A stretch of 64,000 bases of DNA, taken from positions 310,001 through 374,000 of the forward strand of contig NZ_CP037952.1 in NCBI RefSeq assembly GCF_004358345.1, in the 5' to 3' direction. Position 1 is the stretch's first letter. The number at the start of each line of letters is the position of its first letter. Below are positions 1 through 64,000 of this stretch, one piece after another. A model generated the notes under the pieces. It was not told where the DNA came from. It saw only the letters and a program-made list of their open reading frames with translations, and made no database searches. A program made the position numbers and the translations under genes. Source of the stretch: Parashewanella spongiae (GTDB taxonomy: Bacteria; Pseudomonadota; Gammaproteobacteria; Enterobacterales; Shewanellaceae).

Positions 1-1006
1 AAGAGATACTATTGGGTAATTTAGCTAGTTTTAACTTAATGAATAACCAGCAAAATCCGAATATTCCTATTTGTTTACCAAAAAATAACCCTAATGTAAT
101 GCCAACAGGGACAGGATGAAGTAATTGCTGCATATCAACACCTGAAAGGTTAACTCCCGCATTGGCAAAAGCGAACACTGGTAACACAAAAAAGGCGACC
201 ACAGAATGTAAGTCGTGTTCCAAACTTTTAAGCGGACTCTCGACGGTTGTTGCATCATTTGTTGGTTTGGCTTTCAGTGGGATAAACATGGCTAAAACCA
301 CCCCTGCCAATGTGGCATGAACACCAGATTTTAATGTGGCAATCCACATTATTACTCCGATCAGAATATATGGGCTTTTAGCAACGACACCAGAGCGATT
401 TAACCAAGTTAATACTGGCAAGCAACAGGCAACAATAATGAGTGCTAATAATGAAATTTTTGATGTATAAAATAAGGCGATAATCACAATGGCCCCTATG
501 TCATCAAAAATAGCTAATGATGTTAGAAAGATTTTAATAGCAATAGGTACTCTGGAACCAAGTAAAGCTAATACTCCTAAAGCAAAGGCAATGTCGGTTG
601 CCGCAGGGATGGCCCAACCACTTTGAGCACTGGGGTCATTGTAGTTGAATATGAGATAGACAAAGGCTGGCACCACCATCCCGCCAACGGCTCCAACAGC
701 AGGTAAAATAATGCTGTCTTTGTTTGACAACTCCCCTTCTAATAATTCTCGTTTTAATTCGAGACCAACCAGAAAAAAGAATATGGCCATCAGCCCATCA
801 TTTATCCACAACAATAAAGGCTTAGCAATTTCAAGGCTGCCAACTCGGACTTCAACAGGGGTGGATAATAGCAGCTGATAATAAGGCTCAAAGGAGGTGT
901 TTGCTATGATGATGGCTAGCATTGCTGAAATCATCAAAATGATACCGCCAGCAGATTCGAGCTTTAAAAACGACGAAATAGACGAGTTTGGAGAATGAGC
1001 AAGCAT
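1..1006 (-). CDS. nhaA: Na+/H+ antiporter NhaA (partial, 3' end outside window)
   Basis: The reverse strand reads open from an ATG at 1006 to the window edge (335 codons; NhaA is usually about 390). The product exchanges Na+ for protons across the inner membrane in sodium and pH homeostasis. The translation is a chain of hydrophobic helices with NhaA landmarks: WINDGLMAIFFFLVGLELKR in the N-terminal third, ATDIAFALGVLALLG, and FDDIGAIVIIALFY, whose paired aspartates are the known ion-binding site. The start gives MLAHSPNSSI followed by SFLKLESAGGIILMISAMLA, the usual NhaA N-terminus. The C-terminal helices are missing only because the window ends. Identification is firm. Confidence 0.93.
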   Translation of the reverse strand, partial: MLAHSPNSSISSFLKLESAGGIILMISAMLAIIIANTSFEPYYQLLLSTPVEVRVGSLEIAKPLLLWINDGLMAIFFFLVGLELKRELLEGELSNKDSIILPAVGAVGGMVVPAFVYLIFNYNDPSAQSGWAIPAATDIAFALGVLALLGSRVPIAIKIFLTSLAIFDDIGAIVIIALFYTSKISLLALIIVACCLPVLTWLNRSGVVAKSPYILIGVIMWIATLKSGVHATLAGVVLAMFIPLKAKPTNDATTVESPLKSLEHDLHSVVAFFVLPVFAFANAGVNLSGVDMQQLLHPVPVGITLGLFFGKQIGIFGFCWLFIKLKLAKLPNSIS

Positions 1007-1114
1007 AAGTATTTAACACACAGTAAGTTGTCGAATACTTAAGATAGCAAAAGTGGGAACAGTAAGTCTAAATGAATAGATTTATACTGCGTTTTTAGTG
1101 AATAGATTAGTGTA

Positions 1115-1822
1115 TTACATACTGTTAGTAACAATGTTGACGTACTGTGTTAACGTTTGTTCTCCGACGGTCACTAATTCTAATATTTGAGTTATACGGG
1201 ATGATTTTACTTCTTGAACACCGCCTACAAGCTCAATAAACTCTCTTGCTTGCTGCTCTGTTACTCTCTCAGTTTCAGATGAGAACTTAACGGTTAAGGC
1301 AAAAACGTGTGCAGCTGTTGTCAAAAATCGTACACGATCCAATTTATCAACTTTATCCGTCGATGCTGGATTCGGACAGGGAATTACACCTTGATTAAAG
1401 ACTGATTTATTACCTAATTTAACCGTCAGTAAGTATCCATCTCTAGGATCTTCTGGTGTAATAGGAGTCAGTTTAACGGCGAATGCGTGAGGTGATTGGT
1501 CACCAAGCTTATCCTGCATGCGCCACATACGTTTCATTTGACTATCGGGAAGAAAGCCATTTGCCTGTTTTTTGGCGAGCTTAGGATTAAAATGCAACGC
1601 ATCACAACAGTTTGACCTTAAATCGCCAGAGTTCATCGCGTCCCAAAGTTGTCTATGGACATTTTGTTTTGTGCCATTGCGAAGTAAACTGTCAAAAAGT
1701 TTATCCAATATACCCATAGATACCGCTTCATCTTCCGTGGTCGCGGCCATCATTTTTATCATTCGCGCTTGAGATATTTGGGATAAACTATAATCTTGAG
1801 ATAATGCGGTTAGAAAAGACAT
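1115..1822 (-). CDS. Hypothetical protein, 235 aa
   Basis: Unrecognised soluble protein with no signal peptide or membrane segment. The start at 1822 is preceded by an AGAGG-like ribosome site about 6 nt upstream. The N-terminal half is helical with basic residues, and the C-terminal half holds alternating beta-like segments (YLLTVKLGNKSVF, HVFALTVKFSS) and a final helix. It stands alone between nhaA and a repeat-rich zone. With the genes at 17754, 21124 and 43501 it is one of several orphan genes beside mobile elements. An accessory or host-interaction role is possible, but nothing in the sequence proves one. Confidence 0.6.
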   Translation of the reverse strand: MSFLTALSQDYSLSQISQARMIKMMAATTEDEAVSMGILDKLFDSLLRNGTKQNVHRQLWDAMNSGDLRSNCCDALHFNPKLAKKQANGFLPDSQMKRMWRMQDKLGDQSPHAFAVKLTPITPEDPRDGYLLTVKLGNKSVFNQGVIPCPNPASTDKVDKLDRVRFLTTAAHVFALTVKFSSETERVTEQQAREFIELVGGVQEVKSSRITQILELVTVGEQTLTQYVNIVTNSM

Positions 1823-2279
1823 AACAACCTCTCGCTACATATCAATTTGTTGGTTATTGTTTACATTGAATCAATAAACTCAATCATCATTGACTTAAAT
1901 TAAGTAGTTGGTAAATGTGGGATATTGTGACGAATACAAGTAAAGTCATCACTTGTTTTTATTAATAATTAAACTTCCATGCTTATTCTTGTTTGATAAC
2001 AGTTTCTCTCATACTTTTGTTGAAGTTTGCTATCTCATCATTTACTGATCTACTTCTTTCTGTACATTAATTATCGGCGCGCAATGCTGCTTTGGTCAAG
2101 TTAACTTGCTTTTATAAATAAAGTTTAATGTGCTTGCTCATTGATGAATTAAGTCCTAATTTTTTGTTGAAAAAAATCAGTATAAATGGGAGATGATTGC
2201 ACAAAAAAATAATTAAAAATATTTTATTTATTGAGCCATTAACCGCCCTTCAAGATTAATTTTAAAGGGCGCTGATGAA

Positions 2280-2399
2280 TTAAAATTTATAACTGAGCTC
2301 TACACCTAGGGCTCTTGGTTTATTAATAAATGCAAGCTGACCTTGACGACCATAATCTCGTTCGCCACGGGCGCCAACAATAGCGAATTTATTCAATAA
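2280..2399 (-). pseudogene. C-terminal remnant of a TonB-dependent receptor
   Basis: The reverse strand from 2399 to the TAA at 2280-2282 encodes about 39 residues ending in PRALGVELSYKF and stop. This closely resembles the last beta-strand of TonB-dependent outer-membrane receptors (terminal aromatic Phe, preceded by GERDYGRQGQLAFINKPRA). Upstream coding sequence is cut off exactly where a family A repeat begins at 2400. It is therefore a 3' scrap of a receptor gene destroyed by insertion and deletion. The rest of the receptor is not in the window. Confidence 0.7.
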
Positions 2400-2437
2400 T
2401 ACCAATTACAGTAATTAAGTGCTCAACTCAGAGCTAA

Positions 2438-2704
2438 GGAACTGTCTCAAAATAACTTACCGATTTGTTACTGCTTAAAATTGTCAATATCAAGGCACGA
2501 AGAATGAAGTTTAGTTATTCTAAATGAAAAATAAGTAACGCAGAGAGTGGCAGTTTTAAGCGTAACCCTTTGGGCTGTATTTATTTTTGGCTTCTACTGT
2601 GTTGTCGAAAGCTTATGTAGAGTAACTACACCACACTTTCTTCGCCTTGTATAAGCTCAAAAATAAACGACAGCAAAACAGGGAAGTTATTTTGGGACAG
2701 TTCC
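2438..2704. mobile_element. Family F miniature inverted-repeat element, 267 bp
   Basis: The left terminus GGAACTGTCTCAAAATAACT is matched in inverted orientation by a right terminus ending GACAGTTCC, with one mismatch in about 21 bp. The trinucleotide TAA flanks both sides (2435-2437 and 2705-2707). There is no coding capacity. TAA duplications fit the TNA target of some IS5-family groups, so an IS5-type transposase in trans is a reasonable inference. Confidence 0.8.
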
Positions 2705-2772
2705 TAAGGGATGCTGCGACTTAGGTTATACCGACGTATAATCCAAACAGAGTAATTTACGGTTGCAGCCAA

Positions 2773-3989
2773 ATGTCTACTTCAATTTACCTTTCTAGTG
2801 AGTCCAAAAGGATAATTAAACTTGCATCCAGTAAACTTCATGGGATGGAGAAAAGAGTTTTTATGGCCGAAGTATCCAAAACCTTCTGCTGTGGGAGTCC
2901 ACGCTTAACTGAAACAGAATTTGGCTGGTGTCGAAAGGCTGTTGCGCTTGGGCTTCATGAACAAGAAACGGGCTTCGAGTGTTTCGGAAACTATGACGGA
3001 AAACCTCGAAGTGAAGTGAGTCAGCCTCAATTAGAAATAGATATTAGAGCGTTAGTAGATCCTGAATCGCAAGCCGACCCGAAGTTTAAAAATACGTTTG
3101 TGTATACCCGAATTACAGCGAAAGGCGTCAGAAAAAAGTTAATTGAAGAAAAAGGCTGGCTACCTGAAGAATTACCTAAAGAAAGAACCATTAACGACAT
3201 ATTAAATCGACTGGGATACAGACTTCGACGAGTCCAAAAAACTAAACCCCAAAAAAAATTCCTCAAACAGACGCTATCTTTGAAAACGTAAACAAAATCA
3301 ATAAAGAAACAACCGGTAATAAAAAAGTCATCCGTATTAGTATCGACTGTAAAGCGACAGTTAATGTTGGTGAGTATTCCCGTTACGGTAAATCTCGTAG
3401 TGCTGATGCTGTTCAAGCGTTGGATCATGATATGGAAATAAAAAAGAAAATGATCCCGTTCGGAATTCTTAACCTCGACAATGATCAACTTCATGTTTTT
3501 TATGGCAACTCAAATAAAACAAGTGACTTCATTTGTGACGCACTTGAATGGTGGTGGGATTCAGTTAAAAGTGAAAATCTAGAAGTGGAAGAACTCATTA
3601 TTTTTTCAGATAATGGTCCTGAAAATAGTGGCTGTCGTACTCAATACCTGTTTAGATTAGTAGCGTTTAGTGAACAATCGAAACTCAAGATTCGAAACGT
3701 CTACTACCCGCCATACCACAGTAAGTACAACCCGATAGAACGAGTCTGGTCATCGTTAGAGAGGCATTGGAATGGCACATTACTGAGTACAGCCAAAACG
3801 GTAATAGAATGGACAAAAACAATGACATGGAAAGCGATGAGCCCAGTAGTCAATTTAATTGATAAAATTTACTCAAAAGGAGTCAAGCTCAATAACAAAG
3901 AAAAAGAAGAGCTGGAAAGTAAAATAGTCAGAAATAGTGAATTACCAAAGTGGGATCTTACAATCACTCCAATTGCGGTAGATTTTTAA
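2773..3989 (+). CDS. ISAzo13-type DDE transposase, two frames joined by -1 shift
   Basis: The first frame runs 2773-3291 (172 aa, DNA-binding N-terminus). The second frame is continuous from about 3252 to 3989 in the -1 frame and holds the catalytic DDE domain. Acidic residues sit in RISIDCKATVN, IIFSDNGPENSG and YNPIERVWSSLE. The segment PPYHSKYNPIERVW followed by HWNG and TMTWKA is typical of ISAzo13 (Rhodopirellula-type) transposases. The two frames overlap at an A8 run (3251-3258), where zero-frame codons AAA AAA could slip back to AAA AAA. This may be programmed frameshifting or a single-base lesion. If programmed, the fused protein is about 405 aa, near family length, and the element may be active. 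Confidence 0.82.
3251..3258 (+). promoter_or_regulatory. Candidate -1 ribosomal slippery site (A8)
   Basis: The run of eight A follows CCCC at the point where the first transposase frame must pass to the second. It offers an A AAA AAA heptamer in the correct phase for a -1 shift. No clear stimulatory pseudoknot was worked out. Confidence 0.55.
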
Positions 3990-4001
3990 ATGCTAGATCC
4001 C

Positions 4002-4167
4002 TAAGTACCTGACCATAAGTTTCTTAAGATTTTCTAGTGCCCAGTTTCAGCACTCTACGGTCTTGCAACTTCGGTTACATATCTACGGCTATGCGCCCTA
4101 CATTTCGTCTTGTATAGCACTAAATCTGAACACAATAATTATCAAAGGACTTATCGACAGGTACTTA
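4002..4167. mobile_element. Family E miniature inverted-repeat element, copy 1
   Basis: The element begins TAAGTACCTGACCATAAGT and ends with an inverted match to TAAGTACCTGTCGATAAGT (2 mismatches). The termini carry TA at each side, consistent with a TA target. The interior is repeated inverted at about 29827-29926, which marks it as dispersed. It sits inside the family A copy (A continues at 4166). No coding capacity. Confidence 0.75.
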
Positions 4168-4210
4168 TGTATGTGCTCAAAGTGCAATCGAAATTGATGA
4201 ATGCATAGTC

Positions 4211-4408
4211 ATGACGTTTGATACCATGAATCCGATCTACTGACTCTCCCTTAAAAGGCGTCCAAGTAACAGCTAACCGAACACTGGTTTTAAGAAGCTC
4301 AGTAAACTCATTGAGTGCAGCTGAGACTGTAATGTTGTACGTGTTTGAACACCATAATATTTGCATAAGAGTATACTTAAACAGAGTTACTACTTGTATA
4401 TATAACAA
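4211..4408 (-). pseudogene. Unidentified short reading frame, possible gene remnant
   Basis: The reverse strand from 4408 is open through a segment containing FTELLKTSVRLAVTWTPF and then runs into family A repeat sequence at 4210. The pre-repeat part does not match any protein I recognise. It could be the 5' end of a gene truncated by the repeat, or chance. Listed because the stretch between 4211 and the IS200 element is otherwise empty. Confidence 0.25.
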
Positions 4409-4560
4409 ATAGTGACTGACATTCTGCTGTATTAAGGCATGATATAAACGAAAACTTTTTATAGCTAAAAAGTATTTATAAATAGCTATTAATTAATCTG
4501 AGGTAAACCCCCAGCTCAGCTGGGGAGACTCGCATAGGTTCCACCTTTACGACGGTATCG

Positions 4561-4595
4561 CTATCTTCTTAGCTCGACCAAAAGCTAGAAGGTAG
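4561..4595 (+). promoter_or_regulatory. 5' leader hairpin over the tnpA ribosome site
   Basis: The leader folds as CTATCTTCTTAGCT pairing with AGCTAGAAGGTAG, which buries the AGAAGG ribosome site a few bases upstream of the tnpA ATG. In Salmonella IS200 an equivalent hairpin is known to block translation initiation. Its presence here suggests the same self-limitation. Confidence 0.65.
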
Positions 4596-4600
4596 TACCT

Positions 4601-5032
4601 ATGCGAGATTATAAGAGTTTGTCTCATACTAGATGGGATTGTAAATACCATGTCGTTTTTATTCCAAAGAGAAGACAAAAACTGATTTTTGGTGCAATCA
4701 GAAAACACTTCGGTGATGTATTTCATAACTTAGCAGCTCAAAAAGGAATTGTAATAGAAGAAGGGCACTTGATGATTGATCATGTTCATATGTGTTTAAG
4801 TATTCCGCCCAAATATTCAGTTTCAAATGTAGCAGGTTTTACAAAAGGCAAAAGCGCAATATCAATTGCCAGAAACTTCAAAGGTCGGCAACGAAATTTT
4901 GCTGGAGAGGAGTATTGGGCTCGAGGATATTTTGTTTCAACAGTCGGTTTAGATGAAACAATGGTGCGAGAATATATTCGAAATCAAGAAAAAGATGATG
5001 CTCATCGAGATCAACTAAAGTTCGGAATTTAG
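4601..5032 (+). CDS. tnpA: IS200-type Y1 transposase TnpA, 143 aa
   Basis: HUH single-strand transposase. The HUH motif is H61-V-H63 within MIDHVHMCLSIPP, and the nucleophilic tyrosine is Y125 in MVREYIRNQE. The opening YHVVFIPKRRQ and the length are standard for IS200 TnpA, which acts as a dimer swapping the tyrosine helix. The reading frame is intact with all catalytic residues, so the element may be functional. There is no accompanying tnpB. Confidence 0.95.
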   Translation: MRDYKSLSHTRWDCKYHVVFIPKRRQKLIFGAIRKHFGDVFHNLAAQKGIVIEEGHLMIDHVHMCLSIPPKYSVSNVAGFTKGKSAISIARNFKGRQRNFAGEEYWARGYFVSTVGLDETMVREYIRNQEKDDAHRDQLKFGI

Positions 5033-5363
5033 CGCGCCTTGGGCGCAATTTGAGCCCTTCGAGGGCGTAACATAATAAGCCTCCGGCTTAGCCGGAGGTA
5101 ATTTAACTTGTTTTTTTATTGTTTAAGGGCGCGAGTATTCGAATAACAGTATTTTTGTAATTAAATTCTTGAATTTTGATTTTTTATTCATAATTTGATG
5201 GGGTGGTTGGTTGAAAGTTAAATGGTGATAATTTTGATGCTTAAACAAGGCATTTTTGGGAAGGTATGGGGTGAACAAAAAAACTATCTGTGATATTTTA
5301 CAGCTGAATTATCATACTCTCTAAAAAATGTATTTATATATTATTACAACAAGGAAAATTGTA
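5033..5363. other. Intergenic stretch
   Basis: The first 66 bp are the right end of the IS200-type element. The remaining AT-rich sequence to 5363 shows no gene. It presumably contains the promoter of the lipoprotein at 5364, but I could not single out confident -35 and -10 boxes. Confidence 0.5.
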
Positions 5364-5915
5364 ATGAAGAAAATTATAGGATTATCTGCGCTCGTCAGTA
5401 TCATGTTTGTTTCTGGTTGCTCGACAACAAACTCTATTCCTTACAAAGCTTCTACAGCTAATGTTATTACGATTCAACAAGCGATTGCTGATTCGGGAGA
5501 AAAAATTACACTAGGTGATATTAAACCTGCTGCTGGTGTCGATGAAAGTCCAATGTGCAGATTGATGGGCCCCGTAAAAGTGGCTCCAGGAAAGACACTT
5601 TCTCAGTATATTAAAGATGCGTTTCAAGAAGAGTTATTCTTAGCACAAGTCTATGATGTAAATTCGAAAAATGTTATTAGTGCAGAAGTTACAGAAATTA
5701 AGTTCAGCTCTATCTCACCAGCAAGCTGGAAAATAGGAATGCGAGTTTCTTCTAACAACTCAAATTCATATGAAGTTTCTACAGATTATCGTTTTGATAC
5801 GAGCTGGGATGCGTATTCCGCTTGTCAAAATGTTGCTGACGCCTTTGGCCCTGCAGTGCAAAACTTACTAAAACAAGTTGTTTCAGATCCTAAGTTCAAG
5901 ACATTAACTAAGTAA
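5364..5915 (+). CDS. Putative lipoprotein, 183 aa
   Basis: Begins MKKIIGLSALVSIMFVSGCS, a signal peptide with lipobox VSGC, so Cys19 would be lipidated. I chose the ATG at 5364 over an in-frame ATG at 5328 because AAGGA lies about 10 nt upstream and the signal peptide then starts correctly. The mature part is about 165 residues with few aromatic residues and conserved-looking segments such as LFLAQVYDVNSK and VISAEVTEIKFSSISPASWK. It resembles small outer-membrane lipoproteins of unknown function. Its own terminator follows. It is likely a single-gene unit. Confidence 0.75.
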   Translation: MKKIIGLSALVSIMFVSGCSTTNSIPYKASTANVITIQQAIADSGEKITLGDIKPAAGVDESPMCRLMGPVKVAPGKTLSQYIKDAFQEELFLAQVYDVNSKNVISAEVTEIKFSSISPASWKIGMRVSSNNSNSYEVSTDYRFDTSWDAYSACQNVADAFGPAVQNLLKQVVSDPKFKTLTK

Positions 5916-5928
5916 GCATTTAGGTAAA

Positions 5929-5957
5929 AGGCTGGCTTAATTTCGAGCCAGCTTTTT
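5929..5957. terminator. Rho-independent terminator after the lipoprotein gene
   Basis: The stem GGCTGGCT pairs with AGCCAGC around a short loop and is followed by a T6 run on the plus strand. It lies 14 nt after the stop and could also serve the convergent PspB-like gene. Confidence 0.8.
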
Positions 5958-5980
5958 TGCTTATTTTAACTGGTTAGTAT

Positions 5981-6226
5981 TTAAAGTTCATTAATACTCT
6001 GTTTCAGTTGTATTCCCTCATCAGTTACAATCGCTTCTAAGGTTTGGATACGCTGTTTTAGTTGCGAGTGTTCTTGTTGAAGTTCAATAATTTGCTGCTT
6101 TAATGCAAGATTTGTCTTCGATTGTTTAGCAAATTGTGCTTTAGCGTTAAAGTAATGTTTTAATGCGCCAGCTGCGACACACACAAAAACAATCAGGGTA
6201 ATCGCGGTATTGTCGTCCATGTTCAT
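5981..6226 (-). CDS. Small PspB-like membrane protein, 81 aa
   Basis: One N-terminal membrane segment (TAITLIVFVCVAAGALKHY) followed by a coiled coil (LALKQQIIELQQEHSQLKQR) and the segment IQTLEAIVTDEG. This layout and the end motif resemble phage shock protein B, which with PspC senses envelope stress. No pspA or pspC is adjacent, so a PspB-like paralogue of unknown role is the safer name. The start at 6226 is preceded by AAGGA. Confidence 0.6.
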   Translation of the reverse strand: MNMDDNTAITLIVFVCVAAGALKHYFNAKAQFAKQSKTNLALKQQIIELQQEHSQLKQRIQTLEAIVTDEGIQLKQSINEL

Positions 6227-6257
6227 TTATCCTTCCTTAGTATCTCGAATTCCATAT

Positions 6258-6540
6258 ATTAACCTAAATAAATCGGTTGAACGCACAATTTAACTTTAAA
6301 TTATTGAAGTTAAGTACAAAATTAAACAACTCTAATTCACCCATCAGTTGAGTGCTGAACATTCATATACTTGCCAAAATCACCGCTAGCTGAGTTATAA
6401 ATTTTGCAAGTAGAAACGAAGTAACGACAGTTTTGTATGTCGGTAACCACTACTTGCTGCTATTCATGCCTTACTATCAGTAAGTTTTTCTGCGTATATT
6501 AACGCTCTCAACCGATTTATATAGGATTAATTAACCTGAA
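6258..6540. repeat. Family D inverted-repeat element, copy 1
   Basis: About 283 bp with ends ATTAACCTAAATAAATCGG and, inverted, ATTAATCCTATATAAATCGG. The interior contains the 20-bp core ACGACAGTTTTGTATGTCGG (about 6424) shared with families A, B and C. There is no coding capacity. Related ends occur at 27727-27798, 29931-29957 and 32902-33141. Confidence 0.7.
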
Positions 6541-6552
6541 CTCAGGTTAATT

Positions 6553-6586
6553 AGCGGTAAAGTCCTTTTAAGATAATTTTACCGCT
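6553..6586 (-). terminator. Hairpin downstream of the Nat-type ABC operon
   Basis: AGCGGTAAA pairs with TTTACCGCT across a 16-nt loop just after the permease stop. The T run on the reverse strand is poor, so termination strength is uncertain. Confidence 0.4.
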
Positions 6587-6595
6587 TTCAAAAAC

Positions 6596-7732
6596 CTACA
6601 GCCCAAAAATGATTTTTTCACTTCGAAGTGATTTTTTCATTCCCCAAATGAGCGAACCAGCAATAGCCAATGTTGCTGCGGTGGAGGCTAATAACTGAGT
6701 CATGGGTAAGCCTTTACCTTTAATGAAGCTGGCCAACGCTTGCTGCTGACCTGATACTGGCAACCATTGCATGACTTCTGGCGCAATATTATAGCTAGCT
6801 GCCATAGAAAGCATCATTGGCACTATGAGTACTAACGTAATGTAAGTTTGTGCTTCTTTGAAACTCTTTGATAAGAAAGACACAAACAATTGTATTGACG
6901 CGGCCATTATGGCTACAGGCAGAGCAACCAGTACCATTAGTAAAATAAACTCAAGGCTAATCGTAATACTAAAGCCCATTTCTTCCCATGGTATCATTGG
7001 ATAAACAAACTTCGAAACGACCATATTTAACAGCAGTGCGCCCATGCCAAAAATGGATACTCCAGCGACTTTAGATAGGATGATTTGTCCAGTCGATAGC
7101 GGATGACTGAGTAGCAAGGCTAATGAATTACGCTCACGCTCCCCAGCACTGGTATCGATAGCGAGGTTCATGCCACCAATGAACACTGAATAAATCATCA
7201 TCATGATCACCATTCTAAGTAAAAAGCTGCCTTTGGTGCTTGGCGTGGCTTGATCATGTTCTTGGATACTCAGGGGTTGAACAACAGCAGGATTGATGCC
7301 TCGTGCGATTAACCGTAAGCTGCCCATTTCGCTGCTGTAACGTTGTAAATGACGCTTCAGACGGCGAATTGATTGTTGCAATTTTTGCTCTGAATTATCA
7401 GCAACAACAATGACTGTTGCTGGTATGCCTTTAGCCATATTTTCTGCATAGCTCGGATCGATGATCAAAGTGATGTCTTTACGATCGTCAACGTCATCTG
7501 AGTGGCTAATATCAGCACTGTTAAGATAACGAATGAGATCTGGTGCGTTACTTGGGTTTTGGATTTCAATTTTCAAATCATCAGGGCTCGACATTTGGTT
7601 TATTAGAATCATAAATAAACCACACACCATGATGGGCGAACCTAAGGCATACCACAAACCAGCCATGACAGAACGTTTATCACGAATGGCGTCCACCAAT
7701 TCTTTTTTAATTAGGGTATTTAATATGCTCAT
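6596..7732 (-). CDS. ABC transporter permease, NatB/ABC-2 type, 378 aa
   Basis: Membrane subunit of an ABC-2 exporter of the NatB family (proteins annotated as sodium or drug export permeases). One membrane helix lies near residues 20-45, a soluble domain covers about 50-170, and then come five or six helices (MVIMMMIYSVFIGGMNLA, ILLMVLVALPVAIMAA, TLAIAGSLIWGM). The segment ERERNSLALLLSHPLS is characteristic of this family. The start overlaps the stop of the upstream ATPase by one base, so the two are translationally coupled. The substrate cannot be read from sequence. Confidence 0.85.
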   Translation of the reverse strand: MSILNTLIKKELVDAIRDKRSVMAGLWYALGSPIMVCGLFMILINQMSSPDDLKIEIQNPSNAPDLIRYLNSADISHSDDVDDRKDITLIIDPSYAENMAKGIPATVIVVADNSEQKLQQSIRRLKRHLQRYSSEMGSLRLIARGINPAVVQPLSIQEHDQATPSTKGSFLLRMVIMMMIYSVFIGGMNLAIDTSAGERERNSLALLLSHPLSTGQIILSKVAGVSIFGMGALLLNMVVSKFVYPMIPWEEMGFSITISLEFILLMVLVALPVAIMAASIQLFVSFLSKSFKEAQTYITLVLIVPMMLSMAASYNIAPEVMQWLPVSGQQQALASFIKGKGLPMTQLLASTAATLAIAGSLIWGMKKSLRSEKIIFGL

Positions 7733-8466
7733 TATGCTGCGATCCCTTCGTCTGTACCGATAAGCTGTATAAATGCATCTTCAAGTGAGGTTTTTCCTGT
7801 TTGTTGGCAGAGTTCATCTGGGCTGCCAATTGCAACGACTTTTCCGTTTGCCATTACAATTACTTGATCACATAACGCGGCGACTTCTTGCATGACGTGA
7901 CTGGAAAATAAAATACAGTGTCCTTGTTGCTTCAAATTCTGCAAGCAATCACGGAGTAAGCGCGTGCTCATAACATCTAAGCCACGCGTCGGCTCATCCA
8001 GAATAATGTTACTTGGCTGATGAACGATGGCTTGCGCTAAGGCGGTTTTCATTTGTTGTCCTTGTGAAAACCCCTTACAGCGACGATCGGCAATATCATC
8101 GAGCTTTAATTGTTCAATGACGTTTTGGGTTGCTGTTTTGGCTTCGACTGTGGACAAGCCACTTAATGTAGCAAAATAGCTGATGTATTCTCTAGGAGTT
8201 AAACGTTCATAAAGCCCAAATGGATCAGGAAATAACCCTAATTGTTGTTTGGCTTCAATGGGGTTGATGGCGACATCAATGCCTTCGATTTCAGCGGTGC
8301 CAGAGTCTGGCTGTAATAGGCCAAACAGAGTACGTAAACAGGTGGTTTTACCGGCACCGTTAGGACCTAATAGTCCGGTTATTTGACCGTTTTCAGCACT
8401 GAAACTCAGATCGTCTAAGGCTTGAACGTCGCCGATACGTTTTGTTAAGTTGGTTACTTTTATCAT
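7732..8466 (-). CDS. ABC transporter ATP-binding protein, NatA type, 244 aa
   Basis: Nucleotide-binding subunit for the adjacent permease. Walker A is GPNGAGKTT near residue 37, signature GFSQGQQMK, Walker B IILDEPTRGLD, and the switch histidine is in FSSHVMQEV. The protein is intact and of normal length. It follows the hydrolase gene by 3 nt, giving a three-gene reverse-strand operon (hydrolase, ATPase, permease). NatA-type ATPases energise export of sodium or small molecules. Hydrolase plus exporter may suggest peptide or drug detoxification, which is inference. Confidence 0.9.
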   Translation of the reverse strand: MIKVTNLTKRIGDVQALDDLSFSAENGQITGLLGPNGAGKTTCLRTLFGLLQPDSGTAEIEGIDVAINPIEAKQQLGLFPDPFGLYERLTPREYISYFATLSGLSTVEAKTATQNVIEQLKLDDIADRRCKGFSQGQQMKTALAQAIVHQPSNIILDEPTRGLDVMSTRLLRDCLQNLKQQGHCILFSSHVMQEVAALCDQVIVMANGKVVAIGSPDELCQQTGKTSLEDAFIQLIGTDEGIAA

Positions 8467-8469
8467 GGC

Positions 8470-10107
8470 TTAATCCTTGGCCTTATCTGATTCTGTAAAG
8501 GTTTGGTTTTTTGAAGGTACTGCAGATTCTGAAGGAAGAACCTCCACGCTGCTGGCATTTAAATAAAAACTTCGGCTGACGTCTTTATCGAGGCAGCTGC
8601 CATCAATATCTTTTACTGTTCCAGAAGTCACTAAGTCTGCGATGAGCTGGTTAGCACAAGATTGTGCGGCAACATTATGAGTTGCATACGGCGCGACAAG
8701 ATGAAGCGAGTTGGCTAATTTAGCTGTGGCCAAATCTCCCCATGCTGGTGGTGTTGCTGGATCTAATTCACCGGACAATAATAGCGTTGGAATATCACTG
8801 CTAATCGGCTCACTAAAGCTATGCTCTACTGTTGGCATCTTCCAAATTTCACAGGTTTCTTCGATGCCCTTTAGCATGGTTTTGCCCGTATAAGTGGCTT
8901 GCATTTGAGTACGAATTTTATCTGTGATCCGAGGCAAATCTTCACCGCATACCACGGATGCATGCATACCCATGGCTAAGTCTAGGCTTCCAATTGACAG
9001 AGAATACAAACCTAACATTGCTTGCATATCACCTTGACTGGCTTGATATATAGCATGTGGTAATAGCGCACGAGTACTGGTGCTATATAAGGCTAAGCGA
9101 ATGCTGGTTTGAAACTTACTTCGAGTGAACACCAGCTCAGTTTTTTCGCTGGTATAAGGATCTGACACCATTCCTTTGTACGGGGCTACGGCCAATTGAG
9201 CGTCCACATCGTTTAAGGCTTGTTGTAAATTTGGAAATTGTTCATTGCAAGTCGCACTTTGTTTGCAGTCTTTGATCATTAATTGTGTTGCCCGCTCAAT
9301 GGCATTACTGATCGCAAACACGCTTTGTTGCATTGGTACTACACCATCGAGGGATACTGTGGCAATGCTTTGGGGATAATGACGCATGTATAGCTGAGCC
9401 ATGCGTGTACCATAAGATACACCATAGATATGCAGTTTTTGATAACCCAAATGTTGGCGTACGGCTTCAAAGTCGGTCAATGCTATTTCACTACCGTATT
9501 GAGTGACGTCATTGTCGCTGGCTTGTAGGCATTTTTTAGTTTCAGCGGGTGTATCAAGATCATCATCGTTGTATGTAAGCGCATTTATATCACCAACTTC
9601 GCAGCTCAAAATATTAGAACGGCCAGTGCCACGTTGATCGATCAATAAAATATCACGTTGTTCTCGGACTTGACTGAGCATGCGATCAAAACCCGCCGCA
9701 TTATCAAGGGCTGATTGTCCAGGGCCACCTGCAATCGCTAACATAGCTTCTTGAGGATAAGAGGGCTTAATGGCTGGGATCACCGCATAATGGATGTCAA
9801 TTTGTTTGCCATCAGGTTTATTGGGGTTTTCAGCCACCTTAATACTGCCGCAGATAAGCCGATCGCTGACGCCTTTGAGGTAGCAATGCTCTATTGGTTT
9901 ACTGGCTACATTCAAATCACTTACTGGCTCATCGGCAATGGCGACTACCGTAAATAAAGAAATGAAAACAGACAGTGAGGCAAGCATTACACTCATGGTA
10001 ACCCCAAACTTGTTGCTATTGCTTGCCTTATTATTGCGGCTGGCAACCATTATGGTGGGGGATTGATCTGCCGATGTTGTTGAAACGGCAGAGGCTCGAT
10101 GATCCAT
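8470..10107 (-). CDS. Secreted alpha/beta hydrolase, TAP/proline-iminopeptidase-like, 545 aa
   Basis: Alpha/beta hydrolase with a C-terminal TAP-type domain, as in tripeptidyl aminopeptidases. The oxyanion-side motif is AIAGGPGQS, the nucleophile is S231 in YGVSYGT, and the acid and histidine are in LSGELDPATPP and APYATHNVAA. A hydrophobic signal-like segment (SVMLASLSVFISLFTVV) ends about 55 residues in. I chose the ATG at 10107 because AAGGAAC lies upstream. An upstream in-frame ATG at 10137 has no such site. It probably cleaves N-terminal residues from peptides in the periplasm. First gene of the operon with the Nat-type ABC pair, and divergent from the YtrA-type regulator. Confidence 0.82.
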   Translation of the reverse strand: MDHRASAVSTTSADQSPTIMVASRNNKASNSNKFGVTMSVMLASLSVFISLFTVVAIADEPVSDLNVASKPIEHCYLKGVSDRLICGSIKVAENPNKPDGKQIDIHYAVIPAIKPSYPQEAMLAIAGGPGQSALDNAAGFDRMLSQVREQRDILLIDQRGTGRSNILSCEVGDINALTYNDDDLDTPAETKKCLQASDNDVTQYGSEIALTDFEAVRQHLGYQKLHIYGVSYGTRMAQLYMRHYPQSIATVSLDGVVPMQQSVFAISNAIERATQLMIKDCKQSATCNEQFPNLQQALNDVDAQLAVAPYKGMVSDPYTSEKTELVFTRSKFQTSIRLALYSTSTRALLPHAIYQASQGDMQAMLGLYSLSIGSLDLAMGMHASVVCGEDLPRITDKIRTQMQATYTGKTMLKGIEETCEIWKMPTVEHSFSEPISSDIPTLLLSGELDPATPPAWGDLATAKLANSLHLVAPYATHNVAAQSCANQLIADLVTSGTVKDIDGSCLDKDVSRSFYLNASSVEVLPSESAVPSKNQTFTESDKAKD

Positions 10108-10150
10108 ACTAAGTTCCTTTTTTGCAAAACAAATCAACTATGATACTCTT

Positions 10151-10190
10151 ACTGTATCGGTGTATCAGTGTATTAATCAATTAATACAGT
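10151..10190. promoter_or_regulatory. Palindromic operator candidate between hydrolase and GntR genes
   Basis: The 44-bp divergent gap holds nested symmetry: the perfect palindrome GTATTAATCAATTAATAC at 10170-10187, bracketed by ACTGTAT (10151) and ATACAGT (10184). YtrA-type GntR proteins bind such sites next to their own genes. Its position would let one repressor control both directions. Confidence 0.6.
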
Positions 10191-10198
10191 ATAGGCTA

Positions 10199-10573
10199 AT
10201 GTTAGAATTACTTAATGTCAACCCTAATAGTGGCGAACCCATCTATCGACAATTGCATGAGCAAATTGTGAGGTTAATCGTGGGCGAACAGCTACATGCG
10301 CAAGATGTACTGCCCTCTGTTCGCCAGATGGCAGAGTTTCTTGCTGTGAATCCTATGACGGTTTCACGTGCCATACAGCAACTCGTGGATCAAGGTTGGT
10401 TAGAACGACGCCGTGGGCAGGCCACTCGTGTTGCAGAAAAGCCAGCTAACCAAGCCACTTCAGGCATCAGTTTGTTAGATGATCAAATTGAAAAGTTGGT
10501 AGAGCAAGCCAAGCAATTGGGTGTAACCGATACGCAGCTTGCCGCATCCATTAAAAAATACTGGCAGACTTGA
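10199..10573 (+). CDS. GntR-family regulator, YtrA subfamily, 124 aa
   Basis: A winged-helix DNA-binding domain fills residues 10-80 (GEPIYRQLHEQIVRLIVGEQ, LPSVRQMAEFLAVNPMTVSR, GWLERRRGQATRV), with a short helical tail in place of a large effector domain. This is the YtrA arrangement. Such repressors control linked ABC exporters. Here one exporter operon is divergent and another is downstream on the same strand. The ATG at 10199 gives the normal N-terminus; an in-frame ATG at 10160 would start inside the palindrome region. Confidence 0.88.
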   Translation: MLELLNVNPNSGEPIYRQLHEQIVRLIVGEQLHAQDVLPSVRQMAEFLAVNPMTVSRAIQQLVDQGWLERRRGQATRVAEKPANQATSGISLLDDQIEKLVEQAKQLGVTDTQLAASIKKYWQT

Positions 10574-10682
10574 ATGTATAAATAACTTGATCACATAAAA
10601 GTGTACCTGAGTATCCATAAAGCTCAGTCAAAGTTACTGCTTACTAAATAAGGTATTGAAAAGTTGAGTTATTATGTCGTCA

Positions 10683-10790
10683 TAACAGCGTAAGCTGGTA
10701 TCCAGTGTTTTTCTACAAAATGAGAATGGCACTCGACTATCGACACGCAACACTGTCGTTATTTCGTTTCCAGCCTTCGCTGGAGTAACA
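10683..10790. repeat. Family C short repeat, copy 1
   Basis: About 108 bp bounded by CTGGTATCCAGTG and, at the other end, CCAGCCTTCGCTGGAGTAA. An inverted relative lies at 21785-21898. It carries a diverged form of the 20-bp core found in families A, B and D. It occupies most of the 280-bp gap before the second ABC operon. An overlapping reverse reading frame here is just repeat sequence. Confidence 0.65.
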
Positions 10791-10854
10791 GCAAAGTTCG
10801 CTGAGCTTTGTAGATAATCAGGAAAGTGTAAGTAAATAAGAGAAAGGGAATAAA

Positions 10855-11718
10855 ATGGACTGTTTGACACCTGTACTGAAATTTTCTCAAGTCAGTAAGG
10901 CATACGCCGGTGTAAAAGGAAAAGCGCCTATCATAGCTTTAGACAAACTCGAATTAACGCTTTATCCCGGCATGGTTGTGGGTTTACTTGGGCAAAATGG
11001 CGCGGGTAAATCGACTCTCATGCGTTGCGCGTTAGGGATTACGATCTTTGATGACGGTGACATTTCAATCTTAGGAGAGTCTCCGCAAACCTTGAGTGCA
11101 GCGGCAAAACAATGCATTGGTTATGTACAACAACAACCGGTTGGTTATGAAGGGTTTACGGTCGATAAGGCGTTAGACTTACATGGCAGTTTTTACACCA
11201 ATTGGGATCATGATCTCCAGCAACAATGGCTGCAACGATTTGAGCTTGATGGTCGCCAAGCTGTACAAAAGTTATCAGTGGGGCAGCGACAAACATTAGC
11301 TTTGATCATGGGCATGGCTTATCGCCCTAAATTACTGATTTTAGATGAGCCTGTCTCAAGCCTTGATCCGATTGCTAGGCGCAAATTTATGGCCGATTTA
11401 TTTGAATTGGCACTGGAGTCCGGCTCTGCGGTGTTGTTTTCATCTCACATCACTTCTGACATTGAACGTGTTGCGAGCCATGTCGCCTTACTTAAAAATG
11501 GTAAGTTAGTGTTATTTGAAGAAATTGATGCGCTGCGAGAGCAAGTCACTCTAGTCACATTAGCTGAGCATTCTGAATTACCTTCTTATGTGCATCGACT
11601 TGCGGGCTGTGAGCAACGCTGGCTCATCAATAATACGCAGCCACAACAGCTACTGTCTGGCATTGTCAGTGAACAAAAACTTAATTTAGAAAACTTGTTT
11701 GTGGAGTTGCACCGATAA
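10855..11718 (+). CDS. ABC transporter ATP-binding protein (YtrB-like), 287 aa
   Basis: Walker A GLLGQNGAGKSTLM near residue 45, Q-loop YVQQQPVGYEG, signature LSVGQRQTLA, Walker B LLILDEPVSSLDP, switch FSSHITSDIE. A 60-residue C-terminal extension is typical of ATPases paired with GntR/YtrA repressors. GGGAA lies upstream of the ATG. The stop overlaps the permease start by one base. Substrate unknown. Regulation by the YtrA-type protein just upstream is likely. Confidence 0.88.
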   Translation: MDCLTPVLKFSQVSKAYAGVKGKAPIIALDKLELTLYPGMVVGLLGQNGAGKSTLMRCALGITIFDDGDISILGESPQTLSAAAKQCIGYVQQQPVGYEGFTVDKALDLHGSFYTNWDHDLQQQWLQRFELDGRQAVQKLSVGQRQTLALIMGMAYRPKLLILDEPVSSLDPIARRKFMADLFELALESGSAVLFSSHITSDIERVASHVALLKNGKLVLFEEIDALREQVTLVTLAEHSELPSYVHRLAGCEQRWLINNTQPQQLLSGIVSEQKLNLENLFVELHR

Positions 11719-13019
11719 TGGCTAAGCACTCACTTACCTGCGAACCGTCAGCACAGCTTCAAGTTAGTAAATCTTGGCGAAACCCTTACCGTGGCATGAT
11801 TCGGTTGTGGTGTTTTGATATTGGCAGTGCCAGTTTTTTAATTACTGCACTGCTGGCGGCTGTTTTTTCGTTCATGGCACTTGTTACTGATGTACCTAAA
11901 ATTTTTTCCTTACTGTACGGCATGAGCATAATTAGTGTTTTTGCCGCTACCAGTTGGATGATTAATCGAATGCGCGGCAATGAGTCGATAAGATTAATTC
12001 CACATTTATTTTCTAATTTGTTGATCCAAGCATGCACGATATCACTGCTACAAATAGCACTTGGCACAGCAATAAGTTGGAAGTTTTTTGATATGAGCAT
12101 ACTTGCTCATTTATTGGTGGTAACAGCAATTGGGTTAAGTTTCGTTCGCTTGTGTTTGCTCATTCCTAAATTATTTTTTGCGGCCGGGTTTTTATTTGTT
12201 ATACCTGCTTTTTTCGGCGACTCAGAAATATCTGTTTCCATTCATTGGTTAGCCTTGGGAAATTTGGTTATTTTAGCGGAGTTAGTGCGCGGCCTTATCA
12301 TGGTTAAATGGTCACCAAATGCTCAAGGGATTTACACAAGCGGCGCCGAAATGGGCATGTTTTCTGTCCCTAATATTGGTGGAAAATGGCTGCAAAAAGT
12401 ACATAAGTACTTACATCCTGCTGGTTTCTTCATGGGCAACGCATTATCAGTGTTACTTGTGTTGTTGATGATCGCCTTTGTGGTACTTGAAGCTGCAAAC
12501 CAAATATTTCATTGGCAATTTCCGACACTCGCCTTATTGTCGCAAATGTTCATCATTACCTGTGCATTAGTACACTGGACACGAGTTCAACGGCATAAAG
12601 CGTTTGAGTTACTTTACCTGTTACCAACTCATAGTGGTTTGTCTGAATTAATCTCCCAATTCATACGTGGTCAACGACGACTGTTGCTAATTGTCACAAT
12701 GTGTATTGCATTGTTTTCAAGCGTCATGAGTGTATGGATACCAGAGTTGAGTAAAATCGATATAATACATATTACTATGAGCACCTATATTGGCTCTGCA
12801 TTGGTACTGGGTTTAGGTTGTATGTGTCAAAAGATATGGCAAGTCAGTTTATCCATGCTAGTAATCGTCGGGCAATCATTATGGCTATCAATGGGCGTTA
12901 AGCAGATGAGTGATGGTGGGGACGAAAGCTTTTGGTTGATTGGCAATGTGATCTTATTTGTAATAGCTGAAGTGATTTTTAGTATGGGTAAAAGGCAACT
13001 GTGGAAAACAAAGAAGTAG
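11718..13019 (+). CDS. ABC transporter membrane subunit, 433 aa
   Basis: Integral membrane protein with about ten hydrophobic segments (SFLITALLAAVFSFMALVTD, LLVVTAIGLSFVRLCLLIP, ALSVLLVLLMIAFVVLEAA, WLIGNVILFVIAEVIF). It has little recognisable family signature and is assigned as permease from topology and translational coupling (ATG overlapping TAA) with the ATPase. The last gene of the unit; the acyl-CoA synthetase starts 80 bp later with its own ribosome site. Confidence 0.75.
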   Translation: MAKHSLTCEPSAQLQVSKSWRNPYRGMIRLWCFDIGSASFLITALLAAVFSFMALVTDVPKIFSLLYGMSIISVFAATSWMINRMRGNESIRLIPHLFSNLLIQACTISLLQIALGTAISWKFFDMSILAHLLVVTAIGLSFVRLCLLIPKLFFAAGFLFVIPAFFGDSEISVSIHWLALGNLVILAELVRGLIMVKWSPNAQGIYTSGAEMGMFSVPNIGGKWLQKVHKYLHPAGFFMGNALSVLLVLLMIAFVVLEAANQIFHWQFPTLALLSQMFIITCALVHWTRVQRHKAFELLYLLPTHSGLSELISQFIRGQRRLLLIVTMCIALFSSVMSVWIPELSKIDIIHITMSTYIGSALVLGLGCMCQKIWQVSLSMLVIVGQSLWLSMGVKQMSDGGDESFWLIGNVILFVIAEVIFSMGKRQLWKTKK

Positions 13020-13099
13020 ATTTAGAGTAAAAACTCAGTGGAGTTTCGGTACGGTTCAGGTAAAATGCGCAAAAAGCGAAACAGTTGTAAGCTAAAATT

Positions 13100-14902
13100 A
13101 TGTCCCTTGAGCAGTACCACCTCATTTCTTTGTTGCGTAAGCAAAGCCGAACCCGACCTGACGAAATAGCCTTAGAAGGCTATGATTCAGTTGAATCATG
13201 GCAACATGTCAGCTGGAAAAAATTTGATACTATTACTAACAAGCTAGCCCAATGGTTCATTCAATCTGATATTAATATTCAGGACAAGTGTGCCATTATG
13301 GCGCAAAATGCACCGCAATGGACCTGTGCCGATGTGGGGATTCTAAAAGCTCGTGCTGTTGTGGTTCCCATTTATCCAACAAATACTCTCGAACAAGCCG
13401 AATTCATCATTAATGATGCTGAAGCGAAAATCTTATTTGTGGATAATGAAGAGGCTTATCAGCAAGCCTGTGAATTACGTAAACTGTGCCCAAGCCTGCT
13501 ACGAATCGTTGTTTTTGATGCTACTACGCCTTTGGTTGATATCAAGGATGCTCATTTCGATAACATTTTAATTGAAACACAAAGCCCTGCGGTAGCTGCG
13601 GTAGATATTGAACTTAAAGTACGCTTAACTGGCAGCAATTTGGATGATTTGCTCACACTGATATACACGTCTGGCACCACAGGTGACCCCAAAGGCGTGA
13701 TGCTTGATTATCGTAATATCGCATCCACGGTAAAACAACATGATACTAAGCTATCGGTTTCTGCGGGTGATGTTTCATTAGCCTTTTTACCTTTGAGCCA
13801 TATTTTTGAGCGAGGATGGAGCTTTTACTGCTTGTGCCGCGGAGTTAAAAATGTGTATTTAACCGACACCAGTAAAATCAAAGAAGCAATGACAAAGGTG
13901 AAGCCGCAAACCATGTGTGCCGTCCCGCGTTTTCTTGAAAAAGTATATTGCGCCATTCAAGATAAAGTGTCTAATGCGCCCACAGCCAAACAGAAGTTAT
14001 TTCATTGGGCAACGACAGTGGGAGAACGTCAATTCGAAGTAGAGCAAGGACGGCGTAAATCAACATTGATATTATCTGTCCAGTGGAAATTGGCAAGCAA
14101 GTTAGTGCTATCTCCGCTAAAAAGTCTCTTAGGTGGCAGGTTTCGGTTTATCCCTTGTGGTGGTGCGGCACTCGATGTCAACATAGAACGCTTCTTTCAC
14201 GCAATTGGCATTCCAGTATTATGTGGTTACGGTATGACAGAAACCACGGCTACTGTTACCTGTAATACACCGGAGCAACGAACGCCGGGGTCAAATGGTC
14301 AAACTTTGCCTGACACTGAAATAAAAATAGGGGCAAATAATGAGATTTTAGTTCGAGGTGATGGCGTGATGCGTGGCTATTATCGACGCCCGCAAGAAAC
14401 GGCAGATACCTTCGAAAATGGTTGGTTAAAAACGGGAGACGCTGGTCATATTGATGAAAAGGGTAATCTTTTTATTACCGACAGGATCAAAGAATTAATG
14501 AAAACCTCGAATGGCAAATATATTGCACCACAACGGGTTGAAGGCAAAGTCGGCTGTTGTCCTTATATCGAGCAAGTTGCCGTTATTGCAGATGCTAAAA
14601 ACTATGTCACAGCCTTGATTGTGCCAGCCTATGAAACCTTAGAAGTTTGGGCTAAAGAGCAAGGATTGAAATACAGCTCGCATTTAGAACTCTTACGGCA
14701 TTCAAAAGTGATTGCCCATTTTGAACAGCGGGTTAATGATATGCAGCAGGGGCTCGCAAACTTCGAAAAGGTAAAAAAATTCACTTTACTGCCGGATGCT
14801 TTTTCAATGGAAGCTGGTTTAATTACGCCTACATTAAAGCTTAAACGTAAAATGATATATCATAAATACGCGAATGAAATCAGTGCAATGTATCAACGCT
14901 AA
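13100..14902 (+). CDS. Long-chain acyl-CoA synthetase (AMP-binding), 600 aa
   Basis: Activates fatty acids to acyl-CoA through an acyl-adenylate. The ATP loop YTSGTTGDPKGVML begins at Y189, followed by the motif GYGMTETTATVT, the hinge-region TGDAGHID, and the C-terminal lysine region RIKELMKTSNGKYIAPQRVE. Length and motif spacing fit the FadD15/FAA1-type bacterial long-chain synthetases rather than classical FadD. A single gene; the thioesterase follows after a small palindromic repeat, and both may act on acyl-CoA pools. Confidence 0.9.
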   Translation: MSLEQYHLISLLRKQSRTRPDEIALEGYDSVESWQHVSWKKFDTITNKLAQWFIQSDINIQDKCAIMAQNAPQWTCADVGILKARAVVVPIYPTNTLEQAEFIINDAEAKILFVDNEEAYQQACELRKLCPSLLRIVVFDATTPLVDIKDAHFDNILIETQSPAVAAVDIELKVRLTGSNLDDLLTLIYTSGTTGDPKGVMLDYRNIASTVKQHDTKLSVSAGDVSLAFLPLSHIFERGWSFYCLCRGVKNVYLTDTSKIKEAMTKVKPQTMCAVPRFLEKVYCAIQDKVSNAPTAKQKLFHWATTVGERQFEVEQGRRKSTLILSVQWKLASKLVLSPLKSLLGGRFRFIPCGGAALDVNIERFFHAIGIPVLCGYGMTETTATVTCNTPEQRTPGSNGQTLPDTEIKIGANNEILVRGDGVMRGYYRRPQETADTFENGWLKTGDAGHIDEKGNLFITDRIKELMKTSNGKYIAPQRVEGKVGCCPYIEQVAVIADAKNYVTALIVPAYETLEVWAKEQGLKYSSHLELLRHSKVIAHFEQRVNDMQQGLANFEKVKKFTLLPDAFSMEAGLITPTLKLKRKMIYHKYANEISAMYQR

Positions 14903-14929
14903 GTATCATGTAATCGCTATTAATCTCTG

Positions 14930-15016
14930 AGGGTTTAATTCCCCGTCCCTTGGGACGAACTACCTTCTTTCGTGAATCTAGATTGATACCCCGCTGCTTG
15001 CGGCTGGGTTGTTCAT
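14930..15016. repeat. REP/BIME-like element with two hairpins
   Basis: Two GC-rich hairpins, CGTCCC TT GGGACG and CCGC TGCTT GCGG, are separated by about 45 bp. The reverse strand translates to a phrase like KQRGINLDSRKKVV and RPKGRGIKP, a spurious peptide I recall from many gammaproteobacterial genomes. That suggests a widespread dispersed palindromic element. It fills the gap between the synthetase and thioesterase genes. Confidence 0.6.
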
Positions 15017-15038
15017 TTACCAATTCAAGGGCTTGAGT

Positions 15039-15455
15039 ATGCAAAGCAAAGGATTTGAGACAACATTTTCCCCCCGTTTCAGTGAAACCGATGGTATGGG
15101 GCATATTGGTAATACAGTGTTCCCCGTGTGGTTTGAAGCGGCACGTGATCCTATTTTTGAAATTTTTAACCCGTCACTTAAGCTTAAAGAGTGGAATTTG
15201 ATATTGGCAGGCTTTAATGTCAGTTTCGATGCTCCAACCTATTATGGCAAGCCAGTTACTATCATAACTACGGTTTCTCGCATCGGTGGTTCCAGTTTTG
15301 ATGTGCATCAGCGTTGTATTCAAGAAGGGGTACAAACCGCTACGTGTACAACGACTATGGTTTATTTTGATTATAAAACGGCTAAAAGCTTGTCTATATC
15401 AGATGAAATAAAGCATCGCATTATGGCTAGGTGTTTTGTTGAAAGGACGAACTAG
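15039..15455 (+). CDS. Acyl-CoA thioesterase, hotdog fold (4HBT family), 138 aa
   Basis: Hydrolyses acyl-CoA. The hotdog signature is the N-terminal FSPRFSETDGMGHIGNTVF, with the catalytic-type aspartate in SETDGMGHI, then YYGKPVTIITTVSRIGGSSF and a terminal beta-strand TTTMVYFD. I chose the ATG at 15039 (AAGG about 9 nt upstream); an ATG at 15009 lies at the edge of the REP-like element. The substrate is not predictable. It may work with the neighbouring acyl-CoA synthetase. Confidence 0.85.
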   Translation: MQSKGFETTFSPRFSETDGMGHIGNTVFPVWFEAARDPIFEIFNPSLKLKEWNLILAGFNVSFDAPTYYGKPVTIITTVSRIGGSSFDVHQRCIQEGVQTATCTTTMVYFDYKTAKSLSISDEIKHRIMARCFVERTN

Positions 15456-15467
15456 CGGATTCTAAAA

Positions 15468-15497
15468 GATTAAAGCGGAATGGTGACCGCTTTAATC
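15468..15497. terminator. Convergent terminator hairpin
   Basis: A perfect 11-bp stem, GATTAAAGCGG with CCGCTTTAATC, lies between the convergent thioesterase and mtnC genes. The reverse strand continues CTTTTA, so it fits mtnC termination best, and it may act in both directions. Confidence 0.65.
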
Positions 15498-15505
15498 GTA
15501 CAAAA

Positions 15506-16183
15506 TTAAAAAGACAGATGTTTAAAAGAGTCTATTTTTTTGTATGTCGATTTTTCAGACGACTGTGTGCGATTAATATAAAGCACATTCATTCCAGCGT
15601 CATCAGCGGCTTTTAACTCTTCCATGCGATCAGAAACAAATAGCACCTGTTTCGCCGTAAGGCTGATGGTGTTTAAGATATTAGAATAAGCTTGTTTGTC
15701 GGTTTTGTTTCCAGTACGGGTATCGAAATGTCCGCTAAATAGTGGTGTTAAATCACCACCATCACTGTGACTAAATAATAACTTTTGTGCATCAACCGAA
15801 CCTGATGAGAAACTGTAAACACGAACATTTTGTTTAACATAACGCTGAACGGCATCAATAAAGTCAGGATAAATATGACCAGTAAAAGTGTTGTCGCTGT
15901 AACCTTGCTTCCAAATAAGTCCTTGGAGTGTTTTTAATGGTGTCGCTTTACGATCTTCTTTTATCCACTGCAAAAGAATTTCGCTCACACGAGAAAGGTT
16001 TGCATCTGGCTCTAACGCAATGTCTTTGACGTCACAGATGCAGTTTTCAACCAACACATCGTCTTTGTGTTGTTCAAGAAATTGAGGTAATACCTTTGCT
16101 GAATAAGGAAAGAGTACATCTTCAATGAAAGAAAGATCCGTTGTTGTTCCTGCTGTGTCGACGATTAAGGCTCGAATACCCAT
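15506..16183 (-). CDS. mtnC: Enolase-phosphatase E1 (acireductone synthase), 225 aa
   Basis: HAD-superfamily enzyme of the methionine salvage pathway that enolises and dephosphorylates diketo-methylthiopentyl phosphate. Landmarks are [12 protein letters not shown] near the N-terminus, then [28 protein letters not shown], and [20 protein letters not shown]. The ATG at 16183 gives the family N-terminus [12 protein letters not shown]; the open frame extends 36 codons further upstream but without family similarity. The position after the nucleophile reads DTA where DIE is usual, which I recall also in Shewanella homologues. No other salvage genes are adjacent. Confidence 0.9.
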
Positions 16184-16327
16184 AAGACGGTTTGGCTCCA
16201 CAAAAAGGCTAATAATGCAACGGATGATCCTAAAGTGAATCGCGACATTTGACCAGCAAATAAGTGTGGGTAATTGAAATAATAATACCAATTACATTCT
16301 TTTGAGCCTTGTTAAAAAGACTATAAC

Positions 16328-17509
16328 TCAAGGTGAATGAGGTTTACTCAGTTGATACAATTTGTATTTATAGCCTTGCCGCTGTTCTGGGTCATAACTC
16401 CATTCCAAAGCGTTTGTAAGTACTTTTTGAGCCGCTTTAGGACGTTGGTTGCTCAAATACACTTGATATAATCCTAAATAAGCAGGTTGTACATACGGAG
16501 CTAGCTTCAGCACTTTACGGTAATATTTAATGGCTTCAGCATCTTGTTGATTACTTTGTGCAATATAGGCTTGTTCAAGCCAATTATAAGGATTGGGGTC
16601 GTCTAATTTAGCCAATTGAGTACGTAAAGCATTTGCCTTAACCATTCTCTGCTGTCTCTCCAATAGAATGATGTAGTTTGACAGTAGCCTTATGTTGTTG
16701 CTTTCATAATGCATTCCCGCGAGATAAAGCTGCTCCGCCGTGGCAAAGTCACCACTTCGTTTGTGCAATACGGCCAATAAATTGAGTGTCTCTGGATTAT
16801 GCTCATCTGCTTTATATCCAGCCATAGCATATTGGAAGGCTAATTCAATACGATCATCAATTAAGGCTTCAGCAGCTATATTGTTATAATATTTTGCAAT
16901 GAATTCTGAGTGATCAATGTTTTTACCTCGGTGATCGTTCGAGTCTGGAAAATAGTCAATAACAGTATGGGGACGAACAAGGGTTATTCTGTTTGGTTTA
17001 GGAGTGTAATTAGGATCATATAATCGAGTTTGTACATGATTAGAAGACATGATCAAACTGCCCTGTTTATCAAAAATAGGGATGGTATTAACTTCGACAA
17101 AATCAAATTCTAAACCTGCAATTTTAGCGAATGCTGCGGTGAGCATCGCCAAACTCATACAATTTCCTTTATTGAGGTACATGGTTGTTTGCGCGTCGTA
17201 GGTTTCACCATAATATGTGAAATTACTCAATTTGCTTTGTAAAAAATCCGCCACTGCTTGATCTGGCCTTACGCCATTTTTTAAACGTTGCTTATGATCG
17301 GTTAAAAATATTTGCTGTTGTTTTTCCGATAATTGAAAAATGGGTTGATGAGAAAAATCTTTATTACCATACGAGGGGAAAAGTTCATAATTGATATTCA
17401 CACTAGGTGGTGGAGCTTGCTGATCTTTTAAAGGCCTTGCATTGTGAGAACAAGCTTGCAGTTGCAATGAACAAATCAGAAAAAATACAGTTTTAATCAA
17501 TGACTTCAT
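16328..17509 (-). CDS. TPR lipoprotein with transglutaminase-like domain, 393 aa
   Basis: The signal peptide ends in the lipobox LQAC (Cys20), so this is an envelope lipoprotein. Residues about 60-170 resemble a bacterial transglutaminase-like/cysteine domain: YLNKGNCMSLAMLTAAFAK has the candidate cysteine and SNHVQTRLYDP the likely histidine partner. From about 215 to 380 there are repeated TPR helices (ALIDDRIELAFQYAMAGYKA, NLLAVLHKRSGDFATAEQLY). The combination suggests a protein-protein or peptide-modifying periplasmic factor. Single gene, function unproven. Confidence 0.75.
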   Translation of the reverse strand: MKSLIKTVFFLICSLQLQACSHNARPLKDQQAPPPSVNINYELFPSYGNKDFSHQPIFQLSEKQQQIFLTDHKQRLKNGVRPDQAVADFLQSKLSNFTYYGETYDAQTTMYLNKGNCMSLAMLTAAFAKIAGLEFDFVEVNTIPIFDKQGSLIMSSNHVQTRLYDPNYTPKPNRITLVRPHTVIDYFPDSNDHRGKNIDHSEFIAKYYNNIAAEALIDDRIELAFQYAMAGYKADEHNPETLNLLAVLHKRSGDFATAEQLYLAGMHYESNNIRLLSNYIILLERQQRMVKANALRTQLAKLDDPNPYNWLEQAYIAQSNQQDAEAIKYYRKVLKLAPYVQPAYLGLYQVYLSNQRPKAAQKVLTNALEWSYDPEQRQGYKYKLYQLSKPHSP

Positions 17510-17753
17510 CTTCTACCTCGGCATAAAACTCCATTCGCTTAACACTCTACATTAACAATTGTTTACGAATAAGCAAGTTATTAACATTTATGAATTGAAT
17601 ACCAGAGTAATTTTAGAGGCTTGCTATTAGAAAGACTTTTTGGTTACAAATAGTTAACTTTTAAACGGCATGTATAACAACTGATTGTTTGGCATAAACG
17701 TGACGAAATGATAATACAAAGTCATCTTTTGTTTGTCATGAGAGCAAAAAAAT
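17510..17753. other. Divergent intergenic region
   Basis: 244 bp between the divergent TPR lipoprotein and the large effector-like gene. AT-rich; promoters for both must lie here, but no confident boxes were assigned. No repeats of the A-F families seen. Confidence 0.4.
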
Positions 17754-20700
17754 ATGCTGACTGGAACTGCTGTTACGGGTATTGCTCCTAAGGGTGATTT
17801 TGACAAAACATTAGAAATACAACAGAACATCATTAAAGCTGTAAATGACGAAGATGATAGCGAAGTGGGAAGGATATTAGCCCTGCACTCCGAGTTTGAT
17901 GTAGACATTTTCGTGGGTGATGAGCCGCTTATCATTTTAGCTGCGAAAAGCAGTAATCTTGATGTATTCATCATGCTCATACAAAAATCAAAGAAACCAG
18001 CGGCATGTGACAAGTTTGGAATGAATGTGATCCATCATTTAGTACTAAGTTCTCATAAGCATTGTTGTTATCAGTTTTCTATGGATGCAGCGCTCATTGA
18101 AGCGATAAAAAGAGATGTGCCATTCACTCAAGAAAACAATTCTGGTGATATTGCCCTAATTAAGTTATTTGAACGTGATTTCTTTAAATATTGTGAAAAT
18201 AGTCGGGCGTTAGCATTGGCTAAAATATCAAAGCAAGAATTACGGGCATTAAAAGTAAATGGGATTAATTTAATTAATTATATTGATGAGCATTATTCGA
18301 GATTTAGTTTGCAAGGTTTTGAATGCTTAATAAAGGCAGGCTTTAACTTTAGCCAAAAAACGATGTTAGAGATGACGTTACAAGAAAGCTTATACGCACA
18401 ACTTGGTTTGGTTCAAAACATGTCTGTTCAACAGCAACAACAGTTTTTAATGAACCTCGATGGTACTACATTTTCCCACTTCAATGACTTTAAAAGTTAT
18501 ATCTACGATATTACAAGATTAATCGATAAACACACATTACATCTTGATGAATATGAAGCTGTGAACGTGTTGCCTAGTTATAGCCAAGTGACCAGAGAAA
18601 AAGCTAATGATGAAACAAAGGGAGACCGTTTACTAAATAGACGTCGTTCAGTATCAATTACTGAAATGGATCAATTATCACCTACTGAATATCTCCCTCA
18701 AACAGAGTATTTACCATACAAAGATGAACCAGAACCAGAGCGTCAGCGAAAATTGGCACAAGATGCTAATCCTTTGACATGGTCGGAACAAATATTCTCA
18801 CTACCGCCGCCTACTAAATCGAGATGGGTCAGTACTCCAAACTTATCGGAAAGTGGAAATGGAAGTGAAAACGCTTATGGAATGGCTACATTAAAATTGC
18901 AATCATTTAAAGGAGCAGCAACCACATTTTTAATGAAGATAAATAATAAATTACATGGTAAAGCTTCAAAGCCGAGCTTGGTATTAGTTGAAAATATGGA
19001 GATAGGAGGTATAACCATTTTTTCTGGACATGTGGGTGAGTTTCGGACGAATTACTTACCGCTGTTAGATGCACATAAAAAGGAACAACCTCACAAAAAA
19101 TTACGATCTGCCAGTGTGGTAAAAAATGTACCGAGGGCACAAAGGCAATATACCCCAGTGACTAAAGCACAAGTAGAACAAAGGGAGGAATTTAAAGAAC
19201 AAATTGTTCAAAAAATGAAATTGTCGGCAAAGTTCGCACACCGCCGTTCAACAGTATCACCATTAAGGCCTGCTGAAAGTGCTGCATTTCGAGTCGGTAG
19301 TTTTGACAGTGATAGTACATTTGAAAGTGTATTCCCGACAGGTAGATCCAGCATTTCATCTGAGCACTCTATAAATCTACCCATGGAAACCTGCGAATCC
19401 TCAGCTTGCTTAGCAGTAACAAACACATTTTTAAAATTGTTCGATGCGCAAAAATGTCTCCGAAGAGCCAGTGTTTTTATTCCGACAATCACCACTCCCG
19501 AGATGACTCATGAACTCAAAAAGCAACGTGAAACAGCGATTGAAAGCGCAAGAGAGTTAAAAAGTGTGACCGGAAGTTTGACAGGAGTAGGAAGACTAAA
19601 GGTCATTGCCGATGAACTTAAGGGTGTTAGAGAGCATGCAATGTCAGGTATTGCTAATGCTACTGATGATTATACCGAATGGCTTCAAAGGTTGGATGTT
19701 GAATCACATATGGATTGTGAATCCACAACTGTATTTCACGGGATAGAGCTCGCCGCAAGTGTACTCACTCAAATTGATTCAATAAGACAGTTAAAAGTAA
19801 AAAACATTAAAGACATTGTTGAACCAATTTCTGGGCTGGTATCAGGAACAATAGGTGTAGGTGCCGCCAGCACTGAAATGGTGGCGCACTTTTCTGAAGG
19901 AAGTATTTCTGAAGCTGTTGGTGATGCATCTGCAAGCTTAGAAATTATTGGAGCACTTAAAGATGGCATGATAAAAATTATCGACTTGATTAAAGCATTG
20001 TCCCATTCAGGGAGTTTGACCCAAAGTGAACATTTTGCCCCAACGGATTTTAAAAAAACTCAATACTATTTAGGAGAAGGTCTGTCGTATGCCAAAAAGT
20101 TTGCCTCAATAAGTAAAAAGTTTCTAAGTGCGGCAAAAAAAATCATTGATATTGTTGGATCTAATTCAGGCATGATAGGTGAAGCAGTACCTGGTCTAGG
20201 GCTAGTGGTTAACCTTATTCATATCGTAGAGCAAATTCAAAAGCTGACAACGAACGTCCCTTTATACATGCAGTTGTCTGAGATGAAATTGAGAGCAAAA
20301 GTGTTACTGAATGAAATGGATCAAACCACCAAAATCATTAAAGCCAATGGTAAAACCAATACAGTAGAGTTAAAAGTCTTCCTGGCACTGTCTCCAGAAA
20401 TTGAAAATGAATTAAATGACGAGATAATTGATCCTGATGCGATTGACGAAGTAAGGCGTTATTCCTTTGTGAGAGAGATGAAATCTGTAAATTTAGATCG
20501 TATTAGAAACGAGTGTTTTTCTATTGGACTTCACGTTAGTAAAACATGTGCAAATATTACAGAATTGTCGGTAGTTGCTGAAGAGGTCGCTATTGCGTTA
20601 ACAGTAACGAATGCTGTCATTGAAATAGGAAAAGAGGCAGTCGAAGGTGGCGTACAAAAAATAAATAATTTAGTCCAGAATGATCATTCGGCTAAACACA

Positions 20701-20930
20701 AACATGAAGCCTTGTGTGAACACATTGAAATATTGTTTGATCTGACGGCTACGGTATACAACAAAAATATCCACCTTGTCGACAGCGAACTTTTTTCTAG
20801 GCAATGTGCTGAAATAGATATTCTATTTAAATCAACAGGTTTGCCATTTAAACGTTTCTTAAAGTTACTTCAATCTGATGAAAGTAAAGCCATTAGGGCT
20901 TTATATAGGGCGATGAAAAACCGAAAGTGA
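17754..20930 (+). CDS. Large effector-like protein with ankyrin-like N-terminus, 1058 aa
   Basis: Not recognised as a whole. Residues about 20-230 look like degenerate ankyrin repeats (EPLIILAAKSSNLDVFIMLI, GMNVIHHLVLSSH). Residues 290-580 are low-complexity and rich in Ser and Arg, with RRRSVS (296-301), LRSAS (450-454), HRRSTV (496-501) and LRRASV (569-574), plus TEYLP twice (311-315 and 317-321). Residues 600-1058 are mostly helical with apolar glycine-rich stretches near 690-715 and 807-830. There is no N-terminal signal peptide. Ankyrin repeats and RRxS sites are common in proteins delivered into eukaryotic cells, so a secreted effector is my inference. No secretion genes are adjacent. 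Confidence 0.65.
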   Translation: MLTGTAVTGIAPKGDFDKTLEIQQNIIKAVNDEDDSEVGRILALHSEFDVDIFVGDEPLIILAAKSSNLDVFIMLIQKSKKPAACDKFGMNVIHHLVLSSHKHCCYQFSMDAALIEAIKRDVPFTQENNSGDIALIKLFERDFFKYCENSRALALAKISKQELRALKVNGINLINYIDEHYSRFSLQGFECLIKAGFNFSQKTMLEMTLQESLYAQLGLVQNMSVQQQQQFLMNLDGTTFSHFNDFKSYIYDITRLIDKHTLHLDEYEAVNVLPSYSQVTREKANDETKGDRLLNRRRSVSITEMDQLSPTEYLPQTEYLPYKDEPEPERQRKLAQDANPLTWSEQIFSLPPPTKSRWVSTPNLSESGNGSENAYGMATLKLQSFKGAATTFLMKINNKLHGKASKPSLVLVENMEIGGITIFSGHVGEFRTNYLPLLDAHKKEQPHKKLRSASVVKNVPRAQRQYTPVTKAQVEQREEFKEQIVQKMKLSAKFAHRRSTVSPLRPAESAAFRVGSFDSDSTFESVFPTGRSSISSEHSINLPMETCESSACLAVTNTFLKLFDAQKCLRRASVFIPTITTPEMTHELKKQRETAIESARELKSVTGSLTGVGRLKVIADELKGVREHAMSGIANATDDYTEWLQRLDVESHMDCESTTVFHGIELAASVLTQIDSIRQLKVKNIKDIVEPISGLVSGTIGVGAASTEMVAHFSEGSISEAVGDASASLEIIGALKDGMIKIIDLIKALSHSGSLTQSEHFAPTDFKKTQYYLGEGLSYAKKFASISKKFLSAAKKIIDIVGSNSGMIGEAVPGLGLVVNLIHIVEQIQKLTTNVPLYMQLSEMKLRAKVLLNEMDQTTKIIKANGKTNTVELKVFLALSPEIENELNDEIIDPDAIDEVRRYSFVREMKSVNLDRIRNECFSIGLHVSKTCANITELSVVAEEVAIALTVTNAVIEIGKEAVEGGVQKINNLVQNDHSAKHKHEALCEHIEILFDLTATVYNKNIHLVDSELFSRQCAEIDILFKSTGLPFKRFLKLLQSDESKAIRALYRAMKNRK

Positions 20931-21016
20931 ATACAGAAGTTTCAACTCGTAATGCCCTTTGTTACAGCATTGCCCTAATCCGCCACATTTTCAGTATTGC
21001 TTAAGTAATTTCTTGT

Positions 21017-21043
21017 CATTCCTGCGAAGGCAGGAAACCAGTG
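21017..21043. repeat. Short palindromic repeat (REP-like)
   Basis: TTCCTGCGAAGGCAGGAA forms a small hairpin within a CATTCC...CCAGTG context that resembles the ends of family C repeats. It lies between the two convergent orphan genes and may act as a terminator. Confidence 0.5.
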
Positions 21044-21123
21044 CGTTTGAAAACTTCAAATAAATTTTGTGATGTTTATGCCTCGAAACAAGCTAATAAA
21101 TTGCAATTAACTTTATAAACTCT

Positions 21124-21627
21124 TTAGTTTTGGAGTCTTGACTTGAAATCTTGATTGAATTTTTCCTTGGCATTACGAGCATGAAAAAGTGCTTTTTCAA
21201 GATTTCTACAAGGCTTTTGTTTACTTTTTGCTTCGGTTAATTCGTGTTGAATTTCTATAATATCTTGGATACATTGATCCTGAGTTTCTTTGTGAGCTTG
21301 ATATTCATCTAAAGGCAATGTCTGAGGTTTATGCTTTGAACAAAAATGTTTAGAAAAGCAATCTGTGCAGTGTAGCGCTTCAACTCTCCGGCCAAAATTT
21401 GGTTGATCGAGCCTCATTAATAAATCGCGTTCCTGCTGTGAACATGCTGAGGCGGTTACTGCTTGAGAAAGAAAATCCAAAGTCGGTGGTACATCACTAT
21501 CACTATCACTATCACTACTTACATCATAAGTTTTGTTGTAACTTAACTCCCAAGATTGGACTTTTCTAGGAGTAGGATCCTGTAGGTAAGTATCACTTTT
21601 GATTATTTTTGTTGATGAAACTGCCAT
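21124..21627 (-). CDS. Small acidic/Cys-rich orphan protein, 167 aa
   Basis: Starts at the ATG at 21627, preceded by GGAGAAA at good spacing; an in-frame ATG at 21648 lacks one. An SDSDSDSD tract lies near residue 40. A cysteine/histidine cluster LHCTDCFSKHFCSKHK around residue 90 could bind zinc. The C-terminal 60 residues are a charged helix or coiled coil (QDIIEIQHELTEAKSKQK). No family recognised. Convergent with the 1058-residue effector-like gene, with which it may form an accessory pair. Confidence 0.6.
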   Translation of the reverse strand: MAVSSTKIIKSDTYLQDPTPRKVQSWELSYNKTYDVSSDSDSDSDVPPTLDFLSQAVTASACSQQERDLLMRLDQPNFGRRVEALHCTDCFSKHFCSKHKPQTLPLDEYQAHKETQDQCIQDIIEIQHELTEAKSKQKPCRNLEKALFHARNAKEKFNQDFKSRLQN

Positions 21628-21784
21628 AAGGTTTCTCCGAGTAAACATCGTTTACGCTATCATTAAAAATGATATCTACTCAATAATTAATTATCTTAGA
21701 TATATGTAAACATTATATAAAAATGTAGTGAGTCTCTATAAGTATTTAGGAAAGTTGCGGAAGAAAGTATACTGGTGAGTTCTG

Positions 21785-21898
21785 GTCACTCCAGCGCAGG
21801 CTGGAAACGAAGTAACGACAGTTTTGTATGTCGGTAGTCTAGTGCCTTTGCTTTTTTCTATAAAAGTCACTGGATACCAGCCTTCGCAGGTATGACAA
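21785..21898. repeat. Family C short repeat, copy 2 (inverted)
   Basis: Inverted relative of 10683-10790, with ends CACTCCAGCGCAGGCTGG and CTGGATACCAGCCTTCGC. It contains the intact 20-bp core ACGACAGTTTTGTATGTCGG near 21813. It directly precedes a family A copy at 21923. Confidence 0.7.
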
Positions 21899-21922
21899 AG
21901 ATTGGTACTTTCTAAATAGTTA

Positions 21923-22279
21923 TACCAATTACAGTAATCTCTCACTCAGCAAGAGCTAAAGGGTTTCAGTGCAAGGCACAAGCTCGAAGTACTATATTCC
22001 CTATGGTCGTCATATAGAGCTGGCGTTAAACGCACTTCGTGCTTTTGTCGGGATAATTCAAGTGCTTGTAACGCAGTAATGGAACCCTTTAGCCTTGCCC
22101 TTCGGTAGCTTGTATGTGCTCACTTTAGTTTATAAAGAATACTTCTCAAAATTGTCTTGACGTAGCAATGTAATAACGGCAGCTATGTATGTCGGTAACA
22201 ACTATGTCTTCATCAATTTCGATTGCACTTTGAGCACATACATAGCACTGAGTTGAGTATTTGATTACTGTAATTGGTA
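21923..22279. repeat. Family A inverted-repeat element, copy 2
   Basis: About 357 bp with ends TACCAATTACAGTAAT and ATTACTGTAATTGGTA. It lies in opposite orientation to the copies at 28674 and 32474, and downstream of hutI. No coding capacity; the ends and length fit a miniature transposable element. Confidence 0.8.
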
Positions 22280-22297
22280 TAATCAGTGTGAAAGAGA

Positions 22298-23542
22298 CTA
22301 TTTCCCCATGGCAATAATTTGGCCGCTTTTAACGACTTGTTGGCATGGATTGACGCCATAACCATAGGCTAATTCGGCGGGTGTTTTAATGCCCCATAAA
22401 CAAAAATCAGCTTGCTTGCCTATTTCAATACTGCCAACACTATGCTCAATACCGAGTGCTTTTGCGGCATTAAATGTCATGCCCTTTAGTGCTTCTTCAG
22501 GCGTTAACCTAAACAAAGTACAAGCTAAGTTAAGCATTAATAAAGTAGAGCATATCGGTGATGAGCCGGGATTGAAATCACTCGCTACCACCATAGGAAC
22601 ATTATGCTTTCGCAGTAAATCAATCGGTGGTGTTTGAGTTTCACGTAAAAAATAAAATGCGCCGGGTAACAATACGGCGCAAGTGTCGTTTTCACTTAAT
22701 GCTTTGACTCCTGCTTCATCAATGTACTCTATGTGATCGACAGATTTTGCCCCGAGTTTAGCTGCCATTTTAGAGCCGCCCAGATTGGATAGCTGCTCAG
22801 CATGAAGTTTAATGTTCAGCCCAGCTAGCTTAGCAGCAATTAATACCTGTTCGGTTTGCTTTAAATCAAATGCGATGTTTTCGCAAAATACATCAACAGC
22901 ATCGGCAAGCTCAGCATCTATAATGGCTGGTAGCATGTCATTAACTACATGCTCGACATACTGATTTGCGCCATCAAGTATTGTATTAAATTCTGGTGGA
23001 ATCGCATGAGCGCCTAAAAAAGTGGTCTGTACATCAATATGATGATGTTTACCAAGCTCACGCGCGACTCGCAATAGTTTGAGTTCAGTGTCTAGATTAA
23101 GTCCGTAGCCTGATTTTATTTCAACTGTGGTGACACCTTCACGTGCGAGGGCGTTTAAACGTTGCCGGCCGAGTTCAAATAACTCCGCTTCATCCGCATG
23201 ACGGCAGGCCTTTACCGTCGAGATAATTCCTCCACCCTGACGTGCAATGTCTTCATAACTGGCACCGTTTAATCGTTGTTCAAATTCATTTGCTCGGTTG
23301 CCAGCAAAAACCAGATGAGTGTGCGCATCAATTAAACCGGGCGTTATCCAATGATCGTGACCTTTATATATCGGTGTTGAAAGCGCATCAAAGCAGGGTA
23401 AATTTATACGCTCACCTACCCAAGCTATTTTGCCATCCTTAACAGCAATCGCACCATTTTCAATCGCGCCGTAGGAGTTTGTACGCTGAGGATCCATAGT
23501 GGCAATGTTGACGTCTATCCAAAGTTGATCCCACTGTTGCAT
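22298..23542 (-). CDS. hutI: Imidazolonepropionase, 414 aa
   Basis: Third enzyme of histidine degradation, hydrolysing imidazolonepropionate to formiminoglutamate. It is a metal amidohydrolase: GLIDAHTHLVFAGNRA holds the HxH zinc ligands, IKLHAEQLSNLGG the later histidine and VASDFNPGSSP the catalytic aspartate. The length is normal. Divergent from hutC, with a palindromic operator between them. The family A element follows its 3' end. Confidence 0.95.
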   Translation of the reverse strand: MQQWDQLWIDVNIATMDPQRTNSYGAIENGAIAVKDGKIAWVGERINLPCFDALSTPIYKGHDHWITPGLIDAHTHLVFAGNRANEFEQRLNGASYEDIARQGGGIISTVKACRHADEAELFELGRQRLNALAREGVTTVEIKSGYGLNLDTELKLLRVARELGKHHHIDVQTTFLGAHAIPPEFNTILDGANQYVEHVVNDMLPAIIDAELADAVDVFCENIAFDLKQTEQVLIAAKLAGLNIKLHAEQLSNLGGSKMAAKLGAKSVDHIEYIDEAGVKALSENDTCAVLLPGAFYFLRETQTPPIDLLRKHNVPMVVASDFNPGSSPICSTLLMLNLACTLFRLTPEEALKGMTFNAAKALGIEHSVGSIEIGKQADFCLWGIKTPAELAYGYGVNPCQQVVKSGQIIAMGK

Positions 23543-23583
23543 GATGATACTCCCAAAATGATGAAATTTTGACTTGTATTATG

Positions 23584-23595
23584 TTGTATATACAA
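23584..23595. promoter_or_regulatory. HutC operator candidate
   Basis: The perfect 12-bp palindrome TTGTATATACAA lies between hutI and hutC, next to further TTGTAT/ACAAG half-sites. It matches the known Pseudomonas HutC site type (CTTGTA N2 TACAAG). Its position suits repression of hutI and autoregulation of hutCUH until urocanate is present. Confidence 0.75.
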
Positions 23596-23634
23596 GCTAA
23601 TCTTTTAGCCATAACATATCATAACGGAGTTTGC

Positions 23635-24336
23635 GTGATCCGAGCCAAGTTTGCCACTATTAAACAACACATCATCGAGCGAATTGAATCAGGCGTCTGG
23701 GGAGAGCAAACAAAATTGCCTTCTGAGAATCAGCTCGCAGATGAATTTGGTTGCAGTCGAATGACAGCAAGGCGTGCTGTTACTGAGTTGTGTGATATAG
23801 GAGTATTAGAGCGCAGCCAAGGCATTGGTACCTTTGTTTCGGGGTTAACCGCTCAGTCATCCGTGCTGACTATCCGTAATATTTCCGATGAAATTAAATC
23901 ACGTGGTCATGGCTACAGTGTGCTGCAATTAGCGTTAACGACTCAAGTAGCAGATAAAGAAATTTCAATCGCATTGGATGTTGAAGTTGGTGCAACGGTT
24001 TTTTACTCAGAACTTCTGCATTATGAACAAGACGAGCCGCTGCAGCTTGAATGTCGCTATGTGAATCCTAAATTAGTGCCGAACTACTTACAGCAAGATT
24101 TTAGTCAATGCACGCCACACGAATATTTATCCCAAGTCGCCCCCTTAACCGAAGCTCACCATAAAATTCAAGCCATGTTGCCCAGTTTGGATCAAGTACA
24201 CCAGCTAGAGCTACGGACAATGGAGGCCTGTTTGTTGATCTCAAGACGAACATGGTCGAGGCAAGGTGTTGTGAGTTTCGCAAAATTGATCCACCCAGGA
24301 AGCCGCTTTCATTTAGGTGGCCATTTAACCTTTTAA
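23635..24336 (+). CDS. hutC: Histidine utilisation repressor, GntR/HutC family, 233 aa
   Basis: Winged-helix domain at residues 1-70 (TIKQHIIERIESGVWGEQTK, LADEFGCSRMTARRAVTELC) followed by a UTRA effector domain that binds urocanate. I chose the GTG at 23635: CGGAG lies 5 nt upstream and the family N-terminus begins there. An upstream in-frame ATG at 23569 would start before the operator palindrome. First gene of hutCUH. Confidence 0.9.
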   Translation: MIRAKFATIKQHIIERIESGVWGEQTKLPSENQLADEFGCSRMTARRAVTELCDIGVLERSQGIGTFVSGLTAQSSVLTIRNISDEIKSRGHGYSVLQLALTTQVADKEISIALDVEVGATVFYSELLHYEQDEPLQLECRYVNPKLVPNYLQQDFSQCTPHEYLSQVAPLTEAHHKIQAMLPSLDQVHQLELRTMEACLLISRRTWSRQGVVSFAKLIHPGSRFHLGGHLTF

Positions 24337-24378
24337 ATAGAACAAATAAACAATAATAACGAAAATATCGAGGATCCT

Positions 24379-26070
24379 ATGGAAAAAAGATTTGATTCAA
24401 ATCGCAAAATAATGGCACCTCACGGCAGTCAATTAAGCTGCAAAAGCTGGTTAACCGAAGCGCCAATGCGGATGTTGATGAATAATTTACATCCCGATGT
24501 GGCGGAACGACCTGAAGAGCTAGTGGTATATGGTGGCATTGGTCGTGCAGCGCGTGACTGGGAGTGTTACGACAAAATTATTGAAACTTTGCAGCGTCTT
24601 GAAGATGACGAAACCTTGTTGGTGCAGTCAGGCAAGCCTGTTGGTGTGTTCCAAACCCATGAAAATGCGCCACGGGTATTAATCGCCAACTCTAATATAG
24701 TGCCGCACTGGGCAAATTGGGAGCACTTTAATGAACTCGATAAAAAAGGTTTGGCAATGTATGGCCAAATGACAGCAGGTTCATGGATTTACATCGGTAC
24801 TCAGGGCATTGTACAAGGTACTTATGAAACCTTCGTTTCCGTAGCGAAAAAGCATTTTGATGGTGAAGCGAAAAATCGTTGGATATTAACTGGCGGCTTA
24901 GGTGGTATGGGCGGCGCTCAACCTCTGGCAGGAACAATGGCAGGTTTTTCGGTATTGGCTTGTGAAGTGGATGAAACTCGAATCGATTTTCGACTTCGTA
25001 CAGGATATGTCGACAAGAAAGCAACGTCACTTGATGAAGCACTTGAAATGCTTGAGCAAGCTAAGGCGGTGGGGAAAGCTGTCTCTGTCGGTTTGTTGGG
25101 TAATGCGGCTGATATTTTTGAAGCGCTGGTTGAGCGTAATATCACTCCTGATGTGGTGACGGATCAAACCTCCGCCCACGATCCGCTAAACGGCTATTTG
25201 CCACAAGGATGGAGTTTAGAGCAAGCGGCTTCGGTACGTAAGACCAATGAAGCCTTGGTGATCCAAGTTGCGAAAGAATCGATGGGCTCTCAAGTACGGG
25301 CGATGTTGAAGTTGCAAGAGCGCGGTGCGGCAACGTTAGATTATGGTAATAACATTCGACAAATGGCTTATGAAGTGGGGGTTGGGCGCGCCTTTGATTT
25401 CCCTGGATTTGTTCCCGCTTACATTCGTCCGCTGTTCTGTGAAGGCATAGGGCCATTCCGGTGGGTGGCACTTTCTGGCGATCCTGAAGACATTTATAAA
25501 ACAGACGCTAAAGTCAAAGAGCTTATTCCTGATAATTCTCATTTACATAACTGGTTAGACATGGCGAGGGAGCGTATTGCCTTCCAAGGCTTGCCTGCTC
25601 GTATTTGCTGGGTGGGGTTAAAAGACAGAGCACGTCTTGCATTAGCGTTTAATGAAATGGTCAAAAATGGCGAATTGTCAGCGCCTGTCGTTATTGGCCG
25701 AGATCACTTAGATTCAGGTTCAGTGGCCAGCCCAAACCGTGAGACTGAATCAATGAAAGATGGCTCGGATGCAGTGTCTGACTGGCCGTTACTTAATGCC
25801 ATGCTCAATACAGCAAGTGGTGCAACTTGGGTGTCGCTTCATCACGGTGGTGGTGTAGGCATGGGCTTTAGTCAACATTCCGGTGTCGTGATTGTGTGTG
25901 ATGGCAGTGATGCCGCCGCTAAACGAGTTGGCCGAGTATTGTGGAACGATCCCGCAACAGGTGTGATGCGTCATGCTGATGCTGGTTACGACATTGCTAA
26001 AAACTGCGCTAAAGAGCAAGGCCTAGATCTGCCGATGCTTAATGAAGTAAATAAAGAAAAGGAAGCCTGA
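24379..26070 (+). CDS. hutU: Urocanate hydratase, 563 aa
   Basis: Converts urocanate to imidazolonepropionate using tightly bound NAD+. Family landmarks: [20 protein letters not shown] near the start, [40 protein letters not shown] (NAD-binding), and the C-terminal [17 protein letters not shown]. Normal length (about 555-560 in relatives). AGGAT upstream of the ATG. hutH starts 3 nt after the stop. Confidence 0.97.
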
Positions 26071-26073
26071 TTG

Positions 26074-27588
26074 ATGGACTCATTCGTATTACAACCAGGA
26101 AAGTTAACCTTAGCGCAGTTACGTCACGTTAGCCGTAACCCAATTAACTTGAGTTTAGATAAAGAAGCGGTTTCTGGCATTCATCGTAGTGCAGAAATGG
26201 TGCAACAAGTGCTGGATGAAGGTCGTACAGTTTACGGGATTAATACAGGTTTTGGTTTGTTGGCTAACACCAAAATTGCTGCGGAAGATCTGCAATTGCT
26301 GCAAAGATCAATCGTGTTGTCCCATGCTGCTGGTACCGGTCGGTTTATGGCTGATGATACGGTTCGTTTGATGATGATACTAAAAATAAACTCGCTCAGT
26401 CGAGGTTACTCAGGCATTCGTATGGCAGTGATCGATTTCATTATCGAGATGATTAATGCCGAGGTTTATCCATGTATACCGGAAAAAGGCTCCGTGGGCG
26501 CGTCTGGTGATTTAGCGCCACTCGCCCATATGTGTTTGCCTATTATTGGCGAAGGTGAAGTGCGTTACCAAGGTGCAGTAATGCCATCAGCTGATGCATT
26601 AAAACGAATTGGCTTAGCCCCAATAGAACTCGCCGCTAAGGAAGGGTTGGCTTTGCTTAATGGTACCCAAGCTTCAACCGCATTAGCGTTAGAGGGCTTA
26701 TTTTATTCTGAAGACTTATATCATAGCGCGTCAGTCATTGGGGCGATGAGTGTCGAAGCCGCTATGGGCAGTCGCAGTCCATTTGATGCTCGAATTCATG
26801 AAGTGCGGGGTCAGAAAGGACAAATGGCATCGGCACAGTTATTTAGGAAGTTATTGGGTGAAACCTCTGAAATAAGTCAAAGCCACAAGGATTGTGATAA
26901 AGTACAAGATCCTTATTCATTGCGTTGTCAGCCACAAGTGCTTGGTGCATGTCTGACGCAAATTTCCAACGCAGCTGAAGTGTTAGAGATTGAGGCCAAC
27001 GGTGTAACGGATAATCCCTTGGTGTTCCACGACAACGGTGACATTATCTCGGGTGGTAATTTCCACGCTGAGCCTGTTGCTATGGTGGCTGATAACTTAG
27101 CCATTGCTATTGCAGAAATCGGTGCATTGTCCGAACGACGCATTGCGCTGTTGATCGATTCGAGCTTGTCAAAACTGCCGCCGTTTTTAGTGGATAACGG
27201 TGGGGTCAATTCAGGCTTTATGATTGCTCAAGTCACCGCCGCCGCATTAGCATCTGAAAACAAAACGTTTGCGCATCCAGCATCGGTAGACAGTCTGCCA
27301 ACCTCAGCAAACCAAGAAGATCATGTTTCTATGGCCACATTTGCTGCCAGACGTTTACGTGACATGTCTGAAAATACCCGTGGTATTTTAGCGGTGGAAT
27401 GGCTAGCTGCCGCACAGGGATTAGATTTTAGATCGCCTTTACAGCCAAGCCAATCAGTGGCCGATGCAAAAGCGTTGTTAAGATCCGAAGTCCCACATTA
27501 CGATAGAGATCGCTATTTCGGGCCTGACATTGAAAAAGCCACTCAGCTGCTCAATGCGGAGTGCTTTAAGGAAATTGTGGCAAGTTAA
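26074..27588 (+). CDS. hutH: Histidine ammonia-lyase, 504 aa
   Basis: Removes ammonia from histidine to give urocanate. The self-made MIO cofactor arises from A143-S144-G145 in [15 protein letters not shown]. Also present: [10 protein letters not shown], the LALLNGTQ region and a FAARRL segment of the C-terminal helix. I use the ATG at 26074; a TTG at 26071 is adjacent, and GGAAG lies 8 nt before the ATG. Last gene of the operon; a strong terminator follows. Confidence 0.97.
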
Positions 27589-27613
27589 CAAGTAGATGTC
27601 ATTGAAAATAAAA

Positions 27614-27639
27614 AACCATCAAGCTTTTGCTTGATGGTT
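27614..27639 (+). terminator. Terminator of the hutCUH operon
   Basis: AACCATCAAGC TTTT GCTTGATGGTT followed by TTT on the plus strand, 26 nt after the hutH stop. Confidence 0.85.
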
Positions 27640-27707
27640 TTGTTAATCGCTTCCCTACAAGCTCAGTGAACTTTGTTTCAGGATAGACGTCGAAACAATG
27701 ATTTAGA

Positions 27708-27916
27708 ATAGGATTACAGTAATTAAACCTAGTTAAACCTAAATAAATCGGTTGGGAGCGTTCATATACGCAGAAAAAATTACTGATATTTAGGTTAAAT
27801 GCTCAACTCAGAGCTATGTATGGCGGCCGTTAGGGTATATAGTACTTTGAGCTTGTGCCTTACACTGAAAGCCTTTAGCTCTTGCTGAGTGAGAGATTAA
27901 TTACTGTAATTATTAT
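27708..27916. repeat. Family A element, copy 3, internally deleted and carrying a D element
   Basis: Degenerate left end ATTACAGTAATTAA and right end TAATTACTGTAATTATTA. A 72-bp family D-like insert (27727-27798) sits just after the left end, flanked by TTAA on both sides. The middle of the A sequence is missing: the text jumps from GAGCTATGTATG to GCGGCCGTTAGGG. It ends 31 bp before the SIMPL protein start. Confidence 0.75.
27727..27798. repeat. Short family D-like insert inside family A copy 3
   Basis: Begins ACCTAGTTAAACCTAAATAA and ends GATATTTAGGTTAA. Removing it (and one TTAA) restores the intact family A text AATTAAATGCTCAAC. It is evidence that one element family targets another. Confidence 0.65.
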
Positions 27917-27947
27917 AAGTTTTTCCAAGGTTTTCAATAAGGATATG

Positions 27948-28658
27948 ATGAAAATGACAAATAAAACAATGATTGTCCTGAGTGCGTTTATTACACTGAT
28001 AGCGACTTCGAATGTATCTTCTCATGCACTTGAATATCCTCATATTGAAACCGTAGGTACGAGTAGTATCGAAGTGAAGCCAGACATGGCAGAAATTTCA
28101 GTGTCGGTTAATATGACAGGTCAAACAGCGAAACAGGCAAAAGCAGATTCTGATAAAGCCGTTTCAACACTCATCAAAAAATTGATGCAGGCAAACATTG
28201 CTGAAGACGACATTGATAGTGCAAACTTGCAACTACATCCGCAATATCGTTACCAACCAGAAAAAGAACCGATATTAATGGGCTATCAGGCTAGTCGGAA
28301 TGTCACTATTAAGGTAAGAAACTTAACCGAGCTCAATATTATCATTGATAAAACGGTCTCATCGGGCGTAAACCAAGTAAATCACATTAGTTTTAAAAGT
28401 AGTAGGCAAGAGCAGTTTGTTGAGCAAGCTAGACAAGCGGCCATCACCAATGCAAAAAACAAAGCTCAATCTTTAGCAAAAGGTTTCGGACAGCAAATTG
28501 ATCGCGTCTGGGAAGTTAAATACTTCAATTCAAGTGCGCCTCGCCCTTTGCTTCGTAAGGCTGCGTTCATGGGAAACATCAGCGAAGCAGATAAAAGCTA
28601 TCAAAATACTAAAATTACCATCCAAGATAGAGTTGAAGTGGTGTTTACCTTAAAATAG
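27948..28658 (+). CDS. SIMPL-domain (DUF541) periplasmic protein, 236 aa
   Basis: The signal peptide (TMIVLSAFITLIATSNVSSHA) is followed by a SIMPL/DUF541 domain spanning the rest: IETVGTSSIEVKPDMAEISV, QAKADSDKAVSTLIKKLMQA, LQLHPQYRYQ, and the C-terminal QARQAAITNAKNKAQSLAKG. The family has E. coli YggE and BP26 as members and is linked loosely to stress resistance. Start chosen as ATG 27948 after AAGGA; 27945 and 27954 are also possible. Single gene between two family A elements. Confidence 0.85.
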   Translation: MKMTNKTMIVLSAFITLIATSNVSSHALEYPHIETVGTSSIEVKPDMAEISVSVNMTGQTAKQAKADSDKAVSTLIKKLMQANIAEDDIDSANLQLHPQYRYQPEKEPILMGYQASRNVTIKVRNLTELNIIIDKTVSSGVNQVNHISFKSSRQEQFVEQARQAAITNAKNKAQSLAKGFGQQIDRVWEVKYFNSSAPRPLLRKAAFMGNISEADKSYQNTKITIQDRVEVVFTLK

Positions 28659-28673
28659 CGCGCTTTAACCTAA

Positions 28674-29020
28674 TGCCAATTACAGTAATTAAATGCTCAA
28701 CTCAGAGCTATGTATGTGCTCAAAGTGCAATCGAAATTGATGAAGGCATAGTTGTTACCGACATACAAAGCTGTCGTTATTACGTTGCTACGTCAAGACA
28801 ATTTTTAGAAGTAATTTGAGCACATACAAGCTCCCGAAGGGCAAGTCTAAAGGGTTCCATTACTGCGTTCAAGAACTTGAATTATCCCGACAAAAGCACG
28901 AAGTGCGTTGAACGCCAGCTTTGTATGGCGGCCGTTAGGGTATATAGTACCTCGAGCTTGTGCCTTGTACAGAAACCCTTTAGCTCTTGCTGAGTGGGAA
29001 GTTAATTACTGTAATTGGTA
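28674..29020. repeat. Family A inverted-repeat element, copy 4
   Basis: About 347 bp with ends CCAATTACAGTAATTAA and TTAATTACTGTAATTGG. It contains a relative of the shared core in inverse orientation near 28758 (TACCGACATACAAAGCTGTC). A family D-like right end (GAACGCAGTCAACAGATG) follows at about 29050-29066, hinting that A inserted into a D element. Confidence 0.8.
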
Positions 29021-29119
29021 TTAATATCAGCCATTTTTTCTACGCTTGAGAACGCAGTCAACAGATGTTTCTAGGTTTAATCACGAATGATTCGCTGTGA
29101 AGGTAGCAATATTTTGAGC

Positions 29120-29806
29120 ATGAAAAAATACAAATGGGTGCTGTTTGATGCCGATGATACATTATTTGATTTTGATGCATTTGCAGGGCTCACAGTGCTG
29201 TTCTCGCAATACCAATATGTATTTACCAAGCAAGACTATCAAGCCTATCAGGCACTGAACAAATCGTTATGGCTTAAATATCAAGACAATTTAATTGATG
29301 CGCAAACCCTACAAATTGAACGTTTTAAACCGTGGGAGGCTCAATTTGGTGTGAGTGCAGCTAAATTCAATGCAGGTTTTCTACTCGCTATGGCTGAAGT
29401 CTGTCGTCCACTATCAGGAGCCATTGAGCTACTTCAATATTTGAAAAATAACGGTACTAAAGTGGGTATTGTGACGAATGGCTTCACAGCTTTACAACAA
29501 CTTCGGTTAGATAAAACGGGCATAAATGAATTTGTTGATCTTTTAGTTATTTCTGAACAAGTTGGTTTTGCAAAACCTGATCGCCGAGTATTTGAATATA
29601 CTATAGATAAAATGGATGACGCGGCATTTACCTCGGTATTAATGGTTGGGGATAACCTTAATACCGATGTACAAGGCGGGTTTAATGCAGGTATTGATAC
29701 CTGTTGGTACAACGCAAAATGTGAAACTAATACGACAAACCTCATTCCAACAATTGAGGTGAAGTCACATCAACAGTTGTTAGCGCTACTAAGTACCAGT
29801 CGATAA
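29120..29806 (+). CDS. yjjG: Pyrimidine 5'-nucleotidase YjjG, 228 aa
   Basis: HAD hydrolase that dephosphorylates (deoxy)UMP and non-canonical pyrimidine nucleotides. Motif I is VLFDADDTLFDFDAF, motif II IVTNGFTALQQLRL, the lysine is in GFAKPDRRVFEY, and motif IV VLMVGDNLNTDVQGG. It reads very close to E. coli YjjG throughout. The ATG at 29120 gives the family start (MKKYKWVLFDADD); an ATG at 29087 is in frame but lies outside the similarity. No strong ribosome site. Confidence 0.92.
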   Translation: MKKYKWVLFDADDTLFDFDAFAGLTVLFSQYQYVFTKQDYQAYQALNKSLWLKYQDNLIDAQTLQIERFKPWEAQFGVSAAKFNAGFLLAMAEVCRPLSGAIELLQYLKNNGTKVGIVTNGFTALQQLRLDKTGINEFVDLLVISEQVGFAKPDRRVFEYTIDKMDDAAFTSVLMVGDNLNTDVQGGFNAGIDTCWYNAKCETNTTNLIPTIEVKSHQQLLALLSTSR

Positions 29807-29826
29807 GTTCTTTGATAGTTATTGTG

Positions 29827-29957
29827 TTCAGGTTTAGTGCTATACAAGACGCAATGTAGGGCGCATAGCCGTAACTATGTAACCAAAGTTGCAACACCGT
29901 AGAGTGCTGAAACTGGGCACTAAAAAATCTGCGTTCAACCGATTTATTTAGGATTAA
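29827..29957. repeat. Inverted family E interior joined to a family D end
   Basis: 29827-29926 matches the interior of element E (4030-4130) in reverse orientation (for example GAGTGCTGAAACTGGGCAC). It is followed directly by GCGTTCAACCGATTTATTTA, a family D terminus, up to 29957. The join shows mosaic or nested elements. Confidence 0.65.
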
Positions 29958-29970
29958 TAATGGGTAAAAA

Positions 29971-29996
29971 AAACCTAACAAAAATGTTAGGTTTTT
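29971..29996 (-). terminator. Terminator of the rpsF-priB-rpsR-rplI operon
   Basis: AACCTAACA AAAA TGTTAGGTT with A/T runs on both sides; read on the reverse strand it ends in a T run, about 45 bp after the rplI stop. Confidence 0.8.
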
Positions 29997-30040
29997 TACA
30001 GTACGCAGAAGCGTACTGAGTAGCATTGTACTATAGCAAA

Positions 30041-30493
30041 TTATGCTTCAGCAATAACCGATACTTTTACAGTCGTTTTTACTTCAGTGTGAAGTTGAAC
30101 TTCAACATCAAAGTCACCAGTGTGGCGCAATGCACCGTGTGGCATACGAACTTCTGCTTTAGCTAATTCAACACCAGCAGCGGTTACAGCGTCAGCAATA
30201 TCGCGAGTACCGATAGAACCGAATAGCTTGCCTTCATCACCCGCTTTAGAAGCCAGTACAACTGATTCTAGTGCAGATAGCTTTTCAGCACGTGCAGTAG
30301 CAGCAGCCAAACCTTCAGCTAATTTAGCTTCTAGTTCTTGACGACGCTCTTGGAAGAATTTTTCGTTTTCTTCGTTAGCAACAACCGCTTTACCTTGTGG
30401 CAAAAGGAAGTTACGCGCATAGCCAGACTTTACTGAAACCTTGTCACCTAGGTTTCCTAGGTTAGCGATTTTATCAAGTAAAATAACAAACAT
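30041..30493 (-). CDS. rplI: 50S ribosomal protein L9, 150 aa
   Basis: Two-lobed 23S rRNA-binding protein. The N-terminal domain shows [20 protein letters not shown] and [13 protein letters not shown], then the long connecting helix, then the C-terminal domain with [13 protein letters not shown]. Length standard. Last gene of the operon. Confidence 0.97.
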
Positions 30494-30520
30494 TATCTAA
30501 TCCTCTATATTCGATTGCGA

Positions 30521-30760
<240 letters not shown>

Positions 30761-31066
30761 CTAAGTTTTCAATTCGACATTGTCGGCATGAATCACAGTG
30801 CGATTGACTCCATTGCGACCAGTTTGTAACGCAATAAATCCTTCAACATGGATCTCGGTACCGACTTTTAAATTCTTCGCTATTGATGTAAATCGTTCGC
30901 CGGATAACACTACTTGTATCTGCACATATACGTTACGGAGCAAGTCGGCTTCATAGCGCTGCGATTGATGTTCCAACATGATTTTCCAATGAGGAATACC
31001 AGCAGGACTTTGCAAATTCGATACTCGTTTAATGATTCCTGATAAAGTTAGTTGATTTACATTCAC
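30761..31066 (-). CDS. priB: Primosomal replication protein N (PriB), 101 aa
   Basis: Small OB-fold protein that binds single-stranded DNA and PriA during replication restart. The sequence (NQLTLSGIIKRVSNLQSPAG, HQSQRYEADLLRNVYVQIQV, GTEIHVEGFIALQ) is typical. Located between rpsF and rpsR as in E. coli. Confidence 0.95.
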   Translation of the reverse strand: MNVNQLTLSGIIKRVSNLQSPAGIPHWKIMLEHQSQRYEADLLRNVYVQIQVVLSGERFTSIAKNLKVGTEIHVEGFIALQTGRNGVNRTVIHADNVELKT

Positions 31067-31074
31067 AAAGAGTT

Positions 31075-31515
31075 TTACTCAGCTTCTGCAGCAGGCTCTG
31101 CAGCAGGCGTTTCTGCTACTGGTGCTTCAGGTGCTGGTGCTGCTGGCGCGCTTTCAGCCGCTGGCTTATCAAAAGAACGACGTGAATCACGTTCGTCTTT
31201 AGCTTTTGCCATTGGAGAAGCTTCAGTAACCGCACTCTTAGTACGCATTACCATGTTACGCAGAACAGCGTCGTTGAAACGGAAAGCTGTTTCTAATTCT
31301 TCAATTGATTCTGCTGGTGCTTCTACGTTCATAAGAACATAGTGCGCTTTATGCAGTTCAAGGATAGGGTAAGCCAATTGACGACGGCCCCAATCTTCTA
31401 GGCGGTTTACTGTACCGTTTGCATCGGTAATGATACCGGTGTAACGCTCGATCATGCCTGGGACTTGTTCACTCTGGTCAGGGTGAACCATAAATACGAT
31501 TTCGTAATGACGCAT
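31075..31515 (-). CDS. rpsF: 30S ribosomal protein S6, 146 aa
   Basis: Starts [18 protein letters not shown] and contains [18 protein letters not shown], the S6 core. The C-terminal tail is unusually Ala/Pro/Glu-rich (about 25 residues, [20 protein letters not shown]). Such tails may carry RimK-added glutamates. First gene of the operon. Confidence 0.96.
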
Positions 31516-31575
31516 TTATTGCTCCTCACGGTTAATTAGCCTCGTTTTGGGATCAGTCAAACCAAATGGAGGCAA
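31516..31575 (-). promoter_or_regulatory. Candidate S6:S18 autoregulatory leader
   Basis: Just before rpsF the reverse strand reads CCTCC...GAGG and then AACCGTGAGGAGCAA, close to the E. coli rpsF leader as I recall it. That leader contains the known S6:S18-binding CCG motif. The match includes the ribosome site. The fold is suggested, not computed. Confidence 0.45.
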
Positions 31576-31605
31576 GGAACGAATTTAGACTGAATTAGGC
31601 GCGAG

Positions 31606-31634
31606 ATAATACAGAAAACTGACCAATAACTCAA
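31606..31634 (-). promoter_or_regulatory. Promoter of the rpsF operon
   Basis: On the reverse strand, -35 TTGAGT and -10 TATTAT are separated by 17 bp. The start would fall about 85 nt before rpsF, leaving room for the leader. Confidence 0.5.
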
Positions 31635-31714
31635 GAAATACTCAGCAGTGTTGTTTGGCTAGTCCAATATTAAGTGATTTTAACGTATAATGGGGCTTTC
31701 GATTTATCAATTTT

Positions 31715-32473
31715 ATGTATGATGTTATGAAATCAGCTTGTGGTTTATTTTTTTCTTTCGTGTGTTTTTCAGGCTCGACATTCGCGATTGTGCCTACGCT
31801 TTATCAAGATCCTGAACAGCATTTTACTGCTGAAATCGAAGTGGGTTTTCAACTTAATACAGGTAATAATAGTGCGACCAGTTTTAATGGCCGAACAAAT
31901 TTAGTGTACGACACTAACTCCGCGAAACAAGAAGTGACAGTGAGAGGTTTTTTTGCGTCAGACAGTGAAAGGACAACATCTGAGAAGTATGAGTTGAATT
32001 TGCAATCAAACTACAAATTGTCTAGTGGCTATGTGTTTGCACAAAGTGATTACGTGAGAGATCGATACGGTAGTTACACTAAGTTGGCGACGATTTCATC
32101 CGGTTATGGTTTTGATGCTATTGATACGAAAAAAGCTAAATTGAGTCTCGAACTCAGCCCAGGTTACCGTTATAACTTGCCCATTGAAACGGACGTCGTG
32201 CCTGTGCCGCAAAGCAATACAGATACCATCTTAAGAACAGCAGCGCGATTCTCATACAAGATGCATGAGTACACGAGTTTTACTGCTGATCTGACGGCTG
32301 AAAATGGTGCAGAAAATAATACACTCACATTAGACACTAGTTATAAAAATCTCATGTTTAAGGATTGGGCATTTAAAGTGGGCATTAACATTAAGTATAC
32401 TGACGTAGTGCCAGAGGGTTCAAAGCGAACTGATACTGTCACAACCTTTAATTTGCTCTATACCTTTGAGTAA
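31715..32473 (+). CDS. DUF481 (YdiY-like) outer-membrane protein, 252 aa
   Basis: The signal peptide (GLFFSFVCFSGSTFA) is followed by repeated amphipathic beta-strands ending in Phe (TTFNLLYTFE), a beta-barrel of the DUF481 family found in salt-induced outer-membrane proteins. Typical segments are EIEVGFQLNTGNNSATSF and SDYVRDRYGSYTKLATISSG. The ATG at 31715 and that at 31727 are both possible; neither has a clear ribosome site. A family A element begins directly after its TAA stop. Confidence 0.82.
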   Translation: MYDVMKSACGLFFSFVCFSGSTFAIVPTLYQDPEQHFTAEIEVGFQLNTGNNSATSFNGRTNLVYDTNSAKQEVTVRGFFASDSERTTSEKYELNLQSNYKLSSGYVFAQSDYVRDRYGSYTKLATISSGYGFDAIDTKKAKLSLELSPGYRYNLPIETDVVPVPQSNTDTILRTAARFSYKMHEYTSFTADLTAENGAENNTLTLDTSYKNLMFKDWAFKVGINIKYTDVVPEGSKRTDTVTTFNLLYTFE

Positions 32474-32821
32474 TACCAATTACAGTAATTAAATTCCCAG
32501 TTCAGAGCTATGCATGTGTTCAAAGTACAAGTGAAATTGATGAAGACATAGTTATTACCGACATACAAAACTGTCGTTATTACATTGCTACGTTGAGATA
32601 GTTTTGCGTAGTAATTTGGACACATACAAGCTCCCGAAGGGCAAGGCTAAAGGACTCCATTACTACGTTACAAGTTTTTGAATTATCCCGACAAAAGCAC
32701 GAAGTGCGTTGAACGTCAGCTTTGTATGGCGGCCGTTAGGGTATATAGTACTTCAAACTTGCGCCTTGTACTGAAATCCTTTAGCTCTTGCTGAGTGGGA
32801 AGTTAATTACTGTAATTGGTA
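32474..32821. repeat. Family A inverted-repeat element, copy 5
   Basis: About 348 bp with perfect ends TACCAATTACAGTAATT and AATTACTGTAATTGGTA. It starts on the base after the DUF481 stop codon. It is very similar to copies 4 and 6, including the sequence GCGGCCGTTAGGGTATATAG. It contains the shared core inverted near 32559. Confidence 0.85.
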
Positions 32822-32901
32822 AAAAAATATTTAGGATCATAATTGAGTTAATTGATGCCGTTTGGGAAATGGATTTAATTGATAAGTATTCAGTCAGGGT
32901 T

Positions 32902-33141
32902 GTTAATCCTAAAAACATCAGTTGAACGCTGAGTATATGAGTAACTGTTTGAGTCAATAAGATGACTTTATCATCATGGCTTTCACCCAATGAGTGAAGC
33001 GCTCTACGCTCACAAGCTTGCTAAAATGACTTCTATCTGCGTTGTAACTTTTGCAAGTAGAATAACTGCTTGCTGCAAGCTACGCCTTACTATCAGCCAT
33101 TTTTTCTACGCTTGAGAACGCAGTCAACTGATGTTTCTAGG
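32902..33141. repeat. Family D element, copy with group II intron at its right end
   Basis: Starts TTAATCCTAAAAACATCAG and ends GTCAACTGATGTTTCTAGG; the two ends are inverted repeats. The last few bases expected of a D terminus (TTAATC) appear only after the intron, at 35153. That gives a natural estimate of the intron junctions. Confidence 0.65.
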
Positions 33142-33751
33142 GAGCGCCACGAAGCGCTTTATTCTGTTGTGGGATTTGTCTCAACGTATACGCAGCCAAG
33201 CGATTACATGGCCATAAACCAGAGACAGCAACGTTATTATTTATAATAAGTCCATCAGGTTGAAACGTACCTGACGGGATAATTACCAGTTCATCCCGAA
33301 ATCTGACGGGCATGCATAATGGGTAACCGCTATGACATGAAGCCCTGTGACAAAGGCCTTGAATAAAGGTTGAGATGCAATGTAGGCCGCAGCATCAAGC
33401 GAATTCAGTTAAGCGTCGTAAATCAAAAAAATGAAGATGGGGAGTCTTTCCTAGTTGACGAACCCTGACACAAACAGAGAAGCAACTGGTAAATGCATCT
33501 GTTTGATCTTCCGGCGTAATATGAAGTGGCATGTATTGAAGGAAATAAAGTGAACGTGGGAGAGCCTGAGTGTTGGAAGGTAGTGACTTGCACTATCCGA
33601 ATATAAGGTAAACCGAAATTTCAGATAGGGCGCTCAGGCAGTCGGATGAGCCCATAGTACCGTTAACCGTGAAGACAACATAACTTCACATCAGGGAAGG
33701 GGCTCAGTGTTACACCCGTTTTTAACGTAACTTTTGAGGTGAAATTGCCAT

Positions 33752-35032
33752 ATGGCTAACACTCCAGTAAATATCAGAATATTACAGCGAAAACTTTACT
33801 TACGCTCAAAGCTTAACTCGGAGCTACGATTTTACAGCTTGTACGATAAACTCAGTCGCCTAGATATACTCGAAGAAGCCTATCGACGATGCAAAGACAA
33901 TAAAGGCGGAGCAGGAATTGATGGCATCACATTCAGTTATCTAGAGCAGCAAAAGAAAGTCGTTGCGCTGTTAAAAGAAATTCAAACTCAATTACAACAG
34001 AAAAACTATCGACCTAGCCCAGTCAAACGAGTAGAAATACTCAAAGACAACGGCAAAACGCGGAAACTTGGGATCCCGATAATCAGTGACAGAATTGTGC
34101 AAATGGCGATGACAATAGTGATGCAACCCGTCTACGAACCTCATTTACATGAACACAGTTATGGCTACCGTCCATGTCGAAGCGCCCAGCAAGCGGTAAA
34201 AGTCATTGAAATGAGCCTAAAACAAGGCTATCAGCACGTACTCGATGCTGACTTGAGCGCCTATTTCGATACCATCCCGCACGCTAAGTTGATGACAAAA
34301 ATAGAAAGGCGAATAAGCGACAGCAGCTTTCTGAGTTTACTGAAAAGCTTTATCAAAGCGCCCATCAGCATAGAGACGGTCAACGGGAAATGGCGAATAG
34401 AAGCAAGCCGATGTGGCACTCCGCAAGGCGGAGTTATCTCTCCACTACTGGCTAACATCTATCTCAACGATTTCTGTTTGAAAATACACGAAAAAACACC
34501 GTGTAAAATCGTTACCTATGCAGATGATTTTGTTGTACTTCATAAGCAAACCTACACACAAGAGCAACTGGACTGGATAACACAGCAATTAAGTGATGAA
34601 GGTCTGAAGCTAAATCAAAGTAAAACCCACTGTGTGGATATGGGAAAGCTGATGAATGAGTTTGATTTCCTCGGTTTTAACTTTCAACGGATCACAGGCC
34701 TCATCAAAGGCACCAGTTACATCAAGATACAGGCGTCTAAGAAGAGCCAAACAAAGCTGAAAAATAAAATCAGAGACATAGTGAAACACCGAACCTCAAA
34801 TACACTTGGCGTACTGATAAATAAGGTTAATCAAGTTCTGAGGGGATGGAAACACTATTTTGGTGGGATAGGTTATCCCAGAGGTGTATTTTTCAGAATA
34901 AATGGATTTGTAGTAAACCGGTTCTATCGCTGGCATCGTCGCTTAAGTCAACGTCGAAGCAAGTATCTATCACGAGGTGCTTACGAAAAATTACGCCAAG
35001 CTGGTCTTGAGTATTTACCCACGACAAGATGA
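33752..35032 (+). CDS. ltrA: Group II intron reverse transcriptase/maturase, 426 aa
   Basis: RT domain with NKGGAGIDGITF (RT0-1), GKTRKLGIPIISDRIVQMA, YGYRPCRSAQQAV, DADLSAYFDTIPH, GTPQGGVISPLLANIYL and the catalytic VTYADDFVVL. The maturase X region (LRGWKHYFGG) follows. The protein stops soon after with no HNH endonuclease domain, so target entry may rely on single-stranded DNA at replication forks. Intact frame, so possibly active. Confidence 0.95.
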   Translation: MANTPVNIRILQRKLYLRSKLNSELRFYSLYDKLSRLDILEEAYRRCKDNKGGAGIDGITFSYLEQQKKVVALLKEIQTQLQQKNYRPSPVKRVEILKDNGKTRKLGIPIISDRIVQMAMTIVMQPVYEPHLHEHSYGYRPCRSAQQAVKVIEMSLKQGYQHVLDADLSAYFDTIPHAKLMTKIERRISDSSFLSLLKSFIKAPISIETVNGKWRIEASRCGTPQGGVISPLLANIYLNDFCLKIHEKTPCKIVTYADDFVVLHKQTYTQEQLDWITQQLSDEGLKLNQSKTHCVDMGKLMNEFDFLGFNFQRITGLIKGTSYIKIQASKKSQTKLKNKIRDIVKHRTSNTLGVLINKVNQVLRGWKHYFGGIGYPRGVFFRINGFVVNRFYRWHRRLSQRRSKYLSRGAYEKLRQAGLEYLPTTR

Positions 35033-35069
35033 TAAGCAAAGTGAAGGGGCTGAGAGAAGTGTAACAACA

Positions 35070-35103
35070 GAGCCGTGTGAGGGAAAACCTCATGCACGGA
35101 ATC
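35070..35103 (+). ncRNA. Group II intron domain V
   Basis: A 34-nt hairpin opening GAGCCGTGTGAGG and closing CCTCATGCACGG, with a GAAA-type loop and bulge, is the diagnostic catalytic domain V. Domain VI follows at 35104-35152. Confidence 0.85.
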
Positions 35104-35169
35104 GAAGAGGGGCTGCTGGATAAGCGATAGCGAAGCCAGTAGCCTACTCTACTTAATCTATAAAAGCAT

Positions 35170-35901
35170 TTAAATTAAACATTTGAGTTGCTCAATATTA
35201 GAAATGCAAACCTGTGGTAATGGAGCACTTAAAGGTGATGTTTGAGTGTGGCCATAGCTTGGGTTTAACCAAACGGCTTGGCTGCCGAAATTTCTTGCAC
35301 CTACTACATCCGCTGAAAAACTGTCTCCAACATGTAAAATATCGGCGGGTTCAACATTAAGTCGTTCACAAGCCAGTTGAAACAGGTCGGCGGCGGGCTT
35401 CATTTTTAAACCATTTCCTGCATGTAAAATAAATTCGAAATAGGGTGCTATGCCGATTCTAACAGCATCAACATTGCCATTTGAAATCCCAATAAGGGTG
35501 TACTTTTGCTTTAGATAAGTGAGTAAATTAATACTGGAATCTGGAACGGTGAAATTACTGCGATGATAAAGAAAGTGCTCGAGGCTGGATTGCGCGCCAT
35601 TTTGGGCATCTTTTTGACTGAGGCCAAGTGCTAACAGCAAGTGCGTCGCTGTCGCTTCACGGATTTTCCAAGTGTCGTGGCTTAAATCCGGTTGATTATG
35701 AATGAGCATTTTTTTAGTCGCTAGCCAATGTTCGCTGTGCCATTGATGAGATGCTGGGAAGTGTTGTTGTAAAAAACGTAAAAATTCAGCTTCAGCTTTA
35801 GTGATATAGGGAAAATTATTATAAAGCGTATCATCGAGATCAAAACTGATGACTTTGAAAGGGCGTAAGCCTAAAAATACTTGTGGCGACTGGAGAAGCA
35901 T
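35170..35901 (-). CDS. yigB: HAD phosphatase YigB (FMN/riboflavin-precursor type), 243 aa
   Basis: HAD motif I ISFDLDDTLYNN, motif II LIGISNGNVDA, lysine in MKPAADLFQLA, motif IV ILHVGDSFSADVVG. E. coli YigB dephosphorylates the riboflavin precursor and FMN. Position after xerC matches E. coli. The ATG overlaps the xerC stop by one base. Confidence 0.9.
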   Translation of the reverse strand: MLLQSPQVFLGLRPFKVISFDLDDTLYNNFPYITKAEAEFLRFLQQHFPASHQWHSEHWLATKKMLIHNQPDLSHDTWKIREATATHLLLALGLSQKDAQNGAQSSLEHFLYHRSNFTVPDSSINLLTYLKQKYTLIGISNGNVDAVRIGIAPYFEFILHAGNGLKMKPAADLFQLACERLNVEPADILHVGDSFSADVVGARNFGSQAVWLNPSYGHTQTSPLSAPLPQVCISNIEQLKCLI

Positions 35902-36821
35902 TATTTTTCCTTGGTGCGTTTCGCTCTTGGGTGAGCGCCGTCATAGACTTTGGCTAAATGCTGAAAATCAAGGCTGGTATAGACTTGAGTAGTCGAAAGG
36001 TTAGCGTGTCCGAGTAATTCTTGTACGGCACGTAAATCGGCACTAGATTCTAACATATGAGTTGCAAATGAATGCCTGAGTTTGTGAGGGTGAACTTTAG
36101 CCGAGACCCCTTGTTGCTGCCCCCATTTATTGATCCTTGCCTGAATACTTCGGTGGGCAAGCCGGCGGCCTTGATGGGTCACAAACAGCGCGTTATCTTC
36201 GCAATTAATATTATTTCGTAACCTAAGCCAATGGCTAATGGCTTCTCGTGCCATTTTGCCTACGGGTACAATACGCGTTTTATTGCCTTTACCCAACACT
36301 CGCACTTGGGTTAAATCATCATCAAAACTGGATTGATCGAGGGCCGAAAGTTCAGCTAAACGTATCCCTGACGAATAGAATAGTTCCATAATGGCTTTAT
36401 CACGCACGGCAATGGCTGAATCAGTATCGATTTCCATTAAATGATGGATGCTGTCGGCATCTAAATTTTTTGGTAATGGTTTGGCTTGCTTGGGAGCGGT
36501 TAATGTAACACTTGGATCATTGATGACGAGCTCTTCACGCTGAAGAAAACGATAAAATTGCTTCATCGCGGATAAAGTTAACGCTATGGAGCGGGCACTA
36601 AGTCCCTTTCGATGTAACCGTGAAAGTACCGCTTGAAGTTGCTCAGTGCTGAGTTGCTGCCAAGGTGTAGCATGCTCGAGTAAACGTTGAATGCGACTGA
36701 GCTCAAACAAATAGTTTCGGACAGTATGAGGAGAGTAGTGCCGCTCTGATTGCAAATAACGCTGAAATTGTTGGATCAAAGCGACATTCATGGTCTCGAT
36801 ATTACTACTGTTATTATTCAT
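35901..36821 (-). CDS. xerC: Tyrosine recombinase XerC, 306 aa
   Basis: With XerD it resolves chromosome dimers at dif. Catalytic residues visible: R154 (SSGIRLAEL), K178 (LGKGNKTR), H246 and R249 ([14 protein letters not shown]), H272 ([11 protein letters not shown]) and nucleophile Y281. The start at 36821 overlaps the DUF484 gene end by 8 nt; an ATG at 36791 is an alternative. Confidence 0.95.
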
Positions 36822-37479
36822 TTTTTGCGTAAAACTGGCTGAGTTTATGATTCAGCAAACCTTGTAATTGTTCTAAAAACAAATTATCCATTTCAGGATG
36901 AAAATGTGCAGGATTGTGGGTCGCCACAGCAAATATTACCTTATTGCATTTCGCTTTAGGGGTGATTTTGGTTAAGGCGACTGAACCTACTTGGCTACCA
37001 AATAGGCGTTGCGACTCATTCTCGGTCAAACGACCAAGGTAGTGACCTTGGCTCATGCGTTTATTCCACAGTGCCATCAATTCACTATCTATGTCGTGAA
37101 CTGTGATAAGCCTGATGTTGGAAAAATTAAACTCACGCTTTAACTCTGACTTTAATATCGTTTTCAGGCTGCCGTGATCTTGAGTTTGCATCAATTTGGT
37201 GGTGAGTTCGTTGTTAAAACGAAAAATTCGTTCATTGTGGCTGGCGATGCTCATCAATGAGGTAATTTCTTCTTCCAGTTGGCTCACTCGCTGTCTCAGC
37301 GCGATTTGCTGCCGCTCGACAATGGAAATAGAACCTCGCTGTTGATGATCTACCCGCAAGCTTAATAGCAATTCAGGGTATTTATTAAAAAAATCTGGAT
37401 TATCTGCTAAATATTCATAAATTATTTGGTCGTCAAACGCCGCTACTTTATCTGTTTCAGGTGTCACTACTGTGGTCAT
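36814..37479 (-). CDS. DUF484 family protein, 221 aa
   Basis: GAF-like DUF484 protein usually found between dapF and xerC. A short N-terminal region ([18 protein letters not shown]) is followed by a coiled coil ([19 protein letters not shown]) and a GAF-like domain to the end. The ATG at 37479 makes an ATGA overlap with the dapF stop; an upstream start at 37527 would lie inside dapF. Function unknown; conserved linkage suggests coexpression with xerC. Confidence 0.85.
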
Positions 37480-38303
37480 AATTGTATTTGTCCATCGTAT
37501 ACATGTTGGGCAGGCCCCGTCATCCATAAAGGCTTACTATCACCATCCCAAGCGATTTTTAAACGACCGCCGGGCAAGTCTACTCGTACCATTTTCTTCA
37601 ATTTATTTTGTCGTTGTCCAACGACGACAGCTGCGCAAGCTCCGCTGCCACAAGCTAATGTTTCTTCAGCCCCGCGCTCATAAACCCTTAGTTTTATGTG
37701 CTCAGGGCTAATGATTTGCATAAAGCCGACATTCACGCCTTTAGGGAAGCGTTCATGCTTTGTTAGTATAGCTCCGATCTCTGCGACAGGAGCAGTTTCA
37801 ATATCATCCACTTCAATGACGCAATGGGGGTTGCCCATTGAAACCACTCCGCAAAGAAAAGTTTGACCATTGGCTTGAAGTAAATAGGTGTTCTCGGTTT
37901 TTTTTGCCTTAAATGGAATGCGTTGGGGATCGGTTATGGGAGTCCCCATATTCACAGTGACACTACCATCACGTTCTAATCGTAAGATCATCTTGCCCGT
38001 AGAGGTACTGACCCGTATTTTATTTTTTTGCGTTAAACCATGATTGTAAACATATCGTGCAAAGCATCGAGCGCCGTTTCCACATTGCTCGACTTCACTG
38101 CCGTCTGCATTATAAATGCGATAATGGAAATCGAGATCAGGATCGTATGGGGCTTCGACGATCAATAATTGATCAAAACCAATACCAAAGTTGCGGTGAG
38201 ACATACGTCTTATCTGCTCAGCAGAAAAAAATACATTCTGAGTGATGCCGTCAACGATCATAAAGTCGTTGCCAAGGCCGTGCATTTTGGTAAATTGGAT
38301 CAA
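37476..38303 (-). CDS. dapF: Diaminopimelate epimerase, 275 aa
   Basis: Converts LL- to meso-diaminopimelate for lysine and peptidoglycan. The catalytic cysteines are C74 ([11 protein letters not shown]) and C218 ([13 protein letters not shown]). I assign a TTG start at 38303: AAAGGA lies 7 nt upstream, and the family N-terminus (M)[13 protein letters not shown] begins there with the normal length. The ATG at 38381 would add 26 residues and overlap lysA. Confidence 0.93.
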
Positions 38304-38350
38304 AGGTTTTTCCTTTCTCATTAAGCAGGTCATGCTTGCATAACGACTAT

Positions 38351-39598
38351 TTATTCGGGCAACAAGCTTTCGCCTTGCCACAATTGCGCTTGGATTTCTC
38401 GCTGACGGATCTGATGCGTTTTATTACCATCGACGAGCACTTCAACGGCTCTTGGGCGACTGTTGTAATTGGATGACATGGTAAATCCATAAGCGCCACA
38501 AGATCTGATGGCCAGTAAATCACCCGGTTTTACACACAACTCTCGCTGTTTGGCAAAGAAATCGCCAGTTTCACAAATGGGACCAACAATGTCGTAAACT
38601 TGACTGGTGCCTGAGGTTTTCAATACAGGCACAATGTTGTGATAAGCCTGATAAAGCGAAGGGCGAAGTAAATCGTTCATCGCTCCATCGACAATAGCAA
38701 AGTGCTTATCTTGGTTGTTTTTAAGGTATAAAACTTCAGTAACAAAAATGCCAGCATTAGCGGCGATAGCACGTCCTGGTTCAAACAATAATGTCAGCGG
38801 TCTGTCACCTAGCTTATTCAATACCGCGGCCGCGTATTGCTCAGGGTGAGGTGGCTGTTCACCGTCATAAGGTACACCAAGTCCACCACCGACATCGAGA
38901 TGACTGATATGAATATCGAGCGACGAAAGTTGATCGATAAGCGCTAATAATCGGTCCATGGCATCTAAAAATGGTTGTAACTCGGTGAGTTGTGAACCAA
39001 TGTGACAATCAACGCCTTTGGTATTAATGTGTGATAGTGCTTTTGCCAGCTGGTAGGTGGCAACGGCATCTTCCATCGCAATACCAAACTTGTTTTCTTT
39101 AAGGCCTGTGGATATGTAAGGGTGTGTTCCCGCACTGACATCAGGATTAATACGCAACGAAACTGGGGCAATAATGTTGAGGCGCTGGGCGACCTGATTC
39201 AATTGTTCGAGTTCAGCAATCGATTCAACATTAAAGCAATAAATTCCTAGTTTTAGCGCATACTCCATTTCAGTAATGGTTTTTCCAATACCAGAAAACA
39301 CCACTTTCTTGGGATCCCCCCCAGCTTCAATCACTCTTGCAAGTTCGCCACCGGACACAATATCAAATCCGCTTCCAAGTCGAGCTAGTACATTGAGAAT
39401 CGCAATGTTTGAATTGGCTTTAACGGCATAACATATTAAATGCGGATGATCGGCAACGGCATCATTAAACGCATGCCAATGTCTCTCAAGTGTCGCTCTT
39501 GAATAAAGATACATTGGTGTACCGAATTGCTTTGCAACAGCGGCTACATCGCAATCTTCGGCAAAGAGTGCGTTATCCTGATAGTTAAAGTGATCCAC
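38351..39598 (-). CDS. lysA: Diaminopimelate decarboxylase, 415 aa
   Basis: PLP enzyme making lysine from meso-diaminopimelate. The Schiff-base lysine is K60 in [23 protein letters not shown] binds phosphate, [11 protein letters not shown] follows, and [11 protein letters not shown] holds the active-site cysteine from the partner subunit. Upstream of dapF, so both meso-DAP steps are in one unit. Confidence 0.96.
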
Positions 39599-39627
39599 GA
39601 TTTACATATCCTTTGTGCTGAGAGTCT

Positions 39628-39816
39628 CTAGTTATTGTGCTTGTTCTCGGTTGTTGATTGCGTCTTGGCTTGTTTATTCTTATCTTGCTTTGGCTGTGTT
39701 GTGGTGCTTTTATTCGTTTCGGCTTCAGCCGTTTTGTATAACGGCCCTTTTTGTCCGCATGCGGTAAGCACAACACTGGCAACAATGGCAACAATGATAA
39801 TTAAAAGCTGTTTCAT
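39628..39816 (-). CDS. lptM: LptM-type small lipoprotein, 62 aa
   Basis: Signal peptide MKQLLIIIVAIVASVVLTAC with Cys20 followed by GQKGPLY, the LptM (YifL) signature. LptM stabilises the LptDE lipopolysaccharide translocon. The C-terminal half is Thr/Lys/Gln-rich and variable. The frame is open further upstream, but the start is set by the signal peptide. First gene of the lptM-lysA-dapF-DUF484-xerC-yigB unit, 29 bp before lysA. Confidence 0.85.
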   Translation of the reverse strand: MKQLLIIIVAIVASVVLTACGQKGPLYKTAEAETNKSTTTQPKQDKNKQAKTQSTTENKHNN

Positions 39817-39893
39817 TTCGGCATTTTCTATGATTTCCGATATATAGGACTTATAATCGCATTCAATGAGATAAAAGCAAAGGGTAGAAGTAG

Positions 39894-40223
39894 ATGAAAA
39901 TGACTGATACTGAGTTTCATCATCGAGCGGATGAAATTTTTGAGGCGCTTGAAACCGCAATTGAAGCCGCGATTGATGAACAAGAAGCGGATGTTGATAT
40001 CGAACGAAGTGGCGGTGTGGTTTACCTTGAGTTTGAAAATCGCTCAAAAATCGTCATCAATACACAAGAACCACTGCATGAGATCTGGCTCGCGACATTG
40101 ACGGGTGGTTATCATTTTAAATTTGATAATGGGCAGTGGTTTGATAGTAAAAACCAATGTGAATTCAAACAGTTTGTGATCGAGTCTATTGCCAAGCAAG
40201 GCGATATCACTATTACACTTTAG
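39894..40223 (+). CDS. cyaY: Iron-sulfur assembly protein CyaY (frataxin), 109 aa
   Basis: Frataxin fold: acidic helix [20 protein letters not shown], beta sheet [14 protein letters not shown] and [18 protein letters not shown]. It binds iron and modulates IscS. An ATG at 39900 is a slightly shorter alternative. Its TAG stop (40221-40223) is formed by TA plus the first G of a family B element. Confidence 0.95.
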
Positions 40224-40516
40224 GGTCTGTTGATCTTTCAGGATTAAATTTTGTGCTATTTGAGCATTTATCTGTTCAAGGCGTGAGCAGTGATGCTTAG
40301 CCATCTAAGTGAGCTGGTCACAACACATAATAGTGAATGCTCAAAAGCATCGAAGACAGCGTAAATTGGTCATTTCTGCTGCGTTATCGTTTTCTTATTT
40401 GGAAACGAAGTAACGACAGTTTTGTATGTCGATAATAACCAAACCTCACAAACTCTGCCTTGCATAAAATAACCAATTTATCGCTGCAAAAACAATCACG
40501 AAAGATCAACAAACCC
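40223..40516. repeat. Family B inverted-repeat element, copy 1 (294 bp)
   Basis: Ends GGGTCTGTTGATCTTTC and, inverted, GGGTTTGTTGATCTTTC, flanked by TA on both sides. It contains the shared core ACGACAGTTTTGTATGTC near 40410. It fills the entire gap between the convergent cyaY and cyaA genes and completes the stop codons of both. Second copy at 43137. Confidence 0.88.
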
Positions 40517-42942
40517 TAGAAATCAGTAAGTTGATCGTCGGCTGAAATACCAAACGGTAAGACTTGTAATTGCCCCTTAATGCGCTCGAGTTTAAAAAAT
40601 TGTGGTAAATTAAAATGGCCTTTGTTGGACGTCAGTTCATCAAAGGCATAGTGCTGGCTGATTGTGCTGACTAGCTGATCCATATCTTGTTCATGCTGAA
40701 CATAATGGCTGATCTCATTGTTATCATCCAATACAAATACTTCGACATCTTGTCTTTGTTGCCGCAAAAAATACTGAATCGATCCTTGTGTTGAGTAATT
40801 AAGTATCACTGGAGGCGCACAAGTTAAAGGATCATTGCATAGTTCTGGTCGTGGGAGCTGGGTAAGCTGATCACAACTAATACGCTGATAAAAAGATTTT
40901 GCATCATGTAAATCTTGACAGGCCAGCCCGTTATTATTGATAAATATGCCATAGCGTCTTTGAGCAATATGCACGGGTTGCAATAAGGTGCTGGACTCTT
41001 GAACTTGATGGGTCAATCTTAAAGTCTGGCGTACCAGTTTTTCAACTTGTTGCTGTAACTGATTTTGTAACCGTTGAGAACAGCTCATGACTTTAATAGA
41101 CATATCGCTTGGAGCGCGCTTTAAGCCAGAAGCTATAAATGTCAGTGCATCTAATATGGCTAACTTTCCATTGAAGCTATGGCATTGCCATTCTCCCCAA
41201 CTGGTGGTGGCCATAATATCAATGCTTCCTAACATATTTTGTTGACGCCGCCCCAAAGAAAAAATATTGACGTTGAGTACATCAATCATCATTTCTTGTC
41301 CCTGCCATTGGCAAGTTGGGTCGTTGGATAAGTTCACCATGATTAATAATTGTCGATAATGCCAAGGTTGGGATAAATCGTATTTAGACACTTTATTTCT
41401 ACAGGGTGAGCCACTAATCGTGTTCAATAGCTGTTTACAATGTTTATCAATCTTACAGTGAGTGAGTTTTCTATCTTCAAGTTGATGCCATTTGGTTTTA
41501 TTATCGACGGCACCATTGAAGCAAGCCCACATTAAGATGCCTGCTAAGGAGTGTGTTTTGTATATTGGGCTTTGCCCCAACAGGGCTTTGGGTGACAGCG
41601 CTTGGCGATACAAATAATATTGACCATCACGGTTGCTGTGAATGATGGTTAATTCTTCCTCGGCTAAATGTTCACTCCATAGTGGGTTTAATTTGCCTAT
41701 CTGATGTTCATCATGGTGGAAAAAAGTATGCAATTTACGGGTTAATAAGTTTAACTCTCCCATTCGTAAACTGTCATTCAATTGCTGTTTAGAAGCAAAA
41801 GCCAATAAGGTTTGGTAACTGGACAGCATCAGTTCTTTGAGTTGATCGTTAAACCATTTAAGCTGACCGCTCCGCCATTGTTCACAATTGTCCAATGTTG
41901 AAATTAGGCTGTCTGACCAATTCCAATTACTCACCAATTGTTGCATTTTTTTAACGCGCCAATCGTTATGTTCAGGTAATTGGGTGAGTTTTACACCACA
42001 TTTTAAGTAAAAACATCGTCTTAGAACCTCAAGACGCTTCGCGTCATCTTGATTAACAAGGTAATCTTCGATGTATTCATATAAGACATAATAAGGGTCA
42101 TTTTCTAATGAGAAGTTACCTTCTTGTGTGCGTTGCCAAATTTTATCCGTTAACAAAATGGGATTGGGATAGTTTGCTGAATAGGCTTCGAGCAGTAGGA
42201 CTTTAAGTAAGGCTTTGTGTGGTTTTTCAATACCTTTATATAGGTGCCATAGTGAGGCTCCAAAATACTCACCAGCACTCAACTCCCTCACATCGCCCAA
42301 ATGAAGTAATTCAGGTAATTCTTTTAAGTGAGGCCACCACGCAATACCACGACCAGCTAAACGGATCTGTGAACGATAAAACTCTTCAAGTAGTAACCAG
42401 TGTTGCGCACTGCCACTGTGCTCTTTGCCAATACTCTGGTCTTGGGAAGCGGCAGAGTAGTTATCGTCAGAGAATTGCTGCGGGTGCACTAAATAAAAAT
42501 TAACTTCGAGTTGGTAATGTTCAAACCATTTGCTTAGCTTAGACAGTTTATTTTTAAGTAAGGATAATTGTTTTGGTGTGGCGTCTGCGCGGTGGATGGC
42601 CCAAATATCAATATCGCTATAGCAACTTTGCCCAAAGCTTGCGACACTGCCCATGGCATAAATACCTTCGAAAATATATTGATCAGGAGAAGCTTCATTA
42701 GGCAGTTTGAAGTTAAAGATTTCACAGTCTTGCTTATGTTCAGTGGTAAGATTGAACCCATAAATGCCACGGGGAGTGTGCTCGTTCGTGAAGCCGGGGA
42801 GATCAATATCGTGGTATTCCAGTAATACAGGGATCAAATTAAATAAGTGTTGCTGCATGGTAGGCAACAGAGAAAGTGCGCGCGTGAGCCTAACTTTATT
42901 TAATTTTTCAGCAAAGTGTGAAAAGCGTTTTTGTTCAAGCAT
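40516..42942 (-). CDS. cyaA: Adenylate cyclase, class I, 808 aa
   Basis: Makes cAMP from ATP for CRP signalling. The N-terminal catalytic domain has the nucleotidyltransferase signature GSVASFGQSCYSDIDIW with metal ligands D110 and D112. The C-terminal regulatory half (to 808; E. coli 848) ends DDQLTDF. Its TAG stop is shared with the end of the family B element. Convergent with cyaY, divergent from hemC as in enterics, with a CRP-like site upstream. Confidence 0.95.
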   Translation of the reverse strand: MLEQKRFSHFAEKLNKVRLTRALSLLPTMQQHLFNLIPVLLEYHDIDLPGFTNEHTPRGIYGFNLTTEHKQDCEIFNFKLPNEASPDQYIFEGIYAMGSVASFGQSCYSDIDIWAIHRADATPKQLSLLKNKLSKLSKWFEHYQLEVNFYLVHPQQFSDDNYSAASQDQSIGKEHSGSAQHWLLLEEFYRSQIRLAGRGIAWWPHLKELPELLHLGDVRELSAGEYFGASLWHLYKGIEKPHKALLKVLLLEAYSANYPNPILLTDKIWQRTQEGNFSLENDPYYVLYEYIEDYLVNQDDAKRLEVLRRCFYLKCGVKLTQLPEHNDWRVKKMQQLVSNWNWSDSLISTLDNCEQWRSGQLKWFNDQLKELMLSSYQTLLAFASKQQLNDSLRMGELNLLTRKLHTFFHHDEHQIGKLNPLWSEHLAEEELTIIHSNRDGQYYLYRQALSPKALLGQSPIYKTHSLAGILMWACFNGAVDNKTKWHQLEDRKLTHCKIDKHCKQLLNTISGSPCRNKVSKYDLSQPWHYRQLLIMVNLSNDPTCQWQGQEMMIDVLNVNIFSLGRRQQNMLGSIDIMATTSWGEWQCHSFNGKLAILDALTFIASGLKRAPSDMSIKVMSCSQRLQNQLQQQVEKLVRQTLRLTHQVQESSTLLQPVHIAQRRYGIFINNNGLACQDLHDAKSFYQRISCDQLTQLPRPELCNDPLTCAPPVILNYSTQGSIQYFLRQQRQDVEVFVLDDNNEISHYVQHEQDMDQLVSTISQHYAFDELTSNKGHFNLPQFFKLERIKGQLQVLPFGISADDQLTDF

Positions 42943-43009
42943 CGGGCTTAGTTACCACTTACCGATAGAGTGCTTCATGCTATCAGGTTTAAAAAATACA
43001 GCAAGTAAA

Positions 43010-43025
43010 TGAGATTTATATCACG
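43010..43025. promoter_or_regulatory. CRP-like site upstream of cyaA
   Basis: TGAGATTTATATCACG is close to the consensus TGTGA N6 TCACA and lies about 68 bp before the cyaA start. Repression of cyaA by cAMP-CRP is known in E. coli, so feedback is plausible. Confidence 0.55.
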
Positions 43026-43136
43026 TAAAGTTATGTTTTATGCTTTGGGTCACGTTAGCGCGCTCATTTTTTGGGTAGCTAATTAAGAGTATTCAGAAGC
43101 TACCATCTTCGAGTTGTTTTTTCATTATGATGTCTA

Positions 43137-43450
43137 GGGTCTGTTGACCTTTCAGGATTAAATTTTGTGCTATTTGAGCATTTATCTGTTCAAGGCGTGA
43201 GCAGTGATGTTTAGCCATCTAAGTGAGCTGGTCACAACACAGAACAGTGAATGCTCAAAAGCATCGAAAAAAGAGAGAGCGTAAATTGGTCGCTCTTTCT
43301 AAATCAAAGGTGCTGCGTTATCGTTTTCTTATTTGGAAACGAAGTAACGACAGTTTTGTATGTCGATAATAACCAAACATCACAAACTCTGCCTTGCATA
43401 ACATAACCAATTTATCGCTGCAAAAACAATCACGAAAGATCAACAGACCC
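43137..43450. repeat. Family B inverted-repeat element, copy 2 (314 bp)
   Basis: Ends GGGTCTGTTGACCTTTC and, inverted, GGGTCTGTTGATCTTTC with TA on each side. It is nearly the same as copy 1 apart from a small internal difference around 43270-43310. It lies between cyaA and the orphan gene at 43501. Confidence 0.87.
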
Positions 43451-43500
43451 TAAGTTAAAGGTGTTTCTGGCTATGTAATTAAACTATCAGAACGAGTCTC

Positions 43501-43590
43501 TCATCCATTTTGTGGACTTCCTTCAAAACGAGTTTCTCCTCCATTTTGTGAACCTCCTTCAGAACGGTTCTCTCCTCCAGCTTGTGGATC
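43501..43590. repeat. 36-bp tandem repeats at the end of the orphan gene
   Basis: About two and a half imperfect 36-bp units (start points near 43502, 43538 and 43574) encode the 12-residue C-terminal repeats. The unit length keeps the frame. Confidence 0.7.
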
Positions 43591-44199
43591 ACCTTCATCA
43601 GCATTCGAAGTATTCTGTGGCGAGTCGGTAGAATCATTTTTGATGAAACTTTGCTGAGTAAGTTTTGGCTGAACAGTCCCTTGCTCTTTATGTTTTTGCA
43701 TTTCACCGTAGAGCAATGGATCAGCTTGTTCCAGCTTTTTAAGATCCTCAGGCGACATCTCCATGAAACAACTCATTCTTTGTGGGTGTGCGATATCAGA
43801 TTTATCGTAAGCTACTTTTTCTGTTAAAACTGGCTGAACCTGCAAGGGCGGGGTTTTAAATTTGGTGTACGCATTTTCTATGGCAGCAGTTTGTTTAGTT
43901 AGGTCACTTTTATTGATAAAGCCAACCACAGAATGATCAGTAAGAAGCCTGAGCTTGATGCGTCCATCTGTCTGTTTTTTACGGGTTGGAGTGAAACTAA
44001 CTTTGTACAGATAAGAATAAGTTCCCAGAGAAATTTTCCCTTTGGTCGATTTTACCGAAATGGAAGTTTGTTTATTTGCTGATTGAGTGGTTGCTGTCAG
44101 CGTATCGAAATGACTTTGCTCAAAACTTGTTAGTGTGCGGGTCTTAGTGTCGTATGTAAGAGGAGCCGTAAGTAAAGCAGTAGGTGATGCAGTAGCCAT
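43501..44199 (-). CDS. Orphan protein with 12-residue C-terminal repeats, 232 aa
   Basis: Not recognised. The N-terminal 100 residues are Thr/Ser-rich with beta-like segments (TSISVKSTKGKISLGTYSYL, GRIKLRLLTDHSVVGFI), the middle is helical (MEMSPEDLKKLEQADPLLYG), and the tail carries about 2.5 copies of a 12-residue unit of the type GGSQNGGETRFE. No signal peptide. It sits between family B copy 2 and family A copy 6 and breaks the usual cyaA/hemC divergence, so it was probably gained with mobile DNA. An effector-type role is possible but unproven. Confidence 0.55.
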   Translation of the reverse strand: MATASPTALLTAPLTYDTKTRTLTSFEQSHFDTLTATTQSANKQTSISVKSTKGKISLGTYSYLYKVSFTPTRKKQTDGRIKLRLLTDHSVVGFINKSDLTKQTAAIENAYTKFKTPPLQVQPVLTEKVAYDKSDIAHPQRMSCFMEMSPEDLKKLEQADPLLYGEMQKHKEQGTVQPKLTQQSFIKNDSTDSPQNTSNADEGDPQAGGENRSEGGSQNGGETRFEGSPQNG

Positions 44200-44276
44200 A
44201 TAAATGCCCCCGATTCATGATGCTTAACAAAATTTGCTTAAAAGCTCTGTGTCACTGTAGCAATAGCCATATCTAA

Positions 44277-44624
44277 TACCAATTACAGCAATTAACTTCC
44301 CACTCAGCAAGAGCTAAAGGGTTTCAGTACAAGGCGCAAGTTTAAGGTACTATATACCCTAACGGCCGCCATACAAAGCTGGCGTTCAACGCACTTCGTG
44401 CTTTTGTCGGGATAATTCAAAAACTTGCAACGCAGTAATGGAATCCTTTAGGCTTGCCCTTCGGGAGCTTGTATGTGTCCAAATTACTACGCAAAATTGT
44501 CTTAACGTAGCAATGTAATAACGACAGTTTTGTATGTCGGTAATAACTATGTCTTCATCAATTTCACTTGTACTTTGAACACATACATAGCTCTGAGTTG
44601 GGAAGTTAATTACTGTAATTGGTA
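44277..44624. repeat. Family A inverted-repeat element, copy 6
   Basis: About 348 bp, ends TACCAATTACAGCAATTAA and TTAATTACTGTAATTGGTA; inverted relative to copies 4 and 5. It carries the core ACGACAGTTTTGTATGTCGG near 44521. It lies between the orphan gene and hemC. Confidence 0.85.
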
Positions 44625-44847
44625 TAAGTGTTTCTATTTCAAGGAGCATACGACCAGAATATTGAATGTGTCATCAAATTTAAGAACATTAGTTAAGATT
44701 TACTTGCTATACAACATCACCGAAAATTATAAAGATTGATACAGATCTATCCATTTTCAATATTATCACTCTAAGACTTCAACTCGTAGCAACTTAAGTG
44801 AGGCAATGATAGCATTAGGCTTTCGTTGTTTTTGCTGAGATTTAAGC

Positions 44848-45780
44848 ATGTCACACACTCCAATTCGTATTGCTACTCGTAAAAGTCCTCTTGCTATGTG
44901 GCAAGCTGAATTTGTAAAAGCTCAATTAGAAAATATTTATCCAGGCATTACCGTCGAACTGCTCCCTATGAGCACGAAAGGGGATGTGATCCTTGATACG
45001 CCATTAGCTAAAGTCGGTGGAAAAGGGTTATTTGTAAAAGAACTCGAAGTTGCAATGCTTGAAAACCGAGCCGATATAGCTGTGCATTCGATGAAAGACG
45101 TGCCAGTTGATTTTCCTGAAGGATTAGGGCTGCACGTAATTTGTGAACGTGAAGATCCTCGTGATGCTTTTGTTTCGAATGTATACAAAACTATTGACGA
45201 TTTACCACAAGGCGCGGTTGTCGGAACGTCAAGTTTGCGTAGACAGTGCCAAATCCGGGCCATGCGTCCAGACCTTGTGATTAAAGATTTGCGTGGCAAT
45301 GTCGGTACGCGCCTTGCGAAATTGGATACGGGTGATTATGACGCGATTATTTTAGCCGCAGCAGGATTGTTGCGTTTAAAACTTGAACAGCGCATCGCCA
45401 GCTATATCGAACCAGAAGTGTCATTACCGGCTAATGGTCAAGGCGCAGTAGGGATTGAATGTCGCCTTGATGATGATCGAGTCAAAGCCTTGCTGGCACC
45501 GCTTGAGCATAAAGAAACTCGCTACCGAGTATTGGCCGAGCGCGCGATGAATACTCGACTGGAAGGAGGTTGCCAAGTTCCCATTGGAGCCTACGCAGAA
45601 ATTAAGCAAGATACATTAACCTTACGAGGGTTAGTGGGTAATCCGGATGGCAGTGAAATTATTTCAGATACAGTATCAGGCCATAAAGAACAAGCCATTG
45701 AACTGGGTCAGCAATTAGCTGAGCTGTTATTGAAAAAAGGCGCTAAAGTAATATTAGATGTCGTTTACAATAAGGCGTAA
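44848..45780 (+). CDS. hemC: Hydroxymethylbilane synthase, 310 aa
   Basis: Polymerises four porphobilinogens into hydroxymethylbilane in haem synthesis. The dipyrromethane cofactor attaches to C242 in [13 protein letters not shown], the same number as in E. coli. Other landmarks are [19 protein letters not shown], the [13 protein letters not shown] loop and [16 protein letters not shown]. First gene of hemCDXY; the 220-bp upstream gap should hold its promoter. Confidence 0.97.
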
Positions 45781-45786
45781 ATAAGA

Positions 45787-46521
45787 ATGCACATACTGCT
45801 GACAAGAGCCAAGGGCAGTAATCAAGTGATGAGCGAAGTACTCACTCAACGGGGAATCGCGCACAGCGTTACTCCCTTGCTTGAAGTACAGAGTTATTGT
45901 GTCGATATCGAGCAAAAGCAAGCATTGAATGAAGCCGATATTGTTATTTTCATCAGTGTGAATGCAGTTATCTATGCCGAACATTCAGGGCTTATACCGC
46001 TGAATCAAACGGCTCAATGCTTTGCTGTTGGCAGTGCGACGCATCATGAACTCAGAAAATTGGGGATTGATCCGCAAGTGGCTGTCAGTGGCCAGCACCA
46101 CAGTGAAGGCTTATTAGAGCTTGATGCTCTCAAGTTGGTAAACAATAAAAAAATAACCATAGTGCGTGGTTGTGGCGGTCGCGAATGGCTAGCTGATGTT
46201 TTACGAAATCGTGGCGCAAAGGTTGAGTATTGTGAAGTTTATCAACGAAAAATGCCGGATTATACGGGTCAGAAAATATGTCAGGTGTGGCAGGAATCAA
46301 AAGTTAGTGCAATTTTGATCACTAGTGGTGAAATATTATCAAATCTTATAAAATTAGTGCCAAAAGAGTCGGTTGCATGGCTTATGTCATGTTTTATTGT
46401 GGTGCCCAGTGAACGAGTCGCAGAGTTGGCGAAGCGAGCTGGTTTATCCAATGTCATTAATGCCGGTTCAGCGAGCAGCGAAGAAATGTTAGCTGCTGTA
46501 CTCGATATTACTCATGATTAG
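45787..46521 (+). CDS. hemD: Uroporphyrinogen-III synthase, 244 aa
   Basis: Closes and inverts ring D of hydroxymethylbilane. Sequence is variable in this family, but ILLTRAKGSNQVMSEVL, FISVNAVIYA, FAVGSATHHEL, IVRGCGGREWLADVLRNRGA and ILITSGEILSNL are the expected segments. Starts 6 nt after hemC. Confidence 0.92.
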   Translation: MHILLTRAKGSNQVMSEVLTQRGIAHSVTPLLEVQSYCVDIEQKQALNEADIVIFISVNAVIYAEHSGLIPLNQTAQCFAVGSATHHELRKLGIDPQVAVSGQHHSEGLLELDALKLVNNKKITIVRGCGGREWLADVLRNRGAKVEYCEVYQRKMPDYTGQKICQVWQESKVSAILITSGEILSNLIKLVPKESVAWLMSCFIVVPSERVAELAKRAGLSNVINAGSASSEEMLAAVLDITHD

Positions 46522-46557
46522 GTAAGCTGTTCATGAGTTTCTACCAAGGATCTTTGC

Positions 46558-47685
46558 ATGGAAAATAAGTCTCAAGAAAAAGAGCGATTGAAGCCATCGG
46601 CAGCTAAGTCTGAAACTACGGTAACTGAGCCTGCAGAAGCCAAAGAAGCCAGTAAACCGAGTGCCCAGCAAATCGTTCATGGTACTTCAGGCATGGTTAA
46701 GTTTTTTATTTTCTTATCTTTCCTTGTAAGTGGTGTGCTTATTACTGGTGGTTATTACGCTTACCTTGAATATCAAAAAAAGGGTGACAGTCTTGCGTTA
46801 TTAACCCAGCAGCTTAATCAAATCCAGCAACACGTAGACTTACAAAGGACCACGACAGCTGAATTGGATAATAATGCGGAACAATTCAATAAGCAATTGA
46901 ATAAACTTTCAGCTCAGCAAAAATTAATTCAAGATAGTGTTGCCAGTTTAGCTAAAAGAAACCCTAGTCATTGGATGGCGGCAGAAGCAGAATATTTGGT
47001 CGAAATGGCAGGAAGAAAACTCTGGCTAGAACGAGATCTCTCAACAAGTGTGGGATTATTAAAAGCGGCAGATGGTCAAGTAGCCGCTATGCGTGATCCA
47101 TCACTGTTACCCATTCGCAAAGCATTAGCTCAAGATATTAGCCAAGTTAAATCAATTAAACGTGTCGATATATCTGGGACAGTGTTTGCAATTGATGGCC
47201 TGATCGTTCAAATAGAACATTTACCATTAAATCAAGCGAACCAAGCGTCTGAATCAGAAGATGAAATGGTAGAGCTGAGCACTTCAGTCAGTGATTGGCA
47301 TAACAATCTTGATAAAACATGGCGCGCTTTGACTCAAGATTTTATTAAAATTCGTAAACGAAAAGGGGATGTTGCCCCCTTAATGTCGTTGCAACAAAGT
47401 TGGTATCTTACTCAAAATATCAAAAATAAACTTTTACAATCTCAATTAGCCTTATATCGAAACGATGAACTGAACTATCGACAGTCTATGTCGTTAGTAC
47501 GCCAATGGGTGTTTGAATATTTTGATTTAGAAGCGCAAGAAACGAAGGAAATCCTTAATAGCATTGATAAGCTCCGCAAACTATCGTTACAACAAATCTC
47601 TATTAAAAAATTTGCGTCATTACCATTACTAAAGCAATTAACTACCTATGGTGAATTACAGTCAAGTACGGAGAATGATTTATGA
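46558..47685 (+). CDS. hemX: HemX membrane protein, 375 aa
   Basis: Often labelled uroporphyrinogen-III methyltransferase, but the methylase motif is absent; the role in the hem operon is unclear. A charged cytoplasmic N-terminus (1-48) is followed by one membrane helix (KFFIFLSFLVSGVLITGGYY), then a coiled coil (LTQQLNQIQQHVDLQRTTTA) and a helical periplasmic domain with HWMAAEAEYLVEMAGRKLWL. AAGGA upstream of the ATG. An ATGA overlap couples it to hemY. Confidence 0.9.
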   Translation: MENKSQEKERLKPSAAKSETTVTEPAEAKEASKPSAQQIVHGTSGMVKFFIFLSFLVSGVLITGGYYAYLEYQKKGDSLALLTQQLNQIQQHVDLQRTTTAELDNNAEQFNKQLNKLSAQQKLIQDSVASLAKRNPSHWMAAEAEYLVEMAGRKLWLERDLSTSVGLLKAADGQVAAMRDPSLLPIRKALAQDISQVKSIKRVDISGTVFAIDGLIVQIEHLPLNQANQASESEDEMVELSTSVSDWHNNLDKTWRALTQDFIKIRKRKGDVAPLMSLQQSWYLTQNIKNKLLQSQLALYRNDELNYRQSMSLVRQWVFEYFDLEAQETKEILNSIDKLRKLSLQQISIKKFASLPLLKQLTTYGELQSSTENDL

Positions 47686-48845
47686 TCCGGACTTTAGTGT
47701 ATGCATTAATTATTATATTGGGAGTGTGCATCAGCCCTTGGATAATTGAAAGTAAAGGCTATTTGTACATTGCGATTGGTGAATACGAATTAGAAACGAG
47801 TGTCGTGTTCGCTGTTGTTGCCATTGTTATTTTTTATAGTGCATTGCAGGCGGTTGAATGGCTCATCGTGTCTGTACTGAACCTATTTATTAAACAAAGC
47901 TGGCTGCCACAGCGCTGGCGGAAAAAGAATGCAAGAAAGCACACGCTTGCAGGGGCACTCGCATTGGCTGAAGAAGATTGGGCCGCCGCCGAGAAGTCTA
48001 TGCTTCGAGGTGCTGGAAATGGCGAAATACCTACTCTAAACTGGCTTGCAGCCGCGAGGGCGGCTCAACACCAACAACGCATATCACAGCGAGATGAATA
48101 TTTATCAGAAGTTGAAAAATTGGCGAATACGAAGCAAGCGTTAAGTGTCATTCGTACCCGTTATTTCATGCAACAAGGTGAACTTACTGCAGCCAGAGCG
48201 CAATTAGATAGTTTACAACCGACGAAAATAAGCAAAACTTCAGTCGTTCAATTAGCGTTAGATTTATATCGCCAACAACAAGATTGGCAAGCCATTAAGC
48301 TGATATTGCCGGCTGTACAAAAAAAGCAGCTACTGACAAATGATAAAATTGCGCAATTGACTATGGAAACAAATCAGGCCTTGCTTAAACAGGCAGCTGA
48401 AAAAGGCGCTGCTGAATTAGATAAATCATGGCATTGGCTAAGTCGAGCAGAACGTAAAGAACCACGTAATATTGCCCAATACTGTATGGGGTTGTGTCGC
48501 AACCAGAAAAAAGACACGGCATTAAAAATGATAGAAAAATCGATTAAACAAACATCATCAAATGAGTTATACGATGCATTACCGGATATGGTCAATGCCG
48601 AAGATAGCAACATCAGAAAATTGTTGAAATCAAAAGCTAAAGTTGAAGCCAGTAATGTTAGTTATCAACAGTGTGTTGCTAAGTTGCATTCTCAAAAACG
48701 AGAGCTTGACTTAGCGAAGCAACATTGGCAAACGGCAAATAGTATCAGTCCAAATGCAGAGTCTTGGGTTGCACTGGCGAAGATCCATGAGCAACTGGGA
48801 GAGCAAAGTGACACTTTAGCTTGCTATCGGAAAGCAGTTCAATGA
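47682..48845 (+). CDS. hemY: HemY membrane TPR protein, 387 aa
   Basis: Two N-terminal membrane helices (residues about 3-20 and 42-65, VFAVVAIVIFYSALQAVEWL) and a TPR-rich remainder (EEDWAAAEKSMLRGAGNGE, SWVALAKIHEQLGEQSDTLA). This is the gammaproteobacterial HemY, not protoporphyrinogen oxidase. Last gene of hemCDXY. Confidence 0.9.
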   Translation: MIRTLVYALIIILGVCISPWIIESKGYLYIAIGEYELETSVVFAVVAIVIFYSALQAVEWLIVSVLNLFIKQSWLPQRWRKKNARKHTLAGALALAEEDWAAAEKSMLRGAGNGEIPTLNWLAAARAAQHQQRISQRDEYLSEVEKLANTKQALSVIRTRYFMQQGELTAARAQLDSLQPTKISKTSVVQLALDLYRQQQDWQAIKLILPAVQKKQLLTNDKIAQLTMETNQALLKQAAEKGAAELDKSWHWLSRAERKEPRNIAQYCMGLCRNQKKDTALKMIEKSIKQTSSNELYDALPDMVNAEDSNIRKLLKSKAKVEASNVSYQQCVAKLHSQKRELDLAKQHWQTANSISPNAESWVALAKIHEQLGEQSDTLACYRKAVQ

Positions 48846-48955
48846 TATTTCTATAAGTCGTTCTTACGTAGTAAGTTAAAAGTATTATTATAGATTTTGA
48901 ATCTTTCATTAAATATTTTACTACACAGTACACGTTATTTTTCCTCCAGTGATGG

Positions 48956-48979
48956 AGCCATTAACCATTGTTGATGGCT
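48956..48979 (+). terminator. Probable terminator of hemCDXY
   Basis: AGCCAT and ATGGCT form a short stem with a 12-nt loop followed by TTTTATT. It lies about 110 bp after hemY. Confidence 0.45.
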
Positions 48980-49108
48980 TTTATTCCAACTCTTAAATCA
49001 CAACTTCTCGTAATTCAAAGTGAGCTTTTTCATTATCTTGACAATGATAATCCAATTTTTTGCAATAAAAATAATGAAGTAGTGGTCATTAATAAAAGTG
49101 TCAAAAGT

Positions 49109-49137
49109 TTGACCTAAATTTTGGACATGGTTAGAAT
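49109..49137 (+). promoter_or_regulatory. Candidate promoter of the giant adhesin gene
   Basis: -35 TTGACC and -10 TAGAAT with 17-bp spacing. The start would lie about 75 nt before the adhesin ATG. No other good pair was seen in the 370-bp gap, and that stretch holds no gene. Confidence 0.4.
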
Positions 49138-49219
49138 AAGCACAGTAAAACCAAATAAATAAAAATACAAAGTAGGCAATGAATTTCTTGCCTGACACGG
49201 TTGTTGGGAGCTACTACAA

Positions 49220-52200
49220 ATGAATAAAATAATAACCACTCAAAATGGTGTGATTACGGCTGCCCCAAATGGGCTAAGCATAAAGGTTAATGGGCAACAG
49301 CAACCTGTAGTATTAGGACAAGAAATTCAGCAAGGCAGCACATTATTTGTTGCAGAAAATGCTAGCTTTGAATTACGTTTGCAAGATGGCACCACACATA
49401 ATCAACAAGATTTTACTCAAACCGAACCATCAGCAGATGATGCTTTTGCTGAAATAGAAGCACTGCAACAACTGATTGAATCTGGTGATGATCCGACCGA
49501 AGAACTGCCTGAAACAGCAGCTGGTGGACAAATAAGTAACCAAGGTGGCATCGACTTTACATCAGTCAGTCGTACTGGTGTTGAAACGCTTGCATCAACA
49601 ACCTTTGATACAAACACGGTTAACATTGCGCCACAAAATCAAGCTATACAACCAGCACAAATTTCAGATGTCATTGAGTTCGATACTCAAACTGTTGATG
49701 ATTCAAACAGTATCTCTGAAGATTCAGTTGCAACTGGAAATGTGCTAGCCAATGACATTTATCTTGATTCATTAATAACGATTGTTACTTATGAAATAAA
49801 TGGTCAAACAATAGCTGCAGGCGACTCCGTCACACTAGAAGGTGGCGAGTTGATCATCAACGCCGATGGCAGCTACATCTTCACGCCGAACGATCACTGG
49901 AATGGCACCACTCCTACTGTTACGTACACCACCAACACTGGCAGCACAGCGTCCCTCAATATCGAAGTGACGCCAGTGGATGATGCGTCAATATTAGAAA
50001 ACGACACCAATACAGTGGCCGAAGACAATATCGCTAGCGGCAATGTACTGAGCAACGACTCCGACGTAGAAAGCGACCTAAGTGTCACGAGCTATGAAGT
50101 CAATGGCAACACAATAGCCGCAGGCGATTCCGTCACACTAGAAGGTGGCGTGTTGATCATCAATGTCGATGGCAGCTACACCTTCACGCCGAACGACCAC
50201 TGGAATGGTACCACTCCTACTGTCACGTACACCACCAATACTGGCAGCACTGCGACCCTCAATATCGAAGTGACGCCAGTGGATGATGCACCGGTTATCA
50301 GCGCCGACAGCGGCAGTGTGACCGAAGGCGAGCAAGCGCCAGTCACAGGCACGCTAACCGGCAGTGATGCGGACAATCCGACCCTGAGTTTTAGTGCACA
50401 AACCATTAATAACGACTATGGCCAGTTCACGGTCAACAGCGATGGCAGTTGGAGCTTTACGCTCGCCGACAATGCTACGGTAAATGGGTTAACTGAAGGC
50501 GAAGAGCACATAGAAGTGTTTACGGTGACCTTAAGTGATGACAGCACGACGACGGTCACCATCACCATTACAGGTACCGATGATGCACCGGTTATCAGCG
50601 CCGACAGCGGCAGTGTGACCGAAGGCGAGCAAGCGCCAGTCACAGGCACGCTAACCGGCAGTGATGCGGACAATCCGACCCTGAGTTTTAGTGCACAAAC
50701 CATTAATAACGACTATGGCCAGTTCACGGTCAACAGCGATGGCAGTTGGAGCTTTACGCTCGCCGACAATGCTACGGTAAATGGGTTAACTGAAGGCGAA
50801 GAGCACATAGAAGTGTTTACGGTGACCTTAAGTGATGACAGCACGACGACGGTCACCATCACCATTACAGGTACCGATGATGCACCGGTTATCAGCGCCG
50901 ACAGCGGCAGTGTGACCGAAGGCGAGCAAGCGCCAGTCACAGGCACGCTAACCGGCAGTGATGCGGACAATCCGACCCTGAGTTTTAGTGCACAAACCAT
51001 TAATAACGACTATGGCCAGTTCACGGTCAACAGCGATGGCAGTTGGAGCTTTACGCTCGCCGACAATGCTACGGTAAATGGGTTAACTGAAGGCGAAGAG
51101 CACATAGAAGTGTTTACGGTGACCTTAAGTGATGACAGCACGACGACGGTCACCATCACCATTACAGGTACCGATGATGCACCGGTTATCAGCGCCGACA
51201 GCGGCAGTGTGACCGAAGGCGAGCAAGCGCCAGTCACAGGCACGCTAACCGGCAGTGATGCGGACAATCCGACCCTGAGTTTTAGTGCACAAACCATTAA
51301 TAACGACTATGGCCAGTTCACGGTCAACAGCGATGGCAGTTGGAGCTTTACGCTCGCCGACAATGCTACGGTAAATGGGTTAACTGAAGGCGAAGAGCAC
51401 ATAGAAGTGTTTACGGTGACCTTAAGTGATGACAGCACGACGACGGTCACCATCACCATTACAGGTACCGATGATGCACCGGTTATCAGCGCCGACAGCG
51501 GCAGTGTGACCGAAGGCGAGCAAGCGCCAGTCACAGGCACGCTAACCGGCAGTGATGCGGACAATCCGACCCTGAGTTTTAGTGCACAAACCATTAATAA
51601 CGACTATGGCCAGTTCACGGTCAACAGCGATGGCAGTTGGAGCTTTACGCTCGCCGACAATGCTACGGTAAATGGGTTAACTGAAGGCGAAGAGCACATA
51701 GAAGTGTTTACGGTGACCTTAAGTGATGACAGCACGACGACGGTCACCATCACCATTACAGGTACCGATGATGCACCGGTTATCAGCGCCGACGGCGGCA
51801 GTGTGACCGAAGGCGAGCAAGCGCCAGTCACAGGCACGCTAACCGGCAGTGATGCGGACAATCCGACCCTGAGTTTTAGTGCACAAACCATTAATAACGA
51901 CTATGGCCAGTTCACGGTCAACAGCGATGGCAGTTGGAGCTTTACGCTCGCCGACAATGCTACGGTAAATGGGTTAACTGAAGGCGAAGAGCACATAGAA
52001 GTGTTTACGGTGACCTTAAGTGATGACAGCACGACGACGGTCACCATCACCATTACAGGTACCGATGATGCACCGGTTATCAGCGCCGACAGCGGCAGTG
52101 TGACCGAAGGCGAGCAAGCGCCAGTCACAGGCACGCTAACCGGCAGTGATGCGGACAATCCGACCCTGAGTTTTAGTGCACAAACCATTAATAACGACTA

Positions 52201-55200
52201 TGGCCAGTTCACGGTCAACAGCGATGGCAGTTGGAGCTTTACGCTCGCCGACAATGCTACGGTAAATGGGTTAACTGAAGGCGAAGAGCACATAGAAGTG
52301 TTTACGGTGACCTTAAGTGATGACAGCACGACGACGGTCACCATCACCATTACAGGTACCGATGATGCACCGGTTATCAGCGCCGACAGCGGCAGTGTGA
52401 CCGAAGGCGAGCAAGCGCCAGTCACAGGCACGCTAACCGGCAGTGATGCGGACAATCCGACCCTGAGTTTTAGTGCACAAACCATTAATAACGACTATGG
52501 CCAGTTCACGGTCAACAGCGATGGCAGTTGGAGCTTTACGCTCGCCGACAATGCTACGGTAAATGGGTTAACTGAAGGCGAAGAGCACATAGAAGTGTTT
52601 ACGGTGACCTTAAGTGATGACAGCACGACGACGGTCACCATCACCATTACAGGTACCGATGATGCACCGGTTATCAGCGCCGACAGCGGCAGTGTGACCG
52701 AAGGCGAGCAAGCGCCAGTCACAGGCACGCTAACCGGCAGTGATGCGGACAATCCGACCCTGAGTTTTAGTGCACAAACCATTAATAACGACTATGGCCA
52801 GTTCACGGTCAACAGCGATGGCAGTTGGAGCTTTACGCTCGCCGACAATGCTACGGTAAATGGGTTAACTGAAGGCGAAGAGCACATAGAAGTGTTTACG
52901 GTGACCTTAAGTGATGACAGCACGACGACGGTCACCATCACCATTACAGGTACCGATGATGCACCGGTTATCAGCGCCGACAGCGGCAGTGTGACCGAAG
53001 GCGAGCAAGCGCCAGTCACAGGCACGCTAACCGGCAGTGATGCGGACAATCCGACCCTGAGTTTTAGTGCACAAACCATTAATAACGACTATGGCCAGTT
53101 CACGGTCAACAGCGATGGCAGTTGGAGCTTTACGCTCGCCGACAATGCTACGGTAAATGGGTTAACTGAAGGCGAAGAGCACATAGAAGTGTTTACGGTG
53201 ACCTTAAGTGATGACAGCACGACGACGGTCACCATCACCATTACAGGTACCGATGATGCACCGGTTATCAGCGCCGACAGCGGCAGTGTGACCGAAGGCG
53301 AGCAAGCGCCAGTCACAGGCACGCTAACCGGCAGTGATGCGGACAATCCGACCCTGAGTTTTAGTGCACAAACCATTAATAACGACTATGGCCAGTTCAC
53401 GGTCAACAGCGATGGCAGTTGGAGCTTTACGCTCGCCGACAATGCTACGGTAAATGGGTTAACTGAAGGCGAAGAGCACATAGAAGTGTTTACGGTGACC
53501 TTAAGTGATGACAGCACGACGACGGTCACCATCACCATTACAGGTACCGATGATGCACCGGTTATCAGCGCCGACAGCGGCAGTGTGACCGAAGGCGAGC
53601 AAGCGCCAGTCACAGGCACGCTAACCGGCAGTGATGCGGACAATCCGACCCTGAGTTTTAGTGCACAAACCATTAATAACGACTATGGCCAGTTCACGGT
53701 CAACAGCGATGGCAGTTGGAGCTTTACGCTCGCCGACAATGCTACGGTAAATGGGTTAACTGAAGGCGAAGAGCACATAGAAGTGTTTACGGTGACCTTA
53801 AGTGATGACAGCACGACGACGGTCACCATCACCATTACAGGTACCGATGATGCACCGGTTATCAGCGCCGACAGCGGCAGTGTGACCGAAGGCGAGCAAG
53901 CGCCAGTCACAGGCACGCTAACCGGCAGTGATGCGGACAATCCGACCCTGAGTTTTAGTGCACAAACCATTAATAACGACTATGGCCAGTTCACGGTCAA
54001 CAGCGATGGCAGTTGGAGCTTTACGCTCGCCGACAATGCTACGGTAAATGGGTTAACTGAAGGCGAAGAGCACATAGAAGTGTTTACGGTGACCTTAAGT
54101 GATGACAGCACGACGACGGTCACCATCACCATTACAGGTACCGATGATGCACCGGTTATCAGCGCCGACAGCGGCAGTGTGACCGAAGGCGAGCAAGCGC
54201 CAGTCACAGGCACGCTAACCGGCAGTGATGCGGACAATCCGACCCTGAGTTTTAGTGCACAAACCATTAATAACGACTATGGCCAGTTCACGGTCAACAG
54301 CGATGGCAGTTGGAGCTTTACGCTCGCCGACAATGCTACGGTAAATGGGTTAACTGAAGGCGAAGAGCACATAGAAGTGTTTACGGTGACCTTAAGTGAT
54401 GACAGCACGACGACGGTCACCATCACCATTACAGGTACCGATGATGCACCGGTTATCAGCGCCGACAGCGGCAGTGTGACCGAAGGCGAGCAAGCGCCAG
54501 TCACAGGCACGCTAACCGGCAGTGATGCGGACAATCCGACCCTGAGTTTTAGTGCACAAACCATTAATAACGACTATGGCCAGTTCACGGTCAACAGCGA
54601 TGGCAGTTGGAGCTTTACGCTCGCCGACAATGCTACGGTAAATGGGTTAACTGAAGGCGAAGAGCACATAGAAGTGTTTACGGTGACCTTAAGTGATGAC
54701 AGCACGACGACGGTCACCATCACCATTACAGGTACCGATGATGCACCGGTTATCAGCGCCGACAGCGGCAGTGTGACCGAAGGCGAGCAAGCGCCAGTCA
54801 CAGGCACGCTAACCGGCAGTGATGCGGACAATCCGACCCTGAGTTTTAGTGCACAAACCATTAATAACGACTATGGCCAGTTCACGGTCAACAGCGATGG
54901 CAGTTGGAGCTTTACGCTCGCCGACAATGCTACGGTAAATGGGTTAACTGAAGGCGAAGAGCACATAGAAGTGTTTACGGTGACCTTAAGTGATGACAGC
55001 ACGACGACGGTCACCATCACCATTACAGGTACCGATGATGCACCGGTTATCAGCGCCGACAGCGGCAGTGTGACCGAAGGCGAGCAAGCGCCAGTCACAG
55101 GCACGCTAACCGGCAGTGATGCGGACAATCCGACCCTGAGTTTTAGTGCACAAACCATTAATAACGACTATGGCCAGTTCACGGTCAACAGCGATGGCAG

Positions 55201-58200
55201 TTGGAGCTTTACGCTCGCCGACAATGCTACGGTAAATGGGTTAACTGAAGGCGAAGAGCACATAGAAGTGTTTACGGTGACCTTAAGTGATGACAGCACG
55301 ACGACGGTCACCATCACCATTACAGGTACCGATGATGCACCGGTTATCAGCGCCGACAGCGGCAGTGTGACCGAAGGCGAGCAAGCGCCAGTCACAGGCA
55401 CGCTAACCGGCAGTGATGCGGACAATCCGACCCTGAGTTTTAGTGCACAAACCATTAATAACGACTATGGCCAGTTCACGGTCAACAGCGATGGCAGTTG
55501 GAGCTTTACGCTCGCCGACAATGCTACGGTAAATGGGTTAACTGAAGGCGAAGAGCACATAGAAGTGTTTACGGTGACCTTAAGTGATGACAGCACGACG
55601 ACGGTCACCATCACCATTACAGGTACCGATGATGCACCGGTTATCAGCGCCGACAGCGGCAGTGTGACCGAAGGCGAGCAAGCGCCAGTCACAGGCACGC
55701 TAACCGGCAGTGATGCGGACAATCCGACCCTGAGTTTTAGTGCACAAACCATTAATAACGACTATGGCCAGTTCACGGTCAACAGCGATGGCAGTTGGAG
55801 CTTTACGCTCGCCGACAATGCTACGGTAAATGGGTTAACTGAAGGCGAAGAGCACATAGAAGTGTTTACGGTGACCTTAAGTGATGACAGCACGACGACG
55901 GTCACCATCACCATTACAGGTACCGATGATGCACCGGTTATCAGCGCCGACAGCGGCAGTGTGACCGAAGGCGAGCAAGCGCCAGTCACAGGCACGCTAA
56001 CCGGCAGTGATGCGGACAATCCGACCCTGAGTTTTAGTGCACAAACCATTAATAACGACTATGGCCAGTTCACGGTCAACAGCGATGGCAGTTGGAGCTT
56101 TACGCTCGCCGACAATGCTACGGTAAATGGGTTAACTGAAGGCGAAGAGCACATAGAAGTGTTTACGGTGACCTTAAGTGATGACAGCACGACGACGGTC
56201 ACCATCACCATTACAGGTACCGATGATGCACCGGTTATCAGCGCCGACAGCGGCAGTGTGACCGAAGGCGAGCAAGCGCCAGTCACAGGCACGCTAACCG
56301 GCAGTGATGCGGACAATCCGACCCTGAGTTTTAGTGCACAAACCATTAATAACGACTATGGCCAGTTCACGGTCAACAGCGATGGCAGTTGGAGCTTTAC
56401 GCTCGCCGACAATGCTACGGTAAATGGGTTAACTGAAGGCGAAGAGCACATAGAAGTGTTTACGGTGACCTTAAGTGATGACAGCACGACGACGGTCACC
56501 ATCACCATTACAGGTACCGATGATGCACCGGTTATCAGCGCCGACAGCGGCAGTGTGACCGAAGGCGAGCAAGCGCCAGTCACAGGCACGCTAACCGGCA
56601 GTGATGCGGACAATCCGACCCTGAGTTTTAGTGCACAAACCATTAATAACGACTATGGCCAGTTCACGGTCAACAGCGATGGCAGTTGGAGCTTTACGCT
56701 CGCCGACAATGCTACGGTAAATGGGTTAACTGAAGGCGAAGAGCACATAGAAGTGTTTACGGTGACCTTAAGTGATGACAGCACGACGACGGTCACCATC
56801 ACCATTACAGGTACCGATGATGCACCGGTTATCAGCGCCGACAGCGGCAGTGTGACCGAAGGCGAGCAAGCGCCAGTCACAGGCACGCTAACCGGCAGTG
56901 ATGCGGACAATCCGACCCTGAGTTTTAGTGCACAAACCATTAATAACGACTATGGCCAGTTCACGGTCAACAGCGATGGCAGTTGGAGCTTTACGCTCGC
57001 CGACAATGCTACGGTAAATGGGTTAACTGAAGGCGAAGAGCACATAGAAGTGTTTACGGTGACCTTAAGTGATGACAGCACGACGACGGTCACCATCACC
57101 ATTACAGGTACCGATGATGCACCGGTTATCAGCGCCGACAGCGGCAGTGTGACCGAAGGCGAGCAAGCGCCAGTCACAGGCACGCTAACCGGCAGTGATG
57201 CGGACAATCCGACCCTGAGTTTTAGTGCACAAACCATTAATAACGACTATGGCCAGTTCACGGTCAACAGCGATGGCAGTTGGAGCTTTACGCTCGCCGA
57301 CAATGCTACGGTAAATGGGTTAACTGAAGGCGAAGAGCACATAGAAGTGTTTACGGTGACCTTAAGTGATGACAGCACGACGACGGTCACCATCACCATT
57401 ACAGGTACCGATGATGCACCGGTTATCAGCGCCGACAGCGGCAGTGTGACCGAAGGCGAGCAAGCGCCAGTCACAGGCACGCTAACCGGCAGTGATGCGG
57501 ACAATCCGACCCTGAGTTTTAGTGCACAAACCATTAATAACGACTATGGCCAGTTCACGGTCAACAGCGATGGCAGTTGGAGCTTTACGCTCGCCGACAA
57601 TGCTACGGTAAATGGGTTAACTGAAGGCGAAGAGCACATAGAAGTGTTTACGGTGACCTTAAGTGATGACAGCACGACGACGGTCACCATCACCATTACA
57701 GGTACCGATGATGCACCGGTTATCAGCGCCGACAGCGGCAGTGTGACCGAAGGCGAGCAAGCGCCAGTCACAGGCACGCTAACCGGCAGTGATGCGGACA
57801 ATCCGACCCTGAGTTTTAGTGCACAAACCATTAATAACGACTATGGCCAGTTCACGGTCAACAGCGATGGCAGTTGGAGCTTTACGCTCGCCGACAATGC
57901 TACGGTAAATGGGTTAACTGAAGGCGAAGAGCACATAGAAGTGTTTACGGTGACCTTAAGTGATGACAGCACGACGACGGTCACCATCACCATTACAGGT
58001 ACCGATGATGCACCGGTTATCAGCGCCGACAGCGGCAGTGTGACCGAAGGCGAGCAAGCGCCAGTCACAGGCACGCTAACCGGCAGTGATGCGGACAATC
58101 CGACCCTGAGTTTTAGTGCACAAACCATTAATAACGACTATGGCCAGTTCACGGTCAACAGCGATGGCAGTTGGAGCTTTACGCTCGCCGACAATGCTAC

Positions 58201-61200
58201 GGTAAATGGGTTAACTGAAGGCGAAGAGCACATAGAAGTGTTTACGGTGACCTTAAGTGATGACAGCACGACGACGGTCACCATCACCATTACAGGTACC
58301 GATGATGCACCGGTTATCAGCGCCGACAGCGGCAGTGTGACCGAAGGCGAGCAAGCGCCAGTCACAGGCACGCTAACCGGCAGTGATGCGGACAATCCGA
58401 CCCTGAGTTTTAGTGCACAAACCATTAATAACGACTATGGCCAGTTCACGGTCAACAGCGATGGCAGTTGGAGCTTTACGCTCGCCGACAATGCTACGGT
58501 AAATGGGTTAACTGAAGGCGAAGAGCACATAGAAGTGTTTACGGTGACCTTAAGTGATGACAGCACGACGACGGTCACCATCACCATTACAGGTACCGAT
58601 GATGCACCGGTTATCAGCGCCGACAGCGGCAGTGTGACCGAAGGCGAGCAAGCGCCAGTCACAGGCACGCTAACCGGCAGTGATGCGGACAATCCGACCC
58701 TGAGTTTTAGTGCACAAACCATTAATAACGACTATGGCCAGTTCACGGTCAACAGCGATGGCAGTTGGAGCTTTACGCTCGCCGACAATGCTACGGTAAA
58801 TGGGTTAACTGAAGGCGAAGAGCACATAGAAGTGTTTACGGTGACCTTAAGTGATGACAGCACGACGACGGTCACCATCACCATTACAGGTACCGATGAT
58901 GCACCGGTTATCAGCGCCGACAGCGGCAGTGTGACCGAAGGCGAGCAAGCGCCAGTCACAGGCACGCTAACCGGCAGTGATGCGGACAATCCGACCCTGA
59001 GTTTTAGTGCACAAACCATTAATAACGACTATGGCCAGTTCACGGTCAACAGCGATGGCAGTTGGAGCTTTACGCTCGCCGACAATGCTACGGTAAATGG
59101 GTTAACTGAAGGCGAAGAGCACATAGAAGTGTTTACGGTGACCTTAAGTGATGACAGCACGACGACGGTCACCATCACCATTACAGGTACCGATGATGCA
59201 CCGGTTATCAGCGCCGACAGCGGCAGTGTGACCGAAGGCGAGCAAGCGCCAGTCACAGGCACGCTAACCGGCAGTGATGCGGACAATCCGACCCTGAGTT
59301 TTAGTGCACAAACCATTAATAACGACTATGGCCAGTTCACGGTCAACAGCGATGGCAGTTGGAGCTTTACGCTCGCCGACAATGCTACGGTAAATGGGTT
59401 AACTGAAGGCGAAGAGCACATAGAAGTGTTTACGGTGACCTTAAGTGATGACAGCACGACGACGGTCACCATCACCATTACAGGTACCGATGATGCACCG
59501 GTTATCAGCGCCGACAGCGGCAGTGTGACCGAAGGCGAGCAAGCGCCAGTCACAGGCACGCTAACCGGCAGTGATGCGGACAATCCGACCCTGAGTTTTA
59601 GTGCACAAACCATTAATAACGACTATGGCCAGTTCACGGTCAACAGCGATGGCAGTTGGAGCTTTACGCTCGCCGACAATGCTACGGTAAATGGGTTAAC
59701 TGAAGGCGAAGAGCACATAGAAGTGTTTACGGTGACCTTAAGTGATGACAGCACGACGGTCACCATCACCATTACAGGTACCGATGATGCACCGGTTATC
59801 AGCGCCGACAGCGGCAGTGTGACCGAAGGCGAGCAAGCGCCAGTCACAGGCACGCTAACCGGCAGTGATGCGGACAATCCGACCCTGAGTTTTAGTGCAC
59901 AAACCATTAATAACGACTATGGCCAGTTCACGGTCAACAGCGATGGCAGTTGGAGCTTTACGCTCGCCGACAATGCTACGGTAAATGGGTTAACTGAAGG
60001 CGAAGAGCACATAGAAGTGTTTACGGTGACCTTAAGTGATGACAGCACGACGACGGTCACCATCACCATTACAGGTACCGATGATGCACCGGTTATCAGC
60101 GCCGACAGCGGCAGTGTGACCGAAGGCGAGCAAGCGCCAGTCACAGGCACGCTAACCGGCAGTGATGCGGACAATCCGACCCTGAGTTTTAGTGCACAAA
60201 CCATTAATAACGACTATGGCCAGTTCACGGTCAACAGCGATGGCAGTTGGAGCTTTACGCTCGCCGACAATGCTACGGTAAATGGGTTAACTGAAGGCGA
60301 AGAGCACATAGAAGTGTTTACGGTGACCTTAAGTGATGACAGCACGACGACGGTCACCATCACCATTACAGGTACCGATGATGCACCGGTTATCAGCGCC
60401 GACAGCGGCAGTGTGACCGAAGGCGAGCAAGCGCCAGTCACAGGCACGCTAACCGGCAGTGATGCGGACAATCCGACCCTGAGTTTTAGTGCACAAACCA
60501 TTAATAACGACTATGGCCAGTTCACGGTCAACAGCGATGGCAGTTGGAGCTTTACGCTCGCCGACAATGCTACGGTAAATGGGTTAACTGAAGGCGAAGA
60601 GCACATAGAAGTGTTTACGGTGACCTTAAGTGATGACAGCACGACGACGGTCACCATCACCATTACAGGTACCGATGATGCACCGGTTATCAGCGCCGAC
60701 AGCGGCAGTGTGACCGAAGGCGAGCAAGCGCCAGTCACAGGCACGCTAACCGGCAGTGATGCGGACAATCCGACCCTGAGTTTTAGTGCACAAACCATTA
60801 ATAACGACTATGGCCAGTTCACGGTCAACAGCGATGGCAGTTGGAGCTTTACGCTCGCCGACAATGCTACGGTAAATGGGTTAACTGAAGGCGAAGAGCA
60901 CATAGAAGTGTTTACGGTGACCTTAAGTGATGACAGCACGACGACGGTCACCATCACCATTACAGGTACCGATGATGCACCGGTTATCAGCGCCGACAGC
61001 GGCAGTGTGACCGAAGGCGAGCAAGCGCCAGTCACAGGCACGCTAACCGGCAGTGATGCGGACAATCCGACCCTGAGTTTTAGTGCACAAACCATTAATA
61101 ACGACTATGGCCAGTTCACGGTCAACAGCGATGGCAGTTGGAGCTTTACGCTCGCCGACAATGCTACGGTAAATGGGTTAACTGAAGGCGAAGAGCACAT

Positions 61201-64000
61201 AGAAGTGTTTACGGTGACCTTAAGTGATGACAGCACGACGACGGTCACCATCACCATTACAGGTACCGATGATGCACCGGTTATCAGCGCCGACAGCGGC
61301 AGTGTGACCGAAGGCGAGCAAGCGCCAGTCACAGGCACGCTAACCGGCAGTGATGCGGACAATCCGACCCTGAGTTTTAGTGCACAAACCATTAATAACG
61401 ACTATGGCCAGTTCACGGTCAACAGCGATGGCAGTTGGAGCTTTACGCTCGCCGACAATGCTACGGTAAATGGGTTAACTGAAGGCGAAGAGCACATAGA
61501 AGTGTTTACGGTGACCTTAAGTGATGACAGCACGACGACGGTCACCATCACCATTACAGGTACCGATGATGCACCGGTTATCAGCGCCGACAGCGGCAGT
61601 GTGACCGAAGGCGAGCAAGCGCCAGTCACAGGCACGCTAACCGGCAGTGATGCGGACAATCCGACCCTGAGTTTTAGTGCACAAACCATTAATAACGACT
61701 ATGGCCAGTTCACGGTCAACAGCGATGGCAGTTGGAGCTTTACGCTCGCCGACAATGCTACGGTAAATGGGTTAACTGAAGGCGAAGAGCACATAGAAGT
61801 GTTTACGGTGACCTTAAGTGATGACAGCACGACGACGGTCACCATCACCATTACAGGTACCGATGATGCACCGGTTATCAGCGCCGACAGCGGCAGTGTG
61901 ACCGAAGGCGAGCAAGCGCCAGTCACAGGCACGCTAACCGGCAGTGATGCGGACAATCCGACCCTGAGTTTTAGTGCACAAACCATTAATAACGACTATG
62001 GCCAGTTCACGGTCAACAGCGATGGCAGTTGGAGCTTTACGCTCGCCGACAATGCTACGGTAAATGGGTTAACTGAAGGCGAAGAGCACATAGAAGTGTT
62101 TACGGTGACCTTAAGTGATGACAGCACGACGACGGTCACCATCACCATTACAGGTACCGATGATGCACCGGTTATCAGCGCCGACAGCGGCAGTGTGACC
62201 GAAGGCGAGCAAGCGCCAGTCACAGGCACGCTAACCGGCAGTGATGCGGACAATCCGACCCTGAGTTTTAGTGCACAAACCATTAATAACGACTATGGCC
62301 AGTTCACGGTCAACAGCGATGGCAGTTGGAGCTTTACGCTCGCCGACAATGCTACGGTAAATGGGTTAACTGAAGGCGAAGAGCACATAGAAGTGTTTAC
62401 GGTGACCTTAAGTGATGACAGCACGACGACGGTCACCATCACCATCAATGGCACCAACGATGCGCCACATGCCGAAGCTGACACTGTTGAAATGAAAGAG
62501 TCAGACATTGCCTACAACACAGCTTATGTTGTCGATAGTCGTGGAAATTTAGCTTTAGTTAACTTAAGCACAGGCGCTCATACTAAAATTGCTGATACTG
62601 GGACGATATTTACTGACGTAGCAATATCACAATCAGGTGAGTTATTCGGCATCAACTTTAATAGCCTATACACAATTGATAAACTGAGCGGAGAAGTGAC
62701 ACCTATTAATGAGGAACTTGACGTACGGGCTAATGCGCTGACCTTCTCAGATGATGGTCGACTCTATGCTGCCGCTGGTGATGCGATTTATGAATTAGAT
62801 CCTACAGATGGCAGCGTTCTACATGCCTATGACAACCTTGGCGTCTTTTCAGCCGGCGACTTAGCCTTTCATAACGGTAAAATGTATTGGACCACATATG
62901 ATGGCGCACTATATGAAGTCGTAATAAATGAAACAACTGGGAAAGCGACGGTAAATGAAGTCATTAGTGACTTAGGTCTAACCACCGGCAATTATGGCCT
63001 AGTCTCTGGACATGATGGCAATCTCTATGTGTTTTCAGGTAACACTATTCTGCTTGTCGATCCTATCAATGGCACATCAGAAGTGGTGGTTATCTATGAT
63101 GGAATTGGCTCGGTGTTCGGAACCACCATTCCAGCGGCGGTAAATAATGAAGCCACAGGTAATGTACTTGATAATGACACCGACATTGACAATAACCATA
63201 ACTCACTTACGGTTACAAGGGTTGAATTCAATGGCGTGACGTACAATGTGGGTGATGAAATTAGCGGTACATATGGTTTCTTACAACTCCAGTCGAATGG
63301 CGAATTCACCTATCGTTTAGATGAATCACGAGAAGTTACTCAAGATCTTGCAGAAGGAGAACTTGCCTACGATGTGTTTACTTATACCGTTTCAGACGGG
63401 AGTGGTGGCAGCGATACGGCGACATTGACAATTAAAATCACAGGTACCGATGCAGATGCAGATACAGGTTCCCCTGCCAGTGAACCGACTCTATCACTTG
63501 AGGCTGGCTCACTGTTAGCTTCGTTAAACTTTGAAGGTGTGGTGACCAATAGAAGTATTTCTAACGATCAAAATGTTCAAGTATCCGTTTTGAATGATAT
63601 GTTTACAGGAAATTGGGGCTCTAACAATCAATATGGAACAGTGGAGATTGGTAAAGCGTCTACTTATTTAAATGAGGATGCTTCTAAAGACCATGGAGAT
63701 GTGCTTGAGCTTGAAAATCGCGAAGGAGACAACACCTTATTTTTGGATGTCGTCCTAGACGCCAGTAAATTTTATTCACTCAATTTTGAAGCCGCTGCCC
63801 GCCAGGATACAACTGCTAGTAATTCAAACTTTACTGTAAAGCTGCAAAAGGTTAATGATGATGGAGAACTGACTGGAGAGGTTATTACTCTGAGGGATAT
63901 TAACTTTTCTAGTGTAAATAAATGGCTAGAGATTCAAGAATTTTTTAAAGTAGAAGCGTCCGGTAAATACCGTATTACCTTTGAAGGTGATGATGCTGAT
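49220..64000 (+). CDS. Giant LapA-like type I-secreted adhesin, at least 4927 aa (partial)
   Basis: Open from the ATG at 49220 to the window edge without a stop. Residues 1-62 form a LapA-type retention module (ITAAPNGLSIKVNG, VVLGQEIQQGSTLFV), followed by T99-A-A-G102 (ELPETAAGGQ), the motif cut by LapG protease. Two cadherin/Ig-like repeats (about 155-354) precede 41 VCBS repeats (355-4412). Then come a beta-propeller-like segment (about 4430-4625), another cadherin/VCBS-like domain (about 4637-4745) and a jelly-roll-like region (from about 4760). The RTX type I signal must lie beyond the window. The protein should span the outer membrane pore (LapE/TolC-like) and be released by LapG when cyclic di-GMP falls; lapD, lapG and the exporter are not in view. 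Confidence 0.88.
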   Translation, partial: MNKIITTQNGVITAAPNGLSIKVNGQQQPVVLGQEIQQGSTLFVAENASFELRLQDGTTHNQQDFTQTEPSADDAFAEIEALQQLIESGDDPTEELPETAAGGQISNQGGIDFTSVSRTGVETLASTTFDTNTVNIAPQNQAIQPAQISDVIEFDTQTVDDSNSISEDSVATGNVLANDIYLDSLITIVTYEINGQTIAAGDSVTLEGGELIINADGSYIFTPNDHWNGTTPTVTYTTNTGSTASLNIEVTPVDDASILENDTNTVAEDNIASGNVLSNDSDVESDLSVTSYEVNGNTIAAGDSVTLEGGVLIINVDGSYTFTPNDHWNGTTPTVTYTTNTGSTATLNIEVTPVDDAPVISADSGSVTEGEQAPVTGTLTGSDADNPTLSFSAQTINNDYGQFTVNSDGSWSFTLADNATVNGLTEGEEHIEVFTVTLSDDSTTTVTITITGTDDAPVISADSGSVTEGEQAPVTGTLTGSDADNPTLSFSAQTINNDYGQFTVNSDGSWSFTLADNATVNGLTEGEEHIEVFTVTLSDDSTTTVTITITGTDDAPVISADSGSVTEGEQAPVTGTLTGSDADNPTLSFSAQTINNDYGQFTVNSDGSWSFTLADNATVNGLTEGEEHIEVFTVTLSDDSTTTVTITITGTDDAPVISADSGSVTEGEQAPVTGTLTGSDADNPTLSFSAQTINNDYGQFTVNSDGSWSFTLADNATVNGLTEGEEHIEVFTVTLSDDSTTTVTITITGTDDAPVISADSGSVTEGEQAPVTGTLTGSDADNPTLSFSAQTINNDYGQFTVNSDGSWSFTLADNATVNGLTEGEEHIEVFTVTLSDDSTTTVTITITGTDDAPVISADGGSVTEGEQAPVTGTLTGSDADNPTLSFSAQTINNDYGQFTVNSDGSWSFTLADNATVNGLTEGEEHIEVFTVTLSDDSTTTVTITITGTDDAPVISADSGSVTEGEQAPVTGTLTGSDADNPTLSFSAQTINNDYGQFTVNSDGSWSFTLADNATVNGLTEGEEHIEVFTVTLSDDSTTTVTITITGTDDAPVISADSGSVTEGEQAPVTGTLTGSDADNPTLSFSAQTINNDYGQFTVNSDGSWSFTLADNATVNGLTEGEEHIEVFTVTLSDDSTTTVTITITGTDDAPVISADSGSVTEGEQAPVTGTLTGSDADNPTLSFSAQTINNDYGQFTVNSDGSWSFTLADNATVNGLTEGEEHIEVFTVTLSDDSTTTVTITITGTDDAPVISADSGSVTEGEQAPVTGTLTGSDADNPTLSFSAQTINNDYGQFTVNSDGSWSFTLADNATVNGLTEGEEHIEVFTVTLSDDSTTTVTITITGTDDAPVISADSGSVTEGEQAPVTGTLTGSDADNPTLSFSAQTINNDYGQFTVNSDGSWSFTLADNATVNGLTEGEEHIEVFTVTLSDDSTTTVTITITGTDDAPVISADSGSVTEGEQAPVTGTLTGSDADNPTLSFSAQTINNDYGQFTVNSDGSWSFTLADNATVNGLTEGEEHIEVFTVTLSDDSTTTVTITITGTDDAPVISADSGSVTEGEQAPVTGTLTGSDADNPTLSFSAQTINNDYGQFTVNSDGSWSFTLADNATVNGLTEGEEHIEVFTVTLSDDSTTTVTITITGTDDAPVISADSGSVTEGEQAPVTGTLTGSDADNPTLSFSAQTINNDYGQFTVNSDGSWSFTLADNATVNGLTEGEEHIEVFTVTLSDDSTTTVTITITGTDDAPVISADSGSVTEGEQAPVTGTLTGSDADNPTLSFSAQTINNDYGQFTVNSDGSWSFTLADNATVNGLTEGEEHIEVFTVTLSDDSTTTVTITITGTDDAPVISADSGSVTEGEQAPVTGTLTGSDADNPTLSFSAQTINNDYGQFTVNSDGSWSFTLADNATVNGLTEGEEHIEVFTVTLSDDSTTTVTITITGTDDAPVISADSGSVTEGEQAPVTGTLTGSDADNPTLSFSAQTINNDYGQFTVNSDGSWSFTLADNATVNGLTEGEEHIEVFTVTLSDDSTTTVTITITGTDDAPVISADSGSVTEGEQAPVTGTLTGSDADNPTLSFSAQTINNDYGQFTVNSDGSWSFTLADNATVNGLTEGEEHIEVFTVTLSDDSTTTVTITITGTDDAPVISADSGSVTEGEQAPVTGTLTGSDADNPTLSFSAQTINNDYGQFTVNSDGSWSFTLADNATVNGLTEGEEHIEVFTVTLSDDSTTTVTITITGTDDAPVISADSGSVTEGEQAPVTGTLTGSDADNPTLSFSAQTINNDYGQFTVNSDGSWSFTLADNATVNGLTEGEEHIEVFTVTLSDDSTTTVTITITGTDDAPVISADSGSVTEGEQAPVTGTLTGSDADNPTLSFSAQTINNDYGQFTVNSDGSWSFTLADNATVNGLTEGEEHIEVFTVTLSDDSTTTVTITITGTDDAPVISADSGSVTEGEQAPVTGTLTGSDADNPTLSFSAQTINNDYGQFTVNSDGSWSFTLADNATVNGLTEGEEHIEVFTVTLSDDSTTTVTITITGTDDAPVISADSGSVTEGEQAPVTGTLTGSDADNPTLSFSAQTINNDYGQFTVNSDGSWSFTLADNATVNGLTEGEEHIEVFTVTLSDDSTTTVTITITGTDDAPVISADSGSVTEGEQAPVTGTLTGSDADNPTLSFSAQTINNDYGQFTVNSDGSWSFTLADNATVNGLTEGEEHIEVFTVTLSDDSTTTVTITITGTDDAPVISADSGSVTEGEQAPVTGTLTGSDADNPTLSFSAQTINNDYGQFTVNSDGSWSFTLADNATVNGLTEGEEHIEVFTVTLSDDSTTTVTITITGTDDAPVISADSGSVTEGEQAPVTGTLTGSDADNPTLSFSAQTINNDYGQFTVNSDGSWSFTLADNATVNGLTEGEEHIEVFTVTLSDDSTTTVTITITGTDDAPVISADSGSVTEGEQAPVTGTLTGSDADNPTLSFSAQTINNDYGQFTVNSDGSWSFTLADNATVNGLTEGEEHIEVFTVTLSDDSTTTVTITITGTDDAPVISADSGSVTEGEQAPVTGTLTGSDADNPTLSFSAQTINNDYGQFTVNSDGSWSFTLADNATVNGLTEGEEHIEVFTVTLSDDSTTTVTITITGTDDAPVISADSGSVTEGEQAPVTGTLTGSDADNPTLSFSAQTINNDYGQFTVNSDGSWSFTLADNATVNGLTEGEEHIEVFTVTLSDDSTTTVTITITGTDDAPVISADSGSVTEGEQAPVTGTLTGSDADNPTLSFSAQTINNDYGQFTVNSDGSWSFTLADNATVNGLTEGEEHIEVFTVTLSDDSTTTVTITITGTDDAPVISADSGSVTEGEQAPVTGTLTGSDADNPTLSFSAQTINNDYGQFTVNSDGSWSFTLADNATVNGLTEGEEHIEVFTVTLSDDSTTTVTITITGTDDAPVISADSGSVTEGEQAPVTGTLTGSDADNPTLSFSAQTINNDYGQFTVNSDGSWSFTLADNATVNGLTEGEEHIEVFTVTLSDDSTTVTITITGTDDAPVISADSGSVTEGEQAPVTGTLTGSDADNPTLSFSAQTINNDYGQFTVNSDGSWSFTLADNATVNGLTEGEEHIEVFTVTLSDDSTTTVTITITGTDDAPVISADSGSVTEGEQAPVTGTLTGSDADNPTLSFSAQTINNDYGQFTVNSDGSWSFTLADNATVNGLTEGEEHIEVFTVTLSDDSTTTVTITITGTDDAPVISADSGSVTEGEQAPVTGTLTGSDADNPTLSFSAQTINNDYGQFTVNSDGSWSFTLADNATVNGLTEGEEHIEVFTVTLSDDSTTTVTITITGTDDAPVISADSGSVTEGEQAPVTGTLTGSDADNPTLSFSAQTINNDYGQFTVNSDGSWSFTLADNATVNGLTEGEEHIEVFTVTLSDDSTTTVTITITGTDDAPVISADSGSVTEGEQAPVTGTLTGSDADNPTLSFSAQTINNDYGQFTVNSDGSWSFTLADNATVNGLTEGEEHIEVFTVTLSDDSTTTVTITITGTDDAPVISADSGSVTEGEQAPVTGTLTGSDADNPTLSFSAQTINNDYGQFTVNSDGSWSFTLADNATVNGLTEGEEHIEVFTVTLSDDSTTTVTITITGTDDAPVISADSGSVTEGEQAPVTGTLTGSDADNPTLSFSAQTINNDYGQFTVNSDGSWSFTLADNATVNGLTEGEEHIEVFTVTLSDDSTTTVTITITGTDDAPVISADSGSVTEGEQAPVTGTLTGSDADNPTLSFSAQTINNDYGQFTVNSDGSWSFTLADNATVNGLTEGEEHIEVFTVTLSDDSTTTVTITITGTDDAPVISADSGSVTEGEQAPVTGTLTGSDADNPTLSFSAQTINNDYGQFTVNSDGSWSFTLADNATVNGLTEGEEHIEVFTVTLSDDSTTTVTITINGTNDAPHAEADTVEMKESDIAYNTAYVVDSRGNLALVNLSTGAHTKIADTGTIFTDVAISQSGELFGINFNSLYTIDKLSGEVTPINEELDVRANALTFSDDGRLYAAAGDAIYELDPTDGSVLHAYDNLGVFSAGDLAFHNGKMYWTTYDGALYEVVINETTGKATVNEVISDLGLTTGNYGLVSGHDGNLYVFSGNTILLVDPINGTSEVVVIYDGIGSVFGTTIPAAVNNEATGNVLDNDTDIDNNHNSLTVTRVEFNGVTYNVGDEISGTYGFLQLQSNGEFTYRLDESREVTQDLAEGELAYDVFTYTVSDGSGGSDTATLTIKITGTDADADTGSPASEPTLSLEAGSLLASLNFEGVVTNRSISNDQNVQVSVLNDMFTGNWGSNNQYGTVEIGKASTYLNEDASKDHGDVLELENREGDNTLFLDVVLDASKFYSLNFEAAARQDTTASNSNFTVKLQKVNDDGELTGEVITLRDINFSSVNKWLEIQEFFKVEASGKYRITFEGDDAD
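49694..50281 (+). repeat. Two Ig/cadherin-like repeats at the adhesin N-terminus
   Basis: Two units of about 285 and 303 bp encode near-parallel domains (GNVLANDIYLDSL and GNVLSNDSDVESDL, then DSVTLEGG, YIFTPNDHWNGTTPTVTYTT). They are more diverged from each other than the VCBS units after them. Confidence 0.8.
50282..62455 (+). repeat. Array of 41 tandem 297-bp VCBS units
   Basis: Each unit is 99 residues, opening DDAPVISADSGSVTEGEQAP and ending TVTITITGT, a VCBS/Ig-like domain with calcium-ligand-type acidic loops. The span is 12,174 bp: 40 units of 297 bp and one of 294 bp. Differences I can see are A to G at 51794 (unit 6, Ser to Gly), a 3-bp loss of one Thr codon near 59755 (unit 32), and a diverged end of the last unit (INGTNDAP). 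Such identity implies recent expansion or ongoing gene conversion. The copy number in the true genome depends on correct long-read assembly. Confidence 0.9.

Follow-up and report, generated by a model that had tools for sequence, protein, structure and literature searches.

The window, by which we mean the whole stretch of 64,000 nucleotides that was analyzed, ends within a giant adhesin gene on the + strand (gene A), whose reading frame starts at position 49220, is still open at 64000 and runs on in the adjoining genome stretch to 65233 on the window scale. The whole gene (genome positions 359220–375233) encodes 5337 amino acids with a calculated mass of 553 kDa and a pI of 4.05, whereby 354 residues lie ahead of and 925 behind a central repeat array. 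Judged from its domain matches, gene A is a LapA/BpfA-type RTX adhesin gene. It starts with a predicted N-terminal retention module (49220..49618, + strand; NF033682 with 62.1 bits at a cut-off of 50, residues 21–133), followed by diverged domains of the cadherin/tandem-95 type (49619..50281, + strand; PF17892 and NF012211 stretches), which lead into the array (50282..62455, + strand). The array presents a long tandem Ig-like extender, to which TIGR01965, PF17803, and PF17963 match, as do a structure model and a PDB entry. The C-terminal part starts at 62456 on the same strand, reaches the window end at 64000 and continues to 65233; it contains Big_9, RTX repeats (PF00353, 28.1 over a cut-off of 23), and a type I secretion target (TIGR03661, 43.9 over 17.6). 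The repeats had been assigned to an adhesin in an earlier note made from the letters of the window, and this assignment holds, with the retention-module, VCBS, RTX, and secretion-target models all above their cut-offs.

Gene A is adjoined downstream by a second LapA-like gene, gene B (65588–76459 on the window scale, 3623 amino acids), which carries arrays of 8 × 294 bp and 13 × 324 bp; no RTX model matched in the C-terminal piece of gene B that was scanned. The sequence TAAGG is present in genes A and B, and near the retention module we take it to be a candidate for the kind of site that is cleaved by LapG. Over the 1002 bp behind the arrays, genes A and B share 90% DNA identity, which suggests exchange or duplication between them; in gene A, the Big_9, RTX, and secretion-target regions come after this stretch. 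The order of the locus is gene A, gene B, an LssB-type ABC gene, HlyD, TolC, an OmpA-like lipoprotein (whose frame was called by eye), a C93 protease, and a LapD-type GGDEF-EAL gene. The exporter genes linked to the adhesins match TIGR03375 (LssB-type ABC, 921.5 over 693.1), TIGR01843 (480.5 over 208.65), and TIGR01844 (325.6 over 225.15). The putative LapG-like C93 cysteine protease matches PF06035 (62 over 27) and the putative LapD-type gene PF16448 (125.4 over 25), whereas the stricter NCBIfam equivalog models scored 215.4 bits for LapG (cut-off 320) and 283.4 bits for LapD (cut-off 1020), so that neither cut-off was reached. On the 5′ side of gene A lie an adenylate cyclase gene (reverse strand), hemC, hemD, hemX, and hemY. 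Since similar-sized frames precede the adhesin gene of the congener G004, the locus appears to be syntenic with it. This G004 adhesin gene (G004:C1:355497-371952) harbors 42 units of 324 bp with a different cadherin-like sequence, so that the two genes are alike in position and unit number and differ in extender type. Elsewhere, the window contains a group II intron-type reverse transcriptase/maturase gene (33752–35032; PF00078, PF08388), a 1058-aa frame without a Pfam match at 1e-5 (17754–20930), and a 36-bp repeat (43487–43597; 3.1 copies, 82% matches), which overlaps the end of a reverse-strand frame (43501–44199) that likewise has no Pfam match at 1e-5.

Unit-by-unit alignment of the array, which is of the VCBS (Big_9/Cadherin_4) type with a 99-aa unit, yielded 41 unit starts, a copy number that rests on a single-contig assembly. 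The first unit starts at 50282 and the last at 62159, and the spacing between starts is 297 bp in 39 of the 40 intervals and 294 bp in one. Tandem Repeats Finder independently reported a period of 297, 41.0 copies, and 99% matches, with an array end (62445) short of the junction, and TIGR01965 matched the array with 204.4 bits at a cut-off of 15.5. Such a 41-unit array is not a product of chance. Among units 1–40, 38 copies are identical letter by letter. The two others are unit 6 (51767..52063, + strand), where A28G changes AGC to GGC and thus Ser to Gly, a non-silent difference, and unit 32 (59489..59782, + strand), which measures 294 bp and lacks one ACG (3 bp) from a triplet run. Unit 41 (62159..62455, + strand) is the junction unit; with changes at unit positions 288, 290, 291, and 294, it departs from the array unit solely within its last 10 bases and leads into the peptide NGTNDAPH, a junction that is the same in gene B. 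When all units were aligned, no silent difference was found among units 1–40. The earlier note had thus described the array correctly, namely as 41 almost identical 297-bp VCBS units at 50282..62455, with one substitution, one 3-bp deletion, and the closing junction as the only differences and with fixed silent sites.

A structure model of two units, built on an alignment of 11 sequences, reached a mean pLDDT of 95.2. Its best PDB match is the AhLap tetra-tandemer 6xi1 (E 1.9e-17, 41% identity), which was also the sole match of a PDB sequence search; a Bap fragment and cadherins followed with far weaker E-values. AhLap from Aeromonas hydrophila (PDB 6XI1) is therewith the solved structure nearest to the gene A unit in both sequence and fold. 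Its units are given as 85–95% identical at the protein level (PMC7493085), whereas those of gene A are identical in DNA. AhLap-type sandwiches are described in the same source as arranged in tandem, with calcium in the linkers (PMC7493085). The residues DD at the unit start are invariant in 11 of 11 aligned sequences, which is compatible with the predicted calcium binding. By analogy, we infer that the array serves as a stiff extender.

Several known adhesins resemble gene A. MpAFP/MpIBP from Marinomonas primoryensis is presented, like gene A, as an RTX adhesin with an Ig-like calcium-dependent extender (PMC3492233; PMC4083281). Its region II is reported to comprise about 120 units of 312 bp, which are identical in DNA except for the last one (PMC3492233), and its authors proposed unequal recombination for this array (PMC3492233; PMC4083281). 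The identity of the gene A units in DNA is an MpIBP-like trait; the two differ in that gene A has 41 units and not about 120, and in that the closest solved relative of its unit is AhLap. No ice-binding model occurred among the matches of gene A in general Pfam/NCBIfam domain scans. The bpfA cluster of Shewanella oneidensis, as outlined in PMC4523816, combines an adhesin with homologues of the exporter, the OmpA-like protein, LapG, and LapD, as is the case here, and the BpfA repeats of about 300 bp are similar to the gene A unit. Unlike in BpfA, there are two giant adhesin genes in tandem in the present locus, the array is larger and the units are nearly perfectly identical. Ilm from Yersinia ruckeri is described as having over 20 Ig-like units; they measure about 300 bp, are identical in DNA, as in gene A, and vary slightly in number among strains (PMC6868369). 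The array of gene A is a further case of an established adhesin design and ordinary for its family.

The family survey comprised 46 LapA-like frames of at least 2000 aa in genomes of at most three contigs, among the matches listed, together with four frames from G000 and G004, i.e., 50 frames in total. Two of these, both from G090, have no array, and the remaining 48 genes hold 78 arrays. Among these listed matches, the mean unit identity is at least 99% in 18 of the 78 arrays, the one of gene A included, and below 0.88 in 16 of 78. Near-identical examples are G071 (39 of 40 units), G080 (23 of 23), G038 (24 of 25), and G005 (32 of 40). The supposition that natural adhesin repeats usually diverge at synonymous sites, from which the earlier note had started, is not borne out by these arrays nor by the published MpAFP and Ilm. 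The idea that the gene A array is exceptional was likewise rejected, as homogeneous arrays are common among the family frames surveyed. Copy numbers of 42, 41, 40, and 40 occur in four species. A conserved array length is not claimed, since copy numbers among the listed arrays vary from 3 to 109, and assemblies can resolve uniform arrays only up to a certain length. One 318-bp unit type is present in 40 copies in G071, 29 in G086, and 18 in G111.

In seven comparisons, a unit type common to two species allowed silent differences within arrays to be set against those between species. In three of the seven, the silent differences within both arrays were clearly smaller than those between species; in the other four, this applied to one partner only. 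For G037/G047, the silent difference is 0.29 between species and 0.020 and 0.004 within the arrays, with 0.24 for the N-terminal flank; for G020/G080 it is 0.08 versus 0.014 and 0.000, and for G071/G085 0.31 versus 0.060 and 0.072. In G071/G086, a difference of 0.24 between species stands against 0.003 within G071 and 0.127 within G086. The heterogeneous partners show within-array silent differences of 0.127 and 0.172 (G086), 0.252 (G070), and 0.135 (G054). Uniformity within together with difference between species favors ongoing homogenization in the family. In six of the seven comparisons, the two species are further apart in the N-terminal flank than in the units (e.g., 0.62 versus 0.24), thus a transfer of units between species is also possible. 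A variant with 20 changes recurs four units apart in G004, and gene B, in its 324-bp array, has one variant pattern that is common to units 3 and 9, whereby units at lags of 6 and 3 differ least. The dispersed G004 variants and the lags in gene B favor continuing unequal exchange or conversion in multi-unit steps. For gene A, a steady-state estimate based on its one substitution gives a unit replacement of about 2.3e5 times the per-site mutation rate, with a range of 4e4 to 9e6.

For gene A itself, it is quite possible, if not what we expect, that a single recent amplification turned one unit into 41 copies, in which only two mutations have occurred since, and that no continual homogenization was needed. 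The variants of gene A are private to units 6 and 32, none being common to several units. In addition, no orthologous array was found in the congeners (the syntenic gene of G004, G002, G003); the G004 gene lacks the unit type, and in G002 and G003 the unit family is represented by a few copies with 50–56% identity. The array of gene A could therefore be a young expansion. Yet the near-identical arrays in many species among the matches listed argue against a single event of this kind as the explanation, and arrays that are uniform within a species but different between species, in both partners in three of seven comparisons, would be poorly explained by repeated coincident amplifications. Of the two processes that had been offered for the fixed silent sites, very recent amplification or continual homogenization, the latter is thus indicated in the family, whereas the former keeps its place for the array of gene A.

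The silent sites of the arrays carry a second signal. As a measure we used the GC content at fourfold sites (GC4) of the array minus that of the flank of the same gene, amino-acid matched. Among the matches listed, 75 of the 78 arrays are more GC-rich at fourfold sites than their flanks (median +0.275), with 0.78 versus 0.41 in gene A and 0.86 versus 0.30 in G004. When only the largest array per genome was considered, the GC4 excess was present in 37 of 37 (median +0.33); C gained over T in all 37, and G over A in 36 of them. From other gammaproteobacterial families, 26 frames, mostly the longest among the matches listed, were included; seven of them have no array and the others provide 22 arrays. 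The excess was found in 21 of these 22 arrays, a count that includes a gene with masked bases (G374) and is 20 of 21 without it. With a flank GC4 below 0.55, 13 of 13 arrays show it (12 of 12 without G374); with a higher flank GC4, 8 of 9 do, and the median excess amounts to just 0.036, again among the matches listed. Codons were also aligned to distant single-copy domains of the same gene (20–51% identity) for 40 arrays with at least six copies, 94% matches, and 10 comparable codons, G374 being left out; here, the array was more GC-rich in 40 of 40 cases (964 versus 266 sites). Few-copy diverged units of the gene A unit family show little or no shift (0.33 versus 0.44 in the flank in V. ulleungensis, 0.42 versus 0.34 in G003), and the excess hardly seems to be inherent in the VCBS domain itself. 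GC-rich exceptions are two alike units on contig 76 of Vibrio qd031 (0.71 versus 0.40) and a lone unit in G002 (0.73 versus 0.35), and nine units of 88% identity on contig 12 of Vibrio qd031 are without an excess over a short flank (0.71 versus 0.70). Among the titles listed in our literature searches, there was no paper on the silent-site composition of bacterial tandem adhesin arrays, which is not proof of absence. Two further frames may be mentioned. In G347:C1, from outside the family, a frame of 11,969 aa includes 44 units of 675 bp, to which Tandem Repeats Finder assigns 100% matches, i.e., about 30 kb of uniform sequence. In G115:C1, a frame of 16,322 aa contains diverged units of 330 bp, about 109 in number and about 75% alike (GC4 0.79 in the array, 0.37 in the flank).

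Mutation is probably not the source of the GC shift. Within the 28 most uniform arrays, singletons that lead from G:C to A:T outnumber those in the reverse direction (34 to 13, all sites), and over all 52 arrays the observed fourfold GC of 0.716 exceeds the 0.535 implied by singletons (CI of the gap 0.07–0.31), although in the 28 most uniform arrays alone the same gap is not significant, its interval including zero. Variants shared by at least two units are less AT-directed than singletons, with an odds ratio of 1.47 over all sites of the 52 arrays (95% CI 1.07–2.01, bootstrap) and of 1.76 at fourfold sites (CI 1.10–2.86); the silent-only test in the 28 most uniform arrays was not significant (OR 1.78, CI 0.57–6.35). 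These frequency tests, for which arrays of at least eight units were used with edge units removed and bootstrapping replaced Fisher tests that ignore linkage (p 0.03, 0.04, 0.001), lean to a bias in what spreads.

Gene conversion that favors G:C during homogenization would be such a bias, and as the cause of the GC-ending silent codons we regard it as doubtful but worth a serious hearing. It would fit the GC4 excess in the family, in the largest arrays per genome and in the other families alike, as well as the weaker AT direction of shared variants compared to singletons (OR 1.47). Moreover, the excess tracks unit identity over all arrays (rho 0.49 and 0.42; 0.78 in the other families), array composition tracks host composition (rho 0.50), and the direction of the shift is opposite to the ribosomal codon preference in fourfold boxes. 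On the other hand, the identity link becomes weak when each gene (rho 0.25, p 0.09) or each genome (rho 0.23, p 0.17) contributes a single array, small uniform arrays of three to six copies are GC-rich too, and pooled polarized substitutions, which are few and come from overlapping species triples, amount to 13 of 64 for W>S and 23 of 167 for S>W, i.e., a GC equilibrium of about 0.60 that is below most observed values. The silent-only test and the fourfold gap in the 28 most uniform arrays likewise speak against it. Of the two-fold A/G codons, those for Glu (18 of 35 genes), Lys (9 of 16), and TTR-Leu (16 of 27) stay where they are, whereas Gln (24 of 34) and most C/T codons, such as those for Asn (34 of 36) and Asp (32 of 36), do shift; His (10 of 14) is not significant. 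Since Glu, Lys, and TTR-Leu stay put, GC-biased conversion would fit only part of the pattern, and in its pure form it was not accepted.

The shift could also, though just as doubtfully, reflect selection on translation, magnified by the copying of each silent change into about 40 units. Outside the fourfold boxes, the shift from flank to array correlates with that from flank to ribosomal genes (r 0.84), and C-ending codons, CTG, and CCG become more frequent, with GAA and AAA retained. However, pooled codon counts weigh long arrays many times, the shift depends only weakly on copy number (rho 0.25, p 0.10; arrays of at least 95% identity), and the fourfold boxes show no correlation with the ribosomal shift (r 0.08). 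In eight genomes, genes of the S10/spc region have a GC4 of 0.23–0.36, compared to 0.64–0.91 in the arrays; flagellins have a GC4 of 0.22–0.38. One long rpo frame per genome gave 0.24–0.52; a porin comparison was left out, as several of the picked frames were not porins. With ribosomal and flagellin GC4 this low, a translational optimum was rejected as the sole cause for the fourfold boxes.

It is rather unlikely that the array units stem from GC-rich donors and are still unameliorated, or that GC-rich seeds amplify preferentially. The gene A unit is as near to Vibrio and Aeromonas units (65–67%) as to any from 60 relatives, where its best match reaches 59% over the full length and 65% over 78 residues; the G:C to A:T direction of the singletons in the most uniform arrays and the GC-rich lone unit of G002 would also agree with such an origin. 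The excess, however, is seen across many unit types and other families, and the few and diverged units of V. ulleungensis have a low GC4. That array composition follows the host speaks against a simple import from GC-rich donors. Finally, an array length of 41 as an assembly product, with the real array being longer or shorter, is improbable: although such repeats are reported to defeat assembly (PMC6868369), bpfA of S. oneidensis is stated to be about 2.6 kb short in its genome record (PMC4523816), and the homologous gene in G003 appears to run off a contig end, the present genome is a single contig, the markers in units 6 and 32 have 5, 25, and 9 other units before, between, and after them, unlike a simple collapse, 40-unit arrays are resolved in other few-contig genomes, and a collapse would not create identity among units.

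Overall, we consider gene A to encode a LapA/BpfA-type surface adhesin whose array is kept identical by intragenic recombination, with the same process or codon selection driving the silent sites toward C- or G-ending codons, and give this proposal as a whole a probability of roughly three in four. By homology, the adhesin would stay anchored in the outer membrane through its N-terminal module until it is cleaved by LapG, a step controlled by LapD and c-di-GMP. The 41 identical acidic Ig-like VCBS domains would form a long calcium-stiffened extender, as deduced from the solved AhLap homologue, and would carry the C-terminal part off the cell. Intragenic homologous recombination, i.e., unequal exchange and conversion between units, would replace units far faster than mutation separates them, a mechanism that we infer from the pattern in the relatives, and unit number should vary as a consequence of such exchange. 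The same recombination, or selection acting on a codon with some 40 copies, would drive the silent sites toward C- and G-ending codons. Quite tentatively, array recombination itself might be G:C-biased and override the AU-ending preference of the host in fourfold boxes, while an additional codon constraint would hold Glu, Lys, and TTR-Leu back.

A GC bias of bacterial gene conversion is disputed; Lassalle 2015 argued in favor by comparing recombining with non-recombining genes (PMC4450053), and Bobay and Ochman 2017 are cited for the opposite view (in PMC8223754). Since homogenized arrays lie beside non-array sequence of the same gene and the effect is large (median 0.33 GC4), they bring an internal control, which makes the question directly testable. 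If the bias exists, LapA-type arrays would provide natural accumulation experiments on the GC bias of bacterial gene conversion. Were selection the cause, repeat number would multiply selection on a silent site. The silent-site signature of the surveyed arrays, which is invisible from one window alone, matters more than the single array of gene A and is worth following up.
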